In this document: in pieces, positions 1 through 64,000 of the stretch
Position numbering within the stretch: position 1 is the stretch's first letter
Layout of the letters: each line of letters opens with the position of its first letter
Notes under the pieces: model-generated
What the model was told of the DNA's origin: nothing
Seen by the model: only the letters and a program-made list of their open reading frames with translations
The model's database searches: none
Source of the DNA: Flavobacterium marginilacus
Lineage (GTDB): Bacteria > Bacteroidota > Bacteroidia > Flavobacteriales > Flavobacteriaceae
Assembly: GCF_026870155.1 (NCBI RefSeq)
Contig: NZ_CP113975.1
Coordinates: 1,922,001-1,986,000 of the forward strand
Length of the DNA stretch: 64,000 bases
Direction: 5' to 3'
Made by a program: the position numbers and the translations under genes

Positions 1-1415
1 AATTATCCGTAAAGGAAAAAATCGGATACAGTTTAGGCGACTTAGCAGCCAATTTAGTTTTTCAGACCCTGATGACGTATCTGGCTTATTTCTATACCGA
101 TATCTACGGATTGTCTCCCACACATTCATCAATAATTATGCTGACAGTTGGCTTGATTGCCGCTTTTGGTTTTAATCCTATTATAGGTGTTCTGGCAGAC
201 AGAACCAGTACCAAATGGGGCAAGTTCCGTCCCTGGATCCTGATCACGGCATTACCGCTGGGCTGTGTTGCTCTGGCGGCTTTTACCACCCCCGATTTTT
301 CATACAGCGGCAAAGTAGTTTATGCCGTTGCCACTTATACCTTACTGCTTCTTTTTTATGCAGGGAACAACCTGCCGTATTCTGCCCTGAGCGGGGTGAT
401 TACGGGCGATATGTCCGACAGGAACAGCCTGTCTTCGTACCGTTTTGTTGCAGTGATGTTTGCACAGTTTTTTGTTCAGGTTTTCATGCTTGGGATCATC
501 AAGAGTGCCGGAGGGGGCGACAAGGCAGTAGGAATTGAAAAAGTGATGACGGTACTGGCTGTCATCGGCACCATTATGCTTTTTATCACCTTTCTGACCA
601 CCAAGGAACGCATCATTCCAAAACCGGAGCAGAAGTCAAGCGTGAAGGAAGATCTAGCCGACCTTGTAAAAAACAGGCCGTGGGTAATCATGCTGACGCT
701 GACAACTTTAGTATTTATCACTCTGGCCCTAAAAGGCGGTTCGTATGTGTATTATTTTGAAAATTATGTAGATAAACAGCAGCTGGCACTTTTTATCCAG
801 CCGATATTGGATACGCTGACCAGTGCCGGATTAAACTATTTTGGTAATGACCCTGTTGCAGCAGGATTCGGACTGTTCAATGCCGGAGGAATTATTTTTA
901 TGATAATAGGAATCACTTTATCAAAAGGCTTGGCTGATAAATACGGAAAGAGAAATATCTTCGGAATATTTCTGTTTATTTCGACAGTCTTCGTTCTGGC
1001 TTTTTATTTCTTTCCAGCCGACAGTATTTCCCTTATTTTTCTTTCGCAGATTCTGCACGGGTTTTTCTACGGAATCACCATTCCGATTCTCTGGGCAATG
1101 ATCGCTGATGTAGCCGATTACTCGGAATGGCTCAATAACCGCCGTGCGACAGCCATTATATTTTCAGCAATGATGGTCGGACTGAAAGCCGGACTAAGCA
1201 TAGGAGGATCTTTAACGACTTTATTTTTAGGATATTTTCAGTATATACCTAATTCACCGGCACAGTCTGAGGTAACGATAAACGGCATTAAATTATTAGT
1301 GAGTGTTTTTCCGGCAGTTCCGTTTTTGATAGGATGCGGTCTGCTGTTTTTCTATAAGATAGATAAAAAAATGGAGACTCAGATAGAGAGCGACCTAAAA
1401 AAAAGAAGAAATTAA
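1..1415 (+). CDS. GPH-family MFS sugar:cation symporter (5' end outside window)
   Basis: Inner-membrane symporter of the glycoside-pentoside-hexuronide type, expected to import short oligosaccharides or monosaccharides with a cation. The reading frame is open from base 3 upstream of the first ATG (base 72) and encodes the family's N-terminal pattern KEKIGYSLGDLAANLVFQT, so the true start lies before the window. The loop motif ADRTSTKWGKFRPW after the second helix is typical, and about 12 hydrophobic segments follow. It lies 26 bp before a GH43 gene on the same strand, which suggests it takes up that enzyme's products. Its G+C content is clearly higher than that of the HTCS gene downstream. 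Family is confident; substrate is inferred only from the neighbour. Confidence 0.9.
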   Translation, partial: LSVKEKIGYSLGDLAANLVFQTLMTYLAYFYTDIYGLSPTHSSIIMLTVGLIAAFGFNPIIGVLADRTSTKWGKFRPWILITALPLGCVALAAFTTPDFSYSGKVVYAVATYTLLLLFYAGNNLPYSALSGVITGDMSDRNSLSSYRFVAVMFAQFFVQVFMLGIIKSAGGGDKAVGIEKVMTVLAVIGTIMLFITFLTTKERIIPKPEQKSSVKEDLADLVKNRPWVIMLTLTTLVFITLALKGGSYVYYFENYVDKQQLALFIQPILDTLTSAGLNYFGNDPVAAGFGLFNAGGIIFMIIGITLSKGLADKYGKRNIFGIFLFISTVFVLAFYFFPADSISLIFLSQILHGFFYGITIPILWAMIADVADYSEWLNNRRATAIIFSAMMVGLKAGLSIGGSLTTLFLGYFQYIPNSPAQSEVTINGIKLLVSVFPAVPFLIGCGLLFFYKIDKKMETQIESDLKKRRN

Positions 1416-1441
1416 TTACAAAAAAAAACAAAAAAAAGAGT

Positions 1442-2467
1442 ATGCCAGAAGATAGTATTGAACAAATTAATTTTGAGCAGATTAACAAAACAGCCATTTC
1501 ACAGCCTTTGGTGTCACATATGTATACCGCTGATCCTTCGGCGCATGTATTTAACGGCAAAATCTATATTTATCCATCGCATGATATTGATGCGGGAATT
1601 CCGTTTAATGACAACGGGGATCATTTTGGGATGGAGGATTACCATGTTTTTTCGATGGAAAGCATAACGTCCGACACGGTAGATAACGGAGTTGCCCTGC
1701 ATGTGGATGATGTTGCCTGGGCCGAAAAGCAGATGTGGGCTCCAGATGCTGCGCACAAAAACGGAAAGTATTATCTGTATTTCCCGGCCAAGCGCGCCAA
1801 TGGTATTTTTCAGATTGGAGTTGCTGTGAGTGATTCACCCGCAGGGCCTTTTACAGCCGAAAAAGAAGCCATTAAAGGAAGCTACAGCATTGACCCGGCA
1901 GTTTTTGAAGATCAAGACGGTGCACATTATATCTATTTTGGAGGTATCTGGGGCGGTCAGCTTCAGAAATACCGAAACAATCAATATGCAGAAAACAACG
2001 AAGAACCGACAGAAAAAGAACAGGCATTGGGCCCTATAGCGGCAAGACTTACTGACGACATGCTGGAGTTTGCCGAAGAGCCGAGAGAAATCCAGATTCT
2101 GGACGAGAACCGAGAGCTTCTGCTGGCCGGTGACAATGACCGCCGTTTCTTTGAAGCTTCATGGGTTCATAAATACAATGGGAAATATTATTTTTCCTAT
2201 TCCACAGGCGATACGCATTTTATCTGTTATGCAATAGGAGACAGCCCATACGGACCGTTTGTGTATCAGGGACGCATCCTGAATCCGGTTGTGGGCTGGA
2301 CTACGCACCATTCAATATGCAGGGTTGAGAATGACTGGTATCTGTTTTACCATGATTCGAGTCTTTCCAAGGGTGTTACTCATCTGCGGAGCATGAAAGT
2401 GGCTAAAATTGACTATCTGGCTGACGGATCGATTGCTGTGATAGACCCTTATGATAGAGAAGGTTAA
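1442..2467 (+). CDS. Glycoside hydrolase family 43 (xylosidase/arabinofuranosidase-like)
   Basis: Five-bladed propeller glycosidase of 341 residues that probably removes xylose or arabinose from oligosaccharides. Residues that fit the GH43 triad are Asp31 (TADPSAHV, base), Asp151 (SIDPAVF, pKa modulator) and Glu238 (FFEASW, acid). The blade motifs WAPDAAHKNGKYYLYF and HKYNGKYYFSYS are also present. There is no signal peptide or lipobox, so it is predicted to act in the cytoplasm on sugars brought in by the adjacent symporter. ATG follows an A-rich stretch 26 bp after the symporter stop, which suggests cotranscription. Exact substrate cannot be read from the sequence. Confidence 0.9.
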   Translation: MPEDSIEQINFEQINKTAISQPLVSHMYTADPSAHVFNGKIYIYPSHDIDAGIPFNDNGDHFGMEDYHVFSMESITSDTVDNGVALHVDDVAWAEKQMWAPDAAHKNGKYYLYFPAKRANGIFQIGVAVSDSPAGPFTAEKEAIKGSYSIDPAVFEDQDGAHYIYFGGIWGGQLQKYRNNQYAENNEEPTEKEQALGPIAARLTDDMLEFAEEPREIQILDENRELLLAGDNDRRFFEASWVHKYNGKYYFSYSTGDTHFICYAIGDSPYGPFVYQGRILNPVVGWTTHHSICRVENDWYLFYHDSSLSKGVTHLRSMKVAKIDYLADGSIAVIDPYDREG

Positions 2468-2821
2468 AAAAGTTTTTGGAGCTGCAGTCAAAATTCAGAT
2501 TGGCTAAAAAATTAAATTACCGCTTACTTAATTAAAAAACAGATATAAATGACAGTTCAATATCATTTTGAACATTAAAAAAAAGAGTTGCTTTTCGATT
2601 AGGAAATAGTACATAAAAGAAGGTTAGCCTCTTTTTGCTTGAGCTGAAAATTTCTATCGATTTCGTTCTTAAATATTCTTTGCCGATAAAAAAGCTTAAT
2701 AAAAAGGCAATAATGAATTTGATTGTTTGAAAGAAAAATATTCGTATTTTTTCATTTTTGTGAATTAATGTTTTTATTTTATATATTTAGAGAGAAAATC
2801 TTACTTTTTAATAATTACAAA
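2468..2821. other. Intergenic gap before the HTCS gene
   Basis: AT-rich, 354 bp. I see no convincing ORF, terminator hairpin or TAnnTTTG promoter. An in-frame TTG at 2723 extends the next ORF upstream, but the signal peptide begins at the ATG at 2822. The change from the G+C-richer symporter/GH43 pair to very AT-rich DNA falls in this gap. Confidence 0.5.
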
Positions 2822-5800
2822 ATGCTTAAAATAGAAAAAAAAATATTTTTTATATGTTATTTGTTTTTTGTGACGATTTCTTATTCACAAAATAACTTCG
2901 AAAATTTTCAATTTCGTTCTATAAAAGAAGGTATTTCTAAGCGGGGAGTCTGGACTATTGTGCAAGATAAGAAAGGGTATATCTGGATAGGGACAAATGG
3001 TGCGGGACTGTATAAATATGATGGGATAAATTACGTCGTTTATGAATCCAATTGGAATACTCCGAAATCTATAAATAGTAATCTTATCTACACTGCCTAT
3101 GTTGATTCTCAAAATAAATTGTGGGTAGGCACTGAAGAAGGTTTATGTTTATACGATAGAAATTTAGATAGATTTGAGACAATTGATTTAAAAAAAGCTC
3201 TTAAAATTCACAAAGACGATATAGTGACAGTTAGGAGTTTAATTGAAGATAATGAGGACAATTTATTAGTTGGGACAGAACAATACGGTCTTTTAAAATT
3301 AAATAAAAAGACATTTCAGGCAATTACAGTTAAATCAAACATTCCTTCCAATATTGATTTATTTATTCGGAGTCTTGCAAAAAATAAACAAGGGAAAATC
3401 TTTGCTGCAACAAATTTTGGATTGAAGTATTTTGATAGTAAAACAAATAGTATACAGCAGGTAACATTAGTTGAAAATGATAATTCTAAATCTAAAATTA
3501 CAGACTCATTAGAGTCATTGTTTTTTGAAACTAACAATGATTTATGGATTGGTACTACAAATAATGGACTAATAAAGGTTGTAGAAACCACGAAAGGCTA
3601 CCAGCAGAAAAAAATCGCAATTACAAATAAAAGAATTTTTTCGATTATTGCGATTGATGCAAAAAATATCCTTTGCGCTACTGAAAACGACGGTCTTTTT
3701 TTGATAAATAATTCAGGGGCAGTAATAAAAAAATATTTGCCAAATAAGTTTGAAAAAAATGGATTAAAATCAAACTCCATCTGGTCTTTGTTAAAGGATA
3801 ATGATAATAGAATCTGGCTGGGATATTATAATAAAGGGGTTTGTATTTTTGATAAATTATCAGAACAGTTTAATTCAATCGAAAGTTTATTGAATAATAC
3901 AAATTCTTTGCAGACAAGTTCTGTTACATCAATTGCTGAGGATTTTTCTGGAAAGTTATGGATAAGCATGGAAGGGGGAGGGGTTGATGTATTTGATCCA
4001 AAAACTAAAAAATTTATACATATCAATACTCATGACAGTTCTTATATTTCTGGACTGACAAACAATAATGTGCAGGAAGTTTTTTTTGATAGTAAACAGA
4101 ATTTATGGTTAGCAGTCTGGAATGAGGGGATTTTTTTCTTAAAAAAAGGAACCAGGAATTTTATAAATTACAATACACATAATACTAAAGGACTTAGTTC
4201 CGACAGAGTTTTGAGTTTTGCAGAGGATTCAAAAGGCAATATCTGGATAGGAACTTTTGAAAGAGGGCTGAGTTATTTTGATTCTTCAAAAAAATCTTTT
4301 TTTCAATGTAATTCTAAACCATTTCGAGATTATTTACTGCCTTCTTCACTTGTTCGCAAAGTATTTGTTGATTCAGATGATATTATTTGGGTAGGAACGA
4401 TAAGGGGACTTTATGGCGTAAACAAAAACGGAAATACTTTCTCTGTATTTTCTATTAAGGATAAAATGTCTAAAGTGCTGAATAATATTCGGACGCATAC
4501 AATATTGTCCATTTACGAATCCAAAAACAAATTAATTTGGATTGGAACTGATGGTTCAGGTCTTTTTAATTATAATAAAAAGACAAAAAAAATAGCTTGG
4601 TACAGTGGTAATGAATCTCTTAAAGAAAAATCAGTCTGTTCAATTATTGAGGATAATTACGGTTCAATCTGGGTTAGCGGCGGAGCAGGAATTACAAAAT
4701 TGGATGTAAAAAACAATAAGTTTTATAATTTTACTACAGAAGACGGACTGCTGGCCAATGATTTTAATAATAATTCGGTACTGAAAGATAAAAAGGGGAC
4801 AATTTATTTTGGAAGTTATGAAGGGATCAATTATTTTGATCCAAATCAAATGTCCAAAACTGCCAAACAGCCTCAGTTGTATTTTAAAGATTTCAAGCTG
4901 TTTAACACTTCGATTATACCTGCTGCAGCCGATTCTCCATTGCAAAAAGTTATTTCCGAGACAAAACACATTACTTTAAATCATAACCAGTCTGTTTTTA
5001 CAATAGAATATGTAGGTATTAATTATTCGTACCCAGGTAAAAATGAATATGCTTATTATCTGGAAGGATTTGAAAAAGAATGGAATTATGTAGGTAATAA
5101 ACATATAGCAACTTATACCAATCTTGCTCCGGGCGATTATGTTTTTAAAGTAAAATCTGCAAATCGGGGAGGGACCTGGAGTCAAAAGCCATTGGAATTA
5201 AAAATCACAATTCTGGCTCCATGGTGGAAAACATACTGGGCATATTTAGTGTATTTAATTATTGCAGTTTTGGGAGCCTATTATGTTATTACTTACTATC
5301 AGAATAAATTTAAGGCAAAACAGGCGATCAGTTTTGAAAGAGACAAGAGAATCCAGATTGAAAAACTGAATAATAAAAAACTGCAGTTTTTTACAAATAT
5401 CTCTCACGAATTCAGAACACCGCTGACTTTGATAATGAATCCGCTTGATGATTTGCTTAAAAATAATGTATACAATTTAAATGGTGAGGTTCTAAACAAA
5501 CTGAAGGTAATTCATAAAAGTTCTGATTTATTGTCAAGACTGATTAATGAGCTGATGGATTTTAGAAAATTACAGTTTAATCAGGTACAGCTTCAGGTTC
5601 AGGAAATTGAAGTAATCAGTTTTGTGAAAGATATTTTGAGTCACTTTGATGAAGAAGCTAATTTTCGCAAAATAGAGTTGACGTTTTCTTCTCCCCTTAA
5701 AAAATTAAACGATTGGGTTGATCCTAAAATGTTTGAAAAAATAATATTTAATATTTTGTCTAATGCTTTTAAGGTTACACCAGATTATGGAAGCATTAAT

Positions 5801-6976
5801 GTAAGGATAAAAGAAAGCAATAAACCTGTTTACTTTCCTTTGGTAAATCTCGGGAAAGAAGTTAAAAGCTATGAAATAACTATTGAAGATACAGGATCTG
5901 GATTAGATAAAAAAGAACTCAAACGAATATTTGAACGTTTTTATCAGGTAAATAATTTAAACAAAACCTATTATGGAAGTACTGGTATTGGCTTAGAAGT
6001 TGTAAAAGAATTTATTGAATTAAATAAAGGAAAAATAGAAGTCGACAGTGTTTTGGGTGACGGTACAACTTTCCGAATTATATTTCCTTTGGGCAAAGAT
6101 TTTTTTGAACCAGATGAATTTGCTAAGGTTTCCAATAAACCGGCATTGGAGAAAAAGAAGATATTGAGGGATATGACAGCAATGGAAAGCAATTCAGAGC
6201 TGCCTGCCAATGAGTCAAACCCAGAGAAGCCCCATACTGTACTGATTGTAGAAGACAATGCAGATTTAAGGAGTTATCTAAAAGCAGAACTAAAAAAGGA
6301 ATATAAAGTAATCGTTGCCGAAAATGGACAAAAAGGATATGATTTAGCAGTGCATAAGCTGCCAGATTTGATTTTGACAGATGTCATTATGCCTGTTATG
6401 GACGGTCTTGAAATGTGTAAAAAGATAAAAGGAAATATTAAAACCTCCCATATTCCTTTGTTAATGCTCTCTGCAAAAGCATTAGTAAAAGACAGATTGG
6501 AAGGCATAGATTCCGGAGCAGATTTGTATCTGAGTAAACCCTTTAATATGGATATTCTAAAATCAAGTCTTGCTCAATTAATAAATAGCAGACAAATTAT
6601 CTTTAATAAGTTTTATGACGGCATAACTAAAAAAGCACAGCAGAAAACTACAACAATAGATAATGATTTTATGCAGAAGATATTAAATTATATTCATGAA
6701 AACATTAGCGAACCTGAACTTAGCGTTGAGCTGCTGGCTTCTATTGTTTTCTTAAGCAGAAGTCAATTGTATCGAAAAATAAAAACACTTACAGGAGTTT
6801 CTGTAAATGAGTTTATAAGAAATGTCAGGCTGGAGAAAGCTAAACAGTTTATAGAATTTGGGAATGATAATATTAATGAAATAAGCTATAAAGTTGGTTT
6901 TGCAACTCCTTCCTATTTTACTAAATGCTTTAAATTGAAGTTTGGCCATCTGCCAACAGAAGAGAAGAAAGTATAA
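2822..6976 (+). CDS. Hybrid two-component system sensor/regulator (HTCS)
   Basis: One-protein sensor and transcription factor of 1384 residues, typical of Bacteroidota sugar loci. Order of parts: signal peptide (1-23, ending SYSQ); periplasmic propeller repeats of the Reg_prop type (WIGTNGAGLYKYDG and similar); a Y_Y_Y domain about 685-800; one membrane helix about 804-826; HisKA with His862 in NISHEFRTPLTLI; HATPase with the N box NILSNAFKVTP and GSTGIGLEVV; a receiver domain (VLIVEDNADL) with Asp1187 in LILTDVIMPVMDG; and a C-terminal AraC-type HTH. All phosphotransfer residues are present. I chose the ATG at 2822 over the TTG at 2723 because the signal peptide starts there. It lies directly before a SusC/SusD pair, which it probably controls in response to a sugar fragment in the periplasm. 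Confidence 0.95.
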   Translation: MLKIEKKIFFICYLFFVTISYSQNNFENFQFRSIKEGISKRGVWTIVQDKKGYIWIGTNGAGLYKYDGINYVVYESNWNTPKSINSNLIYTAYVDSQNKLWVGTEEGLCLYDRNLDRFETIDLKKALKIHKDDIVTVRSLIEDNEDNLLVGTEQYGLLKLNKKTFQAITVKSNIPSNIDLFIRSLAKNKQGKIFAATNFGLKYFDSKTNSIQQVTLVENDNSKSKITDSLESLFFETNNDLWIGTTNNGLIKVVETTKGYQQKKIAITNKRIFSIIAIDAKNILCATENDGLFLINNSGAVIKKYLPNKFEKNGLKSNSIWSLLKDNDNRIWLGYYNKGVCIFDKLSEQFNSIESLLNNTNSLQTSSVTSIAEDFSGKLWISMEGGGVDVFDPKTKKFIHINTHDSSYISGLTNNNVQEVFFDSKQNLWLAVWNEGIFFLKKGTRNFINYNTHNTKGLSSDRVLSFAEDSKGNIWIGTFERGLSYFDSSKKSFFQCNSKPFRDYLLPSSLVRKVFVDSDDIIWVGTIRGLYGVNKNGNTFSVFSIKDKMSKVLNNIRTHTILSIYESKNKLIWIGTDGSGLFNYNKKTKKIAWYSGNESLKEKSVCSIIEDNYGSIWVSGGAGITKLDVKNNKFYNFTTEDGLLANDFNNNSVLKDKKGTIYFGSYEGINYFDPNQMSKTAKQPQLYFKDFKLFNTSIIPAAADSPLQKVISETKHITLNHNQSVFTIEYVGINYSYPGKNEYAYYLEGFEKEWNYVGNKHIATYTNLAPGDYVFKVKSANRGGTWSQKPLELKITILAPWWKTYWAYLVYLIIAVLGAYYVITYYQNKFKAKQAISFERDKRIQIEKLNNKKLQFFTNISHEFRTPLTLIMNPLDDLLKNNVYNLNGEVLNKLKVIHKSSDLLSRLINELMDFRKLQFNQVQLQVQEIEVISFVKDILSHFDEEANFRKIELTFSSPLKKLNDWVDPKMFEKIIFNILSNAFKVTPDYGSINVRIKESNKPVYFPLVNLGKEVKSYEITIEDTGSGLDKKELKRIFERFYQVNNLNKTYYGSTGIGLEVVKEFIELNKGKIEVDSVLGDGTTFRIIFPLGKDFFEPDEFAKVSNKPALEKKKILRDMTAMESNSELPANESNPEKPHTVLIVEDNADLRSYLKAELKKEYKVIVAENGQKGYDLAVHKLPDLILTDVIMPVMDGLEMCKKIKGNIKTSHIPLLMLSAKALVKDRLEGIDSGADLYLSKPFNMDILKSSLAQLINSRQIIFNKFYDGITKKAQQKTTTIDNDFMQKILNYIHENISEPELSVELLASIVFLSRSQLYRKIKTLTGVSVNEFIRNVRLEKAKQFIEFGNDNINEISYKVGFATPSYFTKCFKLKFGHLPTEEKKV

Positions 6977-6992
6977 TTACTTAAAAGTAATT
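6975..6992 (+). terminator. Weak hairpin at the HTCS stop
   Basis: AATTACTT and AAGTAATT form a perfect 8-bp inverted repeat right at the stop codon of the HTCS gene. It is AT-only apart from one C/G pair and lacks a good T tract, so its terminator role is doubtful. Confidence 0.3.
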
Positions 6993-7733
6993 TAATAATT
7001 AACTATACTTTATTAAACTAAAATAGCTGCCTTAGTTTTAAAATTGAGGTAGATATTTTGGTTTTTTTGCTTTTGGGTCACTTCATTCTGTCCCAATTTA
7101 TCCATCTTGATAACAGGTTCTGCATTTTAAAGAGCTTAATTCTTTTAAGTTTTTTTAATCAACAAGCAAAAATGTGTAATACTACAAAACCATCTGCCTG
7201 TTTATTCATTCTTATATTTTAAAGAAAACATTTTATTGACCAAATTCTAGCTAAACCTTAAATTTTGTCAATTTTGATAAGTTTAAAATTTTAACATATT
7301 AATTTTTTATATCAAAAATTAAGTAAAATTTTTTTATTGATAATATATTTTTTAATTATTTAATGAATTAACGTAACATTTGATAAATAGTAAGATTTTT
7401 GGTGTTTTTTGCAACATGCGTGCGGTAATATGCTTCATTTGTTGTATAAATACAACGTCCAAACAGAATAAATTTGTTAAAGTTTTTGTAAAAATTGTTT
7501 GATCATTTATTTTAAAGTTATGAAGAAATTTTATGCAAAAAAGAATGTATTTAATTTATCCTAAAAATTATTTTATTGATAAACAAGACATAAAAAAACT
7601 AATGAACACTTTAATTATTATAAACTAAAATCAATTTAAATGAAGAGAACCGCCTACTTCTAAATGTGAATTTAATATTCAAAAGAATTTTAAAAGATTA
7701 AAAACCAATTTTAAAAAATTAACCAAACTAACT
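6977..7733. other. Long AT-rich leader between HTCS and SusC
   Basis: This 757-bp gap holds no ORF worth calling (the best is about 14 codons near 7520). It is the expected place for the HTCS binding site and the susC promoter. I could not identify a clean TAnnTTTG element; TAACATTTG near 7375 has one base too many in the spacer. The length and A/T runs fit a long untranslated leader, but no riboswitch fold was recognised. Confidence 0.5.
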
Positions 7734-10700
7734 ATGAAATTAAAAATGAAATTCGCAATTATTGCACTGCTGTTTTTTTGTGCACAAGCTGTCTTTTCTC
7801 AGAGCAAGACAATAAATGGTGTTGTTTCTGATAAATCGGGTTTACCCCTAAGTGGTGTAAGTGTAAGTGTGCAAGGAAAATCTAGCAGTGCTATTACAGA
7901 TTTTGACGGGAAATATGTAATTAATAATGTCGAATCAGACAATAAATTAGTATTTGCATATATAGGTATGATTTCTCAGGTTGTTGCTGTTGGAAGCAAT
8001 AGTTCGATAAATATCACTATGCAGGATGCTTCCCAAGATTTAAAAGAAGTTGTTGTTGTTGCATATGGTGTTCAAAAAAGAGGAAATGTTACAGGTGCAA
8101 TTTCAACAGTAAGCTCTAAAGACATAGCCGCCTTGCCTATAACAAATGCTGAATCTGCACTTCAGGGCAGAGCCGCTGGGGTTACGGTAATTAATAATGG
8201 TTCACCAGGATCTACTCCAGAGGTAAGTATTAGAGGTTTAGGAAGTCCAAATAACAATAGTCCATTGTATGTAGTGGATGGTGTTATTGTTGGGAATTTA
8301 TCAAGTATCAGCCCAAATGACATTGAAAGTGTATCGGTTCTTAAAGATGCTTCTACAGCGGCACTTTATGGATCTCGCGGATCAAATGGTGTTGTTATTG
8401 TAACTACCAAAAAAGGTAAAAGCGGTGTAGGTCAATTATCTTTTAATACTTATACTGGTTTTCAGAAAGTAGGAAAAACATATGACTTGCTTAATTCAGA
8501 GCAATATCAGCAATATGCTAAAGATTGGGGGGTAACTATTAATAGGCCAGCAGATTTCTTGAAGAATAATGTAAATTATTTGGATGAAATTTTTACAACT
8601 GGAGCTATGCAGGATTATAATTTAAGTTATTCTAGTGGTACGGATCATTCTACTAACCGTTTTTCTGCAGAATATTTAAAGCAAGATGGTGTTATTGTTG
8701 ATTCAGGTTATGAGCGTTACACCTTTAGAGCAAATAACACCCAGAAAATTGAAAAATTAAGATTAACAGTAGGTAGTAATATGGGGCTTTCTTTTGGAAA
8801 GCAAAATCCTGAGCGTATATCTGGCGGACGTACTTTAATCGAGCACGCTATAAAAGCAGCTCCTTATCTGCCGGTATATAATTCGACTAATTTGGGAGGT
8901 TTTCAAGGACCAAGTAATGCAGCAGACGGACAGGATGCTGAAAACCCTGTAAGAGTACAAAGTTTAGGTTATACAATCAATAAAACATTAGGTATAACGG
9001 GGAACATTTTTGCAGAGTTTGAAATTGTTAAGGACTTGAAATTCAGATCACAAGTTTCTTTAGATTATTATGATCTTGATAATAGAAATTTTATTCCTTC
9101 TTATGATGATGATAGTGTTCCTAATGGTTCAACGCATTCTGCGGCTTATTCAGCTACAACAAGAGTTTATGGAAGCGGTCAGACTATCATGTTTAATAAT
9201 AGTTTAAGCTATAAAAAAACAATAGCCGAAAAGCACAATTTTGACGCAGTAATACTAGTTGAAAATAATAAATCTAAAGGCGAACAAGTTAACGCTGGGA
9301 GCCGTTACTCAATATCTGATGAAATTGATCAGTTAAATAGTGCAACAGTAACAGCTTTAAGCAGTACTTCATTTGAAGATTATAGAGTTGGATATGTAGG
9401 AAGGTTGAATTATAATTATGATGAAAAATACCTTTTTGCTGTTTCTGGAAGAAGAGACGCTTCGTCTCGTTTTGGCAGCAATTACAGATGGGCCAATTTT
9501 TATTCTGTTGCAGGGGGCTGGAATATAGCTAAAGAAAATTTTCTTCAAAATACTCAAGTAAGTACTTTGAAATTAAGAGCCTCATATGGTACTACTGGTA
9601 ACGATGAAATTGGACGTTATGCATATAGTGCTGCCTTGGTAGGGAATTTAATCTATCCTATAGCAGGTAATGCAGCTGTTGGTACTACAGCTGGATCATT
9701 GGCAAGTCCGGATTTGCATTGGGAATCTAAAACAATGAAAAACATAGGTTTAGATTTTGGGTTTTTAAATGATAAAATTACAGGTAGTTTTGAAATCTAT
9801 GATAATAGAAGCGATGATTTATTATTAAACTTACCAGTTGCACCTTCAATTGGATCTTTTTCAGGAAGCCAGCCTAAAAATGTTGGATCAGTTAGTACCA
9901 AAGGGTTTGAAGTTGTACTAGGTTATAATGATAATGAAGGTGATTTTAGATGGTCTGCTAACTTTAATTTAGGTACTAGCAAAAACGAAGTGTTAGATTT
10001 AGGAGGAATTGATAAAATAGCTGGAGGAACTGCATTTAGAGCTGGAGGTGACGCCATTTCACAAACTACTGTTGGTGATCCGTTATTCTATTTTTATGGT
10101 TTAGTTGCAGACGGCATCTATAAAAATCAGGCCGAAGTTGACGCCGTTTTTACAGCCACACCAGGGCAGACTACAGTTAAACCAGGTGATATAAGATTTA
10201 AAGACTTAAATGGTGACGGTAATATAACATCAGCAGACAGAACTAAAATTGGTAATCCTCTTCCGGATATTACTTATGGGATGAATTTTAATGCTACTTA
10301 TAAACAATTTGATTTTAATTTCTTCATAACGGGAGTTCAAGGAAATGACATTTTCAATACCAATCGTTATGATTTAGAAGGTATGGCAAAGTTGTTTAAC
10401 GCTGGTACAGCCGTATTAGACAGATCAATTGTTGCAAATGGAGTGGTAACTAATCCAGATTCTACAATACCAAGACTTAATGGAGCAGTACAAAATACAG
10501 CTGTAAGCAGCCGTTTTGTTGAAGATGGTTCTTTTGCAAGATTAAAAAACATAAGCATCGGATATACATTACCAAGCAACATCAGTAAATATTTTTCTAA
10601 GCTTAGAGTATATGCAAGTGGTCAAAACCTTGTAACAATAACTGATTACTCTGGATTGGATCCTGAAATAGGGAATGGAAATTCTAGTATTATTGGAGGG

Positions 10701-10781
10701 ACTAATTATGACAAAGGTATTGATAGAGGAAACTATCCGCAGCCAAAATCGGTGTTACTAGGACTTGAAATTTCATTTTAA
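7734..10781 (+). CDS. SusC/RagA-family TonB-linked outer-membrane transporter (pair 1)
   Basis: Outer-membrane barrel of 1015 residues that imports large ligands with its SusD partner, using energy from TonB-ExbBD. A signal peptide (1-23, ending AVFSQ) is followed by a carboxypeptidase-regulatory-like domain (about 25-105, INGVVSDKSGLPLSGVSV). The plug domain has the SusC signature around LYVVDGV, SPNDIESVSVLKDASTAALYGSRG and NGVVIVTTKKGK. The rest is beta-strand rich and ends in LLGLEISF with a terminal Phe, as barrels usually do. A second ATG at 7746 is an alternative start. The SusD gene follows after 15 bp. HTCS control is inferred from the neighbour. Confidence 0.96.
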   Translation: MKLKMKFAIIALLFFCAQAVFSQSKTINGVVSDKSGLPLSGVSVSVQGKSSSAITDFDGKYVINNVESDNKLVFAYIGMISQVVAVGSNSSINITMQDASQDLKEVVVVAYGVQKRGNVTGAISTVSSKDIAALPITNAESALQGRAAGVTVINNGSPGSTPEVSIRGLGSPNNNSPLYVVDGVIVGNLSSISPNDIESVSVLKDASTAALYGSRGSNGVVIVTTKKGKSGVGQLSFNTYTGFQKVGKTYDLLNSEQYQQYAKDWGVTINRPADFLKNNVNYLDEIFTTGAMQDYNLSYSSGTDHSTNRFSAEYLKQDGVIVDSGYERYTFRANNTQKIEKLRLTVGSNMGLSFGKQNPERISGGRTLIEHAIKAAPYLPVYNSTNLGGFQGPSNAADGQDAENPVRVQSLGYTINKTLGITGNIFAEFEIVKDLKFRSQVSLDYYDLDNRNFIPSYDDDSVPNGSTHSAAYSATTRVYGSGQTIMFNNSLSYKKTIAEKHNFDAVILVENNKSKGEQVNAGSRYSISDEIDQLNSATVTALSSTSFEDYRVGYVGRLNYNYDEKYLFAVSGRRDASSRFGSNYRWANFYSVAGGWNIAKENFLQNTQVSTLKLRASYGTTGNDEIGRYAYSAALVGNLIYPIAGNAAVGTTAGSLASPDLHWESKTMKNIGLDFGFLNDKITGSFEIYDNRSDDLLLNLPVAPSIGSFSGSQPKNVGSVSTKGFEVVLGYNDNEGDFRWSANFNLGTSKNEVLDLGGIDKIAGGTAFRAGGDAISQTTVGDPLFYFYGLVADGIYKNQAEVDAVFTATPGQTTVKPGDIRFKDLNGDGNITSADRTKIGNPLPDITYGMNFNATYKQFDFNFFITGVQGNDIFNTNRYDLEGMAKLFNAGTAVLDRSIVANGVVTNPDSTIPRLNGAVQNTAVSSRFVEDGSFARLKNISIGYTLPSNISKYFSKLRVYASGQNLVTITDYSGLDPEIGNGNSSIIGGTNYDKGIDRGNYPQPKSVLLGLEISF

Positions 10782-10796
10782 TAAAATAAAACAAAC

Positions 10797-12293
10797 ATGA
10801 AAAATATAAAAAATATAAAATTTATCTTGGTAATATTCGCAGGAATATACATAATAAATTCTTGTTCAGATAAAGATTTAGAATTGACAAATCCTACTAC
10901 TTTATCTCCTGAAACGTATTTCAAAACTAAAGACCAAGTAGAGTCATCTGTAAACGCAGCATATGCTAATTTGCAGACTACGGCACTTTATACGCGTTTG
11001 TATTTCTTTGAATTGGATAATATGTCTCATGAAAATGCAGGCAATCCACAGTTGGAAGCTGATAAAAAAGAATTTTTAGAGTTTTCTTTTGATTCAGGCT
11101 CTGCTGATATTTCAGATTATTGGACAGTTTGTTATTTGGGAATTAACAAATCAAATTTTGTAATTTCTAATTCAGACAAAATAAATGCAATCGATAATTC
11201 TATTCTGAATCAGGTTACAAAAGATAAATACATCGGTGAAGCAAAATTCATGAGAGCATTTTACTATTTTCTATTGGTTAAACGTTTTGGCGGGGTGCCA
11301 TTATATGATGCACTTCCAAAAGGAGCAGATGATGTTAGGGCTAGAGCTACCGTAGCTGAAGTTTATAACTTAATCGTTTCAGATTTAAAAACTGCTGCTA
11401 CTACTTTATTAAGCAGAACTGCTGAACAAAAAGGAAGAGCAACTAAAGAGGCTGCACAGGCCTTATTGGGGAAAGTTTTATTATATCAAAAGAAATATGA
11501 TGAATCATTAGCTGCACTTAATGGGGTTACTGGATTTTCGCTTGAACCTGTTTACTATGATAATTTTGTTGAAGAAAAGGAACATGGAGTTGAATCTATT
11601 TTCGAAGTTGAGTTTGATGCAAAGCTGGGCACAGGAAATCTATGGGGTGCAGGAAATGGAGCTCAAGGCGGTAATGAATCTACTTTAAGAGGTCAGGAAT
11701 ATGGTAATTTGAACTGGTTTAACGTGTATCCATCGGACAATATATTAGATGAATTTGAAGCTAATGATAAAAGATTTGCAGCAACATTTTATGTTGTAGG
11801 TGATAAGTATAATAATGGAAATAATACAATGGTAGCTGCCAATTTTGGATCTGGTGGCGGAACGAGAAGAGCGGGCTGGAAAAAATATTCAAACTACTAT
11901 AAGAAAATTGATGAGGCAATCGACTCGGGAATTAACTTCAAAATCATTAGATACTCTGATATTCTGCTTATGAAAGCAGAATGTGAAAATCAAAGAGCAG
12001 GTGGTGATCAAGTTGCAGCTATTGGTTACATCAATCAAGTTCGTGCTAGAGCAGGTGTACCAGCATTATTAACTACTCTTACAAAAGATCAAGTATTTAA
12101 AGCTATCATTCACGAACGCAAAGTGGAGTTTGCAGGTGAGCAAAGCCGTTTTGACGATATAATCAGATGGGGTAATGCTGCTACAGAATTAGTTGGAACA
12201 AAGTTTAAAGTAGGTAAAAACGAACTTTGGCCAATTCCTAATAATGAGACAGGTAAAAATTCTTTGATTACAGGAAACAATCCAGGCTGGTAA
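10797..12293 (+). CDS. SusD/RagB-family surface lipoprotein (pair 1)
   Basis: Ligand-binding lid of the SusC transporter, anchored on the cell surface. It is a 498-residue protein with a lipobox ending at Cys23 (IINSCSDKDLE), whose acidic residues after Cys fit the Bacteroidota lipoprotein export signal. An N-terminal region (YFKTKDQVESSVNAAYANL) and TPR-like helices (KYIGEAKFMRAFYYFLLVKRFGGVPL) match the family. So does the C-terminal block (RYSDILLMKAECENQ, VFKAIIHERKVEFAGEQSRFDDIIRWG). It lies 15 bp after SusC and 48 bp before a strong terminator, so SusC-SusD form a closed transcription unit here. Confidence 0.96.
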   Translation: MKNIKNIKFILVIFAGIYIINSCSDKDLELTNPTTLSPETYFKTKDQVESSVNAAYANLQTTALYTRLYFFELDNMSHENAGNPQLEADKKEFLEFSFDSGSADISDYWTVCYLGINKSNFVISNSDKINAIDNSILNQVTKDKYIGEAKFMRAFYYFLLVKRFGGVPLYDALPKGADDVRARATVAEVYNLIVSDLKTAATTLLSRTAEQKGRATKEAAQALLGKVLLYQKKYDESLAALNGVTGFSLEPVYYDNFVEEKEHGVESIFEVEFDAKLGTGNLWGAGNGAQGGNESTLRGQEYGNLNWFNVYPSDNILDEFEANDKRFAATFYVVGDKYNNGNNTMVAANFGSGGGTRRAGWKKYSNYYKKIDEAIDSGINFKIIRYSDILLMKAECENQRAGGDQVAAIGYINQVRARAGVPALLTTLTKDQVFKAIIHERKVEFAGEQSRFDDIIRWGNAATELVGTKFKVGKNELWPIPNNETGKNSLITGNNPGW

Positions 12294-12622
12294 TTTTATT
12301 ATTATAGTTTTTCTAAAATTAGGTTAGGTTTTGTTGTTAGGACAGCGTATGAAAATACGCTGTTTTTACTACTTAATTTGAGATTACGTTTTTTGTTTTC
12401 TTAAAGCAGTTTATGAAATTTTAAAATTACTTTTCTATTTGTTAATCTTCCATTTTTAGCTTATTACAGTAATAAAAAATTAGAAGCAGAATCCCAATTT
12501 GAAATTAAAACTTGATGGCTTCTGAACAGCCATTCTATGTTAATCCCAATTTCAGACCAATAAAAAAAATTGATAGAGACAGGCATGCATTTTAATATAT
12601 AGTCAATAATGTTTCCTCTTTT
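12294..12622. other. Gap between SusD 1 and a small membrane protein
   Basis: 329 bp. It holds the terminator at 12342-12367. Beyond that I see only AT-rich sequence with no ORF or clear promoter motif; a promoter for the next gene is expected here. Confidence 0.5.
12342..12367 (+). terminator. Rho-independent terminator after SusCD pair 1
   Basis: ACAGCGTAT and ATACGCTGT form a perfect 9-bp stem with a GAAA loop, followed directly by TTTT. It lies 48 bp after the SusD stop and separates this operon from the haloperoxidase module downstream. Confidence 0.88.
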
Positions 12623-13207
12623 TTGCCCAAAAATAAAATTATCAGAAAAAATAGATTCTTGAAATACTTTAAAAAAATAGCTGTCTTTTTTTTGCTCCTG
12701 ACATTTTTCTATAATGTTTTAGGAGTATATGTGTTGGTTACTGCTCAGAAAGAGCAGACATGGGTGGCATCTATGGAAAATGCAGATGATTCTAAATTTC
12801 AGATAATTGAATTGAATATTAATCCTTATGCATATGTTGTAGATTCTGGTTTTGAAGAAGTAAATGAGGATATAATAATCGATCACACAGTGTATCATGT
12901 TTTTAAAAACAGAATACAAAATAATGTTTTAAAATTATATTGTTTAAAAAATACCCATCAGGCTGCTGTAAATAAAAAGTTAAGGGATCTTGTAGATAAT
13001 CAGTTAATCGACACAAATTCAAATAAAGAAAATCCAGCAAAAAAACTTTTAAAATCATTTGAAAAAGATTATATCTCAAATGATGCTGCTGTTTATGAAT
13101 TCAATTCTGAATTTATCCCTGATTCAATATCATTTTCGTTTGTTTTTAAAAACGATTTATTAGATGGGTTTTTTACTTCCCATTATCCCCCTCCAAATGT
13201 GGCTTAG
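12623..13207 (+). CDS. Hypothetical membrane-anchored protein, TTG start
   Basis: Unrecognised protein of 194 residues. The frame has a stop at 12593 and no ATG before residue 48, so the start is taken as the TTG at 12623, giving MPKNKIIRKNRF. A basic head is followed by one hydrophobic helix (about 20-40, KIAVFFLLLTFFYNVLGVYV). The remaining ~150 residues are polar and would be outside the inner membrane. The protein ends in HYPPPNVA, a proline-rich tail. I have seen similar tails in small Bacteroidota proteins next to TonB-dependent receptors, but assign no function. It sits alone between the SusCD 1 terminator and the haloperoxidase gene. A weak AT hairpin (13228-13247) follows it. Confidence 0.7.
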   Translation: MPKNKIIRKNRFLKYFKKIAVFFLLLTFFYNVLGVYVLVTAQKEQTWVASMENADDSKFQIIELNINPYAYVVDSGFEEVNEDIIIDHTVYHVFKNRIQNNVLKLYCLKNTHQAAVNKKLRDLVDNQLIDTNSNKENPAKKLLKSFEKDYISNDAAVYEFNSEFIPDSISFSFVFKNDLLDGFFTSHYPPPNVA

Positions 13208-13315
13208 ATACTTTTTATGTTTCTGAAAATCATTATGCTTAATGATTATTTAGTGTGAATTAAATGCTTTGCTTCTGCAATTGCATGTCTTTTTACGTAC
13301 ACGATTTTTAGAACA

Positions 13316-13343
13316 TTTTTCAATAATAAGCTTTATTGAAAAA
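13316..13343. promoter_or_regulatory. Hairpin/palindrome in the haloperoxidase leader
   Basis: TTTTTCAATAA and TTATTGAAAAA form a perfect 11-bp inverted repeat around a 6-base centre with AAGCTT. It ends 38 bp before the start codon at 13382. It could be an operator, an mRNA leader hairpin or a terminator with a symmetric T tract for the gene upstream. The sequence alone does not decide. Confidence 0.45.
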
Positions 13344-13381
13344 CAAATCATCTATTATCAACCACATTTAAAACTATTAAA

Positions 13382-14863
13382 ATGAAGAATTCTTTTTCTT
13401 ACTATATAATTGTTCTATTGCTTGTTTTCACTTCTAGTTTATATTCCTTTAATCCGGAAAAAAATATAAAAACACTTCCAGAACCTCTTGGTAAAGATAA
13501 CATGGCCTATAGATGGGGGCAGATGGCAATACAGGCAACAGCAAATGATACCGAAAAATTCAGACCAAGACCCACAGTAACTTCCCGTCTTTTGGGACTT
13601 ACTTTTGTTGCCATTTTTGATGCATGGAGCCGTTATGATAAAGCTGCAGTTCCTGTATATTTAACTGATACTGCAAGAAGACCTGATGAAGAACAAATCC
13701 TTAAAAATAAAGAGATCGCAATTAGTTACGCCGCTTATAATGCATTATGTGAGTATTTTTATTCAGACAAAGCATTATTTGCATCTTTTATGACTGAATT
13801 AGGATTTGACCCAAATAACAAGTCGCTTGATCCGTCAACTCCAGAAGGAATTGGCAATTTAGCTGCAAAGGCAGTAATTGAAGCCAGAAGACATGACGGG
13901 TCAAATCAATATGGAGATGAAAGCGGTTCAAACGGAACTCCTTATTTTAATTATGTTAATTATAAGCCAGTTAATTCTCCAGATGTAATGGTTGATATTA
14001 ACCGCTGGCAGCCAAAATATTTCTCTGATGGTAAGGGAGGTAAATTTTCACCAAACTGTCTGACTCCTTTTTGGAACAAAGTAAAACCAGTAGGAATGCT
14101 GTCAGGCGATCAGTTTCGTCCGGTTCCTCCGCCGTTAGTTGGTTCAGAGCAGCTTAAGAATGAAGTAAAAGATCTTATTGACCTGCAGAATAATCTAACA
14201 GATGAACAAAAGGCATTAGTAGAATTTATGCGTGACGGCCCAAAATCGGTGCAGCAGGCAGGACACTGGTTAAAATTTGCTCAAGTTGTTTCAATACGTG
14301 ATAATCATACATTAGATCAGGATGTAAAAATGTATTTTTTAAATCAGGTAACAGCTATGGACTGTTTTATAGCCTGCTGGGATGCAAAAATGTTTTATGA
14401 TTTTGCCCGTCCTTATGCTCTTGTTCATTATTATTTTAAAGACCAGACTATAAAAGCCTGGGGTGGTCCAGATGTTGGCTACAAAGAAATGAAAGGACAG
14501 GAATGGAGACCTTATTCTCCGGATACTTTTTTATGTCCTCCTTTTCCAGGTTACGTTTCGGGACATAGCACCATAAGCGGCGGCTGTGCCGAAGCATTAA
14601 AATTATGGACAGGCAGTGATACTTTTGGCGATTCTGCAACTTGCATTCCGGGAGCAATGACTGAGCCAAATAACATTGGAAAACCTGTAGTTCTAAAATT
14701 CCCAACTTTTACTGAAACAGCTGAAATGGCAGGTATCTCAAGGGTAATGGGCGGTTATCATATTCAGGCTGATAATTTGGAAGGTCTGAAACTTGGCAGA
14801 AATGTAGCCCATGAGGTTTGGAAGTTTTATAATATTCATATTGGAAATAAAATAGTTGACTAA
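13382..14863 (+). CDS. Secreted vanadium-dependent haloperoxidase-like protein (PAP2 superfamily)
   Basis: A 493-residue protein with an N-terminal signal peptide (SYYIIVLLLVFTSSLYSF). The PAP2/vanadium-haloperoxidase active site is complete: Lys336 and Arg343 (DAKMFYDFARPY), Ser393-Gly394-His395 (PGYVSGHST), Arg454 and His460 (SRVMGGYH). The Lys-Arg spacing of 7 and Arg-His spacing of 6 equal those of the Curvularia chloroperoxidase (K353/R360 and R490/H496). The family either oxidises halides with hydrogen peroxide or acts as an acid phosphatase, and the residues do not separate the two. It heads a run of same-strand genes: two FG-GAP lipoproteins follow after 61 and 23 bp. No lipobox, so it is probably periplasmic or exported. 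Confidence 0.9.
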   Translation: MKNSFSYYIIVLLLVFTSSLYSFNPEKNIKTLPEPLGKDNMAYRWGQMAIQATANDTEKFRPRPTVTSRLLGLTFVAIFDAWSRYDKAAVPVYLTDTARRPDEEQILKNKEIAISYAAYNALCEYFYSDKALFASFMTELGFDPNNKSLDPSTPEGIGNLAAKAVIEARRHDGSNQYGDESGSNGTPYFNYVNYKPVNSPDVMVDINRWQPKYFSDGKGGKFSPNCLTPFWNKVKPVGMLSGDQFRPVPPPLVGSEQLKNEVKDLIDLQNNLTDEQKALVEFMRDGPKSVQQAGHWLKFAQVVSIRDNHTLDQDVKMYFLNQVTAMDCFIACWDAKMFYDFARPYALVHYYFKDQTIKAWGGPDVGYKEMKGQEWRPYSPDTFLCPPFPGYVSGHSTISGGCAEALKLWTGSDTFGDSATCIPGAMTEPNNIGKPVVLKFPTFTETAEMAGISRVMGGYHIQADNLEGLKLGRNVAHEVWKFYNIHIGNKIVD

Positions 14864-14924
14864 AAAGAGAGCTTTTATTTTTAGTAAACTCGAAATTTCG
14901 TTTTAAGATTAAAAAATTAAAAAT

Positions 14925-17132
14925 ATGAAAATAAAACTGTTATTGCTGTTATCCGCAGTATCCTTATTGATGCAGTCTTGTGACTTTTTTTCTAATCCAA
15001 ATGACAAAATGGTTAAGGTCTTGGAAGCTAGAAGCAAGATGTATGATGTAAAAGACAATGTTTTTTCTCCAAAAGCAGAGATTGTTTTTTATGATTCAAT
15101 CATTTTAAATTCATCTTATGGTCATTTTAAACTGCTGTATGAATTAAAGAAAGGGGAAAGTCTGCTGAAATTAGGGGATGAATATGATGCCGTAAAAATA
15201 TTTGAGACGATGTCAAACTCACCAATAGTAAGCGGTGCTGAAAAATTTGAGATTTCCAAAAAATTAGCAATTGCCTACATGCGGCTTGGCGAGCGTCAAA
15301 ACTGCTTAAAATCCCACGTTTCAGAATCGTGTATCATGCCGATAGTAAAAGCTGGAATTCATGAAAAACAATTAGGATCGCAAAAAGCTATAGAGGTTTA
15401 TAAAAAGCTCTTAATCAATGATCCTGGAGATTATGAATCACAATGGCTGCTCAATATTGCTTATATGACACTGGGCGGTTATCCGCTAAAGGTTCCAAGC
15501 CAATGGCTGATACCAAATCTGGACAAAGATAATTCAGGATATTCCATAAAACCTTTTACTGACATAGTTTCGAATTTGGGCATAGTGAAAAAAAACATGG
15601 CTGGAGGCGTTATTTTGGATGATTTTAATAATGATGATTATTTGGATATAATGACATCTGATTGGAGTCTGGACGGGGTTATGCAATATTATCAGAATAA
15701 TAAAAAAGGGGGATTTACTAATTTATCTAAACAATCTGAGATAGGACGGTTCAAAGGCGGACTAAACATGATTCAGGCTGATTATGATAATGACGGTGAT
15801 ACCGATTTATTTGTTTTAAGAGGAGCCTGGATGAATGTTTACGGAGTACAGCCCAATTCATTACTGCGTAATAATGGAGACGGCACTTTTACAGATGTAA
15901 CTGTAAAAAGCGGTTTGTACTCAGAATTACCAACTCAAGCCGGAACTTGGAATGATTTTAATAATGATGGTTATCTGGATTTGTTTATAGGGAATGAATC
16001 AAGGCCTCAGGATAATTTTCCCTGCGAATTGTATATAAACAATCAGGACGGAACATTTACAAATGCTGCCAAAAAAGCAAATTGTGAAATAGTCACTTTT
16101 GTAAAAGGAGTAACTTCTAGTGATTATGACAATGATGGAAGAATTGATCTGTTTTTGTCCGGGATGAATAATCGAAAAACATTATTGAAAAATATGGGTT
16201 CCAAAAACGGCATTCCGCAATTTATGGATGTGACCGAAAAAGCAGGACTGGCTAAGCTTAATGTCATGACTTTTCCAACTTGGTTCTGGGATTATGATAA
16301 TGATGGCTGGCAGGATCTTTTCGTATGCGGTTATCAGTTTGAAGGTTCTATTGCAGGAACGGTTGCCAAAGAGGCATTAAATATTCCGAACGAAGGCAGT
16401 AAAATGTATTTGTATCATAATAATCACAATGGTACTTTTTCGGATGTTTCAAAAGCAGCCGGGCTGGATAAGAGTGTCTTTGCAATGGGGTCAAATTTTG
16501 GGGATATTGATAATGACGGATTTTTGGATATGTATCTTGGTACCGGTAATCCAGATTATAAATCGCTTATTCCAAATAAATTATTCAGGAATATGGGAAA
16601 TGGCAAATTTGCTGATGTTACTGTTTCCGGGCGTGTAGGAAATCTGCAGAAAGGTCATGCTGTTGGTTTTAGCGATATGGACAATGATGGAGATTCCGAT
16701 ATTTTTATAGAAGTTGGCGGGGCTTATATCGGCGATTCTTATACCAATTCCTTTTATCTTAACCCAGGTCAAAACACAAACCGCTGGATTGGTATTCAGC
16801 TCGAAGGAACTGACACTAACAAATCGGCAATTGGCTCAAGAATTAAGCTTAGTTTCAAAGAAAAAGGTGTTTCCCGAAATGTTTATCTCGAAATAAACTC
16901 AGGAGGCAGTTTTGGTTCATCGGCTTTAAGAAAAGAAATAGGAATCGGGCAGGCATCAGTAATTGATCAAATAGAAATTACTTGGGCGAAGAGCCATAAA
17001 AAACAATTTTTTAAAAATGTTAAACCCAATCAGTTTATTAAAATAAAAGAAGGGGATGAAGAATTTGTGAAAACGAATATTAAAAAGATTGTTTTTCCGA
17101 CTGCCAAAATGAAATCTGCAATTTGTATTTAA
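14925..17132 (+). CDS. FG-GAP/VCBS repeat lipoprotein with ASPIC/UnbV domain (CRTAC1-like) 1
   Basis: Lipoprotein of 735 residues (lipobox LMQSC, Cys19). After a helical, TPR-like region (about 60-190) come seven FG-GAP-type blades with calcium-loop motifs DxDxDG or DxNNDG (for example DYDNDGDTDLFV, DFNNDGYLDLFI, DIDNDGFLDMYL), forming a predicted beta-propeller. An ASPIC/UnbV domain ends the protein (NRWIGIQLEG, SAIGSRIKL, RKEIGIGQ). Such proteins are thought to bind ligands or partners outside the cell; no enzyme function is implied. It sits between the haloperoxidase-like gene and a larger relative. The next ORF could overlap its end, but the better start there is 23 bp after this stop. 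Confidence 0.88.
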   Translation: MKIKLLLLLSAVSLLMQSCDFFSNPNDKMVKVLEARSKMYDVKDNVFSPKAEIVFYDSIILNSSYGHFKLLYELKKGESLLKLGDEYDAVKIFETMSNSPIVSGAEKFEISKKLAIAYMRLGERQNCLKSHVSESCIMPIVKAGIHEKQLGSQKAIEVYKKLLINDPGDYESQWLLNIAYMTLGGYPLKVPSQWLIPNLDKDNSGYSIKPFTDIVSNLGIVKKNMAGGVILDDFNNDDYLDIMTSDWSLDGVMQYYQNNKKGGFTNLSKQSEIGRFKGGLNMIQADYDNDGDTDLFVLRGAWMNVYGVQPNSLLRNNGDGTFTDVTVKSGLYSELPTQAGTWNDFNNDGYLDLFIGNESRPQDNFPCELYINNQDGTFTNAAKKANCEIVTFVKGVTSSDYDNDGRIDLFLSGMNNRKTLLKNMGSKNGIPQFMDVTEKAGLAKLNVMTFPTWFWDYDNDGWQDLFVCGYQFEGSIAGTVAKEALNIPNEGSKMYLYHNNHNGTFSDVSKAAGLDKSVFAMGSNFGDIDNDGFLDMYLGTGNPDYKSLIPNKLFRNMGNGKFADVTVSGRVGNLQKGHAVGFSDMDNDGDSDIFIEVGGAYIGDSYTNSFYLNPGQNTNRWIGIQLEGTDTNKSAIGSRIKLSFKEKGVSRNVYLEINSGGSFGSSALRKEIGIGQASVIDQIEITWAKSHKKQFFKNVKPNQFIKIKEGDEEFVKTNIKKIVFPTAKMKSAICI

Positions 17133-17155
17133 AGAAATTTATTAAAATTTTAAAA

Positions 17156-20100
17156 ATGAAAATTATAAAAATAAGAACTGTTTTTTTTAGCATTACATGC
17201 TTATTACTGCTTGTTAGGTGCTCCACAAAAGAATCAGAAAAAAAGATATTTACTGCTTTAGAACCTTCAGACACTGGAATTGATTTTAGCAACAATCTCA
17301 CAGAAAATGATTCTCTGAATTATTTTACCTATTCATACATTTATATGGGCGGGGGAGTTGCTGCTGGAGATGTCAATAATGATGGATTGACAGACATTTT
17401 TTTTACTGGAAACCAAGTGTCTAATAAGCTGTATTTAAACAAAGGAAACCTTAAGTTCGAAGATGTTACCAAAAAAGCAAAAGTAGGAGGAGATTCCAGA
17501 TGGTACACCGGAGCTACGATGGCCGATGTTAACGGGGACGGTTTCCTAGATATTTATTGCAGTGTAGGAGGAAAATTTGGTCCCCGAAACAATGAACTGT
17601 ATATCAATAACGGGAACGGCACTTTTACCGAAAGAGCCAAAGAATATGGCATCGATGATGCCGGAAACAGTGTACAGGGCACTTTCTTTGATTATGATAA
17701 AGACGGAGATTTAGATTTATATGTAGCCAATTACCCGCCTACTAAGTTTAATATACCAACATTTGTTTACGTACAGCTGATGCGGAATGTAAAAGATGAT
17801 GAATCCGGACATTTGTATAGAAATGACGGAAATCATTTTACCAATGTGACCAATGAAGCGGGAGTGAGAGCATACGGCTTGTCATTAAGCGGTACTATCG
17901 GGGATTTAAATAATGATACCTGGCCGGATATTTATGTGTCCAATGATTTCAATTCTCCTGATTTTATGTACATAAATAACCATGACGGCACTTTTAAAGA
18001 AGTTATAAAAGATGCTGCAAATCACACTTCTTTTTATGGAATGGGTGTGGATATCTCCGACTTCAACAACGATGGTTATTTAGATATTTTTCAGGTGGAT
18101 ATGGATGCCAAAGACAACCGTCGTAAAAAAGCAAATATGTCAAGCATGAATCCGCAGTTATACTGGGATATTGCTGATGCTAGATTTCAAATTCAGTACA
18201 TGCACAACTGTATGCAGATGAACACTGGAATTGTTGAAAACGGAATTCCGCAGTTTGAAAATGTTTCGCGTATTACAGGAACTTCTTCAACGGACTGGAG
18301 CTGGGGACCATTGTTTGCTGATTTTGACAATGACGGTAAAAAGGATTTGTTTGTTACCAATGGAACCAGAAGAGAAATAAATAATAATGATTTCTTTCAC
18401 AATATTGAAAGACAAAATTTGAAGCCTAAAGATTTACTAAAAGTTGCATTGGAAATTCCCAGCGAAAAAATCGACAATTTTATGTTCCAAAATAAAGGAA
18501 ACTTTAAATTTGAACAGGTTAATAAGCAATGGGGAATTGAGTTCAAAGGATTTTCTAACGGTGTTGCTTATGCTGATTTGGATAATGACGGAGATTTAGA
18601 AATTATCATAAATAATATAGATGATTACGCTTCAGTTTTTGAAAATACCAGTTCCGAAACCAATAATTATTTGAAGGTAAAGTTCAAAGGAAGTTCAAAA
18701 AACAATCAGGGATTAGGAAATCGTGTGTACATAAAAACAAATGGTGATGTTCAGATGCAGGAACTTACTCTGACACGCGGATTCCAGTCGTCTGTAGCTC
18801 CAGAACTGCATTTTGGAGTTAATAAATTAAAGACAATTGATGAAGTGAAAGTGGTTTGGACCAATGGAAAAGTTCAGAAATTATTCAATGTAAAAGCAAA
18901 TCAGACATTAACTTTCAAAGAACAGGATGCCAAAGAAGATACAGAAAAAACAGCTGTTTCAAAATCATTATTTACTACAGTAACATCCATTTTTCCAGTT
19001 TTTAAACACGAAGAAAATAAATATGATGATTTTAAAGATCAGGTTTTACTGCCACACAAGATGTCCACTTTTGGCCCTCCTATTGCTGTTGGCGATGTAA
19101 ATAAAGACGGATTAGACGATTATTTTATTGGCGGTTCATCTACTTTTTCAGGGAAACTGTTTTTGCAGACAGCCAATGGATTTGTGGAGAAAAAAACGGG
19201 AGCTTTTGAAGCAGATAAAAAAAGTGAAGATGCTGGAGCTGTTATTTTTGATGCGGACAATGACGGCGACAATGATTTATACGTTGTAAGCGGCGGTTAT
19301 GAATTTTTATTAAATGATCCCGCACTGCAGGACAGACTGTATATCAATAATGGCAAAGGTGATTTTACAAAGGCATCCAAAGAAGCACTGCCTGTAATGC
19401 TAACCAGCGGTTCCAAAGCATATCCTGTTGATTATGATAAAGACGGTAAACAAGATATTCTGGTTCTTGGCAGACAAGTACCTGGACAGTATCCTTCACC
19501 AGCAAATACTTATCTGCTGCATAATATAAGTACGGTCGGTCATGCACAATTTGAGATTTCAAAAAATGCTCCTAAAGAATTCAAAAATATTGGAATGGCA
19601 ACAAGTGCTGCTATAACTGATTATAATAATGATACTTTTCCAGATATAATAATTGTAGGTGAGTGGATGCCGATCCGTGTTTTCGAAAATGTAAAAAACG
19701 GATTCAAAGAAGTATCTGGTAATTTAGGCTTGTCAATAGATACCACTGGCTGGTGGTGGAGCATTCAGCAGGGGGATTTTGATAAGGATGGCGATATGGA
19801 TTATATCGTTGGTAACAATGGGCTTAACTATAAGTACAAAGCCACACCCGATGAGACTTTTGATATCTTCGTTAAGGATTTTGACAATGATAAGCATAAA
19901 GATATTGTATTGAGTTATTACAATGACGGTAAGCAATACCCTGTACGCGGCCGAGGCTGTTCTTCACAGCAGATTCCAAGCATAAAGAAAAAGTTCAAAA
20001 ATTATGAAAGTTTTTCTCAGGCAACGCTAGTTGATGTATATACAGAGAAATCACTTAAAGAGGCTCTGCATTATAAAGTGAAATCATTTGCAAGTGTATA

Positions 20101-20449
20101 CATGGAAAATAAAGACGGGAAATTTATTCTGCACGAACTTCCTGTTGAGGCACAGCTGTCCTGTATCAATCAGATTATAGTTGATGATTATGATAAAGAC
20201 GGCAGTCTAGATGCTTTGATTACCGGAAACATGTTTAATTCAGAGGTTGAAACTCCAAGGAATGACGCTGGTCATGGCTTATTTTTGAAAGGGAATGGCA
20301 AAGGTAAATTCAAGCCGGTTTCTATGGTGAAAAGTGGATTTTTTACTCCTGGAGATGTTAAAAACATGGAAGAAATAAAAGTAAAAGACAAAGGTTATTT
20401 CTTGGTCACTAAAAACAACTCGTATCTGCAGAGCATTAGAATTAACTAA
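17156..20449 (+). CDS. Large FG-GAP/VCBS repeat lipoprotein with internal ASPIC/UnbV domain 2
   Basis: 1097 residues from the ATG at 17156. I prefer this to the ATG at 17123, which would overlap the gene before it and put a charged stretch ahead of the signal peptide. The lipobox is LLVRC (Cys22), with an unusual Arg before Cys. Seven calcium-loop blades (DVNNDGLTDIFF, DYDKDGDLDLYVA, DFDNDGKKDLFVT and so on) precede an ASPIC/UnbV domain at about 510-600 (GNRVYIKT, LTLTRGFQSS, ELHFGV). Then seven more blades follow (DVNKDGLDDYFIGG, DADNDGDNDLYVV, DYDKDGSLDALITG). The result looks like two propellers joined by the UnbV domain. It forms a likely operon with the haloperoxidase-like and first FG-GAP genes. 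Confidence 0.88.
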   Translation: MKIIKIRTVFFSITCLLLLVRCSTKESEKKIFTALEPSDTGIDFSNNLTENDSLNYFTYSYIYMGGGVAAGDVNNDGLTDIFFTGNQVSNKLYLNKGNLKFEDVTKKAKVGGDSRWYTGATMADVNGDGFLDIYCSVGGKFGPRNNELYINNGNGTFTERAKEYGIDDAGNSVQGTFFDYDKDGDLDLYVANYPPTKFNIPTFVYVQLMRNVKDDESGHLYRNDGNHFTNVTNEAGVRAYGLSLSGTIGDLNNDTWPDIYVSNDFNSPDFMYINNHDGTFKEVIKDAANHTSFYGMGVDISDFNNDGYLDIFQVDMDAKDNRRKKANMSSMNPQLYWDIADARFQIQYMHNCMQMNTGIVENGIPQFENVSRITGTSSTDWSWGPLFADFDNDGKKDLFVTNGTRREINNNDFFHNIERQNLKPKDLLKVALEIPSEKIDNFMFQNKGNFKFEQVNKQWGIEFKGFSNGVAYADLDNDGDLEIIINNIDDYASVFENTSSETNNYLKVKFKGSSKNNQGLGNRVYIKTNGDVQMQELTLTRGFQSSVAPELHFGVNKLKTIDEVKVVWTNGKVQKLFNVKANQTLTFKEQDAKEDTEKTAVSKSLFTTVTSIFPVFKHEENKYDDFKDQVLLPHKMSTFGPPIAVGDVNKDGLDDYFIGGSSTFSGKLFLQTANGFVEKKTGAFEADKKSEDAGAVIFDADNDGDNDLYVVSGGYEFLLNDPALQDRLYINNGKGDFTKASKEALPVMLTSGSKAYPVDYDKDGKQDILVLGRQVPGQYPSPANTYLLHNISTVGHAQFEISKNAPKEFKNIGMATSAAITDYNNDTFPDIIIVGEWMPIRVFENVKNGFKEVSGNLGLSIDTTGWWWSIQQGDFDKDGDMDYIVGNNGLNYKYKATPDETFDIFVKDFDNDKHKDIVLSYYNDGKQYPVRGRGCSSQQIPSIKKKFKNYESFSQATLVDVYTEKSLKEALHYKVKSFASVYMENKDGKFILHELPVEAQLSCINQIIVDDYDKDGSLDALITGNMFNSEVETPRNDAGHGLFLKGNGKGKFKPVSMVKSGFFTPGDVKNMEEIKVKDKGYFLVTKNNSYLQSIRIN

Positions 20450-20829
20450 TGTTTTTTAGAAAAAGTACCTATAACTGGGCGTTATGGCTCTAGAAATTAC
20501 TTCCCAATAAACTGTAACAGATTATTTTGGAAAGGATAATTTTAGAGCTGTACACTCAGAGTCTTTCTAACGTGATAAAAAAATCTAAAATTTCATTCTC
20601 AAATATTGTTTCATCAGTTTTTGAAAACAATCAAGGCGGGTATTTTATGAATTAGAAAAATCAATCCATCATTTATGTCTTATGGGACGAATCAGAATTT
20701 ATAAAAAACTGATTTGCAATTCTGTTTGGCAGTAATCAATACAAATATTTTGAGCTTTTTTATTGTAATGACTTTCTATAACTAAAATAGATATATCAAT
20801 ATTTATGCTCGTTCAAAATAAAACAAATC
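20450..20829. other. Gap between the FG-GAP lipoprotein 2 and the OM-barrel gene
   Basis: 380 bp, AT-rich. I see no ORF, no clear terminator and no clean TAnnTTTG motif. It splits the module into two possible transcription units (13.4-20.4 kb and 20.8-27.3 kb). Confidence 0.5.
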
Positions 20830-22035
20830 ATGAAAAAAATTGATTCATTTTATACCGCATTCATTTTTATAATATTCATTTTAACTGCTTTTCAAACAGA
20901 AATAATTACTGCTCAGGGCTGTGTGGCAGTCCGGCAGATGGGCGGGCTTTATATGAATTCTGCCAGTTCTTATAATTTAGACAAAGGCGAATTTCAAGTA
21001 GGAACAAATTACCGTTATTTTCATTCCTGGAGGCATTTTATAGGTAAAGAAGAACAATTGGAGCGTCAGACGACAGGCGGCGGACATGATGCAAATGGAG
21101 TAGAGCAGGGCAATGCCGTAAACATTTATTCACATGCTGTAGATTTTAATTTTTCTTATGGAATAAGCAATAGAATCCAGATAAATGCCACTTTGCCTTA
21201 TGTACACAATGAGCGCTCTCAGGTGCTGAGACAAACAAGCCCTGTAAAAGATACTATAAGGTACAGCGTTTATGCCCAGGGTTTTGCAGATGCAAGGCTT
21301 AGTGTAAATTACTGGTTTTTTGATCCAAAAACGGCTCATAAGGGAAATGTAATGTTAGGACTGGGATTAAAATTAAATACAGGAAGCCATGAGGAAATGG
21401 ATGAAGCACCACAAGCTGACGGAACAACAAAAAGTGTGATAATGGATCAGGCTATTCAGCCAGGTGATGGCGGAGTTGGAATTTCGGCTGAGGTTCAGGT
21501 ATTCAGACAATTAACAGGACGTCTTTACGGATTTGCAAATGGATATTATTTATTCAATACAAAGGAATCAAACGGTACATTTAAATCAGCACCAAAAGCT
21601 GGTTTAGAAGGATATGAAATTTATGCCTGTCCCGACCAGTATTTTGCAAGAGCAGGATTATCTGCTGCAATTGATAAAAAAGAAAATTTTAATGTTTCGC
21701 TGGCAGGAAGAATCGAAGGTATTCCTGCATATGATGCTTTTGGAGGTCAGGTGGCCTACCGTCGTCCGGGATATGTTATAGCAGTAGAGTATGGTTTTTC
21801 ATATCACATAGGGAAGCACACTTTGAGTTTATTCATCCCTTATAACATCGTAAAAAATCGTATTCAGAGTGCTGCAGATATTGCCAGCCAGGATCTGCAG
21901 AATTCTGTAATCACTGATCCTGCCAAGTATGTTCATGTGCAGGGAGATGCCGCTTTCGCAGATTATTCTATAAATCTAGGATATTCCTATAGATTTAAAT
22001 TGGGTAAAAAAATGACCGTAATGATGCCTAAATAG
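20830..22035 (+). CDS. Outer-membrane beta-barrel-like protein
   Basis: A 401-residue protein with an N-terminal signal peptide (FIFIIFILTAFQTEIITAQG). The mature part alternates polar and aromatic/hydrophobic residues in strand-like segments (GEFQVGTNYRYFHSW, HAVDFNFSYGISNRIQINATLPYV, GNVMLGLGLKLNTGS, YVIAVEYGFSYHIG), as expected for a barrel of the MetA/phenol-degradation or generic transporter type. Two Gly-rich patches occur early (RQMGGLYM, TTGGGHDANG). I do not recognise a precise family. It lies 24 bp before a DoxX-like gene, with the second SusCD pair following, so it probably belongs to the same surface system. Confidence 0.72.
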   Translation: MKKIDSFYTAFIFIIFILTAFQTEIITAQGCVAVRQMGGLYMNSASSYNLDKGEFQVGTNYRYFHSWRHFIGKEEQLERQTTGGGHDANGVEQGNAVNIYSHAVDFNFSYGISNRIQINATLPYVHNERSQVLRQTSPVKDTIRYSVYAQGFADARLSVNYWFFDPKTAHKGNVMLGLGLKLNTGSHEEMDEAPQADGTTKSVIMDQAIQPGDGGVGISAEVQVFRQLTGRLYGFANGYYLFNTKESNGTFKSAPKAGLEGYEIYACPDQYFARAGLSAAIDKKENFNVSLAGRIEGIPAYDAFGGQVAYRRPGYVIAVEYGFSYHIGKHTLSLFIPYNIVKNRIQSAADIASQDLQNSVITDPAKYVHVQGDAAFADYSINLGYSYRFKLGKKMTVMMPK

Positions 22036-22059
22036 TTACTATTAAAAATTTTGAAACAG

Positions 22060-22581
22060 ATGAAAACTACTTTTAATTCTTTCTATTTTTTATTAAGTAA
22101 AAAAATGGAAAAACACAGTATTAACTTGATGCGTATTGCTCTTGCGATTGTCTATATCTGGTTTGGTGCTTTGAAAATCTTCGGATTGAGTCCGGCAGGT
22201 GACTTAGTAGAGAAAACCGTTTTTTGGTTCAGACCAGAAATTTTTATTCCGATTCTTGGAATATGTGAAGTCCTGATTGGATTTGGGTTATTGATAAAAA
22301 GAATGATTCCGCTGACAATAATTTTTTTATTAATGCATATGTCTGCAACCCTTTTTCCTTTTTTTATTTTAAAATCCAGCTGTTTTGACGGCTTCCCTTA
22401 TGAACCGACTTTGGTTGGCCAATACATTATCAAAAACATTGTTTTGGTTGCGGGAGCGCTCGTTATTGCGGGAAAATATAATGAAGATTATTATGCAGAA
22501 ATGAATTTTAAAAAAAGAATAAAAAATTCTGCAGCAAATGAAAACATTTCAACAAAGTATATTACCGATATAATAAAATGA
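22060..22581 (+). CDS. DoxX/DUF417-like integral membrane protein
   Basis: 173 residues from the ATG at 22060; an in-frame TTG at 22051 is less likely. Four hydrophobic helices are visible, starting with INLMRIALAIVYIWFGALKIFG and PEIFIPILGICEVLIGFGLLI, the pattern of DoxX or YkgB (DUF417) proteins. These are inner-membrane proteins linked in some bacteria to quinone or redox metabolism, but most are uncharacterised. A basic/acidic tail (about 145-173) is cytoplasmic or periplasmic. It sits 24 bp after the barrel gene and 53 bp before SusC 2. A redox role next to a haloperoxidase-like enzyme is an inference only. Confidence 0.75.
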   Translation: MKTTFNSFYFLLSKKMEKHSINLMRIALAIVYIWFGALKIFGLSPAGDLVEKTVFWFRPEIFIPILGICEVLIGFGLLIKRMIPLTIIFLLMHMSATLFPFFILKSSCFDGFPYEPTLVGQYIIKNIVLVAGALVIAGKYNEDYYAEMNFKKRIKNSAANENISTKYITDIIK

Positions 22582-22634
22582 TAATTACAATTAATCCCCA
22601 AATCAAATTTTAATTTTTAATCAAAATATACAAT

Positions 22635-25600
22635 ATGTTACGAGAAAAATATATAAAACTACTGTTCTGTTTTCTCTTTTTGCTTACTGCACAGTCGTAT
22701 GCGCAGCAGCAAAATTTGAAAGGGATAGTAGTAGATGCCAAAACGGATGTGGCATTGGGCGGAGTGACGGTTAAGTCGGATACTGAAGAAGTCACTGCCA
22801 ATGAAAATGGTGAATTCGTTATTCAAAATCCAAAATTACCAATTACATTAAAATTGAGTTATATCGGATATAAAACACAGAAAATTGTGGTTCAGTCTTT
22901 TGATTTATTAACAATAAAATTGATTAATGACTCCAGTCAATTAGATGAAGTCCTTATTTCAAGCGGGTATTTGACCCAAAAAAAATCGGAGTTTTCGGGT
23001 TCAGTATCAACAGTTTCAGCAAAACAACTGCAAAATAGACCTGCCTCCAGTTTCGATCAATTATTGGGAGGACAAGGAACAGGAATAGATGTTATTCAGT
23101 CTTCGGCTGTGCTCAACAACACGCCTGTTATCCGTGTCCGCGGTTTAAACACTATTACTTCAGGTCTTTTCCCTTTAATTGTTGTTGATGGAGTAGCCGT
23201 TTTTTCCGGTTCTTTGGGAGGGTTTATTGGGAATAATCCATTGGCAGCTATTAATCCAAATGACATACAGTCTATAGATGTTTTGAAAGATGCTTCGGCA
23301 GCAGCGATTTATGGCTCCAGAGCTACTAATGGAGTTATGGTGATTACTACCAAAAAAGGTAAAAAAGGAGCAACAAGATTTAATTATAATAGCTGGTACA
23401 GCAGAAGCACGCCTTATAATTTGCCCGAATTATTGAATGCCGAAGATTACACGGCCATAAAAAATGAAGCTTTGGTTAATGCAGGGAAAGCGCCAGGTTT
23501 TTTCCTGTCAAAAAATCCGGATGGAAGTACAGTAGACACAAGCTGGTATGATGTTGCCTATGAACCGGGTTTATCGAGTAATCATAATATAAATATCTCA
23601 GGAGCAAATGAATCAACACAGTATTATTTTTCGGCAGACTACAGCAATCAAAATAGTTTTATAAAAAACAATACGTTTCAAAACTATATGGCACGATTAA
23701 ACATTGGTCATGAAATTAATAAATACATTCGCGCTGGTGTTAATTTTTCTTATAGTAACGCCAAAAATGTAGGTCCAAATACTGGAGCCGTTGCTGGGAA
23801 CACTATGTCGGCTTCTACTTACAATACAGAATATATCACCAATGAACCTTTGGGAAGAATGACCTATGTTTTGCCTCCTAATGTTCCTGTTTACAAACCA
23901 GATGGTTCTTATAGCATTCAAAACGGAATAAGTGTGGGTTACGGAAACAATATTCCATCCATTATTGGAACTATCAATGCCTACAATCTTGCAATGGTAC
24001 AGGTTCTTGATTTAACAACTTCAGTGAGTAAATCCATTTTAGGAAATATCTACGGTGAGTTTGATATTTTGAAAAATTTGACTTTCAGAACTAGTTTTGG
24101 ATTGAACAATATTGGCGTTGAGAACAAATTATTTTTAAACCCAACCCACGGCGGCGGGTATGCCTATAATGGTGTAGCAACAAACATAGAAACCGATCTT
24201 CTAAGAACCGATTGGGTAAATACACTTACTTATAAAGCTTCTTTAAAAGAGAACCACAATTTTGTAATGCTTTTGGGTTATGAGCGCATCAAAACGACGG
24301 TGGATAGCTGGGGAGCTTCGCAAAGTAATATAACTGACCCTTATTATACCAATTATCAAGGGAGTTATGCCAATATATCTCCAATAGGGAATGTATTAAT
24401 GGAAAATGCCTTATTGTCTTATTTTACCAACCTAAACTACAATTACAAGAACAAATATTTTTTGAGTCTGAATTATAGAATCGATGGACTTTCCGCTTTA
24501 TCTGAGGGAAATAAATATGGCGATTTTGGAGGAGGAGCTTTGAGCTGGAATGTTTTTGAAGAGTCTTTCTATAAAAATTCCGGTATTACTAAATACATTG
24601 ATAAATTCAAAATCAGAACGAGTTACGGTATTGTTGGAAACAGTGAAATAGGCAATTATCCATCAATAGGAACTTATGATTCTTCTACTTATGCGGGGGC
24701 TCCTACATTGGGATATTCACAAACAGCCAATCCTAATTTAAAATGGGAAACCAGTTCAAAATTTGATTTAGGAATCAATTTTACACTTTTAAATAATCGT
24801 ATTTCAGTCGAAATGGATTATTACAAAAACACCATAAAAGATTTAATTCTTAAAGCACCGCAGTCTCTTTCGGCTGGAATTCCAAACAATTACATCAATG
24901 AAAATGTTGGGGGAATGTACAATACTGGTTATGAGTTGGGTGTAAATGCTCTTGTTGTCAGTTCAAAAGATTTTAGTTGGAACTTAAATTTAAATCTTTC
25001 GACACTCAAAAACGAGGTAACTTCTTTGGTAAATGATGTTTTTGTTCCCAGCGTATTTGGAGTTCAAAACATGACAAGGGTAGGGTACTCAGTAGGTTCT
25101 ATTTTCGCTGTTCCTTCTCATGGTGTAAATCCTGCTAATGGTCAGATGATTTTTGTAAACAGTGAAGGAAAGGAAGTTCAATACAATCATATTGGTTCTC
25201 CAAAATGGACTTATCTTGATGGATCAGCCGCTCCTGCTATAGACAATTACAAAGATGGAAAAATGCAGGGTTCGTCACTGCCTAAGGTTTTTGGCGGATT
25301 CAATAATACATTCAATTATAAGAATTTTGTTTTGGGAGTTAATTTGACTTTTTCAGAAGGAAATCAGCTCTACAATGGGACTAGAGCAACAATTTCGGAT
25401 CAGCGTTATTTTAACAACGGAACTTTTATCAAAAACAGATGGACAACACCCGGTCAGATTACCGATATTCAGAAATTGTATTACGGGGACAATGTTTCGG
25501 CTGGATTTTCATTTTCGAGTACTTCCAAAGTGGAAGATGGCTCTTATCTGAAATTCAAAAATGTTTCTTTGGGTTACAATGTACCAGTTAAAGAGACTTT

Positions 25601-25784
25601 CTTGAAAAATGCTTTTACTTCGGTCTATGTTTATCTGCAGGGAAATAACCTGTATACGTTTACCAAATATAGAGGTTCGGATCCAGAGGTTTCCATCAAC
25701 GGGAATTCTATCAATTCTGGTAAAGATCAAAACGTACCGCCCAATGCACAGGTTTATACAGTTGGTTTAAATGTTGGGTTTTAA
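22635..25784 (+). CDS. SusC/RagA-family TonB-linked outer-membrane transporter (pair 2)
   Basis: 1049-residue barrel with a signal peptide ending SYAQQQ, a carboxypeptidase-regulatory-like domain (LKGIVVDAKTDVALGGVTV, about 27-105) and a plug with the SusC signatures LIVVDGVAVF, NPNDIQSIDVLKDASAAAIYGSRA and GVMVITTKKGKKG. It ends in VYTVGLNVGF with terminal Phe. It diverges strongly from pair 1, so it probably binds a different ligand. SusD 2 starts 17 bp after its stop. It follows the DoxX-like gene by 53 bp on the same strand, which links it to the haloperoxidase/FG-GAP module. Confidence 0.96.
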   Translation: MLREKYIKLLFCFLFLLTAQSYAQQQNLKGIVVDAKTDVALGGVTVKSDTEEVTANENGEFVIQNPKLPITLKLSYIGYKTQKIVVQSFDLLTIKLINDSSQLDEVLISSGYLTQKKSEFSGSVSTVSAKQLQNRPASSFDQLLGGQGTGIDVIQSSAVLNNTPVIRVRGLNTITSGLFPLIVVDGVAVFSGSLGGFIGNNPLAAINPNDIQSIDVLKDASAAAIYGSRATNGVMVITTKKGKKGATRFNYNSWYSRSTPYNLPELLNAEDYTAIKNEALVNAGKAPGFFLSKNPDGSTVDTSWYDVAYEPGLSSNHNINISGANESTQYYFSADYSNQNSFIKNNTFQNYMARLNIGHEINKYIRAGVNFSYSNAKNVGPNTGAVAGNTMSASTYNTEYITNEPLGRMTYVLPPNVPVYKPDGSYSIQNGISVGYGNNIPSIIGTINAYNLAMVQVLDLTTSVSKSILGNIYGEFDILKNLTFRTSFGLNNIGVENKLFLNPTHGGGYAYNGVATNIETDLLRTDWVNTLTYKASLKENHNFVMLLGYERIKTTVDSWGASQSNITDPYYTNYQGSYANISPIGNVLMENALLSYFTNLNYNYKNKYFLSLNYRIDGLSALSEGNKYGDFGGGALSWNVFEESFYKNSGITKYIDKFKIRTSYGIVGNSEIGNYPSIGTYDSSTYAGAPTLGYSQTANPNLKWETSSKFDLGINFTLLNNRISVEMDYYKNTIKDLILKAPQSLSAGIPNNYINENVGGMYNTGYELGVNALVVSSKDFSWNLNLNLSTLKNEVTSLVNDVFVPSVFGVQNMTRVGYSVGSIFAVPSHGVNPANGQMIFVNSEGKEVQYNHIGSPKWTYLDGSAAPAIDNYKDGKMQGSSLPKVFGGFNNTFNYKNFVLGVNLTFSEGNQLYNGTRATISDQRYFNNGTFIKNRWTTPGQITDIQKLYYGDNVSAGFSFSSTSKVEDGSYLKFKNVSLGYNVPVKETFLKNAFTSVYVYLQGNNLYTFTKYRGSDPEVSINGNSINSGKDQNVPPNAQVYTVGLNVGF

Positions 25785-25801
25785 TTTTAAAAGTATACAA
25801 A

Positions 25802-27250
25802 ATGAAAAAATATATTCTAATCAGTTTGTTCTTTCTTGTGGCAATGACAGCCTGCAATGATGATATATTGGACACCGTTCCTGAGACAAGCATCCCAGAA
25901 GAAGCAGCATATAGTACACCTGGCAAAATTTTGGCACAGACCAATAATTTGTACAAACAGTTACAGAATCAAAATTATTACGGAGGAAGATTCATTATTT
26001 TTAATGAACAGAGAGCCGATCAGTTTGGGCAGAATGACGGTAATGCAGCAACAGGATCAGCTGTGTGGAATCAAAATGTGGCTTCGACAAATGATTTTGT
26101 AAACAATGTTTGGTCAGTTTGTTATACCGCTATAAATGCTTCTAATATTTTAATTAGCAAGCTGAACGGCACAACAGTAGTTTCAGAAGCATTGGCAAAA
26201 AACTACATAGCCGAAGCCAAATTCATCCGCGCTTTCTCTTACTTTAGTCTGATTCAGACGTATGCCAAACCATATAATTTGGACAAAAACGGATTGGGTT
26301 TACCATTGCGTCTGACGCCTATTACCACATCAGGGAACAATGATTTGGCGCGCAGTTCTATTGATGTTATTTATACCCAGATTCTAAAAGATTTGGATGA
26401 GGCCGAAATTGATCTTCCTATTGAATATACAACTCCGCTGTTAAATGTTTCCAGAGCCAAAAAAAGTACGGCAATAGCATTGAAAACCAGAGTGTATCTG
26501 GTGCAGGCCAATTATGATAAAGTGCTTGTGGAGTCTCAGAAAATTGTTTCCGCAACAGCTCCTTTTCAATATAAGGCTGGAAATTTAACGCATAAACTCG
26601 AAGCTAATTTTGCTGCAATTTTTGGAGGAAGTTATACGGGAACCGAAGCTGTTTTCAGTATCCCTTTTGCGAATACCACAACCGAAACTCCTGCTTCTCA
26701 GTATGCATTGGCATTTAACTATCTGGCACAGCCAATTATATTTTTGACAGCAGCTGGCATTTCAAGTGATCCGGCCTTGAATTCAAGTGACGATGCTCGT
26801 TCGGGTTTGATTGGTACCAATTCAGCAAATCAAAAAGTGCTGAAAAAATTCAGTATTACAACTGCTCCGTTTCGTGACTATGTGCCGGTGATTCGATATG
26901 CCGAAATTTTATTGAATTACGCTGAAGCTGCTGCCAATAAGAATGATTTAGCTGCTGCGACAGCTTTATTGAAAGCGGTTAGAAATAGATCTAATCCGAG
27001 TTATGTATTTTCAAATGCTGAGGTTGCTACCAAAGACGCATTATTGGCTTCGATATGGAAAGAAAGAGATATTGAACTTTTAGGCGAAGGTTTCAGACTA
27101 ATGGATTTGCAGAGAAGACTACAAACTTTGCCGGCCAAAAAAGGGTCTATTGGTACAGCTCCATTGGTTTTAGTATCAAGCAGCAATTATATCTGGCCAA
27201 TTCCTAGCGGCGAGATTTCAGCCAATAAATTGATGGTGCCTAATCCCTAA
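25802..27250 (+). CDS. SusD/RagB-family surface lipoprotein (pair 2)
   Basis: 482-residue ligand-binding partner of SusC 2. The lipobox ends at Cys18 (AMTACNDDILD), and Asp residues after Cys fit surface export. Family blocks visible are NNVWSVCYTAINASNILI, KNYIAEAKFIRAFSYFSLIQTYAKPY, VIRYAEILLNYAEAAA and ASIWKERDIELLGEGFRLMDLQRR. It ends close to the standard length with YIWPIPSGEISANKLMVPNP, the usual SusD C-terminus. The transcript probably ends at the hairpin at 27399-27434. Confidence 0.96.
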   Translation: MKKYILISLFFLVAMTACNDDILDTVPETSIPEEAAYSTPGKILAQTNNLYKQLQNQNYYGGRFIIFNEQRADQFGQNDGNAATGSAVWNQNVASTNDFVNNVWSVCYTAINASNILISKLNGTTVVSEALAKNYIAEAKFIRAFSYFSLIQTYAKPYNLDKNGLGLPLRLTPITTSGNNDLARSSIDVIYTQILKDLDEAEIDLPIEYTTPLLNVSRAKKSTAIALKTRVYLVQANYDKVLVESQKIVSATAPFQYKAGNLTHKLEANFAAIFGGSYTGTEAVFSIPFANTTTETPASQYALAFNYLAQPIIFLTAAGISSDPALNSSDDARSGLIGTNSANQKVLKKFSITTAPFRDYVPVIRYAEILLNYAEAAANKNDLAAATALLKAVRNRSNPSYVFSNAEVATKDALLASIWKERDIELLGEGFRLMDLQRRLQTLPAKKGSIGTAPLVLVSSSNYIWPIPSGEISANKLMVPNP

Positions 27251-27398
27251 AAGATATAATAAAACTTAAATTAAATTGAAATCTATAAAATCAGCCATTA
27301 ATTAATAAAGAAGTATTGGAGGAAAAGAATCAGTAGTTTGGGCTGTTTTATATATGTAAATGATATAAAATAGTTGTCTTTACTTTAAAGAAGTGTAA

Positions 27399-27434
27399 GC
27401 CTGGCAGTTATTTTTTCTGCTGGGCTTTGCTTTT
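27399..27434 (+). terminator. Probable terminator after SusCD pair 2
   Basis: GCCTGGCAG and CTGCTGGGC form a 9-bp stem with two G-T pairs and a 9-base T-rich loop. TTTGCTTTT follows. It lies about 150 bp after the SusD 2 stop. Confidence 0.55.
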
Positions 27435-27514
27435 ACTGCTATTTAGAAATATAAAATAATCCAATTTTACCTCTTCCTTTGTAGCTGCTATCTGGAAACA
27501 CATCTAAAAAATAG

Positions 27515-27627
27515 AACACAGATTGAACGAATTTAAACAGATAGTATTCGTGTTTTCAAAGCTGACTATTTTTTTAGTACTAATTTTTTACGCATAAAGA
27601 ATCCGTGTCATCTGTTCAATCTGTGTT
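27515..27627. repeat. 113-bp element with perfect 14-bp terminal inverted repeats
   Basis: AACACAGATTGAAC at 27515-27528 is matched by its exact reverse complement at 27614-27627. Inside, the arms continue as diverged copies (AAACAGAT, and ACGGATTC on the other strand). I see no target-site duplication. It resembles the dispersed palindromic intergenic repeats common in Flavobacterium; its copy number cannot be checked from one window. Confidence 0.7.
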
Positions 27628-27698
27628 ATAATTTAACGCATAGCTTATATTTGTCCACACGACAGTCTTTGGAGAAGGCTAGGATTGAGCTTGAATTT

Positions 27699-29807
27699 TT
27701 AATACTGCAGTTTTGAAACTGCTTTTATAAGATCAGTTTCTGGGAGTTTGCAGGCTCCTTCTACACAAATATAGATGTAGGTTTCATTTGGCATAAATCG
27801 GTCTTCCATGATAGGTAAACTGCTTTCTTTGGCTGAGCCGGCAATCAGAATATTTGGCAGATAGTACGTTTGTAAGGTGTTAATTTTTGCTAATGCTTCT
27901 TTTCCTGATACGGCAACTTCAAAATAATTTCCGGTGTAATTTATCATTAAGTTCAGCCAGTTGTAGTATTCTGTTGGAGATTTTACAGCATCATCAGCTA
28001 CATTATGAAGCATTTGTCTGGCTGTTTTAGAATACAAAGCATTAGAATAATAATGTCCCAGAAGAAATAGATTTTGTGCAAAAACCGAGTTGGATGCCGG
28101 AATGACATCATCTCTTACTTCCATTTTTCGTGCAATCAGATTTTTAGAGCTGTTGGAAGTAAAATAAAGCATACTGGTTTTTTTATCGAGAAAATGGCGT
28201 AATGAATAATCAGTAAGTTCTTTGGCTTTTGTCAGCCATTTTTCGTCTAAAGTGATTTGATAAACAGCAATAAATGCATCAATAACATTTGCATAGTCTT
28301 CTGAAAAACCATTGATACTGCTTTTTCCGTCTTTATAGCTATGGTATAAACTGCCGTCTTTTTGGATTTGATTATTCAATAGGAACGAAGCATTTTTTAT
28401 TGCTATTTCTTTATAATGCGGGTTTTTAAAACTGCGGTATGCATTAGTATATCCTTTTATCATTAAAGCATTCCAAGACGTTAGGGTTTTGTCATCAAGA
28501 TGCGGACGAGATCTTTTTTCCCTTTGCTGTAAAAGAGTCTGTTTCCAGTTTTTGAGTTTAGTATTAAGTTCGATTATTGATATATTGTTTTCTTTTGCAA
28601 AATCAATATCTGATTGGGTTTTAAATAAGATGTATTTATTGTTTTCCCATAATCCGGTGGCATTGATATTGTAATACTCTTGAAAAAGCGTAAAATCGGA
28701 TTTCAATATTTTCTGAAGTTCCGTTTTTCCCCAAGTGTAGTAGGCACCTTCTTCTAATTTGCCTGATTTGTTTCTGCTGTCAGCATCGATTGAAGAGTAA
28801 AATGCTCCATTGGAAGCCATCAGTTCCCGCTCTATAAAAGTAAGGGTTTCATCAGCCTTCTTTTTATACAATTCATTTTTGGTCACAAGATATGCATCCG
28901 AGTATAAGCTAACGAGCTGTGCATTATCATAAAGCATTTTTTCAAAATGAGGAATATGCCATTTTGAATCTACTGTGTATCTGTAAAAACCTCCGCCGAT
29001 AGGGTCGTTAATCCCCCCGTTTGCCATGTTTGTTAATGTTGTATTAAGATATTTTTGCAATTGCTTATCACTGTTTTGAACACTGTAACGCAATAAAAAG
29101 TGCAGTGCTTTTGGCATCGGAAATTTAGAATCACTTACTAAACCGCCATATTGAAAATCCAGCACTTCTTTCCAGTTTTTTACAGCTGTATTTACATTCG
29201 AAGCTTTAAAATCAATTGCATTAGTGTTCAATTGAATCAGATCTGATTTTTTAATTCCTTCGATTAATTTGTCTGCATAGGATATTACTTTTTGAGGATT
29301 ATTTTTGTATAAAGCAGCAATGTCGGTCAGCATTTTTGTCCATTCCTGTTTGGTAAAATAAGTGCCTCCAAAAATAGGACGTCCGTCAGGAAGTGCGATG
29401 CAGTTTAATGGCCATCCGCCTTTACCAGTCATCAGCTGTACCGCATTCATGTATATCTGGTCTATATCCGGACGCTCTTCTCTGTCCACTTTTATACTTA
29501 TGAAATTATCATTCATTAATTTGGCTACCGAATCATTTTCAAAACTTTCTTTTTCCATGACGTGGCACCAATGACAGGCAGAGTAGCCGACAGAGATGAT
29601 AATCAGTTTGTTCTCAGATTTGGCTTTTGCCAGGCTTTTGGCATTCCAGGCCGTCCAGTTTACAGGATTGTGGGCATGCTGTAAAAGATAGGGACTTGAT
29701 TCATTTATTAATTCATTTGTATGTTTGAACTGCTGTTTTTCTGCTGTTTTTTGATTACAGCTAATAAAAAAAAACACTGACAATAAAAGTAAAAGCTGAC
29801 GAAGCAT
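27699..29807 (-). CDS. DUF255 thioredoxin-fold lipoprotein (YyaL/SSP411 family)
   Basis: 702 residues, starting with a lipoprotein signal (FFFISC, Cys17). The N-terminal DUF255 domain has the hallmark run [15 protein letters not shown] and the thioredoxin-like active site Cys78-His-Trp-Cys81 ([12 protein letters not shown]), then [11 protein letters not shown] and GKGGWPLNC. The rest (about 200-700) is helical and resembles the six-hairpin glycosidase fold of the family ([45 protein letters not shown]). The family's biochemical role is not settled. Most members are cytosolic, so the lipobox here suggests an envelope location. It stands alone, with the next minus-strand gene more than 200 bp upstream. 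Confidence 0.88.
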
Positions 29808-30017
29808 AGTATATTTGAAATTGAATTTTTATTAGGAATAACTAATATAAAGTATTTTCAGCTGTTACTGCTTATTTTTAAAAATATTTTCAGGTGCAAA
29901 TAAAAACAATCCAAATAGCATTTTACAGATTTAAAATGGAGATCCTAAAATAAAATCCATATACAATAAAAGAATTCTCTAGTCAGATTACTCATTGAAA
30001 GAATAATATATACTGTT

Positions 30018-30716
30018 TTAGCAAATCAGCAGCAGACGGTTTTCTCCTTCATTCTCTACGGGGGCTCTATGAATACAGGCTGCGACCTGCTGTTCGGGAT
30101 GATCTACCGCTAGACGCCAAAGATGTCTTAATCCTAAATTAACAGGTGATGCATTGGGTTTCGCCTGATAGTGCAGATCAAAATAATTTTCTTCCAGAAA
30201 GCTTTCAAAATCCTCGGATGATTCATCGTGCAGTTCTTTCAGCTTTTTCCGAATTTCAGGAATCAGAATTTTTTGTTCTGCCTGGTCATTCGAAATAATA
30301 TCGCTTGCCACTCCGTGATAGGTACACAAAAATGTATCCGTTGCAATGGGCGACCGGTCAACATGGAACGAATACACATCAGTAGAGATAAAATCAAATT
30401 CATGATCCCGTTCGTAGCATTTAAGTAAATTAAGAGAAGGAGAAGCTCCGAAATCGGTTAATAACTGTAAATCATTTAAAATAATTTCCCTTGCTTTATT
30501 TCCCTGATCGGATAGTTGTAGTGCCAGTAAATCTTCAGAAGAAACCGCAGTTATATTTTCTTTTAGCTGCAGTTTTTCTGCAATCTCTTTAAAATCACCT
30601 TCCAGTTCTCTAAACCAGCACAGGGCATTCATTTCTCCCTTAAAATCTGTATTAACAAGTTCCGAAAAAGTGTTTGCAATACCTATTTGACTGCTGTTAG
30701 AAAATGTATTATTCAT
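30018..30716 (-). CDS. DUF1826-family protein
   Basis: 232-residue soluble protein without a signal peptide. Blocks that look like DUF1826 are HVDRSPIATDTFLCTYHG (about 119-136) and the C-terminal LGLRHLWRLAVDHPEQQVAACIHRAP. In other bacteria DUF1826 genes often sit near COG0523 zinc chaperones, but no such gene is in this window. No function can be given. It has no close same-strand partner: the gaps on both sides exceed 200 bp. Confidence 0.7.
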   Translation of the reverse strand: MNNTFSNSSQIGIANTFSELVNTDFKGEMNALCWFRELEGDFKEIAEKLQLKENITAVSSEDLLALQLSDQGNKAREIILNDLQLLTDFGASPSLNLLKCYERDHEFDFISTDVYSFHVDRSPIATDTFLCTYHGVASDIISNDQAEQKILIPEIRKKLKELHDESSEDFESFLEENYFDLHYQAKPNASPVNLGLRHLWRLAVDHPEQQVAACIHRAPVENEGENRLLLIC

Positions 30717-30902
30717 TAGTTGATTGTTAAGAATCTAGTTGCTTCATCATTGCAAAAATAGGGAATTGCATAGAGCTGCAGAGTTATAATTGTTTTTACT
30801 TTACAAAACCAATATCATTTTCAATTGAAGTGTTTTCAGGAAGGCTCAGGCTTGCCAGTGTTATATAGAATAAATGGAGCTATTTCCTTTTAGTACTGAA
30901 TA

Positions 30903-30935
30903 AAAAAACACGTTCGGTAAAAGAACGTGTTTTTT
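30903..30935 (-). terminator. Terminator after the peroxiredoxin-thioredoxin operon
   Basis: AAAAAACACGTTC and GAACGTGTTTTTT form a perfect 13-bp stem with a 7-base loop. It lies about 20 bp after the stop of the 85-residue protein gene. The A and T tracts on both sides make it able to work in both directions. Confidence 0.85.
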
Positions 30936-30953
30936 GAAATGCGGATAATCTTT

Positions 30954-31211
30954 TTATTTGTCGATAGACCCTAAAACCCGTTTCATAAACGCATTGAGGG
31001 CTTCTTTTTTGTCGGTTCCCTGCTGTATCATTTTGTGAACTTCTAGGGCACCGTACATATTCGAAATTAATTCGCCTATAACATCTAATTCTTCGTCTTT
31101 CAATGACGGGATTTCAGTCATGGCTTCCAGTACTTCGATGGTTTCGATGAGGTAATCTTGATCGTTTTCTTCGATGAATTGGGTTAAGTGTTTTATTACG
31201 GGTAGCTTCAT
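30954..31211 (-). CDS. Small acidic protein (DUF6952-like)
   Basis: 85-residue, helical, acidic cytoplasmic protein (MKLPVIKHLTQFIEEND, then SLKDEELDVIGELISNMYGA). It resembles the short Bacteroidota proteins now called DUF6952, which sit next to thioredoxin and peroxiredoxin genes, as here. Function unknown. It is the last gene of the three-gene unit before the terminator at 30903-30935. Confidence 0.75.
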   Translation of the reverse strand: MKLPVIKHLTQFIEENDQDYLIETIEVLEAMTEIPSLKDEELDVIGELISNMYGALEVHKMIQQGTDKKEALNAFMKRVLGSIDK

Positions 31212-31227
31212 GTTTTGTTGTTTATTT

Positions 31228-31329
31228 GTTTAATCGTTTATGCGTTAATTCGTTAATTCGTTTATTCTTTTGTCAATGATTTATTAGTACATTAAACGAA
31301 TCAACGATTGACCGACTTAACGGTTAAAC
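31228..31329. repeat. Imperfect palindrome filling the thioredoxin-DUF6952 gap
   Basis: The arm at 31228-31266 (starting GTTTAATCGTTTATGCG) matches the reverse complement of 31291-31329 at about 30 of 39 positions, with no gaps. The right arm covers the last codons and stop of the thioredoxin gene. It looks like a dispersed palindromic element with a CGTTAAT-type internal repeat. Confidence 0.7.
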
Positions 31330-31632
31330 TATCTCATTAACCAATTCGATCAAAACTTCCTGCTTATTAGTTTGGGTTTCGTTTACTAATTTTCCGTTTA
31401 CAAAAGTGGCAAATGTAGGCAGGTTGCTAACGTTAGCCAGTTTTCTTGATTCTGGAAAATTTTCAGCATCAACCAAAACAAATGAAATACTTTCGTTTTC
31501 TGAAGCTAGTTTTTTGAATTTTGGTTTCATGATTCTGCAGTTACCGCACCATGAAGCCGAAAATTGAACTACCACTTTCTCATTCTGAGCTACTACGGTT
31601 CCTAATGTATCTTCGTTTAATTCGATTAACAT
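31324..31632 (-). CDS. Thioredoxin-family protein
   Basis: 102-residue single-domain thioredoxin. The active site is Cys29-Gly-Asn-Cys32 (SASWCGNCRIMKP) instead of the usual CGPC, which should change redox potential. The cis-Pro motif SNLPTFATF is present. No signal peptide, so cytoplasmic. It lies between a 2-Cys peroxiredoxin and a small acidic protein on the same strand, so it probably reduces that peroxiredoxin. Confidence 0.9.
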   Translation of the reverse strand: MLIELNEDTLGTVVAQNEKVVVQFSASWCGNCRIMKPKFKKLASENESISFVLVDAENFPESRKLANVSNLPTFATFVNGKLVNETQTNKQEVLIELVNEIV

Positions 31633-31638
31633 GTTTTT

Positions 31639-31788
31639 TTGAGTTTCTAAGTTACTAAGTTTCTGAGCTTCTAAGTTTTTGATTATTCATGTCTTAGTGA
31701 CTTGGAAAATCAAAAACTCAGAATTTTTGCTTATGTTTTTAAATCTTAGCGACTTGGAAACTTAGCGACTCAGAAACTTAAAAAAAAT
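31639..31788. repeat. Imperfect palindrome filling the peroxiredoxin-thioredoxin gap
   Basis: The left arm (GAGTTTCTAAGTTACTAAG...) and right arm (reverse complement AAGTTTCTGAGTCGCTAAG...) are diverged copies of an 11-base AAGTTTCTGAG-like phrase, repeated several times in each. ATCAAAAACTC and GAGTTTTTGAT-like blocks add an inner stem. It occupies the whole 155-bp gap and would fold in the operon mRNA. Confidence 0.65.
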
Positions 31789-32426
31789 TAGTTTAGACTT
31801 AAATATTCTGCAGTACTTTTTCTGTCAGCATTCATCGCTTCTTTACCAGCTTCCCAGTTTGCAGGACAAACTTCACCTTTAGTCTGGATGTGCGTGTAAG
31901 CGTCAACCATTCTTAAATATTCGTTTACGTTACGTCCTAATGGCATATCGTTTACGCTTTCGTGGAAGATTTTTCCAGTTTCATCGATTAGGTAAGTAGC
32001 TCTGTAAGTTACGTTTGAGCCTTCAATGATTACTGAATCAGTATCTTCACTGTAGCTTGTAGATTCGATATCAAGAATTCCTAAAATGTTAGCTAAGTTT
32101 CTGTTAGTATCTGCAAGAATTGGATACGTTACACCTTCGATTCCTCCATTGTTTTTTGGTGTGTTTAACCAAGCAAAGTGAACTTCGTTTGTATCGCAAG
32201 AAGCTCCGATTACAATTGTGTTTCTTTTTTCAAATTCCGGTAAAGCAGCCTGGAAAGCGTGTAATTCTGTTGGACATACAAAAGTGAAATCTTTTGGGTA
32301 CCAAAACAAAAGTACTTTTTTGTTGTTTTTTACAGCTTCTTCGAAGATGTTGATTTTTAAATTATCACCCATTTCTGAGATAGCATCTACTGCAATACTT
32401 GGGAATTTTTTACCTACTAATGACAT
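31788..32426 (-). CDS. Typical 2-Cys peroxiredoxin (AhpC/Prx1 type)
   Basis: 212-residue peroxidase that reduces hydrogen peroxide and organic peroxides in the cytoplasm. The peroxidatic Cys51 is in DFTFVCPTELHAF and the resolving Cys187 is in GEVCPANWEAG. A YLSLN end replaces the usual YF motif. It is first in a unit with thioredoxin and DUF6952. A TATATTTG promoter element lies 37-44 bp upstream of the start. No AhpF gene is nearby, so the adjacent thioredoxin is the likely reductant. Confidence 0.93.
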   Translation of the reverse strand: MSLVGKKFPSIAVDAISEMGDNLKINIFEEAVKNNKKVLLFWYPKDFTFVCPTELHAFQAALPEFEKRNTIVIGASCDTNEVHFAWLNTPKNNGGIEGVTYPILADTNRNLANILGILDIESTSYSEDTDSVIIEGSNVTYRATYLIDETGKIFHESVNDMPLGRNVNEYLRMVDAYTHIQTKGEVCPANWEAGKEAMNADRKSTAEYLSLN

Positions 32427-32462
32427 ATTTATTAATTTTAGTTATTTAAATTTTTATTGGTG

Positions 32463-32470
32463 CAAATATA
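32463..32470 (-). promoter_or_regulatory. -7 promoter element of the peroxiredoxin operon
   Basis: TATATTTG on the minus strand fits the Bacteroidota -7 consensus TAnnTTTG and lies about 37 bp upstream of the start codon. I find no good -33 TTTG at the right distance. Confidence 0.5.
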
Positions 32471-32547
32471 AGGCTGACACTCAGTGATAATGAATAAGTT
32501 TTTATTATAAATATTTATAAAGCAATAAGTCTTGATTATTATATGTT

Positions 32548-34155
32548 TTAAACGCCTGTAATCGAAACTGGTAGGATTCCTTTTCCTTTTTTATCTTCCA
32601 ATAATTGTTCGGCAGCACTTATTTGAAATTCATTAAAATCCTGATACATTTCTACAATTCCAATGGTTTTTTCCAAATTTGGAATCACTTGTAAAGCATA
32701 TGGATTTCCAAAAACATAAAGCACACATTTTTTGGTTTCAAATAATTCGCTTAAAAATGCCAAAACAGTATCTTCTAAATCAAATTTATTAAGCGGTTTT
32801 GCTTTTGGGATAAATAATGAAATGAGTATGGTGTCAAATGAAGCCAGATTTTCTTTGATAGTTGTTTCTATTAAATCGGCTGCGTTTTCAACAGCATATT
32901 CAGGAGCTGGTAAAACCGTTGCCAAAGTTTTAAAGAAAGAATTATTAATCGATTTATAAATGCTTAATTTAGCAAGACGCTCTCTGTTTTTGGCATCAAA
33001 AAGAAGTATAGAACTATTTTTGTCTTTGATTTCGGTAATGCAGTAGTCAGCAATTTTACGATTCAATTGTGAGCTGATCTCGAAATCAAAATCCTGGACT
33101 GCGACTGAATCTGTGTCAAAAAGACCTGCTTTTTGTTTGCATTTCATGATACGGTCCAAACTAGCATCAATACGTTCAGGTGAAGCATTTTTTAGAATCT
33201 CCTGAATGCCTTCGGCTACGTTTTCGGCAAAGCATAGCACATCGTTTCCAGCGTTAAAAGCTTCCCATTCCAGCTGGCCTTTTACATCATACAATTTAGA
33301 AACGCTGTGCATATTCAAAGCATCTGAAATAACTAGACCATCATATCCCAAACGCTCGCGTAAAAGAGACTCAATAATGTTTTTTGATAATGTAGCCGAT
33401 GTTTCCTTTCCATCATTCAATGCTGGAACAGCCAAATGGCCTATCATAATAGAATCGACCTGATTTTCTATTCCTTTTATGAAAGGGACTAATTCATTTT
33501 CGAGCAGCTGTTCTAAATTTTCTTCCAGAACTGGCAGTCCCAAATGTGAATCGACGCTCGTATTTCCATGTCCGGGAAAGTGTTTTAAACATCCCAAAAT
33601 GCCCACGTCAGACATACCGCGGAGATATTCTAATGCGTACTGAGCCACTTTTTCTTTGTTGGAACCAAAAGAGCGATACCCGATTACAGGATTATGAGGG
33701 TTATTGTTAATATCTGCCAAAGGAGCCAGATTATAATGAATCCCCGCCGATTTTAAGTCTAGTCCAATTTGTTTTCCTACTTCATATACCAGATCTTTTT
33801 TTCTTTCAGGCAGTGCGCCAAGAGTAATGGCATAAGGATATTGCGGTGTTTTTTCGACACGCATGGCTAAGCCCCATTCGGCATCGATGCTCATTAGTAG
33901 GGGAGTAGATGCGCATTTTTGGTAACGAACAATCAGGTCTTTCAAACGCTGAAAACTATCGTCGTTGAATTCTACTTTTTTCTTAGACTCATAATTAGTT
34001 GCCGCACTGGCTCTGCTGTGAAAAAATGTCAGTCCGCCAATGTTGTATTCTTTTATTAAACGCTCCATTTCCTGAATATTTTCTTCAGTGTCGTTGATAA
34101 AAACGGCAGGAAAAAAGAATTGTCCTATTTTTTGTTCTAGTGTCATTGTCTGCAT
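32548..34155 (-). CDS. GH3 glycosidase, NagZ-like beta-N-acetylhexosaminidase
   Basis: 535 residues from the ATG at 34155, which follows the permease stop by 1 bp (TAATATG). An ATG at 34179 would overlap that gene by 23 bp. The motif KHFPGHGNTSVDSH (191-204) is the NagZ-type loop carrying the Asp/His pair, and Asp278 in VISDALNM is the probable nucleophile. NagZ removes GlcNAc from anhydro-muropeptides in the cytoplasm; there is no signal peptide here, in agreement. The extra C-terminal domain (about 350-535) is longer than in E. coli NagZ. The neighbours AmpG-like permease and GHL10 hydrolase support a role in cell-wall recycling. Confidence 0.88.
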   Translation of the reverse strand: MQTMTLEQKIGQFFFPAVFINDTEENIQEMERLIKEYNIGGLTFFHSRASAATNYESKKKVEFNDDSFQRLKDLIVRYQKCASTPLLMSIDAEWGLAMRVEKTPQYPYAITLGALPERKKDLVYEVGKQIGLDLKSAGIHYNLAPLADINNNPHNPVIGYRSFGSNKEKVAQYALEYLRGMSDVGILGCLKHFPGHGNTSVDSHLGLPVLEENLEQLLENELVPFIKGIENQVDSIMIGHLAVPALNDGKETSATLSKNIIESLLRERLGYDGLVISDALNMHSVSKLYDVKGQLEWEAFNAGNDVLCFAENVAEGIQEILKNASPERIDASLDRIMKCKQKAGLFDTDSVAVQDFDFEISSQLNRKIADYCITEIKDKNSSILLFDAKNRERLAKLSIYKSINNSFFKTLATVLPAPEYAVENAADLIETTIKENLASFDTILISLFIPKAKPLNKFDLEDTVLAFLSELFETKKCVLYVFGNPYALQVIPNLEKTIGIVEMYQDFNEFQISAAEQLLEDKKGKGILPVSITGV

Positions 34156-34156
34156 A

Positions 34157-35467
34157 TTAAGCTTCTGTTTTCTTTCCATAATCTTTTGGAAAAACTAAAA
34201 ATCGAGATAGGATTATACCTGGAATAGTGGCTAATAATACCCAGATAAAAAAGTTGCCATAGCCCAAATATTGCTGGATATAACCGCTTAGCATGCCGGG
34301 AAGCATCATTCCCAATGCCATAAATCCAGTTGCAATAGCATAGTGAGATGTTTTAGATTCTCCCTCAGCTACATAAATTAAGTACATCATAAAACCAGAA
34401 AACCCAAAACCATACCCGAATTGCTCAATGATTACTACAGCACAAGTATAGGCATTAAGTGATGAATCTATTGCAAAATATTTTAAATTTAAATGTACAT
34501 AGATGAGCTCATCTGGCTGAAAATGGGCCAGCATTACAAATCCAATAATGGGCAGATGCATGATCAGTATCATAGGCAATAGCCATTTAGTCAATCCATG
34601 TCTGGAAATCGCAATACCGCCAAAAATACCGCCAATAGTAAGTGCAATAAGCCCAAAAGTGCCATAAATGATTCCGACATCTTCGGTTCTTAAACCCATG
34701 CCGCCAATAGCAGTTTTATCTACTAGAAAAGGAGTAAGCATTTTCAGCAGCTGCGATTCTCCTAAACGGAACAAAAGAATGAAAGCAAGGACTATTCCGA
34801 TTTGTTTTTTCTTAAAAAAACTGGCAAAAACAGTGGCGAAGTTTTTTTCTTCCTCTTTTCCTTCCGCAATAGGCAGCTCCGTTTTTGGAGTAGCAAAATA
34901 ATTGTAAATCGTTAAAAAACACATTACCAATCCAACAAAAATCATTGTATAGGACCACGCTTGCTTATTATCGCCAAATTGATCTTCCAGATAGCCAGCC
35001 AATAGAATAACTAATCCATTTCCAGTGAGCATCGACGCTCTGTAAAAAGTACTTCGGATTCCCAAAAAGAAAGACTGCTGCTCTTTTTCCAAAGCAAGCA
35101 GATAAAATCCATCACTCGCCACGTCATTAGAAGCCGAAGCAAAAGCAGCGACCCAAAAAACAGCTAAGCTCAAGATGAAAAAATGGCTGGTTGGAATAAT
35201 AAAACCTACAATTAGAAAGGCAATTGAAATAAATAACTGCATCGCTAGAAACCATTTTCGCTTAGTTCCGTGCAGATCAATAAATGGACTCCATAAAGGT
35301 TTTATAACCCAAGGCAAATACAATAAGCTGGTATAAAGCCCAATGTCTTCATTGCTTATTCCTAAATTTTTGTACATCAATACCGAAACGGAAATTATAA
35401 TCACATACGGAAATCCCGAAGCAAAATTCAATAGCGGAATCCAATACCAAGGCTTGTTGTCTTTCAT
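34157..35467 (-). CDS. ampG: AmpG-like MFS permease
   Basis: 436-residue inner-membrane transporter with about 12 helices. The N-terminal pattern SGFPYVIIISVSVLMYKNLGIS followed by LPWVIKPLWSPFIDLHGTKRKW is typical of AmpG and related muropeptide permeases. A second signature, ASNDVASDGFYLLAL, is also present. It probably carries GlcNAc-anhydroMurNAc peptides into the cytoplasm. The GH3 gene starts 1 bp after its stop, so translation is likely coupled, and a GHL10 hydrolase gene lies 114 bp upstream on the same strand. Confidence 0.85.
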   Translation of the reverse strand: MKDNKPWYWIPLLNFASGFPYVIIISVSVLMYKNLGISNEDIGLYTSLLYLPWVIKPLWSPFIDLHGTKRKWFLAMQLFISIAFLIVGFIIPTSHFFILSLAVFWVAAFASASNDVASDGFYLLALEKEQQSFFLGIRSTFYRASMLTGNGLVILLAGYLEDQFGDNKQAWSYTMIFVGLVMCFLTIYNYFATPKTELPIAEGKEEEKNFATVFASFFKKKQIGIVLAFILLFRLGESQLLKMLTPFLVDKTAIGGMGLRTEDVGIIYGTFGLIALTIGGIFGGIAISRHGLTKWLLPMILIMHLPIIGFVMLAHFQPDELIYVHLNLKYFAIDSSLNAYTCAVVIIEQFGYGFGFSGFMMYLIYVAEGESKTSHYAIATGFMALGMMLPGMLSGYIQQYLGYGNFFIWVLLATIPGIILSRFLVFPKDYGKKTEA

Positions 35468-35506
35468 TATTTAGGGAGGTTTTTAATTGTTTTGTTTAAG
35501 GTTTAA

Positions 35507-35538
35507 TTGTTTAAAGTTTAAAATTGTTTAAAGTTTAA
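35507..35538. repeat. Direct repeat in the gap before ampG
   Basis: TTGTTTAAAGTTTAA occurs twice with a 17-bp period. A related inverted copy (ACTTTAAACAAACTTTA) follows at about 35568, so the gap 35468-35581 is again a low-complexity palindromic element. Confidence 0.6.
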
Positions 35539-35581
35539 TTTTTTTGTAGTTAAATCATATTTAATCAACTTTAAACAAACT

Positions 35582-37135
35582 TTATTTCATTTGCGTTTCA
35601 GTTTCAAGATCAACCCCAGTTTCAGGGCTTTCGTTGGCATAATAATCGATGTAAGTAAATGCAAAAGCAGCTTTACCAATCATTTTGTAAGCAGGGACTT
35701 CAATGCTGAATTCGTTATTTTCTTCGGTAACAGCAATTTTTTCTATGATCTGAGTGGCATCATTGGTTTTTATTTTGGACGAATTTTTAGCACCATATAC
35801 GACAATGTAGCGTACTTGTGCTGGAAGATTCGGTTTTTTAAAAGTAATATAATAATTGTCAGAATCCTTGGAGATTGAATTAATCAGCAAAGTTTCGGTA
35901 AGTGTTTTTTTAAAGTTGGGAACAGGCAGCGGCAGGGCAGGATATTTGTATTGGTTCTCTTTGAGATATTTTACCACATCCTGATTTTTATTGATAAACC
36001 ATTTGGCACTGAAAAAACCATTTCCCTGCACATTTGGATAGTTTCGGGTAAGGTCAATCTGATTCGTAATTTCGTACATGTTATTCCAGTGTTTATCTGA
36101 ATCCGATCTGATTTTATAAGAACTGTTTCCAATGTATAAGGCAGTATTGGCAGGTACATTCTCAGACCACCATTTCATTAATTTGGCATACGAAGCTGTC
36201 TTGTGGTCAATACTCCAATACAATTGCGGAATAATATAATCGATCCAGTTGTTATTCATCCAGTCCACAGGATCAGCAAATAAATCATCATAATTGGTTT
36301 GTCCTGATTGTGTATCGGAACCTTTTGGATCAGCCGATTTATTACGCCAGACACCAAACGGGCTGATACCAAACTGCACCCACGGTTTTAGTTTTTTAAT
36401 ACCAAAAGAAATATTTTTGACAAAAGCGGTTACATTCGAACGTCTAAAGTCTTCCAGAGAAAGACCGTTGCCATATTTTTGGTACGATGCTGTATCATTA
36501 AAATCAAGCCCTTTTATTTTGTATGGATAGAAATAATCATCAAAGTGTACAGCGTCAATATCATATTTAATTACCACTTCTTCCACAATTGCAGTTAAAT
36601 GTTTTTGAACTTCTGGCAGCGCAGGATCGTAGTAATATTTACCGCCATACTCAATCATCCAATTGCGATGTTTATTATAATCATGATCAATACTTAAGTT
36701 TTCGGTTTTTAAATCCATTGTAGCGCGGTACGGATTCATCCAAGCGTGAAATTCAAAACCGCGTTGGTGGCTTTCTTCGATCATCCATTGGAGAGGATCA
36801 AAATTTCCAGCTGGGGCTTTTCCTTCAGATCCAGTTAAATAACGGGACCAAGGTGCTAATATGGTAGGATATAAAGCATCGCCTACTGAACGTATCTGTA
36901 CAACGACTGCATTATAATTAAGTTTTTGATACGTGTCTAAAATCTGGATAAAATCAGCTTTTTGCTTTTCTACCGAATCGCCGCTGCTTTTTGGCCAGTC
37001 AATATTGACAACGGTAGCAATCCATACAGCTCGAAATTCATTTTTGGGATGCATCTCTCTTTTTTGGGCAAAACCAAAGACAGTAAAAAACAGGAGATAT
37101 ATAGTTGGAAATAACAGAGACTTCTTCAAAATCAT
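35582..37135 (-). CDS. Secreted GHL10-family hydrolase (DigH-like)
   Basis: 517 residues with a signal peptide (LLFPTIYLLFFTVFGFAQ). The GHL10 (DUF187) TIM-barrel domain spans about 30-400: EFRAVWIATVVNIDWP, YNAVVVQIRSVGDALYP, GFEFHAWMNPYRA, IDAVHFDDYFYPY, FGISPFGVWRNKS, WIDYIIPQLYWSID. Asp residues in HFDDYFYP are likely catalytic. A fibronectin-like tail follows (about 415-510). E. coli DigH (YddW) of this family cuts peptidoglycan strands lacking stem peptides. Position upstream of the AmpG-like and NagZ-like genes supports a peptidoglycan role. Confidence 0.87.
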   Translation of the reverse strand: MILKKSLLFPTIYLLFFTVFGFAQKREMHPKNEFRAVWIATVVNIDWPKSSGDSVEKQKADFIQILDTYQKLNYNAVVVQIRSVGDALYPTILAPWSRYLTGSEGKAPAGNFDPLQWMIEESHQRGFEFHAWMNPYRATMDLKTENLSIDHDYNKHRNWMIEYGGKYYYDPALPEVQKHLTAIVEEVVIKYDIDAVHFDDYFYPYKIKGLDFNDTASYQKYGNGLSLEDFRRSNVTAFVKNISFGIKKLKPWVQFGISPFGVWRNKSADPKGSDTQSGQTNYDDLFADPVDWMNNNWIDYIIPQLYWSIDHKTASYAKLMKWWSENVPANTALYIGNSSYKIRSDSDKHWNNMYEITNQIDLTRNYPNVQGNGFFSAKWFINKNQDVVKYLKENQYKYPALPLPVPNFKKTLTETLLINSISKDSDNYYITFKKPNLPAQVRYIVVYGAKNSSKIKTNDATQIIEKIAVTEENNEFSIEVPAYKMIGKAAFAFTYIDYYANESPETGVDLETETQMK

Positions 37136-37288
37136 TTTAATCTTTTTATAAAGAAATCAAAAGTAGTTTTTTTAGCTAAATTTATTAAATTAATTGCCAA
37201 TAAATTTGGATTAGCGCTCATGTTTTGGATTATCTCTAAAATGAATAATAGTAATGTGCCTTATCCTGCTATCCGCTGTAGCTCTCCA

Positions 37289-37366
37289 TTAAAACCCTTT
37301 TTTTACTTTCCCGTACAGGAGCTTCCGCTGGCCGCTCTTTACGGGAAGTAAAAAATAGTGTTTTAA
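37289..37366. repeat. Long hairpin intergenic repeat
   Basis: The arms 37289-37315 and 37340-37366 pair over about 27 bases with few mismatches (core TTTCCCGTA / TACGGGAAG). The G+C-rich loop contains GCTTCCGCTGGCCGCTC. A related G+C-rich stretch, CTATCCGCTGTAGCTCTCC, lies just left of it. It looks like one of the G+C-rich repeats scattered in Flavobacterium intergenic DNA. Confidence 0.65.
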
Positions 37367-37701
37367 TAAAATGAAAGTGCTTACAAAAAAGTATTTAATT
37401 TTTGTAATTTAATTGCATTGCAATTAGCCAGCTGAACTTCAAAATTGGGATTGCGTTTCTAAAAGATTATTGTTTTCTATTAAAGTTTTTACAGCTGTTT
37501 CAGTATCTAAAGATATTTAAGAGAAAATAATGTTTTTTATATGATTAATTACAATTTGTATGTTATTTGATACTGCTTTTTTAAATTCAAAAATAAATTA
37601 TATTTTATTTTAATATTGGTTTTAAATATGTATTTGACTTTTTTTGGATTTAAAAAGAAAAATATTTTTTTTAGATCTCAAATATTGTAAAAAAATGAAA
37701 T

Positions 37702-37733
37702 TTTGATTTTAAAGATTAAAGTTTTTATATTTG
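37702..37733 (+). promoter_or_regulatory. Bacteroidota-type promoter of the APC permease
   Basis: TTTG at 37702-37705, a 20-bp spacer, and TATATTTG at 37726-37733 match the -33/-7 consensus (TTTG, TAnnTTTG). It lies 85 bp upstream of the ATG at 37818. Confidence 0.65.
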
Positions 37734-37817
37734 GACTTTATTGTTTTTTCTTTTAGATAGAAAAAATGTTGAAAAAAATGCAGCTTAACAGTGGTTTCTA
37801 ACGATAAAATTAACAAC

Positions 37818-39749
37818 ATGGCATTAAAAGGACTTTTTAGAAAAAAAACAGTTCAGGATATTTTAAAGCAGGTCGAGAAAAATAATTTAGAAGGGCATGA
37901 AGCGCTTGGAAAACATCTGACTACGAAAGATTTAACTGCTTTTGGAATTGCCGCTATTGTAGGTGCCGGTATTTTTAGCACGATTGGGAAAGCCAGTTTT
38001 GATGGAGGCCCAGCTGTAATTTTTCTGTTTTTGTTTACTGCTATTGCCTGTAGTTTTGCCGCTTTTGCTTATGCTGAATTCGCTTCGATGGTTCCAGTTT
38101 CGGGGAGTGCCTATACGTATTCGTATGTAGCTTTTGGAGAATTAATTGCATGGATTATTGGCTGGGCTTTGATAATGGAATACTCCGTAGGAAATATAAC
38201 CGTCGCCATATCTTGGAGTGATTATTTTACGGGACTGCTCTCCAGCGGAGGGATAGATTTACCGCAATGGGTACAGATGGATTATTTAACTGCTTCCAAT
38301 GGTTTCAAAGATGCTGCTGCTTTGATGGAAGGAGGGAAGTCTTTTGAAAATTTAAGTGCAGGACTTCAAAATGCATATACTGCTTGGACAACATCTCCAG
38401 TAATTGGTTCTTTTCATTTTGTTGCCGATTTGCCCGCACTTTTAATCATCGTTTTGATTACAGCATTGATTTACCGTGGAATGAAAGAATCCCGGAATGC
38501 CAGCAACATAATGGTTGTAGTAAAGCTTTGCATTGTTTTATTGGTAATCGCCGTTGGTATATTTTATGTTGATACAAAAAATTGGCATCCGTTTGCACCG
38601 AATGGAGTTTCGGGAGTGCTAAAAGGAGTTTCGGCAGTGTTCTTTGCTTATATTGGTTTCGATGCTATTTCGACCACTGCTGAAGAGTGCAAAAACCCGC
38701 AGCGTGATTTGCCAAGAGGAATGATGTGGGCAATTATTATATGTACCGTTCTTTACATCGCCATTACATTAGTGCTTACCGGAATGGTAACTTATGATAA
38801 ACTGGATGTTGGCGATCCATTGGCTTTTGTTTTTGATCAATTGGATTTAAAATGGATGTCGGGAATTATTGCCGTAAGTGCTGTGGTTGCAATGGCTAGT
38901 GTTTTGTTGGTTTTCCAGATGGGACAGCCGCGTATCTGGATGAGCATGAGCCGGGATGGTTTACTGCCTAAGAAATTCTCTAACGTGCATCCGAAGTTTA
39001 AAACGCCATCTTTCGCAACAGTTGTGGTTGGTTTTGTTGTTGCCGTGCCAGCATTGTTTATGAACCTGACTATGGTTACCGATTTATGCAGTATTGGTAC
39101 TCTGTTTGCTTTTGTATTAGTTTGTGCTGGAGTTCTGGCTTTGCAGAATAGAACTGATATTCCGAGAGGAAAATTCAAAACGCCTTATATTAATTCAAAA
39201 TATATCTTTCCATTATTGATTGGAGTTTCTTTGATCATAGCTTTTACTTACAACAAAAAAGCAACTATGGATTTTATTACCAATGAAACCAAAATCAATG
39301 CGCCAGAATTTATCATCACTTCCATAAATAAAGATGATACTCAAAAAGTATATGATTACTTGCTGCATATTGAAGGAAAAACAAGTGTGACCGAGAAGAT
39401 GGATGCTGAGCATTTGTTAAGCCAATATCAGGAAGATGATGCTAAATATGCTACTGTAGTTGCAGGTTTGCCAATTTCGGATTCTATAAAATACGAAAGC
39501 GGTTTTGATTTATTTAAGCACAAAATTCCGATGTGGATTTTCTTATTTGTGGTAGTTGGATTGGTGTTTTGGTCTTGGAAAGAGAACTTGTCATTGATTC
39601 CGCTTTTGGGTTTAATCTGCTGTTTGTATATGATGGCTGAACTTAGTGTTTGGAACTGGATTTACTTTACCATTTGGTTGATAATTGGATTGGTAATTTA
39701 TTTCGGTTTCAGCCGTAAGAATAGTAAATTGAATTTAGATAGAGAGTAG
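37818..39749 (+). CDS. APC-superfamily amino acid permease
   Basis: 643 residues from the ATG at 37818; an in-frame GTG at 37791 is less likely. The first helix has DLTAFGIAAIVGAGIFSTIG, the substrate-binding G-A-G-I-F motif of cationic-amino-acid-type permeases, followed by the second-helix region AFAYAEFASMVPVSGSAYTYSY. Twelve or more helices are visible. A soluble insert (about 470-560, IDKDD-like acidic part) splits the last helices, making it longer than most. Imports amino acids across the inner membrane; the substrate is unknown. It is a single-gene unit with its own promoter and terminator. Confidence 0.9.
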   Translation: MALKGLFRKKTVQDILKQVEKNNLEGHEALGKHLTTKDLTAFGIAAIVGAGIFSTIGKASFDGGPAVIFLFLFTAIACSFAAFAYAEFASMVPVSGSAYTYSYVAFGELIAWIIGWALIMEYSVGNITVAISWSDYFTGLLSSGGIDLPQWVQMDYLTASNGFKDAAALMEGGKSFENLSAGLQNAYTAWTTSPVIGSFHFVADLPALLIIVLITALIYRGMKESRNASNIMVVVKLCIVLLVIAVGIFYVDTKNWHPFAPNGVSGVLKGVSAVFFAYIGFDAISTTAEECKNPQRDLPRGMMWAIIICTVLYIAITLVLTGMVTYDKLDVGDPLAFVFDQLDLKWMSGIIAVSAVVAMASVLLVFQMGQPRIWMSMSRDGLLPKKFSNVHPKFKTPSFATVVVGFVVAVPALFMNLTMVTDLCSIGTLFAFVLVCAGVLALQNRTDIPRGKFKTPYINSKYIFPLLIGVSLIIAFTYNKKATMDFITNETKINAPEFIITSINKDDTQKVYDYLLHIEGKTSVTEKMDAEHLLSQYQEDDAKYATVVAGLPISDSIKYESGFDLFKHKIPMWIFLFVVVGLVFWSWKENLSLIPLLGLICCLYMMAELSVWNWIYFTIWLIIGLVIYFGFSRKNSKLNLDRE

Positions 39750-39812
39750 TTTTTTTTAAGAATATAGATGATAGAGGAAAGAAAATAGACTTTGACTTTG
39801 GGAGAATATTAT

Positions 39813-39848
39813 AAAACGCTGCTGGAAATGCTTTTCAGCAGCGTTTTT
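39813..39848 (+). terminator. Terminator after the APC permease
   Basis: AAAACGCTGCTG and CAGCAGCGTTTT form a perfect 12-bp stem with an 11-base loop and a run of Ts. It lies about 65 bp after the permease stop. Confidence 0.9.
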
Positions 39849-39910
39849 GTATTATGGAATTGCTAATTTGTTAAGGAGATATAATGGTACATCTGTTTAT
39901 TGTGGTGAAT

Positions 39911-40456
39911 TTATCTTGAATATTTTAAAATCACTCCGCCTGTTGTAAGCTGTTGGGTTGAAACAAGAGATAGATTTTTAGGAACAATGCCTTGTCTGAA
40001 TAATGGCTGTCCATTGCCTAAAAGAACTGGTGCAATGCAAATTCGGTATTCGTCAAAAAGATCCTCATTTATAAAAGTTTCAGAAAGGTTTGCACTGCCA
40101 AAAACATACATGTCTTTTCCATCTTGTTTTTTTAGTTTTTTAATTTCGGCAGCAGCGTTCTCACTGATAAGCGTTGTGTTGTTCCAATCGGCGGTTTTTA
40201 ATGTTTTGGAAATAACAATTTTTGGAATTCCATTCATCAAATCGGCAACTTCGCCTTTTTCGTTAGTCCAATAGGCTGCCATTCCTTCATAGGTTACTCG
40301 CCCGAATATAATGCAATCCGCAGCATTTAACTGTTCGATGCTTAATCGTTCAAGCTCTTCTCCATAAACAGTACCATGAAAGGATAAATCCCAATTTTGG
40401 TTTCCTTCAAAGCAGCCGTCGAGGGTCATTACGTTCCACATTATCAGTTTTCTCAT
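39911..40456 (-). CDS. RibD C-terminal/dihydrofolate-reductase-like protein
   Basis: 181-residue NADPH-binding reductase-like protein. Visible family features are MTLDGCFEG near the start, CIIFGRVTYEGMAAYW (about 48-63), the central KIVISKTL and the cofactor-loop region MYVFGSANLSETFI. It lacks an RibD deaminase domain, so it is a stand-alone relative, often of unknown substrate. A 40-bp gap separates it from the gene upstream on the same strand. Confidence 0.85.
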   Translation of the reverse strand: MRKLIMWNVMTLDGCFEGNQNWDLSFHGTVYGEELERLSIEQLNAADCIIFGRVTYEGMAAYWTNEKGEVADLMNGIPKIVISKTLKTADWNNTTLISENAAAEIKKLKKQDGKDMYVFGSANLSETFINEDLFDEYRICIAPVLLGNGQPLFRQGIVPKNLSLVSTQQLTTGGVILKYSR

Positions 40457-40496
40457 TTTGCTGCTTTTTTAGAAATAGCTTTTTGCTTGTATATTT

Positions 40497-41024
40497 CTAT
40501 TTTGTTTGAAAATGAATATCTTCACCTTTTGCCCTTGCCTTTCTGACCATTTCTTGTAAATCATTTGGCAATTCATATATAGAAACAAAAAAATCATCTA
40601 CCGCTACCATTTCGTTAAAATCATCAAACATTGTTGTTATTTGATTGAATGGGTGTGATTCCATTATATTTTGTGTAGAAAACTCAGAATCAAAATGAGA
40701 CAGTTTCAACATATCCCTAATTTCACGGGCTTTATTAGATACTGTTGCGTTTTTTGTTCCAAAGTAGTCGCTGATTTGATTTGCAGTGACATACGGTTCA
40801 AACGATTTGTCAAATAAAAAATTTATTGACCCTATGGCATAAATGACAGCTGCTGCCCAAATCTCAATTTTTCCTCTTTGAAAAGGGACATCTCTTTTTC
40901 GTCCAAGTTTTTTGATTAATTTTTCACATAGCTGGAAGTAATCGTCATCTAATTTTTGAGCGCAAAACGCTCCTGTCAGTTCTAGAAGTTTTTCTTCTAT
41001 TTGCTTTATTTCTTGTTTGGTCAT
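40497..41024 (-). CDS. DUF6398-like cytoplasmic protein
   Basis: 175 residues, no signal peptide. The middle part LGRKRDVPFQRGKIEIWAAAVIYAIGSINFLFDK, followed by YVTANQISDYFGTKNATVSNKAREIRDMLKL, resembles the cyclin/TFIIB-like helical domain of DUF6398 proteins; the second block looks like a helix-turn-helix. A C-terminal region about residues 140-175 has no visible motif. Function unknown; a nucleic-acid-binding role is possible but unproven. Likely cotranscribed with the RibD-like gene 40 bp downstream. Confidence 0.7.
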   Translation of the reverse strand: MTKQEIKQIEEKLLELTGAFCAQKLDDDYFQLCEKLIKKLGRKRDVPFQRGKIEIWAAAVIYAIGSINFLFDKSFEPYVTANQISDYFGTKNATVSNKAREIRDMLKLSHFDSEFSTQNIMESHPFNQITTMFDDFNEMVAVDDFFVSIYELPNDLQEMVRKARAKGEDIHFQTK

Positions 41025-41723
41025 ATTGTTCTTGCGCTTTTTAAAAATATTCTTTAAAAATATAAAACTAATTAAAGTCTCTTGATTTTTCTAGTAAATT
41101 TTATTGAAAATGGAAGTTTAACTTTTTTTAGAAAGAATTGAAATTAATTGGTTTGCAAAGGTTTTGCGAAAAGAGTCGGGAGACTTTTTGATTGATTTAT
41201 GTTATTAGGTGCATTAAAAAAAACGCAAAGTCAGTCCCGAAAGCTTTCGGGATTGTGGAGCTTTTGATGACGACTTTTGTACATTTGGAAGAGGTGGAAC
41301 CCGTTTCCGAAAGGGTATTTTTTTTGCCCACATCATTTATCCTAAATAAGCCCATGGATTACGTTTTGAACCCCATTTTTGGGGTTGTACAACCCCAAAT
41401 TTTACGTCTCGAACCCTAAAATTGGCGTTGTGGACCCCATTTTTTAGGTTGTATAATCCCAAATTTGGCGTCTCGAACCCCATCGATGGGGTTCGAGACG
41501 CCAAATTTGGGGTTTTTTACTGTTTTTTTGCGTGAGACGCATACTTGGTGGGGTGTGAGAGCACTTCCTATTCTAAATCATTCACTGAAAAAGTCGGGAG
41601 ACTTTTGACGGTTTTCTTGTTTTAATTGCTCAACTTTGCGGGAACGGATTACTACGTCAGTTCGCTATCGCTCGTGTGCAAATCCGCTCTATCGTTGCCG
41701 ACATATCCGAGCGATAGGGCTTT
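41025..41723. other. 699-bp gap packed with palindromes
   Basis: No convincing gene. It holds two AGTCGGGAGACTTTT copies near 41175 and 41592, the palindrome TCCCGAAAGCTTTCGGGA at 41235-41252, the repeat block with a 54-bp palindrome at 41371-41518, and the G+C-richer hairpin at 41661-41725. A 75-codon frame at 41192-41419 runs through the repeats and is not believed. Confidence 0.7.
41371..41518. repeat. Degenerate 20-23-bp repeats ending in a 54-bp perfect palindrome
   Basis: Six related units of the type GAACCCCAAATTTGGCGTTGTG occur head to tail, each ending near GTTGT or GTCTC. The last part, 41458-41511, is a perfect 54-bp inverted repeat centred on ATCGAT (27-bp arms, no mismatch) and is followed by TTTTTT at 41513-41518. 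Confidence 0.85.
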
Positions 41724-41725
41724 TT
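41661..41725. repeat. Hairpin element at the 3' end of the WG-repeat gene
   Basis: CTATCGCTCG (41665-41674) pairs perfectly with CGAGCGATAG (41708-41717). A competing stem GCTCTATCG / CGATAGGGC is followed by TTTTT, so it could end transcription on the plus strand. The left part (TACGTCAGTTCGCTATCGCT) resembles TACTTCGTCTGTTCGCTAAG at about 46897. Confidence 0.55.
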
Positions 41726-42709
41726 ATTTAATAATCCCAATATATCCTACTTCTCCATTCAATATTACCTTTGCTCGTCCATTATGAAAACTTTCCGCTT
41801 TGTTAAATTCAGGTTTAATAATCCATTTTCCAGTTGTGTCCATAAAACCCCATTTTCCGTTTTGCTCCACTCCTGCAAGACCTTCAGAAATAGTCAACAC
41901 GCAATCATAAATAATTGGAACTATACAATTGCCTTTTCGATTTATAAATCCCCATTTATCATTTTTTCTTACTCTCGCTAAACCCTCAGAAAAACTATTA
42001 GCAAAATCATATTGGAGTGGTATTACTTGATTTCCTTTCCTATCAATAAATCCACAGCTTTTATCTTGACTAAAACCTTGGGCATTTTTGTTTATATGTA
42101 CAGTTGCCAATCCCTCGGAAAATTCATCTATCCAATCATATATTGGTTTGATTACCCACTCCCCAGACTTATTTATATAGCCAAACTTATAGCCCTCCAA
42201 AGCTCTTGCTTTCGCCAATCCGTCTTTAAATTTATACGCAATACCCCGAAATTTTGGCTTGATTCGCCATTCTCCTTTTTTATTTATATAGCCAACCAAT
42301 CTGTTTTTTGCAACACCTGCCAATCCCTCAGAAAATTTAACATAACAATAATCAAATGGAGGATTTCCATCAAATACAGGTTGAATGACCCATTTTCCCT
42401 TTTTATCAATGAATCCTAATTTATTATTTTGTTGGGCTGCGGCTAAGCCTTCAGAAAATTCTCCTATAATTTCAAATTGAGGTGGTATTACCCATTTTTC
42501 AGTAGTGTCACCCCCCCCCATTTGCCATTTTTGTCTCTCACTCCGGCAAGCCCTTCAAAAAAAGGAATGCGTGAAAATCCGCATCCAAAGGTTATATTCA
42601 TAGTAGTTGATGGTGTTGTTACCCATCTCCATGTTACATCTCTTTGCGATCGAGCAATGAATCCGCTAGATAAGAGAATAAAAAAAATAGTGGTTTTGAG
42701 TATTTTCAT
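41724..42709 (-). pseudogene. WG-repeat protein, reading frame broken at a G9 tract
   Basis: The upstream frame starts at the ATG at 42709 with a signal peptide (MKILKTTIFFILLSSGFIARSQ) and one WG repeat (FFEGLAGVRDKNGKWG), then stops after the G tract. The downstream frame continues with DTTEKWVIPPQFE and seven more WG repeats (KFSEGLAGVAKN, GYINKKGEW, GFINRKGN and so on) to 41724. Nine consecutive C on the plus strand (42511-42519) mark the break. Ten Gs would restore KWGGGDTT, with the spacing of the intact repeat KWGFMDTT in the same protein. So this is a frameshift mutation, a phase-variable tract or a sequencing error. WG repeats are probable binding modules; function unknown. Confidence 0.8.
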
Positions 42710-42975
42710 AATACATATTTTAAAAAATGACACGTCAAAAGTTCTTCCCAAATTTTTTGATAAATATTTTTCTTTTAAACAACTGCAATTTATATAAATA
42801 ACAACTTATATCAGTATAATAGAACCAAAATTGGATAGATTGTACTCCTTTGGAACAAAAACTAAAAAACTATATAGTTATTGTTTTTATTAGAAATTAT
42901 CATGCAGACTTTTAATATGTTAACTTTTTGAACTTATTTAATTGGTTTTGTTATGAAATACAAAAGCTCCTAATC

Positions 42976-43046
42976 TAGCCCCGAAATGCAAATCCTTATA
43001 AACCGGGGTTCGGTTTATAAGATTGTAATGTAAAGCGGGACAAATC
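42976..43046. repeat. Hairpin repeat of the TAGCCCCGA...AAAGCGGGAC type
   Basis: AATCCTTATAAACC (42991-43004) pairs with GGTTTATAAGATT (43012-43024) with one bulged base and a GGGGTTC loop. It is bracketed by TAGCCCCGA and AAAGCGGGACAAATCTTG. From general knowledge this layout is typical of repeats found many times in Flavobacterium genomes; it has not been counted here. Confidence 0.65.
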
Positions 43047-43206
43047 TTGTGATGAAAAGCCAAATTTCTGCTCCTAAAAATAATTAAGTATCGGTTTGTT
43101 GAATTTGGTTGAGTTATTTAAAGGGTTTGTGGGGAATCCTTGAAGAAATCGTTATAATTCGAACAAAAAAGCTTAAATTTTAAACTTTAAACAAAACATT
43201 ATTCCT

Positions 43207-43214
43207 TACTTTTG
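43207..43214 (+). promoter_or_regulatory. -7 promoter element of lpdA
   Basis: TACTTTTG fits TAnnTTTG and ends 27 bp before the lpdA ATG. No clear -33 TTTG is seen upstream. Confidence 0.45.
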
Positions 43215-43241
43215 CTTCACTAAAAATAAAAAACACATACT

Positions 43242-44645
43242 ATGAGTTCATTTGACGTAGTCATTATAGGTTCTGGGCCAGGAGGATATGTTTCGGCTAT
43301 CCGTTGTGCACAATTGGGTTTCAAAACTGCAATTATAGAAAAATATTCAACTTTGGGCGGAACTTGCTTAAATGTAGGCTGTATTCCATCTAAAGCGTTG
43401 TTGTCGTCTTCACATCATTATGCTGAAATTAAGCATTTTGCCGATCACGGAATTGAAGTTTCGGGTGATGTAAAAATCAATTTGGAGAAAATGATTGCCC
43501 GTAAACAAGCAGTTGTAGATCAGACATCTGGAGGAGTTAATTTCCTGATGGAGAAAAATAAAATTACCGTTTTTAATGGTTTAGGTTCTTTTGTGGATGC
43601 GACTCACGTTGCTGTTGCAAAAGCAGATGGAACGTCAGAAACTATTGAGGCTAAAAATATTATCATTGCTACCGGTTCTAAACCATCGTCTTTGCCTTTT
43701 ATCAAAATCGACAAGGAAAGAATCATCACTTCAACAGAAGCTTTGGCGCTTAATGAAGTTCCGAAACACCTTGTGATCATTGGTGGTGGTGTGATCGGGA
43801 TTGAATTGGGTCAAGTCTATTTACGATTGGGAGCCGAGGTTTCGGTTGTGGAATTCATGGACAGAATTATTCCTGGAATGGACGGTGCTTTGTCTAAAGA
43901 ATTGACTAAAGTGCTGAAAAAACAAGGAATGAAATTCTACACTTCGCACAAAGTACAATCGGTTGAGCGTAAAGGTGATGCCGTGATTGTTCAGGCTGAA
44001 AATGCAAAAGGTGAAGTGATTACTTTGGAAGGGGATTATTCTTTGGTTTCTGTTGGCCGTCGTCCTTATACTGATGGTTTGAACGCAGAAAATGCAGGAG
44101 TTAAAATTTCGGATAGAGGACAAGTAGAGGTAAATGATCATTTGCAGACTTCTGTTCCAAATATTTATGCAATTGGTGACGTGGTTCGTGGAGCGATGTT
44201 GGCTCACAAAGCGGAAGAAGAAGGAACTATGGTTGCTGAAATCTTGGCTGGTCAAAAACCGCACATTGACTACAACTTGATTCCTGGTGTGGTTTACACT
44301 TGGCCAGAGGTTGCTGCTGTTGGACAAACCGAGGAGCAATTGAAAGCTTCGGGAACAAAATACAAAGTGGGAAGTTTTCCTTTCAAAGCTTTAGGACGTG
44401 CTCGTGCGAGTGCCGATCTTGACGGATTTGTAAAAATCCTTGCTGATGAAAAAACAGATGAAGTTCTTGGTGTTCACATGATTGGTGCCAGAACTGCTGA
44501 TTTGATAGCAGAAGCGGTTACTGCGATGGAATACAAAGCTTCTGCCGAAGATATTTCCAGAATGTCACATGCGCACCCAACATTTGCGGAAGCAGTAAAA
44601 GAAGCAGCATTGGCAGCAACGGACAACAGAGCTTTGCACGTATAA
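43242..44645 (+). CDS. lpdA: Dihydrolipoyl dehydrogenase (E3)
   Basis: 467-residue FAD enzyme that reoxidises dihydrolipoamide in the pyruvate, 2-oxoglutarate and branched-chain dehydrogenase complexes and in glycine cleavage, passing electrons to NAD+. Visible are the FAD-binding GSGPGGYVSA, the redox pair Cys42/Cys47 in GGTCLNVGCIPSK, the NAD-binding GGGVIGIELG, the second FAD motif YAIGDVV, and the catalytic His in HAHPTFAEAVKEAA near the C-terminus. Full standard length. It is a single-gene unit with its own terminator. Confidence 0.97.
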   Translation: MSSFDVVIIGSGPGGYVSAIRCAQLGFKTAIIEKYSTLGGTCLNVGCIPSKALLSSSHHYAEIKHFADHGIEVSGDVKINLEKMIARKQAVVDQTSGGVNFLMEKNKITVFNGLGSFVDATHVAVAKADGTSETIEAKNIIIATGSKPSSLPFIKIDKERIITSTEALALNEVPKHLVIIGGGVIGIELGQVYLRLGAEVSVVEFMDRIIPGMDGALSKELTKVLKKQGMKFYTSHKVQSVERKGDAVIVQAENAKGEVITLEGDYSLVSVGRRPYTDGLNAENAGVKISDRGQVEVNDHLQTSVPNIYAIGDVVRGAMLAHKAEEEGTMVAEILAGQKPHIDYNLIPGVVYTWPEVAAVGQTEEQLKASGTKYKVGSFPFKALGRARASADLDGFVKILADEKTDEVLGVHMIGARTADLIAEAVTAMEYKASAEDISRMSHAHPTFAEAVKEAALAATDNRALHV

Positions 44646-44695
44646 TAGAAATGCACTGAGAATTTTTACAGCGGTAAATCTTTATAATTTTGCAC

Positions 44696-44735
44696 AAAAA
44701 AACGACTCGATTTAAATTCGACTCGTTTTTTTTTG
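44696..44735 (+). terminator. Terminator after lpdA
   Basis: AAAACGA pairs with TCGTTTT and TCGA with TCGA, separated by one C-C mismatch, around a TTTAAAT loop; nine Ts follow. The A run on the left may let it also serve the minus-strand gene. Confidence 0.75.
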
Positions 44736-44824
44736 TTTTTAATCAGAGGTGAATTGTTTTTTGCATAAAAAATCACCTCATCTATTAATTTTGAGATGGA
44801 TGATTTCTTTTATAAAAATGCTAA

Positions 44825-45199
44825 TTACGCTTTGAATAAGCTTTTATAATTTTTCCAATAACTGTAGATTAGAAATAAATTACCCGAGAAAACAAAGATA
44901 GCTAATGGTATTCCGTTTGGATTTAGGAAAAAATTTATGAATAGTATATTTGTGCTGACGGGGAGAACCATAATATTTGACAAAGTAACATACTTTCCTG
45001 TGATAAATGAAATGCCGCATAATAATTCCACCGTTTTAACCATTGGCATTAAATAGACTGCAGAAATTAAGCCCAATTGAAAAGCTTTAAAATCTCCGCT
45101 GCTTGAGAGATCTGGCATTAAATTAAAAAAATAGGCGAGGGATACTAAAACTAGCAATAAGCCAATTATTGTACGGATAAAGAAAGTAGCAGTTTTCAT
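44825..45199 (-). CDS. DoxX-like small membrane protein
   Basis: 124 residues with four hydrophobic helices: FIRTIIGLLLVLVSLAYFF, the helix with MVKTVELLCGISFITG, VLPVSTNILFINFFL, and IFVFSGNLFLIYSYW. It matches the DoxX-type fold. The role of these proteins is mostly unknown. It stands alone between lpdA and pabB, with no clear operon partner. Confidence 0.75.
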   Translation of the reverse strand: MKTATFFIRTIIGLLLVLVSLAYFFNLMPDLSSSGDFKAFQLGLISAVYLMPMVKTVELLCGISFITGKYVTLSNIMVLPVSTNILFINFFLNPNGIPLAIFVFSGNLFLIYSYWKNYKSLFKA

Positions 45200-45514
45200 A
45201 TTTTTTATTTTTTTTGGTTAAATGTTTAAGTGATAACTCAAGGGCAGCGGGAGTTGCTGTTGTAATGCCTTATTCATCCATTTACCATTGATAGTTTTTA
45301 GAGGCGGAAAAACTAAGTCCTTAATCTTCATGACAAATTTAGTTAATTTTTTTATTAATCTTTAATTTTAGAGTCTTTTTATTGTGAATAATATCTTAAA
45401 ATTGAAGGTGTTATGTTTTTTGTCATTGATTTCTTGTTTAGCAGTTTTGTAAAACTTCTGCTTGAGAAGCGATATTTTTTGTTGTAATTTTGAATTTCAT
45501 AAACAGATTGATTT
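45200..45514. other. Divergent gap before pabB
   Basis: 315 bp between the divergent DoxX-like gene and pabB. Apart from the pabB promoter at 45461-45492 I see nothing specific. Confidence 0.5.
45461..45492 (+). promoter_or_regulatory. Bacteroidota-type promoter of pabB
   Basis: CTTG at 45461-45464 (TTG is the conserved part of the -33 box), a 20-bp spacer, and TAATTTTG at 45485-45492 match the -33/-7 pattern. It ends 22 bp before the TTG start codon. Confidence 0.55.
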
Positions 45515-46801
45515 TTGAGAACTTCTATTTACAAATTTATTGAGGATCCAATAGCTTTTAAGCGAAAGCTGGTGAGCTGGGGACAGCAGTTTCGGGAAAT
45601 AACTTTTCTGGATAGTAATTCATTTTCCGATGAATATTCCAGATTTGATTGTGTTCTGGCCACTGATGCTTTTACTTCTATAAAAACCGATTATGATAAT
45701 GCTTTTGATGATTTAAAGCAATATCAGCAGACAGCAAAAGACTGGTTATTTGGTTATTTGGCATATGATTTAAAAAATGATACAGAGCATTTAAAATCCG
45801 ATAATTTTGATGGTCTGGATTTTCCGGATTTATTTTTTTTTCAGCCAAAAAAATTATTTCTGCTAAAGGAAGATCAGCTGGAAATTCAGTACCTTAATAT
45901 GTGTGATGATGAAATTGAAGAAGATTTTGAAAACATCATTAATTACAAAATTGAGACAAATGTTCCTGCTGATGCCGTTTTGATACAGCAGCGGATCTCA
46001 AAGCAGCATTATTTAGATAAAGTTTCTAAATTATTAGCTCATATTAATCAGGGAGATGTTTATGAGGTTAATTTCTGTATGGAGTTTTTTGCAGAAAATG
46101 CCAATATAAATCCTTTGGAAAAATTTCTGAAACTTAATGAAATTTCGCAGGCGCCGTTTACCGTTTTCTTTAAGAATAACAAGCAGTTTCTGCTTTCTGC
46201 CTCTCCTGAAAGATATATTAAAAAAGAAGGCGATATTCTCATTTCCCAGCCTATAAAAGGAACTTCAAAACGTTTTTTAGATCCTGTTGAGGATGAACTG
46301 TCTAAAAATAATCTGGCACAAGATCCTAAAGAAAGAGCAGAGAATATCATGATAACCGACTTGGTTCGTAATGATTTGTCGCATACCGCTCAGAAAGCTT
46401 CTGTTATTGTAAAAGAGCTTTGCGGAATTTATTCTTTTTTGCAGGTGCATCAGATGATTTCTACGATCACTTCCAAAATGGATTTGAAATATGCACCCGT
46501 CGATGCACTCAGAACTACATTTCCTATGGGGAGCATGACTGGTGCTCCTAAATATGCTGCTATGGAAATCATAGAAAAGCTGGAGGAGACCAAACGCGGT
46601 TTGTACAGCGGTGCAGTGGGATATTTTTCGCCCAATGGAGATTTTGATTTTAATGTTGTAATCCGCAGTATTCTGTATAATCAGGAAAAGCATTATGTGT
46701 CTTTTTCGGTAGGAAGCGCAATAACTTCGCTGTCTATTCCTGAAAAAGAATATGAAGAGTGTCTGCTGAAAGCAAAAGCGATGCATGAGGTTTTGCAGTG
46801 A
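45515..46801 (+). CDS. pabB: Aminodeoxychorismate synthase component I
   Basis: 428 residues. It aminates chorismate to 4-amino-4-deoxychorismate, the first step to p-aminobenzoate for folate. The chorismate-binding domain shows PIKGTSKRF, the region DPKERAENIMITDLVRNDLS, FPMGSMTGAPKYAAMEIIE and YSGAVGYFSPNGDFDFNVVIRS. Start: a stop lies just upstream in frame (45509) and the next ATG is far inside the domain, so the TTG at 45515 (reading MRTSIYKFIEDP) must be used. The PIKGT Lys favours PabB over TrpE. No glutaminase subunit (PabA) is nearby. Confidence 0.9.
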   Translation: MRTSIYKFIEDPIAFKRKLVSWGQQFREITFLDSNSFSDEYSRFDCVLATDAFTSIKTDYDNAFDDLKQYQQTAKDWLFGYLAYDLKNDTEHLKSDNFDGLDFPDLFFFQPKKLFLLKEDQLEIQYLNMCDDEIEEDFENIINYKIETNVPADAVLIQQRISKQHYLDKVSKLLAHINQGDVYEVNFCMEFFAENANINPLEKFLKLNEISQAPFTVFFKNNKQFLLSASPERYIKKEGDILISQPIKGTSKRFLDPVEDELSKNNLAQDPKERAENIMITDLVRNDLSHTAQKASVIVKELCGIYSFLQVHQMISTITSKMDLKYAPVDALRTTFPMGSMTGAPKYAAMEIIEKLEETKRGLYSGAVGYFSPNGDFDFNVVIRSILYNQEKHYVSFSVGSAITSLSIPEKEYEECLLKAKAMHEVLQ

Positions 46802-47110
46802 ATGGCTTGATATGATTCTTATAGCTCTTTAGTGTATTTGTCTTTCACGTTCTAAGAAAACTATCTTGAATTGTATAAACCAACACTAATTAATTTACTT
46901 CGTCTGTTCGCTAAGGCTCGAGTGTGAAAATTTGTGCAATTTGTGGCAAATAAATACGCTCAACAATCTTTGCAGGCTTTATGTAAGCTAATCATATTAT
47001 AGAATTTAAAATTCATAATTCATAATGGTTTATTTATTCCACGCATATTTGCGTTATCTGCAGACTATTTTGTAATTTTTGGATTAAATAATAATCAGTA
47101 TTTTTGATGT
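46802..47110. other. Gap between pabB and tilS
   Basis: 309 bp. It contains a diverged copy (about 46895-46945) of the TTCGCTA..GCTCG-type sequence seen near 41660. A TATTTTTG at 47099-47106 fits the -7 motif but sits only 4 bp before the tilS ATG, so it is doubtful as a promoter unless the mRNA is leaderless. Confidence 0.45.
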
Positions 47111-48418
47111 ATGAAAAACATTCTGCAAAACCATATCGATAATGAAATCCCGTATTTGAAGAAAAAAAAACTGCTTCTAGCCGTAAGCGGCGGTTTGGAC
47201 AGTATGGTTTTATTGCGTTTGTTTCAGGAACTGCAGTATGATATTGCTATTGCTCACTGCAATTTTCAGCTTCGGGGAATGGAAAGTTTTGGAGATCAAA
47301 AATTTATTCAAGACTATGCAGATGCAAATAGAATTCCAATTTTTGTAACACAGTTCGATACTCAGGCTTTTGCAAAAGATTATAAATTGTCAACACAGGT
47401 TGCAGCGAGAGAATTGAGATATAATTGGTTCTATGAACTGTTAGAAACCGAAAAATTTGATTACCTGCTGACAGCCCATCATGCCGATGACAATCTTGAA
47501 ACTTTTTTGATAAATCTCACGCGGGGAACCGGATTGGAAGGACTGACTGGAATTCCCGTGCAGAATAACAGAGTTGTAAGACCTTTACTGTTTTTCTCCC
47601 GCCAGGAAATTGAAAATTATGCTATTGCAAATGCTGTTGAATGGCGTGAAGACAGCAGTAATGCCTCTGATAAATATGTGCGGAACAAAATCCGTCATCA
47701 TTTGATTCCGGTTTTAAAAGAGCTGAATCCTAATTTTATGAGCTCCTTTCATAATACCGAACGCTATCTGCAGGAATCTTTGGCAATGGTCGAAGATGCA
47801 GCTATTATGGTGTATCAGCAAGTAGCAAATGAAGTGGGTGATCAAATTCATTTTGATTTAAATCAATTGATGAAACTTCCCAATTATCAGTCGTATTTGT
47901 ACCAATGGCTTAAAGAATTTGGCTTTACAGCTTGGGATGATATTTATGACTTGGTTAACAGCCAGTCCGGCAAGCAGGTTTTTGCTGCTGATTTTCGTTT
48001 GCTGAAAGACAGAGATTCTCTTATTTTATCGCCGATTGATGAAACTGAGGAAGTGGAGTTTTTGATTGATGAAAGTACGAAAGAAATTAAGATTCCCTTA
48101 AAAATGGCCTTTTCTAAAGTTACTGCCATTTCTGTTGCTTCAAATACAGTTATATTTGTGGACGCTGATCAATTAGTGTATCCATTGGTTTTGCGAAAAT
48201 GGAAAACGGGTGATGTATTCTCACCTTTTGGAATGGGCGGAAAGTCAAAAAAAGTGAGCAAGCTTTATAAAGACGAAAAACTGTCTTTAATCGAAAAAGA
48301 GAACACCTGGCTTTTGTGTTCCAATAATCAGATTGTCTGGGTCATTGGAATAAGAGCAGACGAAAGATTCAGAACCATAAATTCGACCAAAAACATACTC
48401 AAAATAGAATTAATTTAG
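47111..48418 (+). CDS. tilS: tRNA(Ile)-lysidine synthetase
   Basis: 435 residues. It adds lysine to C34 of the CAU-anticodon tRNA-Ile so that it reads AUA instead of AUG, using ATP. The PP-loop motif SGGLDSMVLL is at residues 26-35, followed by HCNFQLRG, LLTAHHADDNLETFLINL and the C-terminal lysidine-synthetase domain (VYPLVLRKWKTGDVFSPFGMGGKSKKVSKLYKDEKL). Essential in most bacteria. dsbD starts 9 bp after its stop, so both are probably cotranscribed. Confidence 0.95.
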   Translation: MKNILQNHIDNEIPYLKKKKLLLAVSGGLDSMVLLRLFQELQYDIAIAHCNFQLRGMESFGDQKFIQDYADANRIPIFVTQFDTQAFAKDYKLSTQVAARELRYNWFYELLETEKFDYLLTAHHADDNLETFLINLTRGTGLEGLTGIPVQNNRVVRPLLFFSRQEIENYAIANAVEWREDSSNASDKYVRNKIRHHLIPVLKELNPNFMSSFHNTERYLQESLAMVEDAAIMVYQQVANEVGDQIHFDLNQLMKLPNYQSYLYQWLKEFGFTAWDDIYDLVNSQSGKQVFAADFRLLKDRDSLILSPIDETEEVEFLIDESTKEIKIPLKMAFSKVTAISVASNTVIFVDADQLVYPLVLRKWKTGDVFSPFGMGGKSKKVSKLYKDEKLSLIEKENTWLLCSNNQIVWVIGIRADERFRTINSTKNILKIELI

Positions 48419-48427
48419 AAACTGATA

Positions 48428-50458
48428 ATGAAGAAAATACTTTTTATACTGTTTGCTTTTCTAGCTTTCACCAAAGCAGATGCACAAGTTCTGGATCCTG
48501 CAAAATGGACAACATCTATTGAAAAAAAATCGGAAACTAATTACATTTTAACTTTTAATGCCGTAATCGAAAAGGATTGGCATATTTATTCACAGTTTAC
48601 TCCAGACGGAGGACCGCTGCCTCTGGAAATTATTTTTAAAGACCAAAAAGGGAATTTTGATTTAGTAGGCAAAGCCAAAGAAAGCAAGACAACTAAGGCT
48701 TTTAACGATGTTTTTGGTGTTGATGAAATTTTCTTTCATGATAAAGCTCAGATTCAGCAGGAAATAAAGCTTATAAATACTAAAGTTACAGCTATTCAGG
48801 CAGAATTGAATTATCAGATATGTAAAGAGGTTTGTATCAATCTGGAAAAGAAATTTACTTTCAAAATTCCAGGAGCGGCAGCAACAGCAGTGACAACAGA
48901 AAAGCTAGCCGTTACAGATACAAAACTAGATACTGTTAAAACTGATACGGCAGCTGCAATTACCGTAACTGCAAAAGAAGATATAAAACCGGTTGAAAAT
49001 AAAACTGCAGAGCAGCCAAAACCTGCCACAGAAAAAGGATTATGGTCGATTTTTTTGTTAGCTTTTTTTGGTGGGTTAATTGCAACTTTTACTCCTTGCG
49101 TTTTTCCTATGATTCCAATGACGGTGAGTTTTTTTCTTAAGCAATCTACAAATAAAGTAAAAGGTAAGTTTAATGCCTTATTTTATGGTTTTTGTATCGT
49201 TGCAATCTGTGTAGTTTTGACGGTTCCATTTCATATTTTAGAAGGAATTAGTAGAGATATTTTTTCTGAAATTTCAACAAATGTTTATTTGAACTTGACG
49301 TTTTTTATAATTTTTGTTGTTTTTGCTATCTCATTTTTTGGAGCTTTTGAAATTACAATGCCAAATAAAATGGCGAATAAAGTTGATAATGCTTCTAATA
49401 CAGGAGGCTTGATCGGGATATTTTTTATGGCATTAACCCTTATAATAGTTTCGTTTTCATGTATAGGTCCAGCATTAGGATTTGTTTTTGGAACTTCTTT
49501 GAATTCTGATGGAGGTGCAAAGATTTTATCTTTAGCAATGTTTGGTTTTGGGTTAGGATTAGCGTTGCCTTTTATGTTTTTTGCATTAGCACCAAGTTTA
49601 TTAAGTAATTTGCCAAAATCAGGAGGATGGTTGAATACTGTAAAAGTTGTTTTTGGATTTATTGAATTAGCGTTGGCGTTTAAATTCTTATCTAATGCTG
49701 ATATTGGGTTAGATTTGCATTTTTTAGAAAGAGAAGTTTTTATATCAATTTGGATTGCTATTTTTGGAACATTAGGACTATATTTATTTGGGAAAATTAC
49801 TTTACCGCATGATAGTCCATTTAGTCATATCTCGGTCGGAAGAATGTTATTAGGTTTGATTACTTTTGCGTTTACAATTTATCTCATCCCTGGACTTTGG
49901 GGAGCTCCTCTGAAGCTTGTTTCTGCATTTCCTCCGCCAATGACATATAGCGAAAGCCCTAATGGGGTTGGTAATAGATCAGTTATGAATGAGAATGTTC
50001 TGCCAAAAGGAGCTGTTTTGGGTGTACATAACTTAATGTCTTTTGAAGATTATGAACAAGGATTGGCTTATGCGAAAAAAGTTAATAAACCAGTTTTAAT
50101 TGATTTTACAGGCAAACAATGTGTTAATTGTCGATTGATGGAAAATAATGTATGGTCTGATGAATCAGTTTTAAAAATATTAAAAAATGATGTGGTTTTA
50201 ATTTCTTTATATGGAGACGATAAAAAAGTATTACCGCTGAATGAGCAATATATTTCTAAAGAAACAGGTAGTGAAATTAATACTATTGGTGAAAAGTGGA
50301 GTGAATTTCAAATTCAGAGATTTAAAAACAATTCTAGGCCTTATTATGTTCTTTTAGATTTGAATGAAAAAGAGCTAAATACTCCAGTTTCTTATACGTC
50401 AGATATAGAGGAATATGAGACTTGGCTAAAAGCTGGTATTTCAAATTTTAAGAAATAA
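48428..50458 (+). CDS. dsbD: Thiol:disulfide interchange protein DsbD
   Basis: 676 residues carrying electrons from cytoplasmic thioredoxin to the periplasm. Parts: signal peptide (FILFAFLAFTKADAQ), N-terminal immunoglobulin-like domain with the pair in CKEVC, a low-complexity Ala/Thr/Val linker (about 155-200), eight-helix core with Cys224 (FTPCVFPMIP) and Cys345 (SFSCIGPALG), and C-terminal thioredoxin domain with Cys565/Cys568 (GKQCVNCRLME). All redox cysteines are present. From about 49050 onward the codons become visibly richer in A/T (TTA, GGA, ATT) than in the N-terminal third. It follows tilS by 9 bp. Confidence 0.93.
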   Translation: MKKILFILFAFLAFTKADAQVLDPAKWTTSIEKKSETNYILTFNAVIEKDWHIYSQFTPDGGPLPLEIIFKDQKGNFDLVGKAKESKTTKAFNDVFGVDEIFFHDKAQIQQEIKLINTKVTAIQAELNYQICKEVCINLEKKFTFKIPGAAATAVTTEKLAVTDTKLDTVKTDTAAAITVTAKEDIKPVENKTAEQPKPATEKGLWSIFLLAFFGGLIATFTPCVFPMIPMTVSFFLKQSTNKVKGKFNALFYGFCIVAICVVLTVPFHILEGISRDIFSEISTNVYLNLTFFIIFVVFAISFFGAFEITMPNKMANKVDNASNTGGLIGIFFMALTLIIVSFSCIGPALGFVFGTSLNSDGGAKILSLAMFGFGLGLALPFMFFALAPSLLSNLPKSGGWLNTVKVVFGFIELALAFKFLSNADIGLDLHFLEREVFISIWIAIFGTLGLYLFGKITLPHDSPFSHISVGRMLLGLITFAFTIYLIPGLWGAPLKLVSAFPPPMTYSESPNGVGNRSVMNENVLPKGAVLGVHNLMSFEDYEQGLAYAKKVNKPVLIDFTGKQCVNCRLMENNVWSDESVLKILKNDVVLISLYGDDKKVLPLNEQYISKETGSEINTIGEKWSEFQIQRFKNNSRPYYVLLDLNEKELNTPVSYTSDIEEYETWLKAGISNFKK

Positions 50459-50480
50459 TTTTAGATGCAAGATTTATAAA

Positions 50481-50534
50481 AGCATTCTACTAAGAAGTAA
50501 TTAAAAATTAGCTTTTTGGTGGAATGTTTTTTTT
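50481..50534 (+). terminator. Terminator after dsbD
   Basis: CATTCTACT (50483-50491) pairs with GGTGGAATG (50518-50526), counting G-T pairs, and is followed by eight Ts. It overlaps the stop region of the convergent FMN reductase gene. Confidence 0.55.
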
Positions 50535-51072
50535 AAGAGAGATTTACTAATGTTGTAAAAGCATCGATAAATTTTAGGAAATTCTTTTCGGTTTTATTAT
50601 CTGAAAATTGTTCTTGCTCGTTAATTTTACCTTTCGCGCCTTGAATCAATAAAGTAGTCTCATCAGTGAATTTGGACATCAAAGTTCTCATAATAAGCTG
50701 TAGTTCTTCGTGTGCTTTTTCTCCGCTTGCAGAGGCAGTTATAAGTCCAGTTGGCTTGTCTAAAAAAACAGTTGTCGAAACACACCATTCAATTGCATTT
50801 TTTAATCCGCTTGGGATGCTAAAAACATATTCAGGAGTACATATTAATAAGCCATCAGCTTTATCAATGTTATTTCTGAACTCAGTTATTGCTTCAGGCG
50901 GGCTGCCTGCTGAAAGTTCCGGATCAAAATGAGGCAGTATTTTCAAATCTTTAAATACAGTAAAACTGAAAACGTCTTTAGTTAAACGGATGAAAATGTC
51001 AGTTAATTTTTCGTTTACAGAATTTTTACCGGCACTTCCAATTAGTATAAAAATATTTTTTCTGCTGCTCAT
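50533..51072 (-). CDS. NADPH-dependent FMN reductase-like flavoprotein
   Basis: 179-residue flavodoxin-like protein. The FMN-binding loop is IGSAGKNSVNEKL near the start, and the family signature TPEYVFSIPSGLKNAIEW (about 79-96) is present. It probably reduces FMN, quinones or azo compounds with NADPH; the substrate is unknown. Single gene, converging with dsbD. Confidence 0.85.
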   Translation of the reverse strand: MSSRKNIFILIGSAGKNSVNEKLTDIFIRLTKDVFSFTVFKDLKILPHFDPELSAGSPPEAITEFRNNIDKADGLLICTPEYVFSIPSGLKNAIEWCVSTTVFLDKPTGLITASASGEKAHEELQLIMRTLMSKFTDETTLLIQGAKGKINEQEQFSDNKTEKNFLKFIDAFTTLVNLS

Positions 51073-51203
51073 TGCAATTTTCTCTGGTTTATTTGTTTTG
51101 TGGCGTATGTGTTTCTATGCCAAATATTTTTGTATGGCTTCTTTTGGCTAAGATAACAGTTTATTGAAGAAAATTTGTAAATAAAACATTGGCAGATAGG
51201 CAT

Positions 51204-51236
51204 AAAAAAACACTCTGAAAATAAATTCCAGAGTGT
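51204..51236 (-). terminator. Terminator after amt 1
   Basis: ACACTCTG and CAGAGTGT form a perfect 8-bp stem with an 11-base loop, followed on the minus strand by seven Ts. It lies 28 bp after the amt 1 stop. Confidence 0.88.
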
Positions 51237-51263
51237 TAATTTGTAGTATTTGATATTTGGCTT

Positions 51264-52589
51264 TTATAAATATTCTCCGTGTTGCGAGATGTCTAATCCT
51301 AGTTCTTCTTTTTCTTCAGTAACTCTTAATGGAGTGATTTTATTCACAATAAAGAATAAAGCGTAAGAAGCAGTGAAAGCAAATATAGAAACGATAACTA
51401 ATGCTTTTAATTGAATTAAAAACAAAGTTGGATCTCCGAAAATTAAACCTTGGTTATCACCTACGATTGGGTTAACAGCTTTTGAAGCAAAAACACCAGT
51501 TAAAAGCATACCTACCATACCGCCGACACCGTGACAGGCGAATACATCCAAAGCATCATCAATTTTTCCTTTAGGAAATTTGCTTACAACAAGATTACTT
51601 ACAATACTTGCGATGATACCTATTGCCATAGCGTGAGGAATGCTTACAAATCCGGCAGCAGGTGTGATAGCAACTAATCCAACTACTGCACCGATAGAAG
51701 CTCCCATTGCAGAAAGTTTGTGTCCCATAATTTTATCTAGGAATACCCATCCCATTGCGGCAGCAGCAGCAGCTACAGTTGTAGTTCCTAATGCCTGCGC
51801 AGCAAGACTTCCAGATCCTGCAGCAGAACCTGCATTGAATCCAAACCATCCAAACCATAATAAACCAGTTCCTAATAATACATAAGTAATACGGGCAGGG
51901 TTAGTCTTTTGAACTTTTCTTTTTCCTAAGAAGATTGCTCCAGCAAGAGCAGCCCATCCTGCACTCATGTGTACTACAGTTCCTCCTGCAAAATCCAATA
52001 CTCCCCATCCAAAGAATAATCCGTCAGGATGCCAAGTCATGTGGCATAATGGAGCATACACAACTAATATAAATAAGACCATAAATAATAGGTAGGCCCA
52101 AAAACGAACTCTTTCTGCAAAAGCTCCCGTAACCAAAGCCGGTGTGATAATCGCAAATTTAGCCTGAAATAAAGCAAATAAAATCATTGGGATTGTCGGA
52201 GCCAATTCCCAAGCAGTGTTGGCGCTTACATTATTGAATAATAGGTTTGAGGACGGATCTCCGATAATACCTCCAATTGACGGTCCAAAGCATAATCCAA
52301 ATCCAATTAGAACCCATAATACTGTTACCACGACCATTGCCATGTAGCTTTGCAGCATAGTACTGATGACATTCTTTTTGCCAACCATTCCTCCATAAAA
52401 GAATCCAAGTCCTGGCGTCATTAATAATACGAGAGCGGTTGCTACAATCATCCACGCTGTGTCTCCTGTGTCTAGTTTTAATTCAATAACATGAGCTCCT
52501 AATGTTTTGGATTCATTAAGAAAATGAATTGAAAAAATGGATAATACCAGAATTGTGATAAGTATCACACTTAAAATAATTTTTCGCAT
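51264..52589 (-). CDS. amt: Ammonium transporter (Amt family) 1
   Basis: 441 residues with a signal-like first helix and 11 core helices. It conducts ammonium across the inner membrane. The twin pore histidines are visible in DFAGGTVVHMSAGW and DVFACHGVGGMVG; the entry region has TPGLGFFYGGMVGKKN. It ends in a charged tail (VTEEKEELGLDISQHGEYL). A very similar paralogue lies 2.3 kb upstream beyond an insertion sequence. No P-II (GlnK) gene is near either copy, although Amt genes are often paired with one. Confidence 0.94.
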   Translation of the reverse strand: MRKIILSVILITILVLSIFSIHFLNESKTLGAHVIELKLDTGDTAWMIVATALVLLMTPGLGFFYGGMVGKKNVISTMLQSYMAMVVVTVLWVLIGFGLCFGPSIGGIIGDPSSNLLFNNVSANTAWELAPTIPMILFALFQAKFAIITPALVTGAFAERVRFWAYLLFMVLFILVVYAPLCHMTWHPDGLFFGWGVLDFAGGTVVHMSAGWAALAGAIFLGKRKVQKTNPARITYVLLGTGLLWFGWFGFNAGSAAGSGSLAAQALGTTTVAAAAAAMGWVFLDKIMGHKLSAMGASIGAVVGLVAITPAAGFVSIPHAMAIGIIASIVSNLVVSKFPKGKIDDALDVFACHGVGGMVGMLLTGVFASKAVNPIVGDNQGLIFGDPTLFLIQLKALVIVSIFAFTASYALFFIVNKITPLRVTEEKEELGLDISQHGEYL

Positions 52590-53117
52590 AGTTTTTTGAT
52601 TTTAATTTTTTATAAATGTATCAAATGATTTAATAGCTACCAAAAAATAAGGGTGTAATGGGTTATTTTTACAAATATTCTATTTAGCACCCTAATATTT
52701 TGAGGGGTGTTTATTTTTTGAAGCAAAAAAAAAGAATGTGTTAATGAAGTTTTAAGTTTTTTTTAAGGTTTGTATTTTAATTAACAGTTTTTGGGTGAAA
52801 TAATCGCCTATTTTGGCAATTCAGCGAGCATTTTGTTAATGATTACTTAAAATTGTTTCAAAAGGAGATTGTTTAAATGTGGTTTAATCTTCCTTTTTAG
52901 GGAGGTTTGCAGGGGAAGAGGAGGTGTTTTTTAAGATTCAGACGCTTTATCATTATACTTAAATTTGTTAAATTTATTTAAAAAATGTTAAATAGCGTTG
53001 TTTTTTTATGCTTATTTATCTGATTTATAGTTTTTTATTTGCTGTATGCGTTTTTGAATGAGTCTTTGTTGTCTGTTCTGAGAAAAGATTTAAACGTAAG
53101 CTAATAATAGAGTAAAA
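52590..53117. other. Upstream region of amt 1, up to the IS element
   Basis: 528 bp. It contains the block at 52649-52710 shared with the amt 2 leader. The rest is AT-rich with no believable ORF. It probably also holds what was the region downstream of amt 2 before the IS inserted. Confidence 0.5.
52649..52710 (-). promoter_or_regulatory. Upstream block shared with amt 2
   Basis: Read on the plus strand, AAGGGTGTAATGGGTTATTTTT is followed about 40 bp on by ACCCTAATATTTTGAGGGG. The same two parts occur at 56305-56364 above amt 2 at equal distance from the start codon (60 versus 57 bp). It is a candidate operator or promoter region, perhaps for nitrogen control. Confidence 0.5.
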
Positions 53118-53122
53118 AAAAA

Positions 53123-53157
53123 GAGGCTGTCCAAAAAGTAAGGACAGCCTTTTTTTT
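53123..53157. terminator. Left IS end hairpin
   Basis: GGCTGTCC and GGACAGCC form a perfect 8-bp stem with a 9-base loop (AAAAAGTAA) and T runs on both strands (eight Ts on plus, nine on minus). It can stop readthrough into the transposase gene from the left and transcription leaving the IS. Confidence 0.75.
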
Positions 53158-53206
53158 GCTGTTTTTAATCTAAAATAGTATCTTAGAGTTGCACAAAAAA
53201 CGAGCA

Positions 53207-54877
53207 ATGGCTAAAGTAATATTTAAATCGCAATCGATCAATACACCGGAACTTTTTCCGATAAATATTTTTGATAAAATTTCAGAAAACCACCTTGTCC
53301 GCTTAGTGGACAAGGTCGTCAATTCATTGGATATAAGCCATATACTTAAAAAATATAAAGGAGGAGGGACCTCGGCTTATCATCCCAGAATGATGCTTAA
53401 AGTTTTGTTTTACAGCTATTTGAGCAACACTTATTCCTGCCGAAAAATAGCAAAAGCACTCACCGAGAACATTCATTTTATGTTTATTTCAGGCAACTCA
53501 ACCCCTGATTTTAGAACCATCAACGATTTTAGAGGAAAGGTTCTAAAAGAAAACATCAAAGATTTATTTGCAGAAGTAGTCAAAATGCTTGTGGAAATGG
53601 GCTATGTCAGTCTGGATATCCAATACATCGATGGAACAAAAATTGAAGCCAAATCCAACAAATACACCTTTGTCTGGCGGGGTTCTATAGAGAAATACAA
53701 AGAAAAACTCGAAGTAAAAATCAACAGCATCTTATCCGATATCGAAAACAGTATTTTATCAGATAATCAAGAAGTCAACAAGGAAGAATTACCAAAAAAA
53801 ATAAACTCGGAAGAGCTGAAAGAAAAATTATCAGAACTCAATAAAAAACTCAAAGAGCCCAACAAGAAGATAACCAAAGAGCTTGAAAAGCTTCAGGAAG
53901 AGCACCTGCCAAAGCTTGAAAAATACGAAAAAGATTTAGTGATTTTAGGCAATAGAAACTCCTACAGCAAAACAGATCCTGACGCTACCTTTATGAGAAT
54001 GAAGGAAGACCATATGAAAAACGGACAGTTAAAACCTGCATACAATCCTCAGATTTCTACTGAAAATCAATTCATTACCAATGTAACCATTCATCAGACA
54101 CCTAACGACACTACGACTTTAAAATCCCATCTGGAGGAATTTGAAAAAATGTATCAAAAACAAAGCAAAACAGTTGTAGCCGATGCTGGTTATGGAAGCG
54201 AAGAAAACTACGAAATGCTTGAAAATAAAGATATAACGGCCTATGTAAAGTATAATTATTTTCACAAAGAACAGAAGAAAAAAATGAAGGACAATCCGTT
54301 TCTTGTCCAGAATTTGTTCTACAATATACAGCAGGATTTTTATGTGTGTCCAATGGGACAAAGAATGGAAAACATTGGCAGTGGAAAACGGACATCGGCC
54401 AACGGATACGAATCACAAGTATCTTATTATCAAGCAAAAAGATGTGATGGATGTCCACTTAGAAGTTTGTGCCATAAAGCCAAAGGAAACAGAACAATAG
54501 AAGTAAACCACCGCCTGAACCAATTAAGGGCTCAGGCCAAAGAGCTGCTCATGAGCGAAAAAGGACTCGAACACCGAAGCAAACGCCCAATAGAAGTTGA
54601 AGCAGTATTCGGACAGCTAAAAAACAACAATAAATTCAGCCGGTTTACTTTCACAAGCATCGAAAAAGTGGAAATGGAATTTCTATTGATGGCTATCGGG
54701 CATAATTTCAGAAAAATGATAGCAAAGAACAATGATGCGTCGAAAACTCATCTAAAAATCTCCTTCAGAGTTCTAAATAGAGCTATAAAAGTCGAAATTC
54801 ACTTTTTAAATACTGTAACAGAATATTTTTTCATTAATCAACCAACCCAAAATCGATTCCTGAAATTTGCAGCATAA
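53207..54877 (+). CDS. IS1182-family transposase
   Basis: 556 residues from the ATG at 53207; a TTG at 53189 only adds six residues. The N-terminal DUF772-like region (HPRMMLKVLFYSYLSNTYSCRKIAKAL) is followed by a DDE core: Asp142 (IQYIDGTKIEAKS), Asp326 (VVADAGYGSEENY) and Glu465 (RPIEVEAVFGQLKNN). A lysine/glutamate-rich coiled-coil insert lies at about 165-250. A Cys cluster follows (CPMGQRM, CDGCPLRSLCHKAKG), typical of this family. Length and catalytic residues indicate an active enzyme. It fills the IS and ends 32 bp before the right tip. Confidence 0.93.
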   Translation: MAKVIFKSQSINTPELFPINIFDKISENHLVRLVDKVVNSLDISHILKKYKGGGTSAYHPRMMLKVLFYSYLSNTYSCRKIAKALTENIHFMFISGNSTPDFRTINDFRGKVLKENIKDLFAEVVKMLVEMGYVSLDIQYIDGTKIEAKSNKYTFVWRGSIEKYKEKLEVKINSILSDIENSILSDNQEVNKEELPKKINSEELKEKLSELNKKLKEPNKKITKELEKLQEEHLPKLEKYEKDLVILGNRNSYSKTDPDATFMRMKEDHMKNGQLKPAYNPQISTENQFITNVTIHQTPNDTTTLKSHLEEFEKMYQKQSKTVVADAGYGSEENYEMLENKDITAYVKYNYFHKEQKKKMKDNPFLVQNLFYNIQQDFYVCPMGQRMENIGSGKRTSANGYESQVSYYQAKRCDGCPLRSLCHKAKGNRTIEVNHRLNQLRAQAKELLMSEKGLEHRSKRPIEVEAVFGQLKNNNKFSRFTFTSIEKVEMEFLLMAIGHNFRKMIAKNNDASKTHLKISFRVLNRAIKVEIHFLNTVTEYFFINQPTQNRFLKFAA

Positions 54878-54880
54878 AAA

Positions 54881-54909
54881 AAGCTGTCCTTTTCGGACAG
54901 CCTCTTTTT
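54881..54909. terminator. Right IS end hairpin
   Basis: GCTGTCC and GGACAGC form a 7-bp stem with a TTTTC loop. On plus it is followed by CTCTTTTT and ends the transposase transcript. On minus the same hairpin is followed by TTTTTTT and is the first terminator downstream of amt 2. Confidence 0.75.
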
Positions 54910-54931
54910 GTATGTGCTGGTGAATGAATAT

Positions 54932-56248
54932 TTATAGGTATTCTCCGTGCTGTGTAATATCCAGTCCAAGTTCTTCTTTTTCTTCGGATACCCTTAGAGG
55001 AGTGATTTTGTTTACAATATAGAAAAGGAAATAAGACATTGCAAAAGCGAATAATGAAACTCCTGCTAAGGCAATTATCTGGTGTGTGAATAATTTAGTT
55101 TCGCCAAAAGCAAGGCCTTGATCGATAACAGCAGGATTGATGTCTCTAGAAGCAAATACTCCGGTTAGTACCATGCCGACCATTCCGCCTACACCATGAC
55201 AGGCAAATACATCTAATGCATCGTCAATTTTGAATTTGTGAAATTTGCTGACAGTTATATTGCTTATAACACTTCCTATAATTCCTATTGTTATTGCATG
55301 AGGCATGCTTACAAATCCTGCGGCTGGCGTGATGGTTACTAGTCCTACTACTGCGCCGATACAAGCGCCCATGGCGGAAAGTTTGTGTCCCATGATTTTA
55401 TCAATAAATACCCAGGCCATAGAAGCGACTGCAGCAGCAACGGTTGTTGTTCCCAGTGCCTGTGCAGCAAGACCATTGGCTCCCATTGCTGATCCGGCAT
55501 TGAATCCAAACCATCCAAACCATAATAAACCAGTTCCTAGTAATACATAGGTAATACGTGCAGGAGTTGGTTTTGGTGATTTTCTTTTTCCAAGAAAGAT
55601 AGCGCCGGCTAATGCTGCCCATCCTGCGCTCATGTGTACAACGGTTCCTCCGGCAAAATCTAATACTCCAAAATTAAACAGTAATCCATCTGGATGCCAA
55701 GTCATGTGTGCTAATGGAGCGTAAACAAAAAGTATAAATAAAACCATAAACAACAGGTAAGCCCAAAAACGGATACGCTCTGCAAATGCTCCTGTTACGA
55801 TAGCTGGTGTTATAATGGCAAATTTAGCCTGAAATAATGCAAATAATAAAAAAGGAATTGTAGGGGCAAGTTTCCACGAGGAGCCTATTCCTACGTTCTG
55901 AAAAAAGATATAAGGCACCGGGTTTCCGATTATACCTCCAATTGAGGGGCCAAAAGATAATCCAAATGCGATTAGTACCCATAAAACAGTTACGATAATC
56001 ATTGCCATAAAGCTTTGCAGCATCGTGCTGATGACATTTTTTTTGCCGACCATACCGCCGTAAAAGAAACCTAAACCTGGTGTCATCAATAATACCAGCG
56101 CAGAGGCCACAAGCATCCATGCAATGTCACCAGTATCAAATTTTGAAATTTCGGAAAGATTTGTTGTATGGCTTGTTAAAAAGTAATTAGAGAAATAGGA
56201 TAATACCAAAATTGTGACAAGTATCACACTTAAAACTATTTTTCGCAT
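54932..56248 (-). CDS. amt: Ammonium transporter (Amt family) 2
   Basis: 438 residues, closely similar to amt 1 throughout, with long identical stretches around the pore (DFAGGTVVHMSAGWAALAG, DVFACHGVGGMVG). It differs mainly in the N-terminal 40 residues and in the periplasmic loop after GPSIGGIIG. All pore residues are intact. Both copies lie in the same direction, so this is a tandem duplication later split by the IS. Its 3' end is only 22 bp from the IS tip, which now supplies the terminator. No P-II gene is seen. Confidence 0.94.
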   Translation of the reverse strand: MRKIVLSVILVTILVLSYFSNYFLTSHTTNLSEISKFDTGDIAWMLVASALVLLMTPGLGFFYGGMVGKKNVISTMLQSFMAMIIVTVLWVLIAFGLSFGPSIGGIIGNPVPYIFFQNVGIGSSWKLAPTIPFLLFALFQAKFAIITPAIVTGAFAERIRFWAYLLFMVLFILFVYAPLAHMTWHPDGLLFNFGVLDFAGGTVVHMSAGWAALAGAIFLGKRKSPKPTPARITYVLLGTGLLWFGWFGFNAGSAMGANGLAAQALGTTTVAAAVASMAWVFIDKIMGHKLSAMGACIGAVVGLVTITPAAGFVSMPHAITIGIIGSVISNITVSKFHKFKIDDALDVFACHGVGGMVGMVLTGVFASRDINPAVIDQGLAFGETKLFTHQIIALAGVSLFAFAMSYFLFYIVNKITPLRVSEEKEELGLDITQHGEYL

Positions 56249-56270
56249 TGTATTTTAATTTTTTTTCTGC

Positions 56271-56278
56271 AAAAATAA
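56271..56278 (-). promoter_or_regulatory. -7-like element of amt 2
   Basis: TATTTTTG on the minus strand fits TAnnTTTG and lies 22 bp before the start codon. The shared block starts 26 bp further upstream. Confidence 0.45.
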
Positions 56279-56304
56279 AAAATCATTTCGAACACCTTGT
56301 TAAA

Positions 56305-56364
56305 AAGGGTGTGTGTGTGTTATTTTTGTCATTTCTGTATTTTACCTCCTGTAAAATAGGGGTA
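56305..56364 (-). promoter_or_regulatory. Upstream block shared with amt 1
   Basis: Plus-strand reading: AAGGGTGTGTGTGTGTTATT, then ACCTCCTGTAAAATAGGGG about 40 bp on. It aligns with 52649-52710 in front of amt 1, with a one-base shift. Confidence 0.5.
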
Positions 56365-56546
56365 GCTGATGTAAAAATGATTTAAAAATAATAATAATTT
56401 AAATTATTGCATTTTTTATTTAATATTAGTGATAGCGTTTTCTAAAAATTGTAGCGGTTAACTTAATTTATTAGGATTAAACAGCTTTGGCGTTATGTAT
56501 TCAATAATTATATAATGTATTGTTATAAAAAAATATCTTTTTTGGA

Positions 56547-57617
56547 TTACAGTACAAATCTCATGTCACCTTCTAAATCTGAAGTCAGCTGTGTGAAAAT
56601 ATTCAGATGTTGAATCATTTTGTCTAGATCGGACAGGGAATGATGTGCGCTAATTACAATTCGGCTCAATTTTCCTGAAGCTGTTGGGTATGGAAACGAA
56701 GTTGGAATAATATTGTTTTCCAAAAGCATTTGGAGTAATTCTTCCTGATCAAAATAAATGACTGGATAATTTTTCGTAAAAGTCAAAGCAACATTAGGCA
56801 GTAAATGTTTGGCAGTATAATTTAAATTATCTTTTAGCTGCTGTCTCTGTGACTGATATAGTTTTTGTGCATTTACAAAAGTTTCCAAAAAAGCAGGATT
56901 CATTCCTGATGCCCCAATGAAATTCTGCTGTTTTTTTATTGCATCGATAAATTGAAAATCACCTGCAATAATTCCTCCTGAAAGTCCTAATGCTTTTCCT
57001 AGTGATGCAATGATTATTTTCTGCTTTACGTTTGGAAGTTCGTATTGATGCAGTACTCCTTGTCCTTGATTTCCAAGAACTCCAATACTGTGTGATTCAT
57101 CTAAAAGGAGAACGATTTCTTTATCACTCGGAATACTTTGGAGTACACTCAAATCAATAGGAGTAACTTCCAGCGACGGAATAGCATCGGCAACAATCCC
57201 AATTCTAGTTACGGCAGGATCCAGAAGAAAAGGATTCAGTTTTCCGTTTTGAATAAGCGGTAATGAAGACGGATGCATTAAAGCAGGATGCGTGCTCGGA
57301 AAATGAAAGAGTAAATCGGTTGTATGCTGTAACTGCTCCAAAGCCAATTTTCCTGCAAGCATGCCTGATGAAACGGTAACTGCCGATTCTGTTCCAATTT
57401 GCTTGGCTAATAAATCTTCGGCTGTTTTATAAATTTCCAATTGAATATTGGCAGAACGGGAGCTCCCATAACTGGTTCCCCATTTTTGAAAACTTTTTAA
57501 TAGAATATTTTGAAATTCCGGCAGAGTGGTTACGCCAAGATAATTAGTGCCTCCAAAGTACAGAAACTCTTCACCGTCTTTATGAAATACTCTATTTGGA
57601 ATTTCGTTTACCTGCAT
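56547..57617 (-). CDS. PLP-dependent alpha-oxoamine synthase-like enzyme (KBL/BioF family)
   Basis: 356 residues. The family fold-type I features are Asp173 and His176 in LLLDESHSIGVLG and the PLP-binding Lys208 in ASLGKALGLSGG. YFGGTNYLGVTTLP and YGSSRSANIQLEIYKTAEDLLA near the N-terminus match KBL/8-amino-7-oxononanoate synthases. It is shorter than a standard BioF or KBL (about 385-400). It starts 4 bp after the epimerase gene, so the two are one operon. This pairing suggests amino acid or peptide metabolism, but the reaction is unknown. Confidence 0.8.
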   Translation of the reverse strand: MQVNEIPNRVFHKDGEEFLYFGGTNYLGVTTLPEFQNILLKSFQKWGTSYGSSRSANIQLEIYKTAEDLLAKQIGTESAVTVSSGMLAGKLALEQLQHTTDLLFHFPSTHPALMHPSSLPLIQNGKLNPFLLDPAVTRIGIVADAIPSLEVTPIDLSVLQSIPSDKEIVLLLDESHSIGVLGNQGQGVLHQYELPNVKQKIIIASLGKALGLSGGIIAGDFQFIDAIKKQQNFIGASGMNPAFLETFVNAQKLYQSQRQQLKDNLNYTAKHLLPNVALTFTKNYPVIYFDQEELLQMLLENNIIPTSFPYPTASGKLSRIVISAHHSLSDLDKMIQHLNIFTQLTSDLEGDMRFVL

Positions 57618-57621
57618 TGGT

Positions 57622-58638
57622 TTAGTGTTTTATTAATGAAGCTCCAATACCATTCGAATCTGCATAATGAACAATCCCATCGGTAATCGTAACACCGGTC
57701 GCAATATCCTCAGAAAGGAGCAAAGCACCATCCATATCTACATAATCCAGCTCTGGTAATAAATGTGCAATGGCCGAAATCCCAACAGTAGATTCTGTCA
57801 TACAGCCCACCATCGTTTTCATGCCGTATTGTTTAGCCTCGGCAATCATTCTTCGGGCAGGAGTAAGACCGCCGCATTTTACTAATTTTACATTCACACC
57901 ATGGAAATGATTATAGCATTTGGCTACATCTTCTTCTATAATACAGCTTTCATCAGCTACAATTGGCAGAACCGAGTGTTTAAAAACCTCCTTGTGCGCA
58001 GCCCATTGATCAGCTTTCATCGGCTGTTCCAGGAATTCAACGCCTAATTTTTTCAAAGCAGCAGCATTATTAATCGTTTCGGTAACGGTCCATCCGCAGT
58101 TGGCATCAATCCGGAAACGGGCATCGGTATGTTTACGCAATTCGGTAACAATCGCAATGTCGTCTTTGGTTCCCAACTTAATTTTATAGATTGGCCACGG
58201 CATTTCTTTGAGTTTCATTACCATTTTATCAATTTTGTCAATGCCAATAGTATAATCGGTTTTAGGATTATGCAAAGGAGAATTCCCCCAAAGCTCATAT
58301 AATTTTTTGCCTTTTTTCTTGGCATACAAATCATTGTAAGCCATATCCAAAGCACATAACGCAAACATATCATCCTTTAATAAAGCCGAAGCACTGTCCC
58401 AAAATTCCTCTGGAGTTTCATCATTATGAGATTCTATAAACGGAATAATGGCTTCCAGATTAGCTCTCATGCTTTCTACTGTAATATTATAATACGGATT
58501 TGAAGTAGCTTCTCCAAAACCTGAAAAACCATCACTCTGCAGTTCTACAATAAGCGTAGGCTGTACATCGTGCGATTCTCTCGAAATCGTAAAAGTATGC
58601 TTTAATTGAAGCTTAAAAGTGCGGATGATTATTTTCAT
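57622..58638 (-). CDS. Dipeptide epimerase, L-Ala-D/L-Glu type (enolase superfamily)
   Basis: 338 residues. The enolase-superfamily residues are all visible: the KxK motif Lys152/Lys154 (YKIKLG), metal ligands Asp178 (RIDANCGW), Glu204 (EFLEQP) and Asp229 (VADES), and the second catalytic Lys in NVKLVKCGG, with the DMDG motif near the C-terminus. L-Ala-D/L-Glu epimerases convert the peptide released from peptidoglycan so that it can be used as ordinary amino acids. The AmpG-NagZ group at 32-37 kb fits the same pathway. First gene of a two-gene operon. Confidence 0.88.
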   Translation of the reverse strand: MKIIIRTFKLQLKHTFTISRESHDVQPTLIVELQSDGFSGFGEATSNPYYNITVESMRANLEAIIPFIESHNDETPEEFWDSASALLKDDMFALCALDMAYNDLYAKKKGKKLYELWGNSPLHNPKTDYTIGIDKIDKMVMKLKEMPWPIYKIKLGTKDDIAIVTELRKHTDARFRIDANCGWTVTETINNAAALKKLGVEFLEQPMKADQWAAHKEVFKHSVLPIVADESCIIEEDVAKCYNHFHGVNVKLVKCGGLTPARRMIAEAKQYGMKTMVGCMTESTVGISAIAHLLPELDYVDMDGALLLSEDIATGVTITDGIVHYADSNGIGASLIKH

Positions 58639-58643
58639 AGGAT

Positions 58644-58735
58644 AAGTCCTTAGTGATTATTTATTGACTTTTAGTACTTAGTCCTTAGTGATTAATCTTG
58701 TACTAAGCGTACTAATGACTAATAACTAAGGACTT
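58644..58735. repeat. Palindromic repeat upstream of the epimerase
   Basis: AAGTCCTTAGTGATTA at 58644-58659 pairs with TAATAACTAAGGACTT at 58720-58735 (15 of 16). A second direct copy (AGTCCTTAGTGATTA) lies at about 58679. It fills most of the 105-bp gap between two minus-strand genes. Confidence 0.7.
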
Positions 58736-58743
58736 AAAAAAAG

Positions 58744-59121
58744 CTACTTCAATATATGCTGGCTCAAAATCTGATACACTTCGTTGATATTATTCCCGCC
58801 TTTCCCAAATTGTTTTGAAATAGGCGCATCTTCACCAGAAAGCCAAATCTTCAATTCGGCATCCATGTCTAGGATTCCGGCACTTTCCTTGGAGAATTTT
58901 TTAATAGAAGAATACGGAATCGAAAGATAATCCACTTTACTTCCCACCAATTGTTTTTCGACCAAAATCAGTCTTTTATTGGTGAAAACAAACATGTCCT
59001 TAATTACTTTATACCCTTTTTCGATTCTTTCGCCGTCAATCAGTAAAGGTTCAAATTCCTTCGAAAGATTTTCAAGATTTACTTCAGATGCATTGCCCAG
59101 CATGGCATTAAATAGTCCCAT
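58744..59121 (-). CDS. Bacterial PH-domain protein (bPH_1-like)
   Basis: 125 residues, no signal peptide. The pattern FEPLLIDGERIEKGYKVIKDMFVFTNKRLILVEKQ followed by YLSIPYSSIKKFSKESAG fits the bacterial pleckstrin-homology fold (PF08000 type). Such small proteins are of unknown role, sometimes in membrane stress. Single gene; a repeat-rich gap lies upstream of it. Confidence 0.82.
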   Translation of the reverse strand: MGLFNAMLGNASEVNLENLSKEFEPLLIDGERIEKGYKVIKDMFVFTNKRLILVEKQLVGSKVDYLSIPYSSIKKFSKESAGILDMDAELKIWLSGEDAPISKQFGKGGNNINEVYQILSQHILK

Positions 59122-59219
59122 GAGATTCTCTTTAAATTGTGAAAACCAAATTTAAAGATTTTAGTTGTCACAGCATTATAATTTTGCCCAAAATCATAAA
59201 AATCATCTAGGTGTAACCC

Positions 59220-59274
59220 CATCCCGATAAGAGGGCAAATTTACTTTGCGGGGATACGTCCTCTTTTCGGGATG
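59220..59274. repeat. G+C-rich hairpin repeat
   Basis: CATCCCGATAAGAGG (59220-59234) pairs with CCTCTTTTCGGGATG (59260-59274), 14 of 15. It is followed by GGTCGGGCTATCCGCTCCGC, a phrase I associate with dispersed Flavobacterium intergenic repeats. Confidence 0.65.
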
Positions 59275-59315
59275 CGGTCGGGCTATCCGCTCCGCCGCGA
59301 CGGATTGCTTCTATC

Positions 59316-59462
59316 CCAATGTCATTAAGTTAGGGGTTTCTTATTAAAGTTTGGCCAAGATATAATTCTCGCAAAGGCGCAAAGACGCAAAGAAATCCGA
59401 TCTCAACTTTGCGCCTCTGCGTCTTTGCGAGAGTGAAATAAAGCTTAACTTAATAACATTGG
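59316..59462. mobile_element. MITE-like element, 147 bp, with 8-bp target duplication
   Basis: Terminal inverted repeats CCAATGTCATTAAGTTA (59316-59332) and TAACTTAATAACATTGG (59446-59462) match at 16 of 17. Identical CTTCTATC copies flank it exactly (59308-59315 and 59463-59470). Inside, 25-bp arms at 59368-59392 and 59407-59431 form a second palindrome built of CGCAAAG units (22 of 25). There is no coding capacity, so it needs a transposase encoded elsewhere. Removing it plus one copy of the repeat rejoins ...GACGGATTGCTTCTATC and CCTTACACGG. Confidence 0.82.
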
Positions 59463-59647
59463 CTTCTATCCCTTACACGGATAACGAGAAATTTAGTCTT
59501 TACTATCAATTTTAATTTCGATTAGAATTAGTGACAATTAGTGAAATTCGTGTTTATCTTTTTTAAATGCGAATGCCGTGCTGAAAAATCAGCATTTTAA
59601 ATTTTGAAAAAATATTTAATACATTTGAAAAAAGTAATTTAAAATCA

Positions 59648-60640
59648 ATGGAAAATACTTCAAAAATAAAATGGGGAATTGTAGGTTTGGGAAATATTGC
59701 CAAACAGTTTGCAAGTGAATTACAGCTGATTGATTCAGCCGAACTTTGTGCTGTAGCCTCAAGAAACATTGACAAGGCACAAGATTTTGCCAGTCAGTTT
59801 CAATGTCCGAAAGCTTACGGTTCCTATGATGAACTTTTTCAAGACGAAAATATCGACATTCTCTATATTGCCACACCACATGATTCGCATGCCGAGTTAA
59901 CCATCAAGGCGTTGAAAAACAATAAGAATGTCCTGTGCGAAAAGCCATTAGCCCTGCATTATTCCGATGCAGAACAAATGATTGCCACCGCCAAAAAAAG
60001 CAATAAATTTTTCATGGAAGCATTCTGGACCCGCTTCAATCCTTCGATTCGTGAAACTTTGGAACACATTCAAAACGGTTCAATTGGAGAAGTAAAATAT
60101 GTTAATGCTGATTTTTCCATTAAATTTGAAAATCCTGATAATACCCGAATGACGGATATGAAACTTGGTGGGGGAGCACTTATGGATATTGGAGTTTATC
60201 CTTTGTTTTTAGCTTATTTGATATTAGGAAAGCCTAAAGAAATTGTAGCAAAATCCAATTTTTATTCCACAGGAGCCGATACGCAGACTTCTATTATTCT
60301 GCAGTATGAAAACGCACAGGCCGTACTGCATTGCAGTTTTTTGTACACCTGCAATGTCGAAGCAATAATAAGCGGTACAAAAGGACGCATTAATCTAGAT
60401 CCGCTTTGGTTCATGACCGAATCCTATTCTTTAACTCATGGTACTTTGGTAGAGGGTGAGCAAAAATCAAAATTTGAAAGACCAACATTAGGCAAAGGCT
60501 ACACTTATGAAATCGAAGAATGCCATGCCTGCCTCAGAGCTGATAAAACAGAAAGTGAACTCTGGTCTCATCAAAACAGTCTGGAACTTGCCGCAATTGT
60601 AGAGGCGGTTAAAAATCAGATTGGACTGGTGTATTCTTAA
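59648..60640 (+). CDS. Gfo/Idh/MocA-family oxidoreductase
   Basis: 330 residues. The N-terminal Rossmann domain binds NAD(P) (IKWGIVGLGNIAKQFASEL), and the conserved EKPLALHYSDAEQMI motif (CEKP at about 98-101) follows. The C-terminal domain has MEAFWTRFNP and GGGALMDIGVYPLFLAYLI. It oxidises or reduces a sugar, inositol or other polyol; the substrate is unknown. Single gene preceding YifB by 119 bp on the same strand. Confidence 0.9.
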   Translation: MENTSKIKWGIVGLGNIAKQFASELQLIDSAELCAVASRNIDKAQDFASQFQCPKAYGSYDELFQDENIDILYIATPHDSHAELTIKALKNNKNVLCEKPLALHYSDAEQMIATAKKSNKFFMEAFWTRFNPSIRETLEHIQNGSIGEVKYVNADFSIKFENPDNTRMTDMKLGGGALMDIGVYPLFLAYLILGKPKEIVAKSNFYSTGADTQTSIILQYENAQAVLHCSFLYTCNVEAIISGTKGRINLDPLWFMTESYSLTHGTLVEGEQKSKFERPTLGKGYTYEIEECHACLRADKTESELWSHQNSLELAAIVEAVKNQIGLVYS

Positions 60641-60759
60641 AATTATTTTAATTCTATAAAAAGAATATTTTTTGTGATATATTTTTATAAAGTAAGAATT
60701 TGATTAAATATTTTTGGTTTGAAGTAAAATAGTATTTACATTTAGAAAAACTATTTTAT

Positions 60760-62295
60760 ATGTTAATCAAAGTTTTCGGAAGTGCTGTTTTTGGAGTCGA
60801 AGCAACTACAATTACTGTCGAAGTCAATATGGATAAGGGAATTGGCTATCATTTGGTAGGTCTGCCGGACAATGCCATCAAGGAAAGCAGTTACCGCATT
60901 GCGGCAGCACTCAAAAATAACGGCTACGAAATGCCGGGCAAAAAAATAATTATCAATATGGCACCCGCCGATCTGCGTAAGGAAGGTTCAGCTTATGATC
61001 TGACATTGGCAATCGGAATTCTAGTAGCCTCGGGGCAAATAAAAACTGATATTTACGAACAGTATATAATCATGGGCGAGCTGTCCCTTGACGGCAGTTT
61101 GCAGCCCATTCGGGGTGCTTTGCCCATTGCGATTAAAGCCAAAGAAGAAGGTTTTAAAGGTTTTTTTCTTCCTCTTGAAAATGTTAAGGAAGCAGCAATC
61201 GTATCAGGACTTGATGTATACGGCGTTTCCAATGTGCAGGAAGTGATTGATTTTCTGGAAGGAAAAGGAATGCTTGAACCCACTACTGTCGATACAAGAG
61301 CTGAATTTTATAAAACACTTGATTTTCCCGAATTTGATTTCAGCGATGTGAAAGGGCAGGAAAGCATCAAGCGATGTATGGAAATTGCGGCCGCCGGCGG
61401 CCATAATATAATTCTCATTGGGCCGCCGGGAGCTGGAAAAACGATGTTAGCCAAAAGACTGCCCAGTATTTTACCGCCAATGACATTACGTGAAGCACTG
61501 GAAACCACCAAAATTCACAGCGTTGCTGGAAAACTGAAAGAAGTTGGATTGATGAACCAGCGTCCGTTTCGGAGTCCGCATCATACCATTTCAAATGTTG
61601 CGCTTGTCGGGGGCGGAAGTTATCCGCAGCCAGGAGAAATTTCGATGGCACATAACGGCGTTTTGTTTTTGGACGAACTGCCGGAATTCAAGCGCGATGT
61701 TCTGGAAGTAATGCGCCAGCCTCTGGAAGATAGGGAAGTGACAATTTCCAGAGCCAAGTTTACCGTGACTTATCCGTCATCATTTATGCTGGTGGCGAGT
61801 ATGAATCCAAGTCCGAGTGGTTTTTTTAATGATCCGGATGCTCCGCAGACTTCTTCACCGCATGAAATGCAAAGATATTTGAGCAAAATTTCGGGACCAT
61901 TATTGGACCGAATTGATATTCACATCGAAGTGACACCTGTTCCTTTCGAAAAATTATCAGATGACCGAAAAGCTGAAAGCAGTGTTGATATTCGCAAAAG
62001 AGTAACTTCTGCCCGAGAAATACAGTCTAAACGATTTGAAGAAATGGAACATATTCATTACAATGCTCAAATGAGTACTAAGCATATTAGGGAACATTGC
62101 GCTCTTGATGATGCTTCCAAAGAGCTACTAAAAACCGCGATGGAGCGGCTAAATCTTTCGGCTCGTGCCTACGACAGAATCCTAAAAGTTGCCAGGACTA
62201 TCGCTGATTTGGATGATGCACCTCAGGTAGTTTCTGGTCATATTGCAGAAGCAATTCAGTACAGAAGTCTGGATCGTGATGGCTGGCTGGGGTAA
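60760..62295 (+). CDS. yifB: YifB/ComM-family Mg-chelatase-like AAA+ ATPase
   Basis: 511 residues, standard length. An N-terminal Lon-protease-like domain (about 15-170, MGELSLDGSLQPIRGALPIA) is followed by the Mg-chelatase AAA+ domain with Walker A GPPGAGKT at 221-228, Walker B VLFLDELPEF, and a C-terminal domain (LSARAYDRILKVARTIADLD). ComM helps branch migration during natural transformation in other bacteria; a role here is by homology only. Confidence 0.93.
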   Translation: MLIKVFGSAVFGVEATTITVEVNMDKGIGYHLVGLPDNAIKESSYRIAAALKNNGYEMPGKKIIINMAPADLRKEGSAYDLTLAIGILVASGQIKTDIYEQYIIMGELSLDGSLQPIRGALPIAIKAKEEGFKGFFLPLENVKEAAIVSGLDVYGVSNVQEVIDFLEGKGMLEPTTVDTRAEFYKTLDFPEFDFSDVKGQESIKRCMEIAAAGGHNIILIGPPGAGKTMLAKRLPSILPPMTLREALETTKIHSVAGKLKEVGLMNQRPFRSPHHTISNVALVGGGSYPQPGEISMAHNGVLFLDELPEFKRDVLEVMRQPLEDREVTISRAKFTVTYPSSFMLVASMNPSPSGFFNDPDAPQTSSPHEMQRYLSKISGPLLDRIDIHIEVTPVPFEKLSDDRKAESSVDIRKRVTSAREIQSKRFEEMEHIHYNAQMSTKHIREHCALDDASKELLKTAMERLNLSARAYDRILKVARTIADLDDAPQVVSGHIAEAIQYRSLDRDGWLG

Positions 62296-62326
62296 AAGAT
62301 AATGCACCGTTAAATTAAACTGAGAA

Positions 62327-62521
62327 TTACTTTTTCTCTAATTCAAATTGCTTAATGTTAAAGGCAATCTCTTTAAATAATTCTGAAGTGGTTTCAGGAT
62401 TAAATTTTTTAGGATTAAGATTTCGGTATACTAATCTGCTTTTTGTTTCTACAGTTAAGTATAAATTGTCTAAAAACTTCAAAAATGTCTGAAATTTATT
62501 CTGAACAAGGACTGAAAACAT
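62327..62521 (-). CDS. Small hypothetical ORF
   Basis: 64 codons, no recognised domain and no close partner. The product is basic and Asn/Lys-rich (VYRNLNPKKFNPETTSELFKE). It lies between YifB and a remnant of a sorting domain and could be part of a decayed gene. The ATG is at 62521. Low certainty. Confidence 0.35.
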   Translation of the reverse strand: MFSVLVQNKFQTFLKFLDNLYLTVETKSRLVYRNLNPKKFNPETTSELFKEIAFNIKQFELEKK

Positions 62522-62531
62522 TAATTGTTAG

Positions 62532-62633
62532 GAAAATGAAATTGATATCACGACATTGACAGAAGGCATATATTTGTTGAAAATCAAAAAATTGAATCAG
62601 GATTCTGTATCTGAAAAATTTATTTCGAATTGA
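62532..62633 (+). pseudogene. Remnant of a type IX secretion C-terminal sorting domain
   Basis: The plus-strand frame from 62532 to the stop at 62631-62633 reads ENEIDITTLTEGIYLLKIKK followed by LNQDSVSEKFISN. This is the end of a type A sorting domain (typical DISxLxxGIYxVKI...KFIKN). An in-frame stop (62529) directly precedes it and no upstream frame continues it, so it is the leftover tail of a deleted secreted-protein gene. Confidence 0.65.
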
Positions 62634-62718
62634 AAATTGTTAGTTAAATATAATATTTTGGTTGTTAAAGAATAGGCTGTGGTGTAGAGTTCAGTCTTTT
62701 TTTGTGAGACGCTGTTAC

Positions 62719-62750
62719 AAAAAAAAACTCCAGTATGATCTGGAGCTTTT
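62719..62750 (-). terminator. Terminator after yebC
   Basis: CTCCAG and CTGGAG form a perfect 6-bp stem with a 6-base loop, followed on minus by nine Ts. It lies 21 bp after the yebC stop. Confidence 0.8.
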
Positions 62751-62770
62751 GTTATGCCTGTCTGGATTTT

Positions 62771-63481
62771 TTATTCTTCCATAGTATGATACACGTTCAT
62801 TACGTCATCATCCTCTTCCATTTTTTCAATTAATTTTTCTACGTCAGCCATTTCAGCTTCAGTTAGTTTTTTTGTGATTTGAGGGATTCTTTCAAAACCA
62901 GAAGATAATATTTCTAAACGTCTGTTTTCCAATTCTTTTTGGATAGTTCCAAAACTTCCAAAAGGAGCATAAATTAAGATGCCGTCTTCGTCTTCAAAAA
63001 CTTCTTCTGCACCAAAATCGATTAACTCTAATTCTAATTCTTCAGGATCAATTCCTTCTTTAGGAATTCTGAAGTTACAGGTGTGGTCAAACATAAACTC
63101 TACAGAACCTTGGGTTCCTAGAGTTCCATTGCATTTATTGAAATAACTTCTTACGTTAGCAACTGTTCTGTTGTTGTTGTCTGTGGCAGTTTCTATCAAA
63201 AGGGCAATACCATGCGGAGCATATCCTTCAAATAAAACCTCTTTGTAATTTGCAGTGTCTTTATCTGTTGCTTTTTTGATGGCTCTTTCAACATTGTCTT
63301 TTGGCATGTTGGCTGCCTTAGCATTTTGAATAACAGCTCTTAGTCTTGAATTGGCTTCAGGATTTGGACCTCCTTCTTTTACAGCCATTACAATATCTTT
63401 ACCAATTCTGGTAAATGCTTTGGCCATTGCAGACCAGCGTTTCATTTTTCTACCTTTTCGGAATTCAAATGCTCTTCCCAT
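62771..63481 (-). CDS. yebC: YebC/PmpR-family protein
   Basis: 236 residues, standard length. N-terminal MGRAFEFRKGRKMKRWSAMAKAFTRIGKDI and GGPNPEANSRLRAVIQNAKAANMPKDNVERAIKKA are family hallmarks, followed by YEVLFEGYAPHGIALLIE-like and acidic C-terminal parts (MEEDDDVMNVYHTMEE). YebC proteins were described as transcription regulators and more recently as helpers of proline-rich translation. Single gene; starts 82 bp from the unknown gene upstream. Confidence 0.94.
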   Translation of the reverse strand: MGRAFEFRKGRKMKRWSAMAKAFTRIGKDIVMAVKEGGPNPEANSRLRAVIQNAKAANMPKDNVERAIKKATDKDTANYKEVLFEGYAPHGIALLIETATDNNNRTVANVRSYFNKCNGTLGTQGSVEFMFDHTCNFRIPKEGIDPEELELELIDFGAEEVFEDEDGILIYAPFGSFGTIQKELENRRLEILSSGFERIPQITKKLTEAEMADVEKLIEKMEEDDDVMNVYHTMEE

Positions 63482-63563
63482 TGATTGTTTTATTTTGAAT
63501 TACAAAAATACAGCTATTCCTTATTTTTCCAAAAGCTATGGAAAAATCTTTTTGCAAAATATG

Positions 63564-64000
63564 TTAATTAGTCTTTCTCATTGTCATATAGTCAGATATA
63601 ATTAAAATTGACTCATTCAGATAATGATTCGACTTTAAGCTGTCGAGCTGGATTTTGTTGTATTCGGTAAGTGAAGGGTAGAGCAGGAGTGATGATTTGT
63701 TGTATTCAGAATTATATACGTTTAAGCTGAGGTTATCTGCAGAGAAATTATTGATTTCCTCAGATAAAATGTTAATGCCGGCCTGATTTTCAAAAATGGC
63801 ATCTAAGGTCATTGGTATTTCAAATTTTGCTTTGTTGATTATAGCGTCAATATTTGAATTGAGTGCAATAATGGAATTGAAATAAGGATCCTGTGCGACT
63901 CTGTTTCTGCTTTTTTGGGCGAGTGATTCGATTAATTCATTGCTTACGTATGGCGTAAAGCGGATTCTGGATTTTAAGGTGTCATTTTTTAGGGCTGTCG
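63564..64000 (-). CDS. Unknown protein, 5' end outside window
   Basis: The frame stays open from the stop at 63564 to the window edge, so the ATG at 63812 is internal. The visible ~145 residues are polar and helical (PYVSNELIESLAQKSRNRVAQ, YFNSIIALNSNIDAIIN, MTLDAIFENQAGINILSEEINN) and end in SDYMTMRKTN. No signal or motif is recognised. It lies upstream of yebC on the same strand but 82 bp away. Confidence 0.6.
   Translation of the reverse strand, partial: TALKNDTLKSRIRFTPYVSNELIESLAQKSRNRVAQDPYFNSIIALNSNIDAIINKAKFEIPMTLDAIFENQAGINILSEEINNFSADNLSLNVYNSEYNKSSLLLYPSLTEYNKIQLDSLKSNHYLNESILIISDYMTMRKTN

Follow-up and report, generated by a model that had tools for sequence, protein, structure and literature searches.

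A haloperoxidase-like enzyme encoded with UnbV-type proteins and SusC/SusD pairs in a hemicellulose-type locus of Flavobacterium marginilacus

Results

The window analysed here, a stretch of 64,000 nucleotides from Flavobacterium marginilacus, includes a block (positions 13316–27434) for which seven same-strand genes separated by six gaps had been predicted. The ORF coordinates bear this out, as all seven ORFs were found on the + strand and span 13382–27250. The block opens with an exported haloperoxidase-like enzyme (13382–14863), followed after 61 bp by FG1 (14925–17132) and after a further 23 bp by FG2 (17156–20449; ~1100 residues), both of which are FG-GAP/UnbV proteins and likely lipoproteins. 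The latter gap assumes that FG2 starts at the ATG at 17156; its mechanically assigned TTG start, at 17123, overlaps FG1. A gap of 380 bp separates FG2 from the gene for a 401-residue outer-membrane barrel-like protein of no named family (20830–22035). The next gene encodes a DUF417-type (RclC-like) inner-membrane protein (22051–22581), and the gap before it is 24 bp from an ATG nine bases past the mechanical TTG at 22051, or 15 bp from that TTG. The downstream SusC (22635–25784; TIGR04056, 683 bits) and SusD (25802–27250; SusD_RagB and SusD-like_3) follow, with gaps of 53 bp before SusC and 17 bp between the pair. The families originally assigned were borne out by profile matches that all scored over their cut-offs: PAP2 and VCPO_2nd for the enzyme, FG-GAP_3 and UnbV_ASPIC for FG1 and FG2, TIGR04056 for SusC and SusD_RagB for SusD.

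The genes upstream of the block lie on the same strand. Within the window these are an MFS sugar:cation symporter (72–1415; MFS_2, 254.9 bits), a GH43 glycoside hydrolase (1442–2467; PF04616, 101 bits), a hybrid two-component regulator with Reg_prop, Y_Y_Y, HisKA, receiver and AraC-type HTH domains matched in Pfam (2723–6976), and another SusC/SusD pair, consisting of SusC (7734–10781; TIGR04056, 841 bits) and SusD (10797–12293; SusD_RagB, 134 bits), which sits outside 13316–27434. Between this pair and the enzyme we identified a small unannotated protein, UP194 (12623–13207; its start is uncertain, at 12623 or 12659). GH10 and GH67 genes are located just 5' of the window, ahead of the transporter. 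The same-strand unit begins at 7734 or earlier, probably at the regulator (2723). Neither promoter-like sites (74, against a shuffle mean of 62.7, sd 8.0) nor terminators (7, against a shuffle mean of 9.0) showed a clear excess, and a Bacteroidota-type promoter motif was not above chance frequency (8 against 6.0 expected).

The locus thus combines the features of a PUL, namely two adjacent SusC–SusD pairs (7734–12293 and 22635–27250), linked CAZymes (GH67, GH10 and GH43) and a hybrid two-component regulator, and by its predicted gene content it is of the plant-xylan or hemicellulose degradation type. The block is also found in GH-rich, xylan-type loci in nine of the nine relatives with flanks read (G343, G174, G400, G397, G398, G406, G409, G402 and G405), with nearby GH127, GH43, GH3, GH97, GH115, GH95, GH31, GH8, GH9 and GH2 families and esterases; the downstream SusD is followed by GH3 in G343 and by GH2 in G174. 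The genomes concerned are rich in GH genes (10–36 GH43 matches per genome in 17 genomes), and proximity to one therefore says little by itself. Homologues of the regulator lie 5' of SusC in 14 of 17 Flavobacterium loci (60% identity in G343 and G174); they are not shown in L011, L016 and L017, and the L011 stretch has no room for one.

The enzyme matched DUF6851 (193.7 bits), VCPO_2nd (47.6 bits) and PAP2 (29.1 bits), all passing Pfam cut-offs. It contains, in order, K336, R343, S393, G394, H395, R454 and H460, which we take to be the vanadate-site motif, and all seven residues are invariant in 86/86 clustered homologues. Phosphatases of the PAP2 superfamily use an identical K/R/SGH/R/H set, and the site residues therefore do not establish activity. 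In addition to this residue set, the enzyme shares with vanadium haloperoxidases a sequence nearer to them than to acid phosphatases: each of the five PDB sequences matched at E ≤ 0.001 has haloperoxidase or NapH in its name. The top matches, over ~420 residues, were NapH1/NapH3 (3w35, 8cxl) and 9ptr/9l8x. In their alignments to the enzyme, as printed, all four have a substitution at the SGH histidine. NapH enzymes belong to natural-product pathways. The Zobellia iodoperoxidase ZgVIPO1 (4cit), also from Flavobacteriaceae, aligns at SGH and SR-x5-H (E 1.8e-22), although overall identity is low. The stretch before the conserved GHW, presumably the location of the halide-site tyrosine, has no counterpart in this alignment. 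A regular expression applied to mechanical start codons found no lipobox in any of the 17 Flavobacterium copies of the enzyme; the same approach detected a lipobox-like motif in 7/7 VHPO3 and 18/28 VHPO2 paralogues tested.

FG1 and FG2 combine FG-GAP repeats (FG-GAP_3, 258 bits in FG2) with UnbV_ASPIC (PF07593) at 40.7 and 74.9 bits, respectively (cut-off 23.4), and so belong with the ASPIC/UnbV (CRTAC1-type) proteins. They contain 6 and 11 DxDxDG-type motifs, respectively, and FG1 has the lipobox LMQSC, identified by eye. The sole PDB match of FG1 was cartilage acidic protein 1 (9etn; E 2.9e-7), which shares the FG-GAP repeats and UnbV domain of FG1/FG2, whereas FG1/FG2 are bacterial and encoded within a SusCD locus.

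The same domain types also occur in a single chain. A 1364-residue Flavobacterium protein (L285:6367–10458) is composed of six FG-GAP repeats, UnbV, DUF6851, VCPO_2nd and a T9SS tail; it retains the K-x6-RP, SGH and SR-x5-H motifs, and its gene adjoins GH43, GH78 and GH2. Among the matches listed, 116 of 120 relatives of this protein carry PF07593 (UnbV) and PF22778 (VCPO_2nd) in one chain; the G416 match to our enzyme is a fusion protein. Such Flavobacteriaceae fusions, named "FG-GAP-like repeat-containing protein" in databases, thus share the domains of FG1/FG2 and the enzyme but are single chains, many of them ending in a type IX secretion tail, whereas the studied locus has separate genes beside SusCD. 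We know of no functional study of UnbV-haloperoxidase fusion proteins.

For the two genes following FG2, the original labels of outer-membrane barrel and DoxX held in part. The 401-residue protein had no match in Pfam or NCBIfam searches, and its AlphaFold2 model is multi-stranded and barrel-like at modest confidence (mean pLDDT 66.5, pTM 0.69). The 22051–22581 product scored below the DoxX cut-off (20.7 against 23.6 bits) and above that of PF04224 (37.4 against 27 bits), and on these profile scores it is better described as DUF417-type. It shares this broad Pfam family with RclC, a reactive chlorine resistance membrane protein, but we rejected RclC as its identity, since its NCBIfam score of 34.9 bits is far short of the equivalog cut-off (275 bits). 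UP194 features an N-terminal helix and a C-terminal PPP tail; its structure model is weak (mean pLDDT 64.9, pTM 0.35). UP194 and d2 from other genera form one family (hhalign 99.1%; hmmsearch E values between 8e-20 and 3e-25), present in 69/395 Bacteroidota genomes. Among 28 loci with barrel homologues outside Flavobacterium, UP194 is ≤5 genes away in 18 and a PAP2/haloperoxidase-like gene lies within the stretch in 16. The home genome contains one full-length match each for the haloperoxidase, FG2, UP194 and the barrel, all within the window, which speaks for a grouping beyond chance.

The core SusC-SusD-UP194-haloperoxidase-FG1-FG2 is conserved in the same order in 17/17 Flavobacterium loci, which represent one inherited arrangement and not 17 independent events. 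The part from FG2 to the downstream genes is variable. SusC lies downstream of the core in 11 of the 17, and the barrel, the "DoxX" gene and SusC occur together in just six, which does not agree with the exact seven-gene block as the conserved unit. Among 150 Flavobacterium genomes the enzyme is present in six, and the same six carry the FG2 orthologue with adjacent UP194. FG2-type proteins occur in 28 genomes, and so does any match to the enzyme, with 26 genomes in common; 23 genomes have strong UP194 matches, all of them FG2-type carriers. We do not convert these counts into a probability, since a hypergeometric P disregards the kinship of the genomes.

Divergent versions of the grouping of SusCD, UnbV proteins and a haloperoxidase-superfamily member are found again in other genera and families. 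A divergent paralogous run, SusC-SusD-FG2-FG2-VHPO3, was identified in 16/16 other Flavobacterium genomes fetched. It adjoins GH65, trehalase, GH100-like and PfkB genes, and four genomes of two other families carry the same run with GH65 and UP194 in between. Of the 22 genomes that carry FG2 but not the orthologue, G414, G532 and G458 fall outside the adjacency count of 19, as their FG2 contigs have no listed VHPO3-type match. Nine of 20 VHPO3-type genes, taken from eight genomes chosen for UP194 or barrel, lie ≤1 kb from an FG2-type gene, against 0.08 expected under assumed random placement. Six of the 20 lack any FG2-type gene up to 6.5 kb away, which counts against our main reading, and the VHPO3-type gene of G513 is a counterexample, with FG2, SusC and UP194 matches absent in 18 kb. 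Outside Flavobacterium, the close enzyme orthologue mostly lacks the partner genes (63 loci: FG2-like in 6, SusC-like in 10, DUF417-like in 4, UP194 in 1), which argues against our main reading. We also considered that the 380-bp gap between FG2 and the barrel gene might hold the remains of a VHPO2/C25 gene, and rejected this because tblastn matched the FG2 and barrel ends only.

Discussion

We interpret the locus, with a probability of about one half, as a hemicellulose PUL with a built-in cassette, whose exported peroxidase of the vanadate type would work with UnbV propellers beside SusCD. The neighbourhoods in other genera and families, which the original proposal named as its test, and the UnbV-haloperoxidase fusions lend strong support to its view of haloperoxidase, UnbV pair and SusCD as one system. 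These comparisons suggest that these bacteria may couple sugar capture to peroxide chemistry. The vanadate, halide, peroxide and target that we ascribe to the enzyme are what we infer. The SusCD pairs would import xylan-derived oligosaccharides under control of the hybrid regulator, and FG1/FG2, placed like surface glycan-binding proteins, may bring enzyme and substrate together. The enzyme is predicted to be periplasmic or secreted here, and lipid-anchored or T9SS-secreted in relatives. It would bind vanadate and convert H2O2 and halide to hypohalous acid, which could attack phenolic groups of lignin-bound xylan; alternatively, the enzyme may consume peroxide from the plant or from competitors. 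The DUF417 and barrel proteins might assist in tolerating or moving the oxidant. Against this reading, the block contains no recognised H2O2-producing enzyme, the Flavobacterium copies of the enzyme lack a lipobox, and free hypohalous acid would be hazardous in the periplasm.

A rather unlikely alternative is a PAP2-superfamily phosphatase that would take phosphate, or an ester like it, off captured sugars, with vanadate and halide irrelevant. The shared site residues would fit this function, as would the VHPO2-type paralogue, which matches acid phosphatases (7f17, E 4.8e-10; PhoN, ~1e-3) as well as haloperoxidase (8.8e-17). Phosphorylated substrates are also possible in sugar loci, and the second, VHPO3 version has PfkB and GH65 genes. 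However, xylan normally carries no phosphate, and both the DUF6851 and VCPO_2nd architecture of the enzyme and its solely haloperoxidase-type PDB matches at E ≤ 0.001 argue against a phosphatase.

It is improbable, in our view, that the locus is a composite in which a SusCD locus for xylan and an independent module (UP194, enzyme, barrel and DUF417) that shields against peroxide or halogen stress have been neighbours, as mutual passengers, since one Flavobacterium ancestor. The orthologous enzyme does stand alone in most loci outside Flavobacterium, and UP194-C25-VHPO2 runs occur without SusCD in the stretch shown of L220, L222, L225–L227 and L231, and with SusC on the opposite strand only in L223; the variable part after FG2 points the same way. 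Against a composite stand the recurrence, in divergent form, of SusCD, UnbV pair and haloperoxidase-like gene as a run in other families, and the joining of UnbV and haloperoxidase domains in one chain in the listed relatives of the L285 protein.

The original prediction, that the block is not an ordinary sugar locus and that its SusCD pairs capture a non-sugar or modified ligand for processing, is highly improbable: SusCD pairs can import non-glycan ligands, and 13316–27434 itself indeed holds no CAZyme, but that reading misleads because the chosen boundaries cut the block from its hemicellulose locus, with GH43, GH10 and GH67 upstream, GH-rich surroundings in the home genome and 9/9 relatives, a GH65/trehalase/GH13 neighbourhood around the second version, and GH43, GH78 and GH2 beside the L285 fusion.

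PULs are understood as hydrolytic machines. If our reading is correct, a peroxidase cassette conserved with SusCD in several families would bring a step that depends on peroxide into the use of glycans by bacteria. It would also place the UnbV/FG-GAP proteins and UP194, a family without annotation, in a setting that can be tested. A bolder version, which we regard as possible but tentative, is a dedicated "oxidative PUL" in several Bacteroidota families, where UnbV propellers would deliver or anchor vanadium haloperoxidases, as SusCD neighbours or T9SS-secreted fusions, at the glycan surface and so couple glycan capture to halogen chemistry on plant or algal walls or against competitors. If true, this could be an unrecognised natural source of organohalogens in soil and freshwater.

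As in PULs such as F. johnsoniae FjDexUL, described in the main text of PMC10316084, the studied locus groups a regulator, SusC, SusD, SusD-adjacent lipoproteins and GH genes; it differs in that UnbV/FG-GAP proteins occupy the SusE/F-type position and in incorporating UP194, the barrel and DUF417 proteins and a haloperoxidase-like enzyme. That main text mentions none of FG-GAP, VCBS and haloperoxidase, a word search of PMC8626586 returned no matches, and among open-licence PMC papers we found no description of a haloperoxidase-UnbV-SusCD link. In Arenibacter, glucose oxidase and haloperoxidase have been proposed to act in iodine uptake, and the genome encodes 39 SusD proteins as well as five or more PAP2 proteins homologous to the iodoperoxidase from Zobellia, which the excerpted text does not link to one another (PMC5064120). 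A vanadium iodoperoxidase is induced on a brown alga, with no SusCD connection drawn in the portion available (PMC9296495). According to a forest-soil survey, the key enzymes and groups of soil halogen cycling are largely unknown (PMC4926216); a xylan-linked haloperoxidase would be a concrete candidate.

Genes of the block and its surroundings

The original prediction had placed seven forward-strand genes at 13316–27434, and an ORF check reproduced their positions and spacings. The window enzyme (13382–14863) carries DUF6851, VCPO_2nd and PAP2 domains and is followed by FG1 and FG2, both with FG-GAP repeats and UnbV, by a 401-aa barrel gene that was assigned to no family, and by a gene that had been called DoxX, which is present and encodes a DUF417-type protein. 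The SusC and SusD that end the block have clear family assignments. The predicted boundaries were misleading because same-strand genes continue upstream: an MFS symporter, a GH43, a hybrid two-component regulator (2723–6976), a further SusC and SusD (7734–12293) and a small unannotated protein, here termed UP194 (12623–13207). GH67 and GH10 genes lie just ahead of the window start.

A conserved unit in a sugar context

From a scan with the enzyme we took the best 80 of 143 loci, 17 of them from Flavobacterium. All 17 have SusC, SusD, UP194, the enzyme, FG1 and FG2 in the same order on one strand (the core). The region after FG2 is variable among these loci: the barrel occurs in 7, the DUF417 gene in 11, the PAP2/haloperoxidase-like paralogue VHPO2 in 5 and a downstream SusC in 11, with barrel, DUF417 and SusC all present in 6 (L002, L003, L004, L008, L015 and L017). 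The SusD of the downstream pair often fell outside the fetched stretch; the complete tail is visible in genome G343.

The flanks of nine relatives were examined piecewise. The order in G174 is GH127, GH43, GH3, two GH43-CBM6, GH97, regulator, core, SusCD and GH2, and G343 has a symporter and regulator ahead of the core, with barrel, DUF417, SusCD and GH3 behind. Taken jointly over G400, G397, G398, G406, G409, G402 and G405, where most gene labels are sequence matches to Pfam-typed proteins, the core is flanked by GH43, GH3, GH127, GH97, GH95, GH115, esterases, GH31, GH8 and GH9. Judged by the gene families of these flanks together, the locus looks like a glucuronoarabinoxylan locus. Because GH43 is abundant in this set of genomes (10–36 matches each, n = 17 genomes), this argument rests on the repeated arrangement and not on a single neighbour.

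A second, divergent version

The enzyme, FG2 and UP194 each served as query against one set of 150 Flavobacterium genomes. An enzyme orthologue was found in six, and the same six carry an FG2 orthologue, with UP194 adjacent. Any enzyme match occurs in 28/150 genomes and FG2-type proteins (E<1e-50) in 28/150, with both in 26; G416 and G513 have only the former, G532 and G458 only the latter. Strong UP194 matches (E<1e-25) were confined to 23/150 genomes, all inside the 28 with FG2-type proteins. Of the 22 FG2 carriers that lack an enzyme orthologue, 19 have VHPO3, an enzyme of ~450 aa from the same superfamily (23% identical to the window enzyme over 347 residues), at 0.6–1.1 kb from an FG2 match; no VHPO3-type match was listed on the FG2 contigs of the remaining three. 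The order SusC-SusD-FG2-FG2-VHPO3 on one strand is shared by 16/16 fetched loci, among which one FG2 is interrupted by stops and one locus ends at the contig end. Neighbours of this version, with one member of each typed, are GH65, MFS, GH100-like, PfkB, trehalase and GH13; a GyrI-like match fell below the cut-off.

Fusion proteins

In Flavobacterium genome G416 one uninterrupted ORF of 1364 aa (L285:6367-10458) combines six FG-GAP_3 stretches, UnbV, DUF6851 and VCPO_2nd with a tail for type IX secretion, and contains the motifs K-x6-RP, SGH and SR-x5-H. GH43, GH78 and GH2 genes adjoin it. Searching proteins of ~750–2390 aa with the haloperoxidase portion of this ORF gave 5524 matches; among those listed, PF07593 (UnbV) and PF22778 (VCPO_2nd) occur together in 116/120, and the named ones include Tamlana, Mariniflexile, Wenyingzhuangia, Flavivirga, Polaribacter and Leeuwenhoekiella. 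The fusion is strong evidence that the UnbV propeller and the haloperoxidase function together, and its secretion tail locates this version outside the cell. The single-chain proteins (L285:6367-10458, P0241–P0360) form a large Flavobacteriaceae family in which type IX secretion tails are found on many members.

Polysaccharide utilisation loci (PULs), haloperoxidases and UnbV proteins have all been described singly, and the fusion proteins are already in databases under repeat-based names. Literature searches covering open-licence PMC papers turned up no account of haloperoxidases and UnbV proteins united in SusCD loci. Annotations of "VCBS repeat" and "vanadium-dependent haloperoxidase" can neighbour each other in Bacteroidota genomes, and the adjacency may therefore be visible though unstudied.

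Enzyme chemistry and alternative readings

Residues K336, R343, S393, G394, H395, R454 and H460 show no variation across 86/86 clustered homologues, and the solved sequences closest to the window enzyme are of haloperoxidase type. We favour peroxide chemistry alongside glycan capture, at a probability of about 0.5; the enzyme would then use vanadate, H2O2 and halide, and act on a target. That this enzyme, with its PAP2 domain and haloperoxidase-type closest relatives, is instead a phosphatase appears unlikely. A composite shield is improbable, and the non-sugar ligand of the original prediction, proposed for a block that itself holds no carbohydrate-active enzyme, is very improbable.

A lipobox is absent from 17/17 Flavobacterium enzyme copies, all of which have a signal-like N-terminal stretch by eye. 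A regular expression found a lipobox-like motif in 7/7 VHPO3, 18/28 VHPO2 and 44/81 sequences of the enzyme's own type. In PDB 9ptr, 9l8x, 3w35 and 8cxl, the bacterial relatives of solved structure that match the window enzyme best, other residues align with the histidine of its SGH motif.

Partners outside the core

Weighing against one tight system, partners are rare around the enzyme orthologue outside Flavobacterium (63 loci, 67–74% identical): FG2-like 6, SusC-like 10, DUF417-like 4, SusD 3, barrel 2, UP194 1 and FG1 1. G513 has a VHPO3-type gene with no FG2, SusC or UP194 match in 18 kb. Confluentibacter has behind the enzyme either DUF417, the C25 barrel and VHPO2, or DUF417, a weakly MauG-like protein and the barrel; in the latter arrangement the MauG-like protein (L080:11915-13402), with DUF417 on one side and the barrel on the other, occupies the position of VHPO2.

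A search of 395 Bacteroidota genomes gave barrel matches in 34, strong ones in 31. Among 28 fetched non-Flavobacterium barrel loci, UP194 lies on the same strand at a distance of up to five genes in 18, and the fetched stretch includes a PAP2/haloperoxidase-like enzyme in 16. The 18 all belong to the same-class group; neither gene was there in the other 10 (2 same family, 8 phylum only). A short same-strand barrel fragment near UP194 (G218:C4:213106-213207) is possibly a decayed barrel gene.

UP194 was found in 69/395 Bacteroidota genomes. It is a phylum-wide unannotated family (window 12623–13207; L180–L239) with an N-terminal helix and PPP close to the C-terminus, and sits immediately ahead of genes for TonB receptors, for small barrels or for haloperoxidase-like proteins. 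For further matches 60 stretches were fetched and UP194 called in 58, where the next gene is a TonB/SusC-type profile match (22), an unlabelled 660–830-aa ORF (20, of which two typed as TonB receptors), a C25 barrel (7), FG1 (2), VHPO3 (1), the enzyme (1) or other (5). UP194 thus heads envelope modules in general and is not peroxidase-specific. In L182, L230 and L234 it is followed by a ~185-aa protein, a large ORF that resembles a receptor and an ORF the size of an MFS transporter; in L230 the ~185-aa protein, the sole one typed, is AhpD-like and the MFS-sized ORF of aromatic-acid type.

VHPO3 is well matched in seven UP194 loci outside Flavobacteriaceae. Four have SusC-SusD-FG2-FG2 upstream (G383, G150 and G292 from one family, G122 from another), with GH65 in between and a small opposite-strand gene; G033, G300 and G126 have no such genes upstream of VHPO3. 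G007, a genome without VHPO3, has SusCD-FG2-FG2-GH65-like-UP194. Separate searches of these 8 genomes for the FG2 type and for the VHPO3 type showed a same-strand FG2-type gene within 1 kb of 9/20 VHPO3-type genes (expected 0.08) and within 6.5 kb of 14/20 (expected 0.22).

The next large ORF downstream of the block in the window, a DUF255/DsbH-like protein (27699–29807), is on the opposite strand; relatives have homologues of it close to the locus, in most cases encoded on the core's strand. A 1-Cys-type peroxiredoxin (31788–32426) and a GH3 enzyme (32548–34179) follow within a few kb, likewise on the opposite strand, and a Flavo-1 RNA lies at 42973–43046 (52.3 bits).
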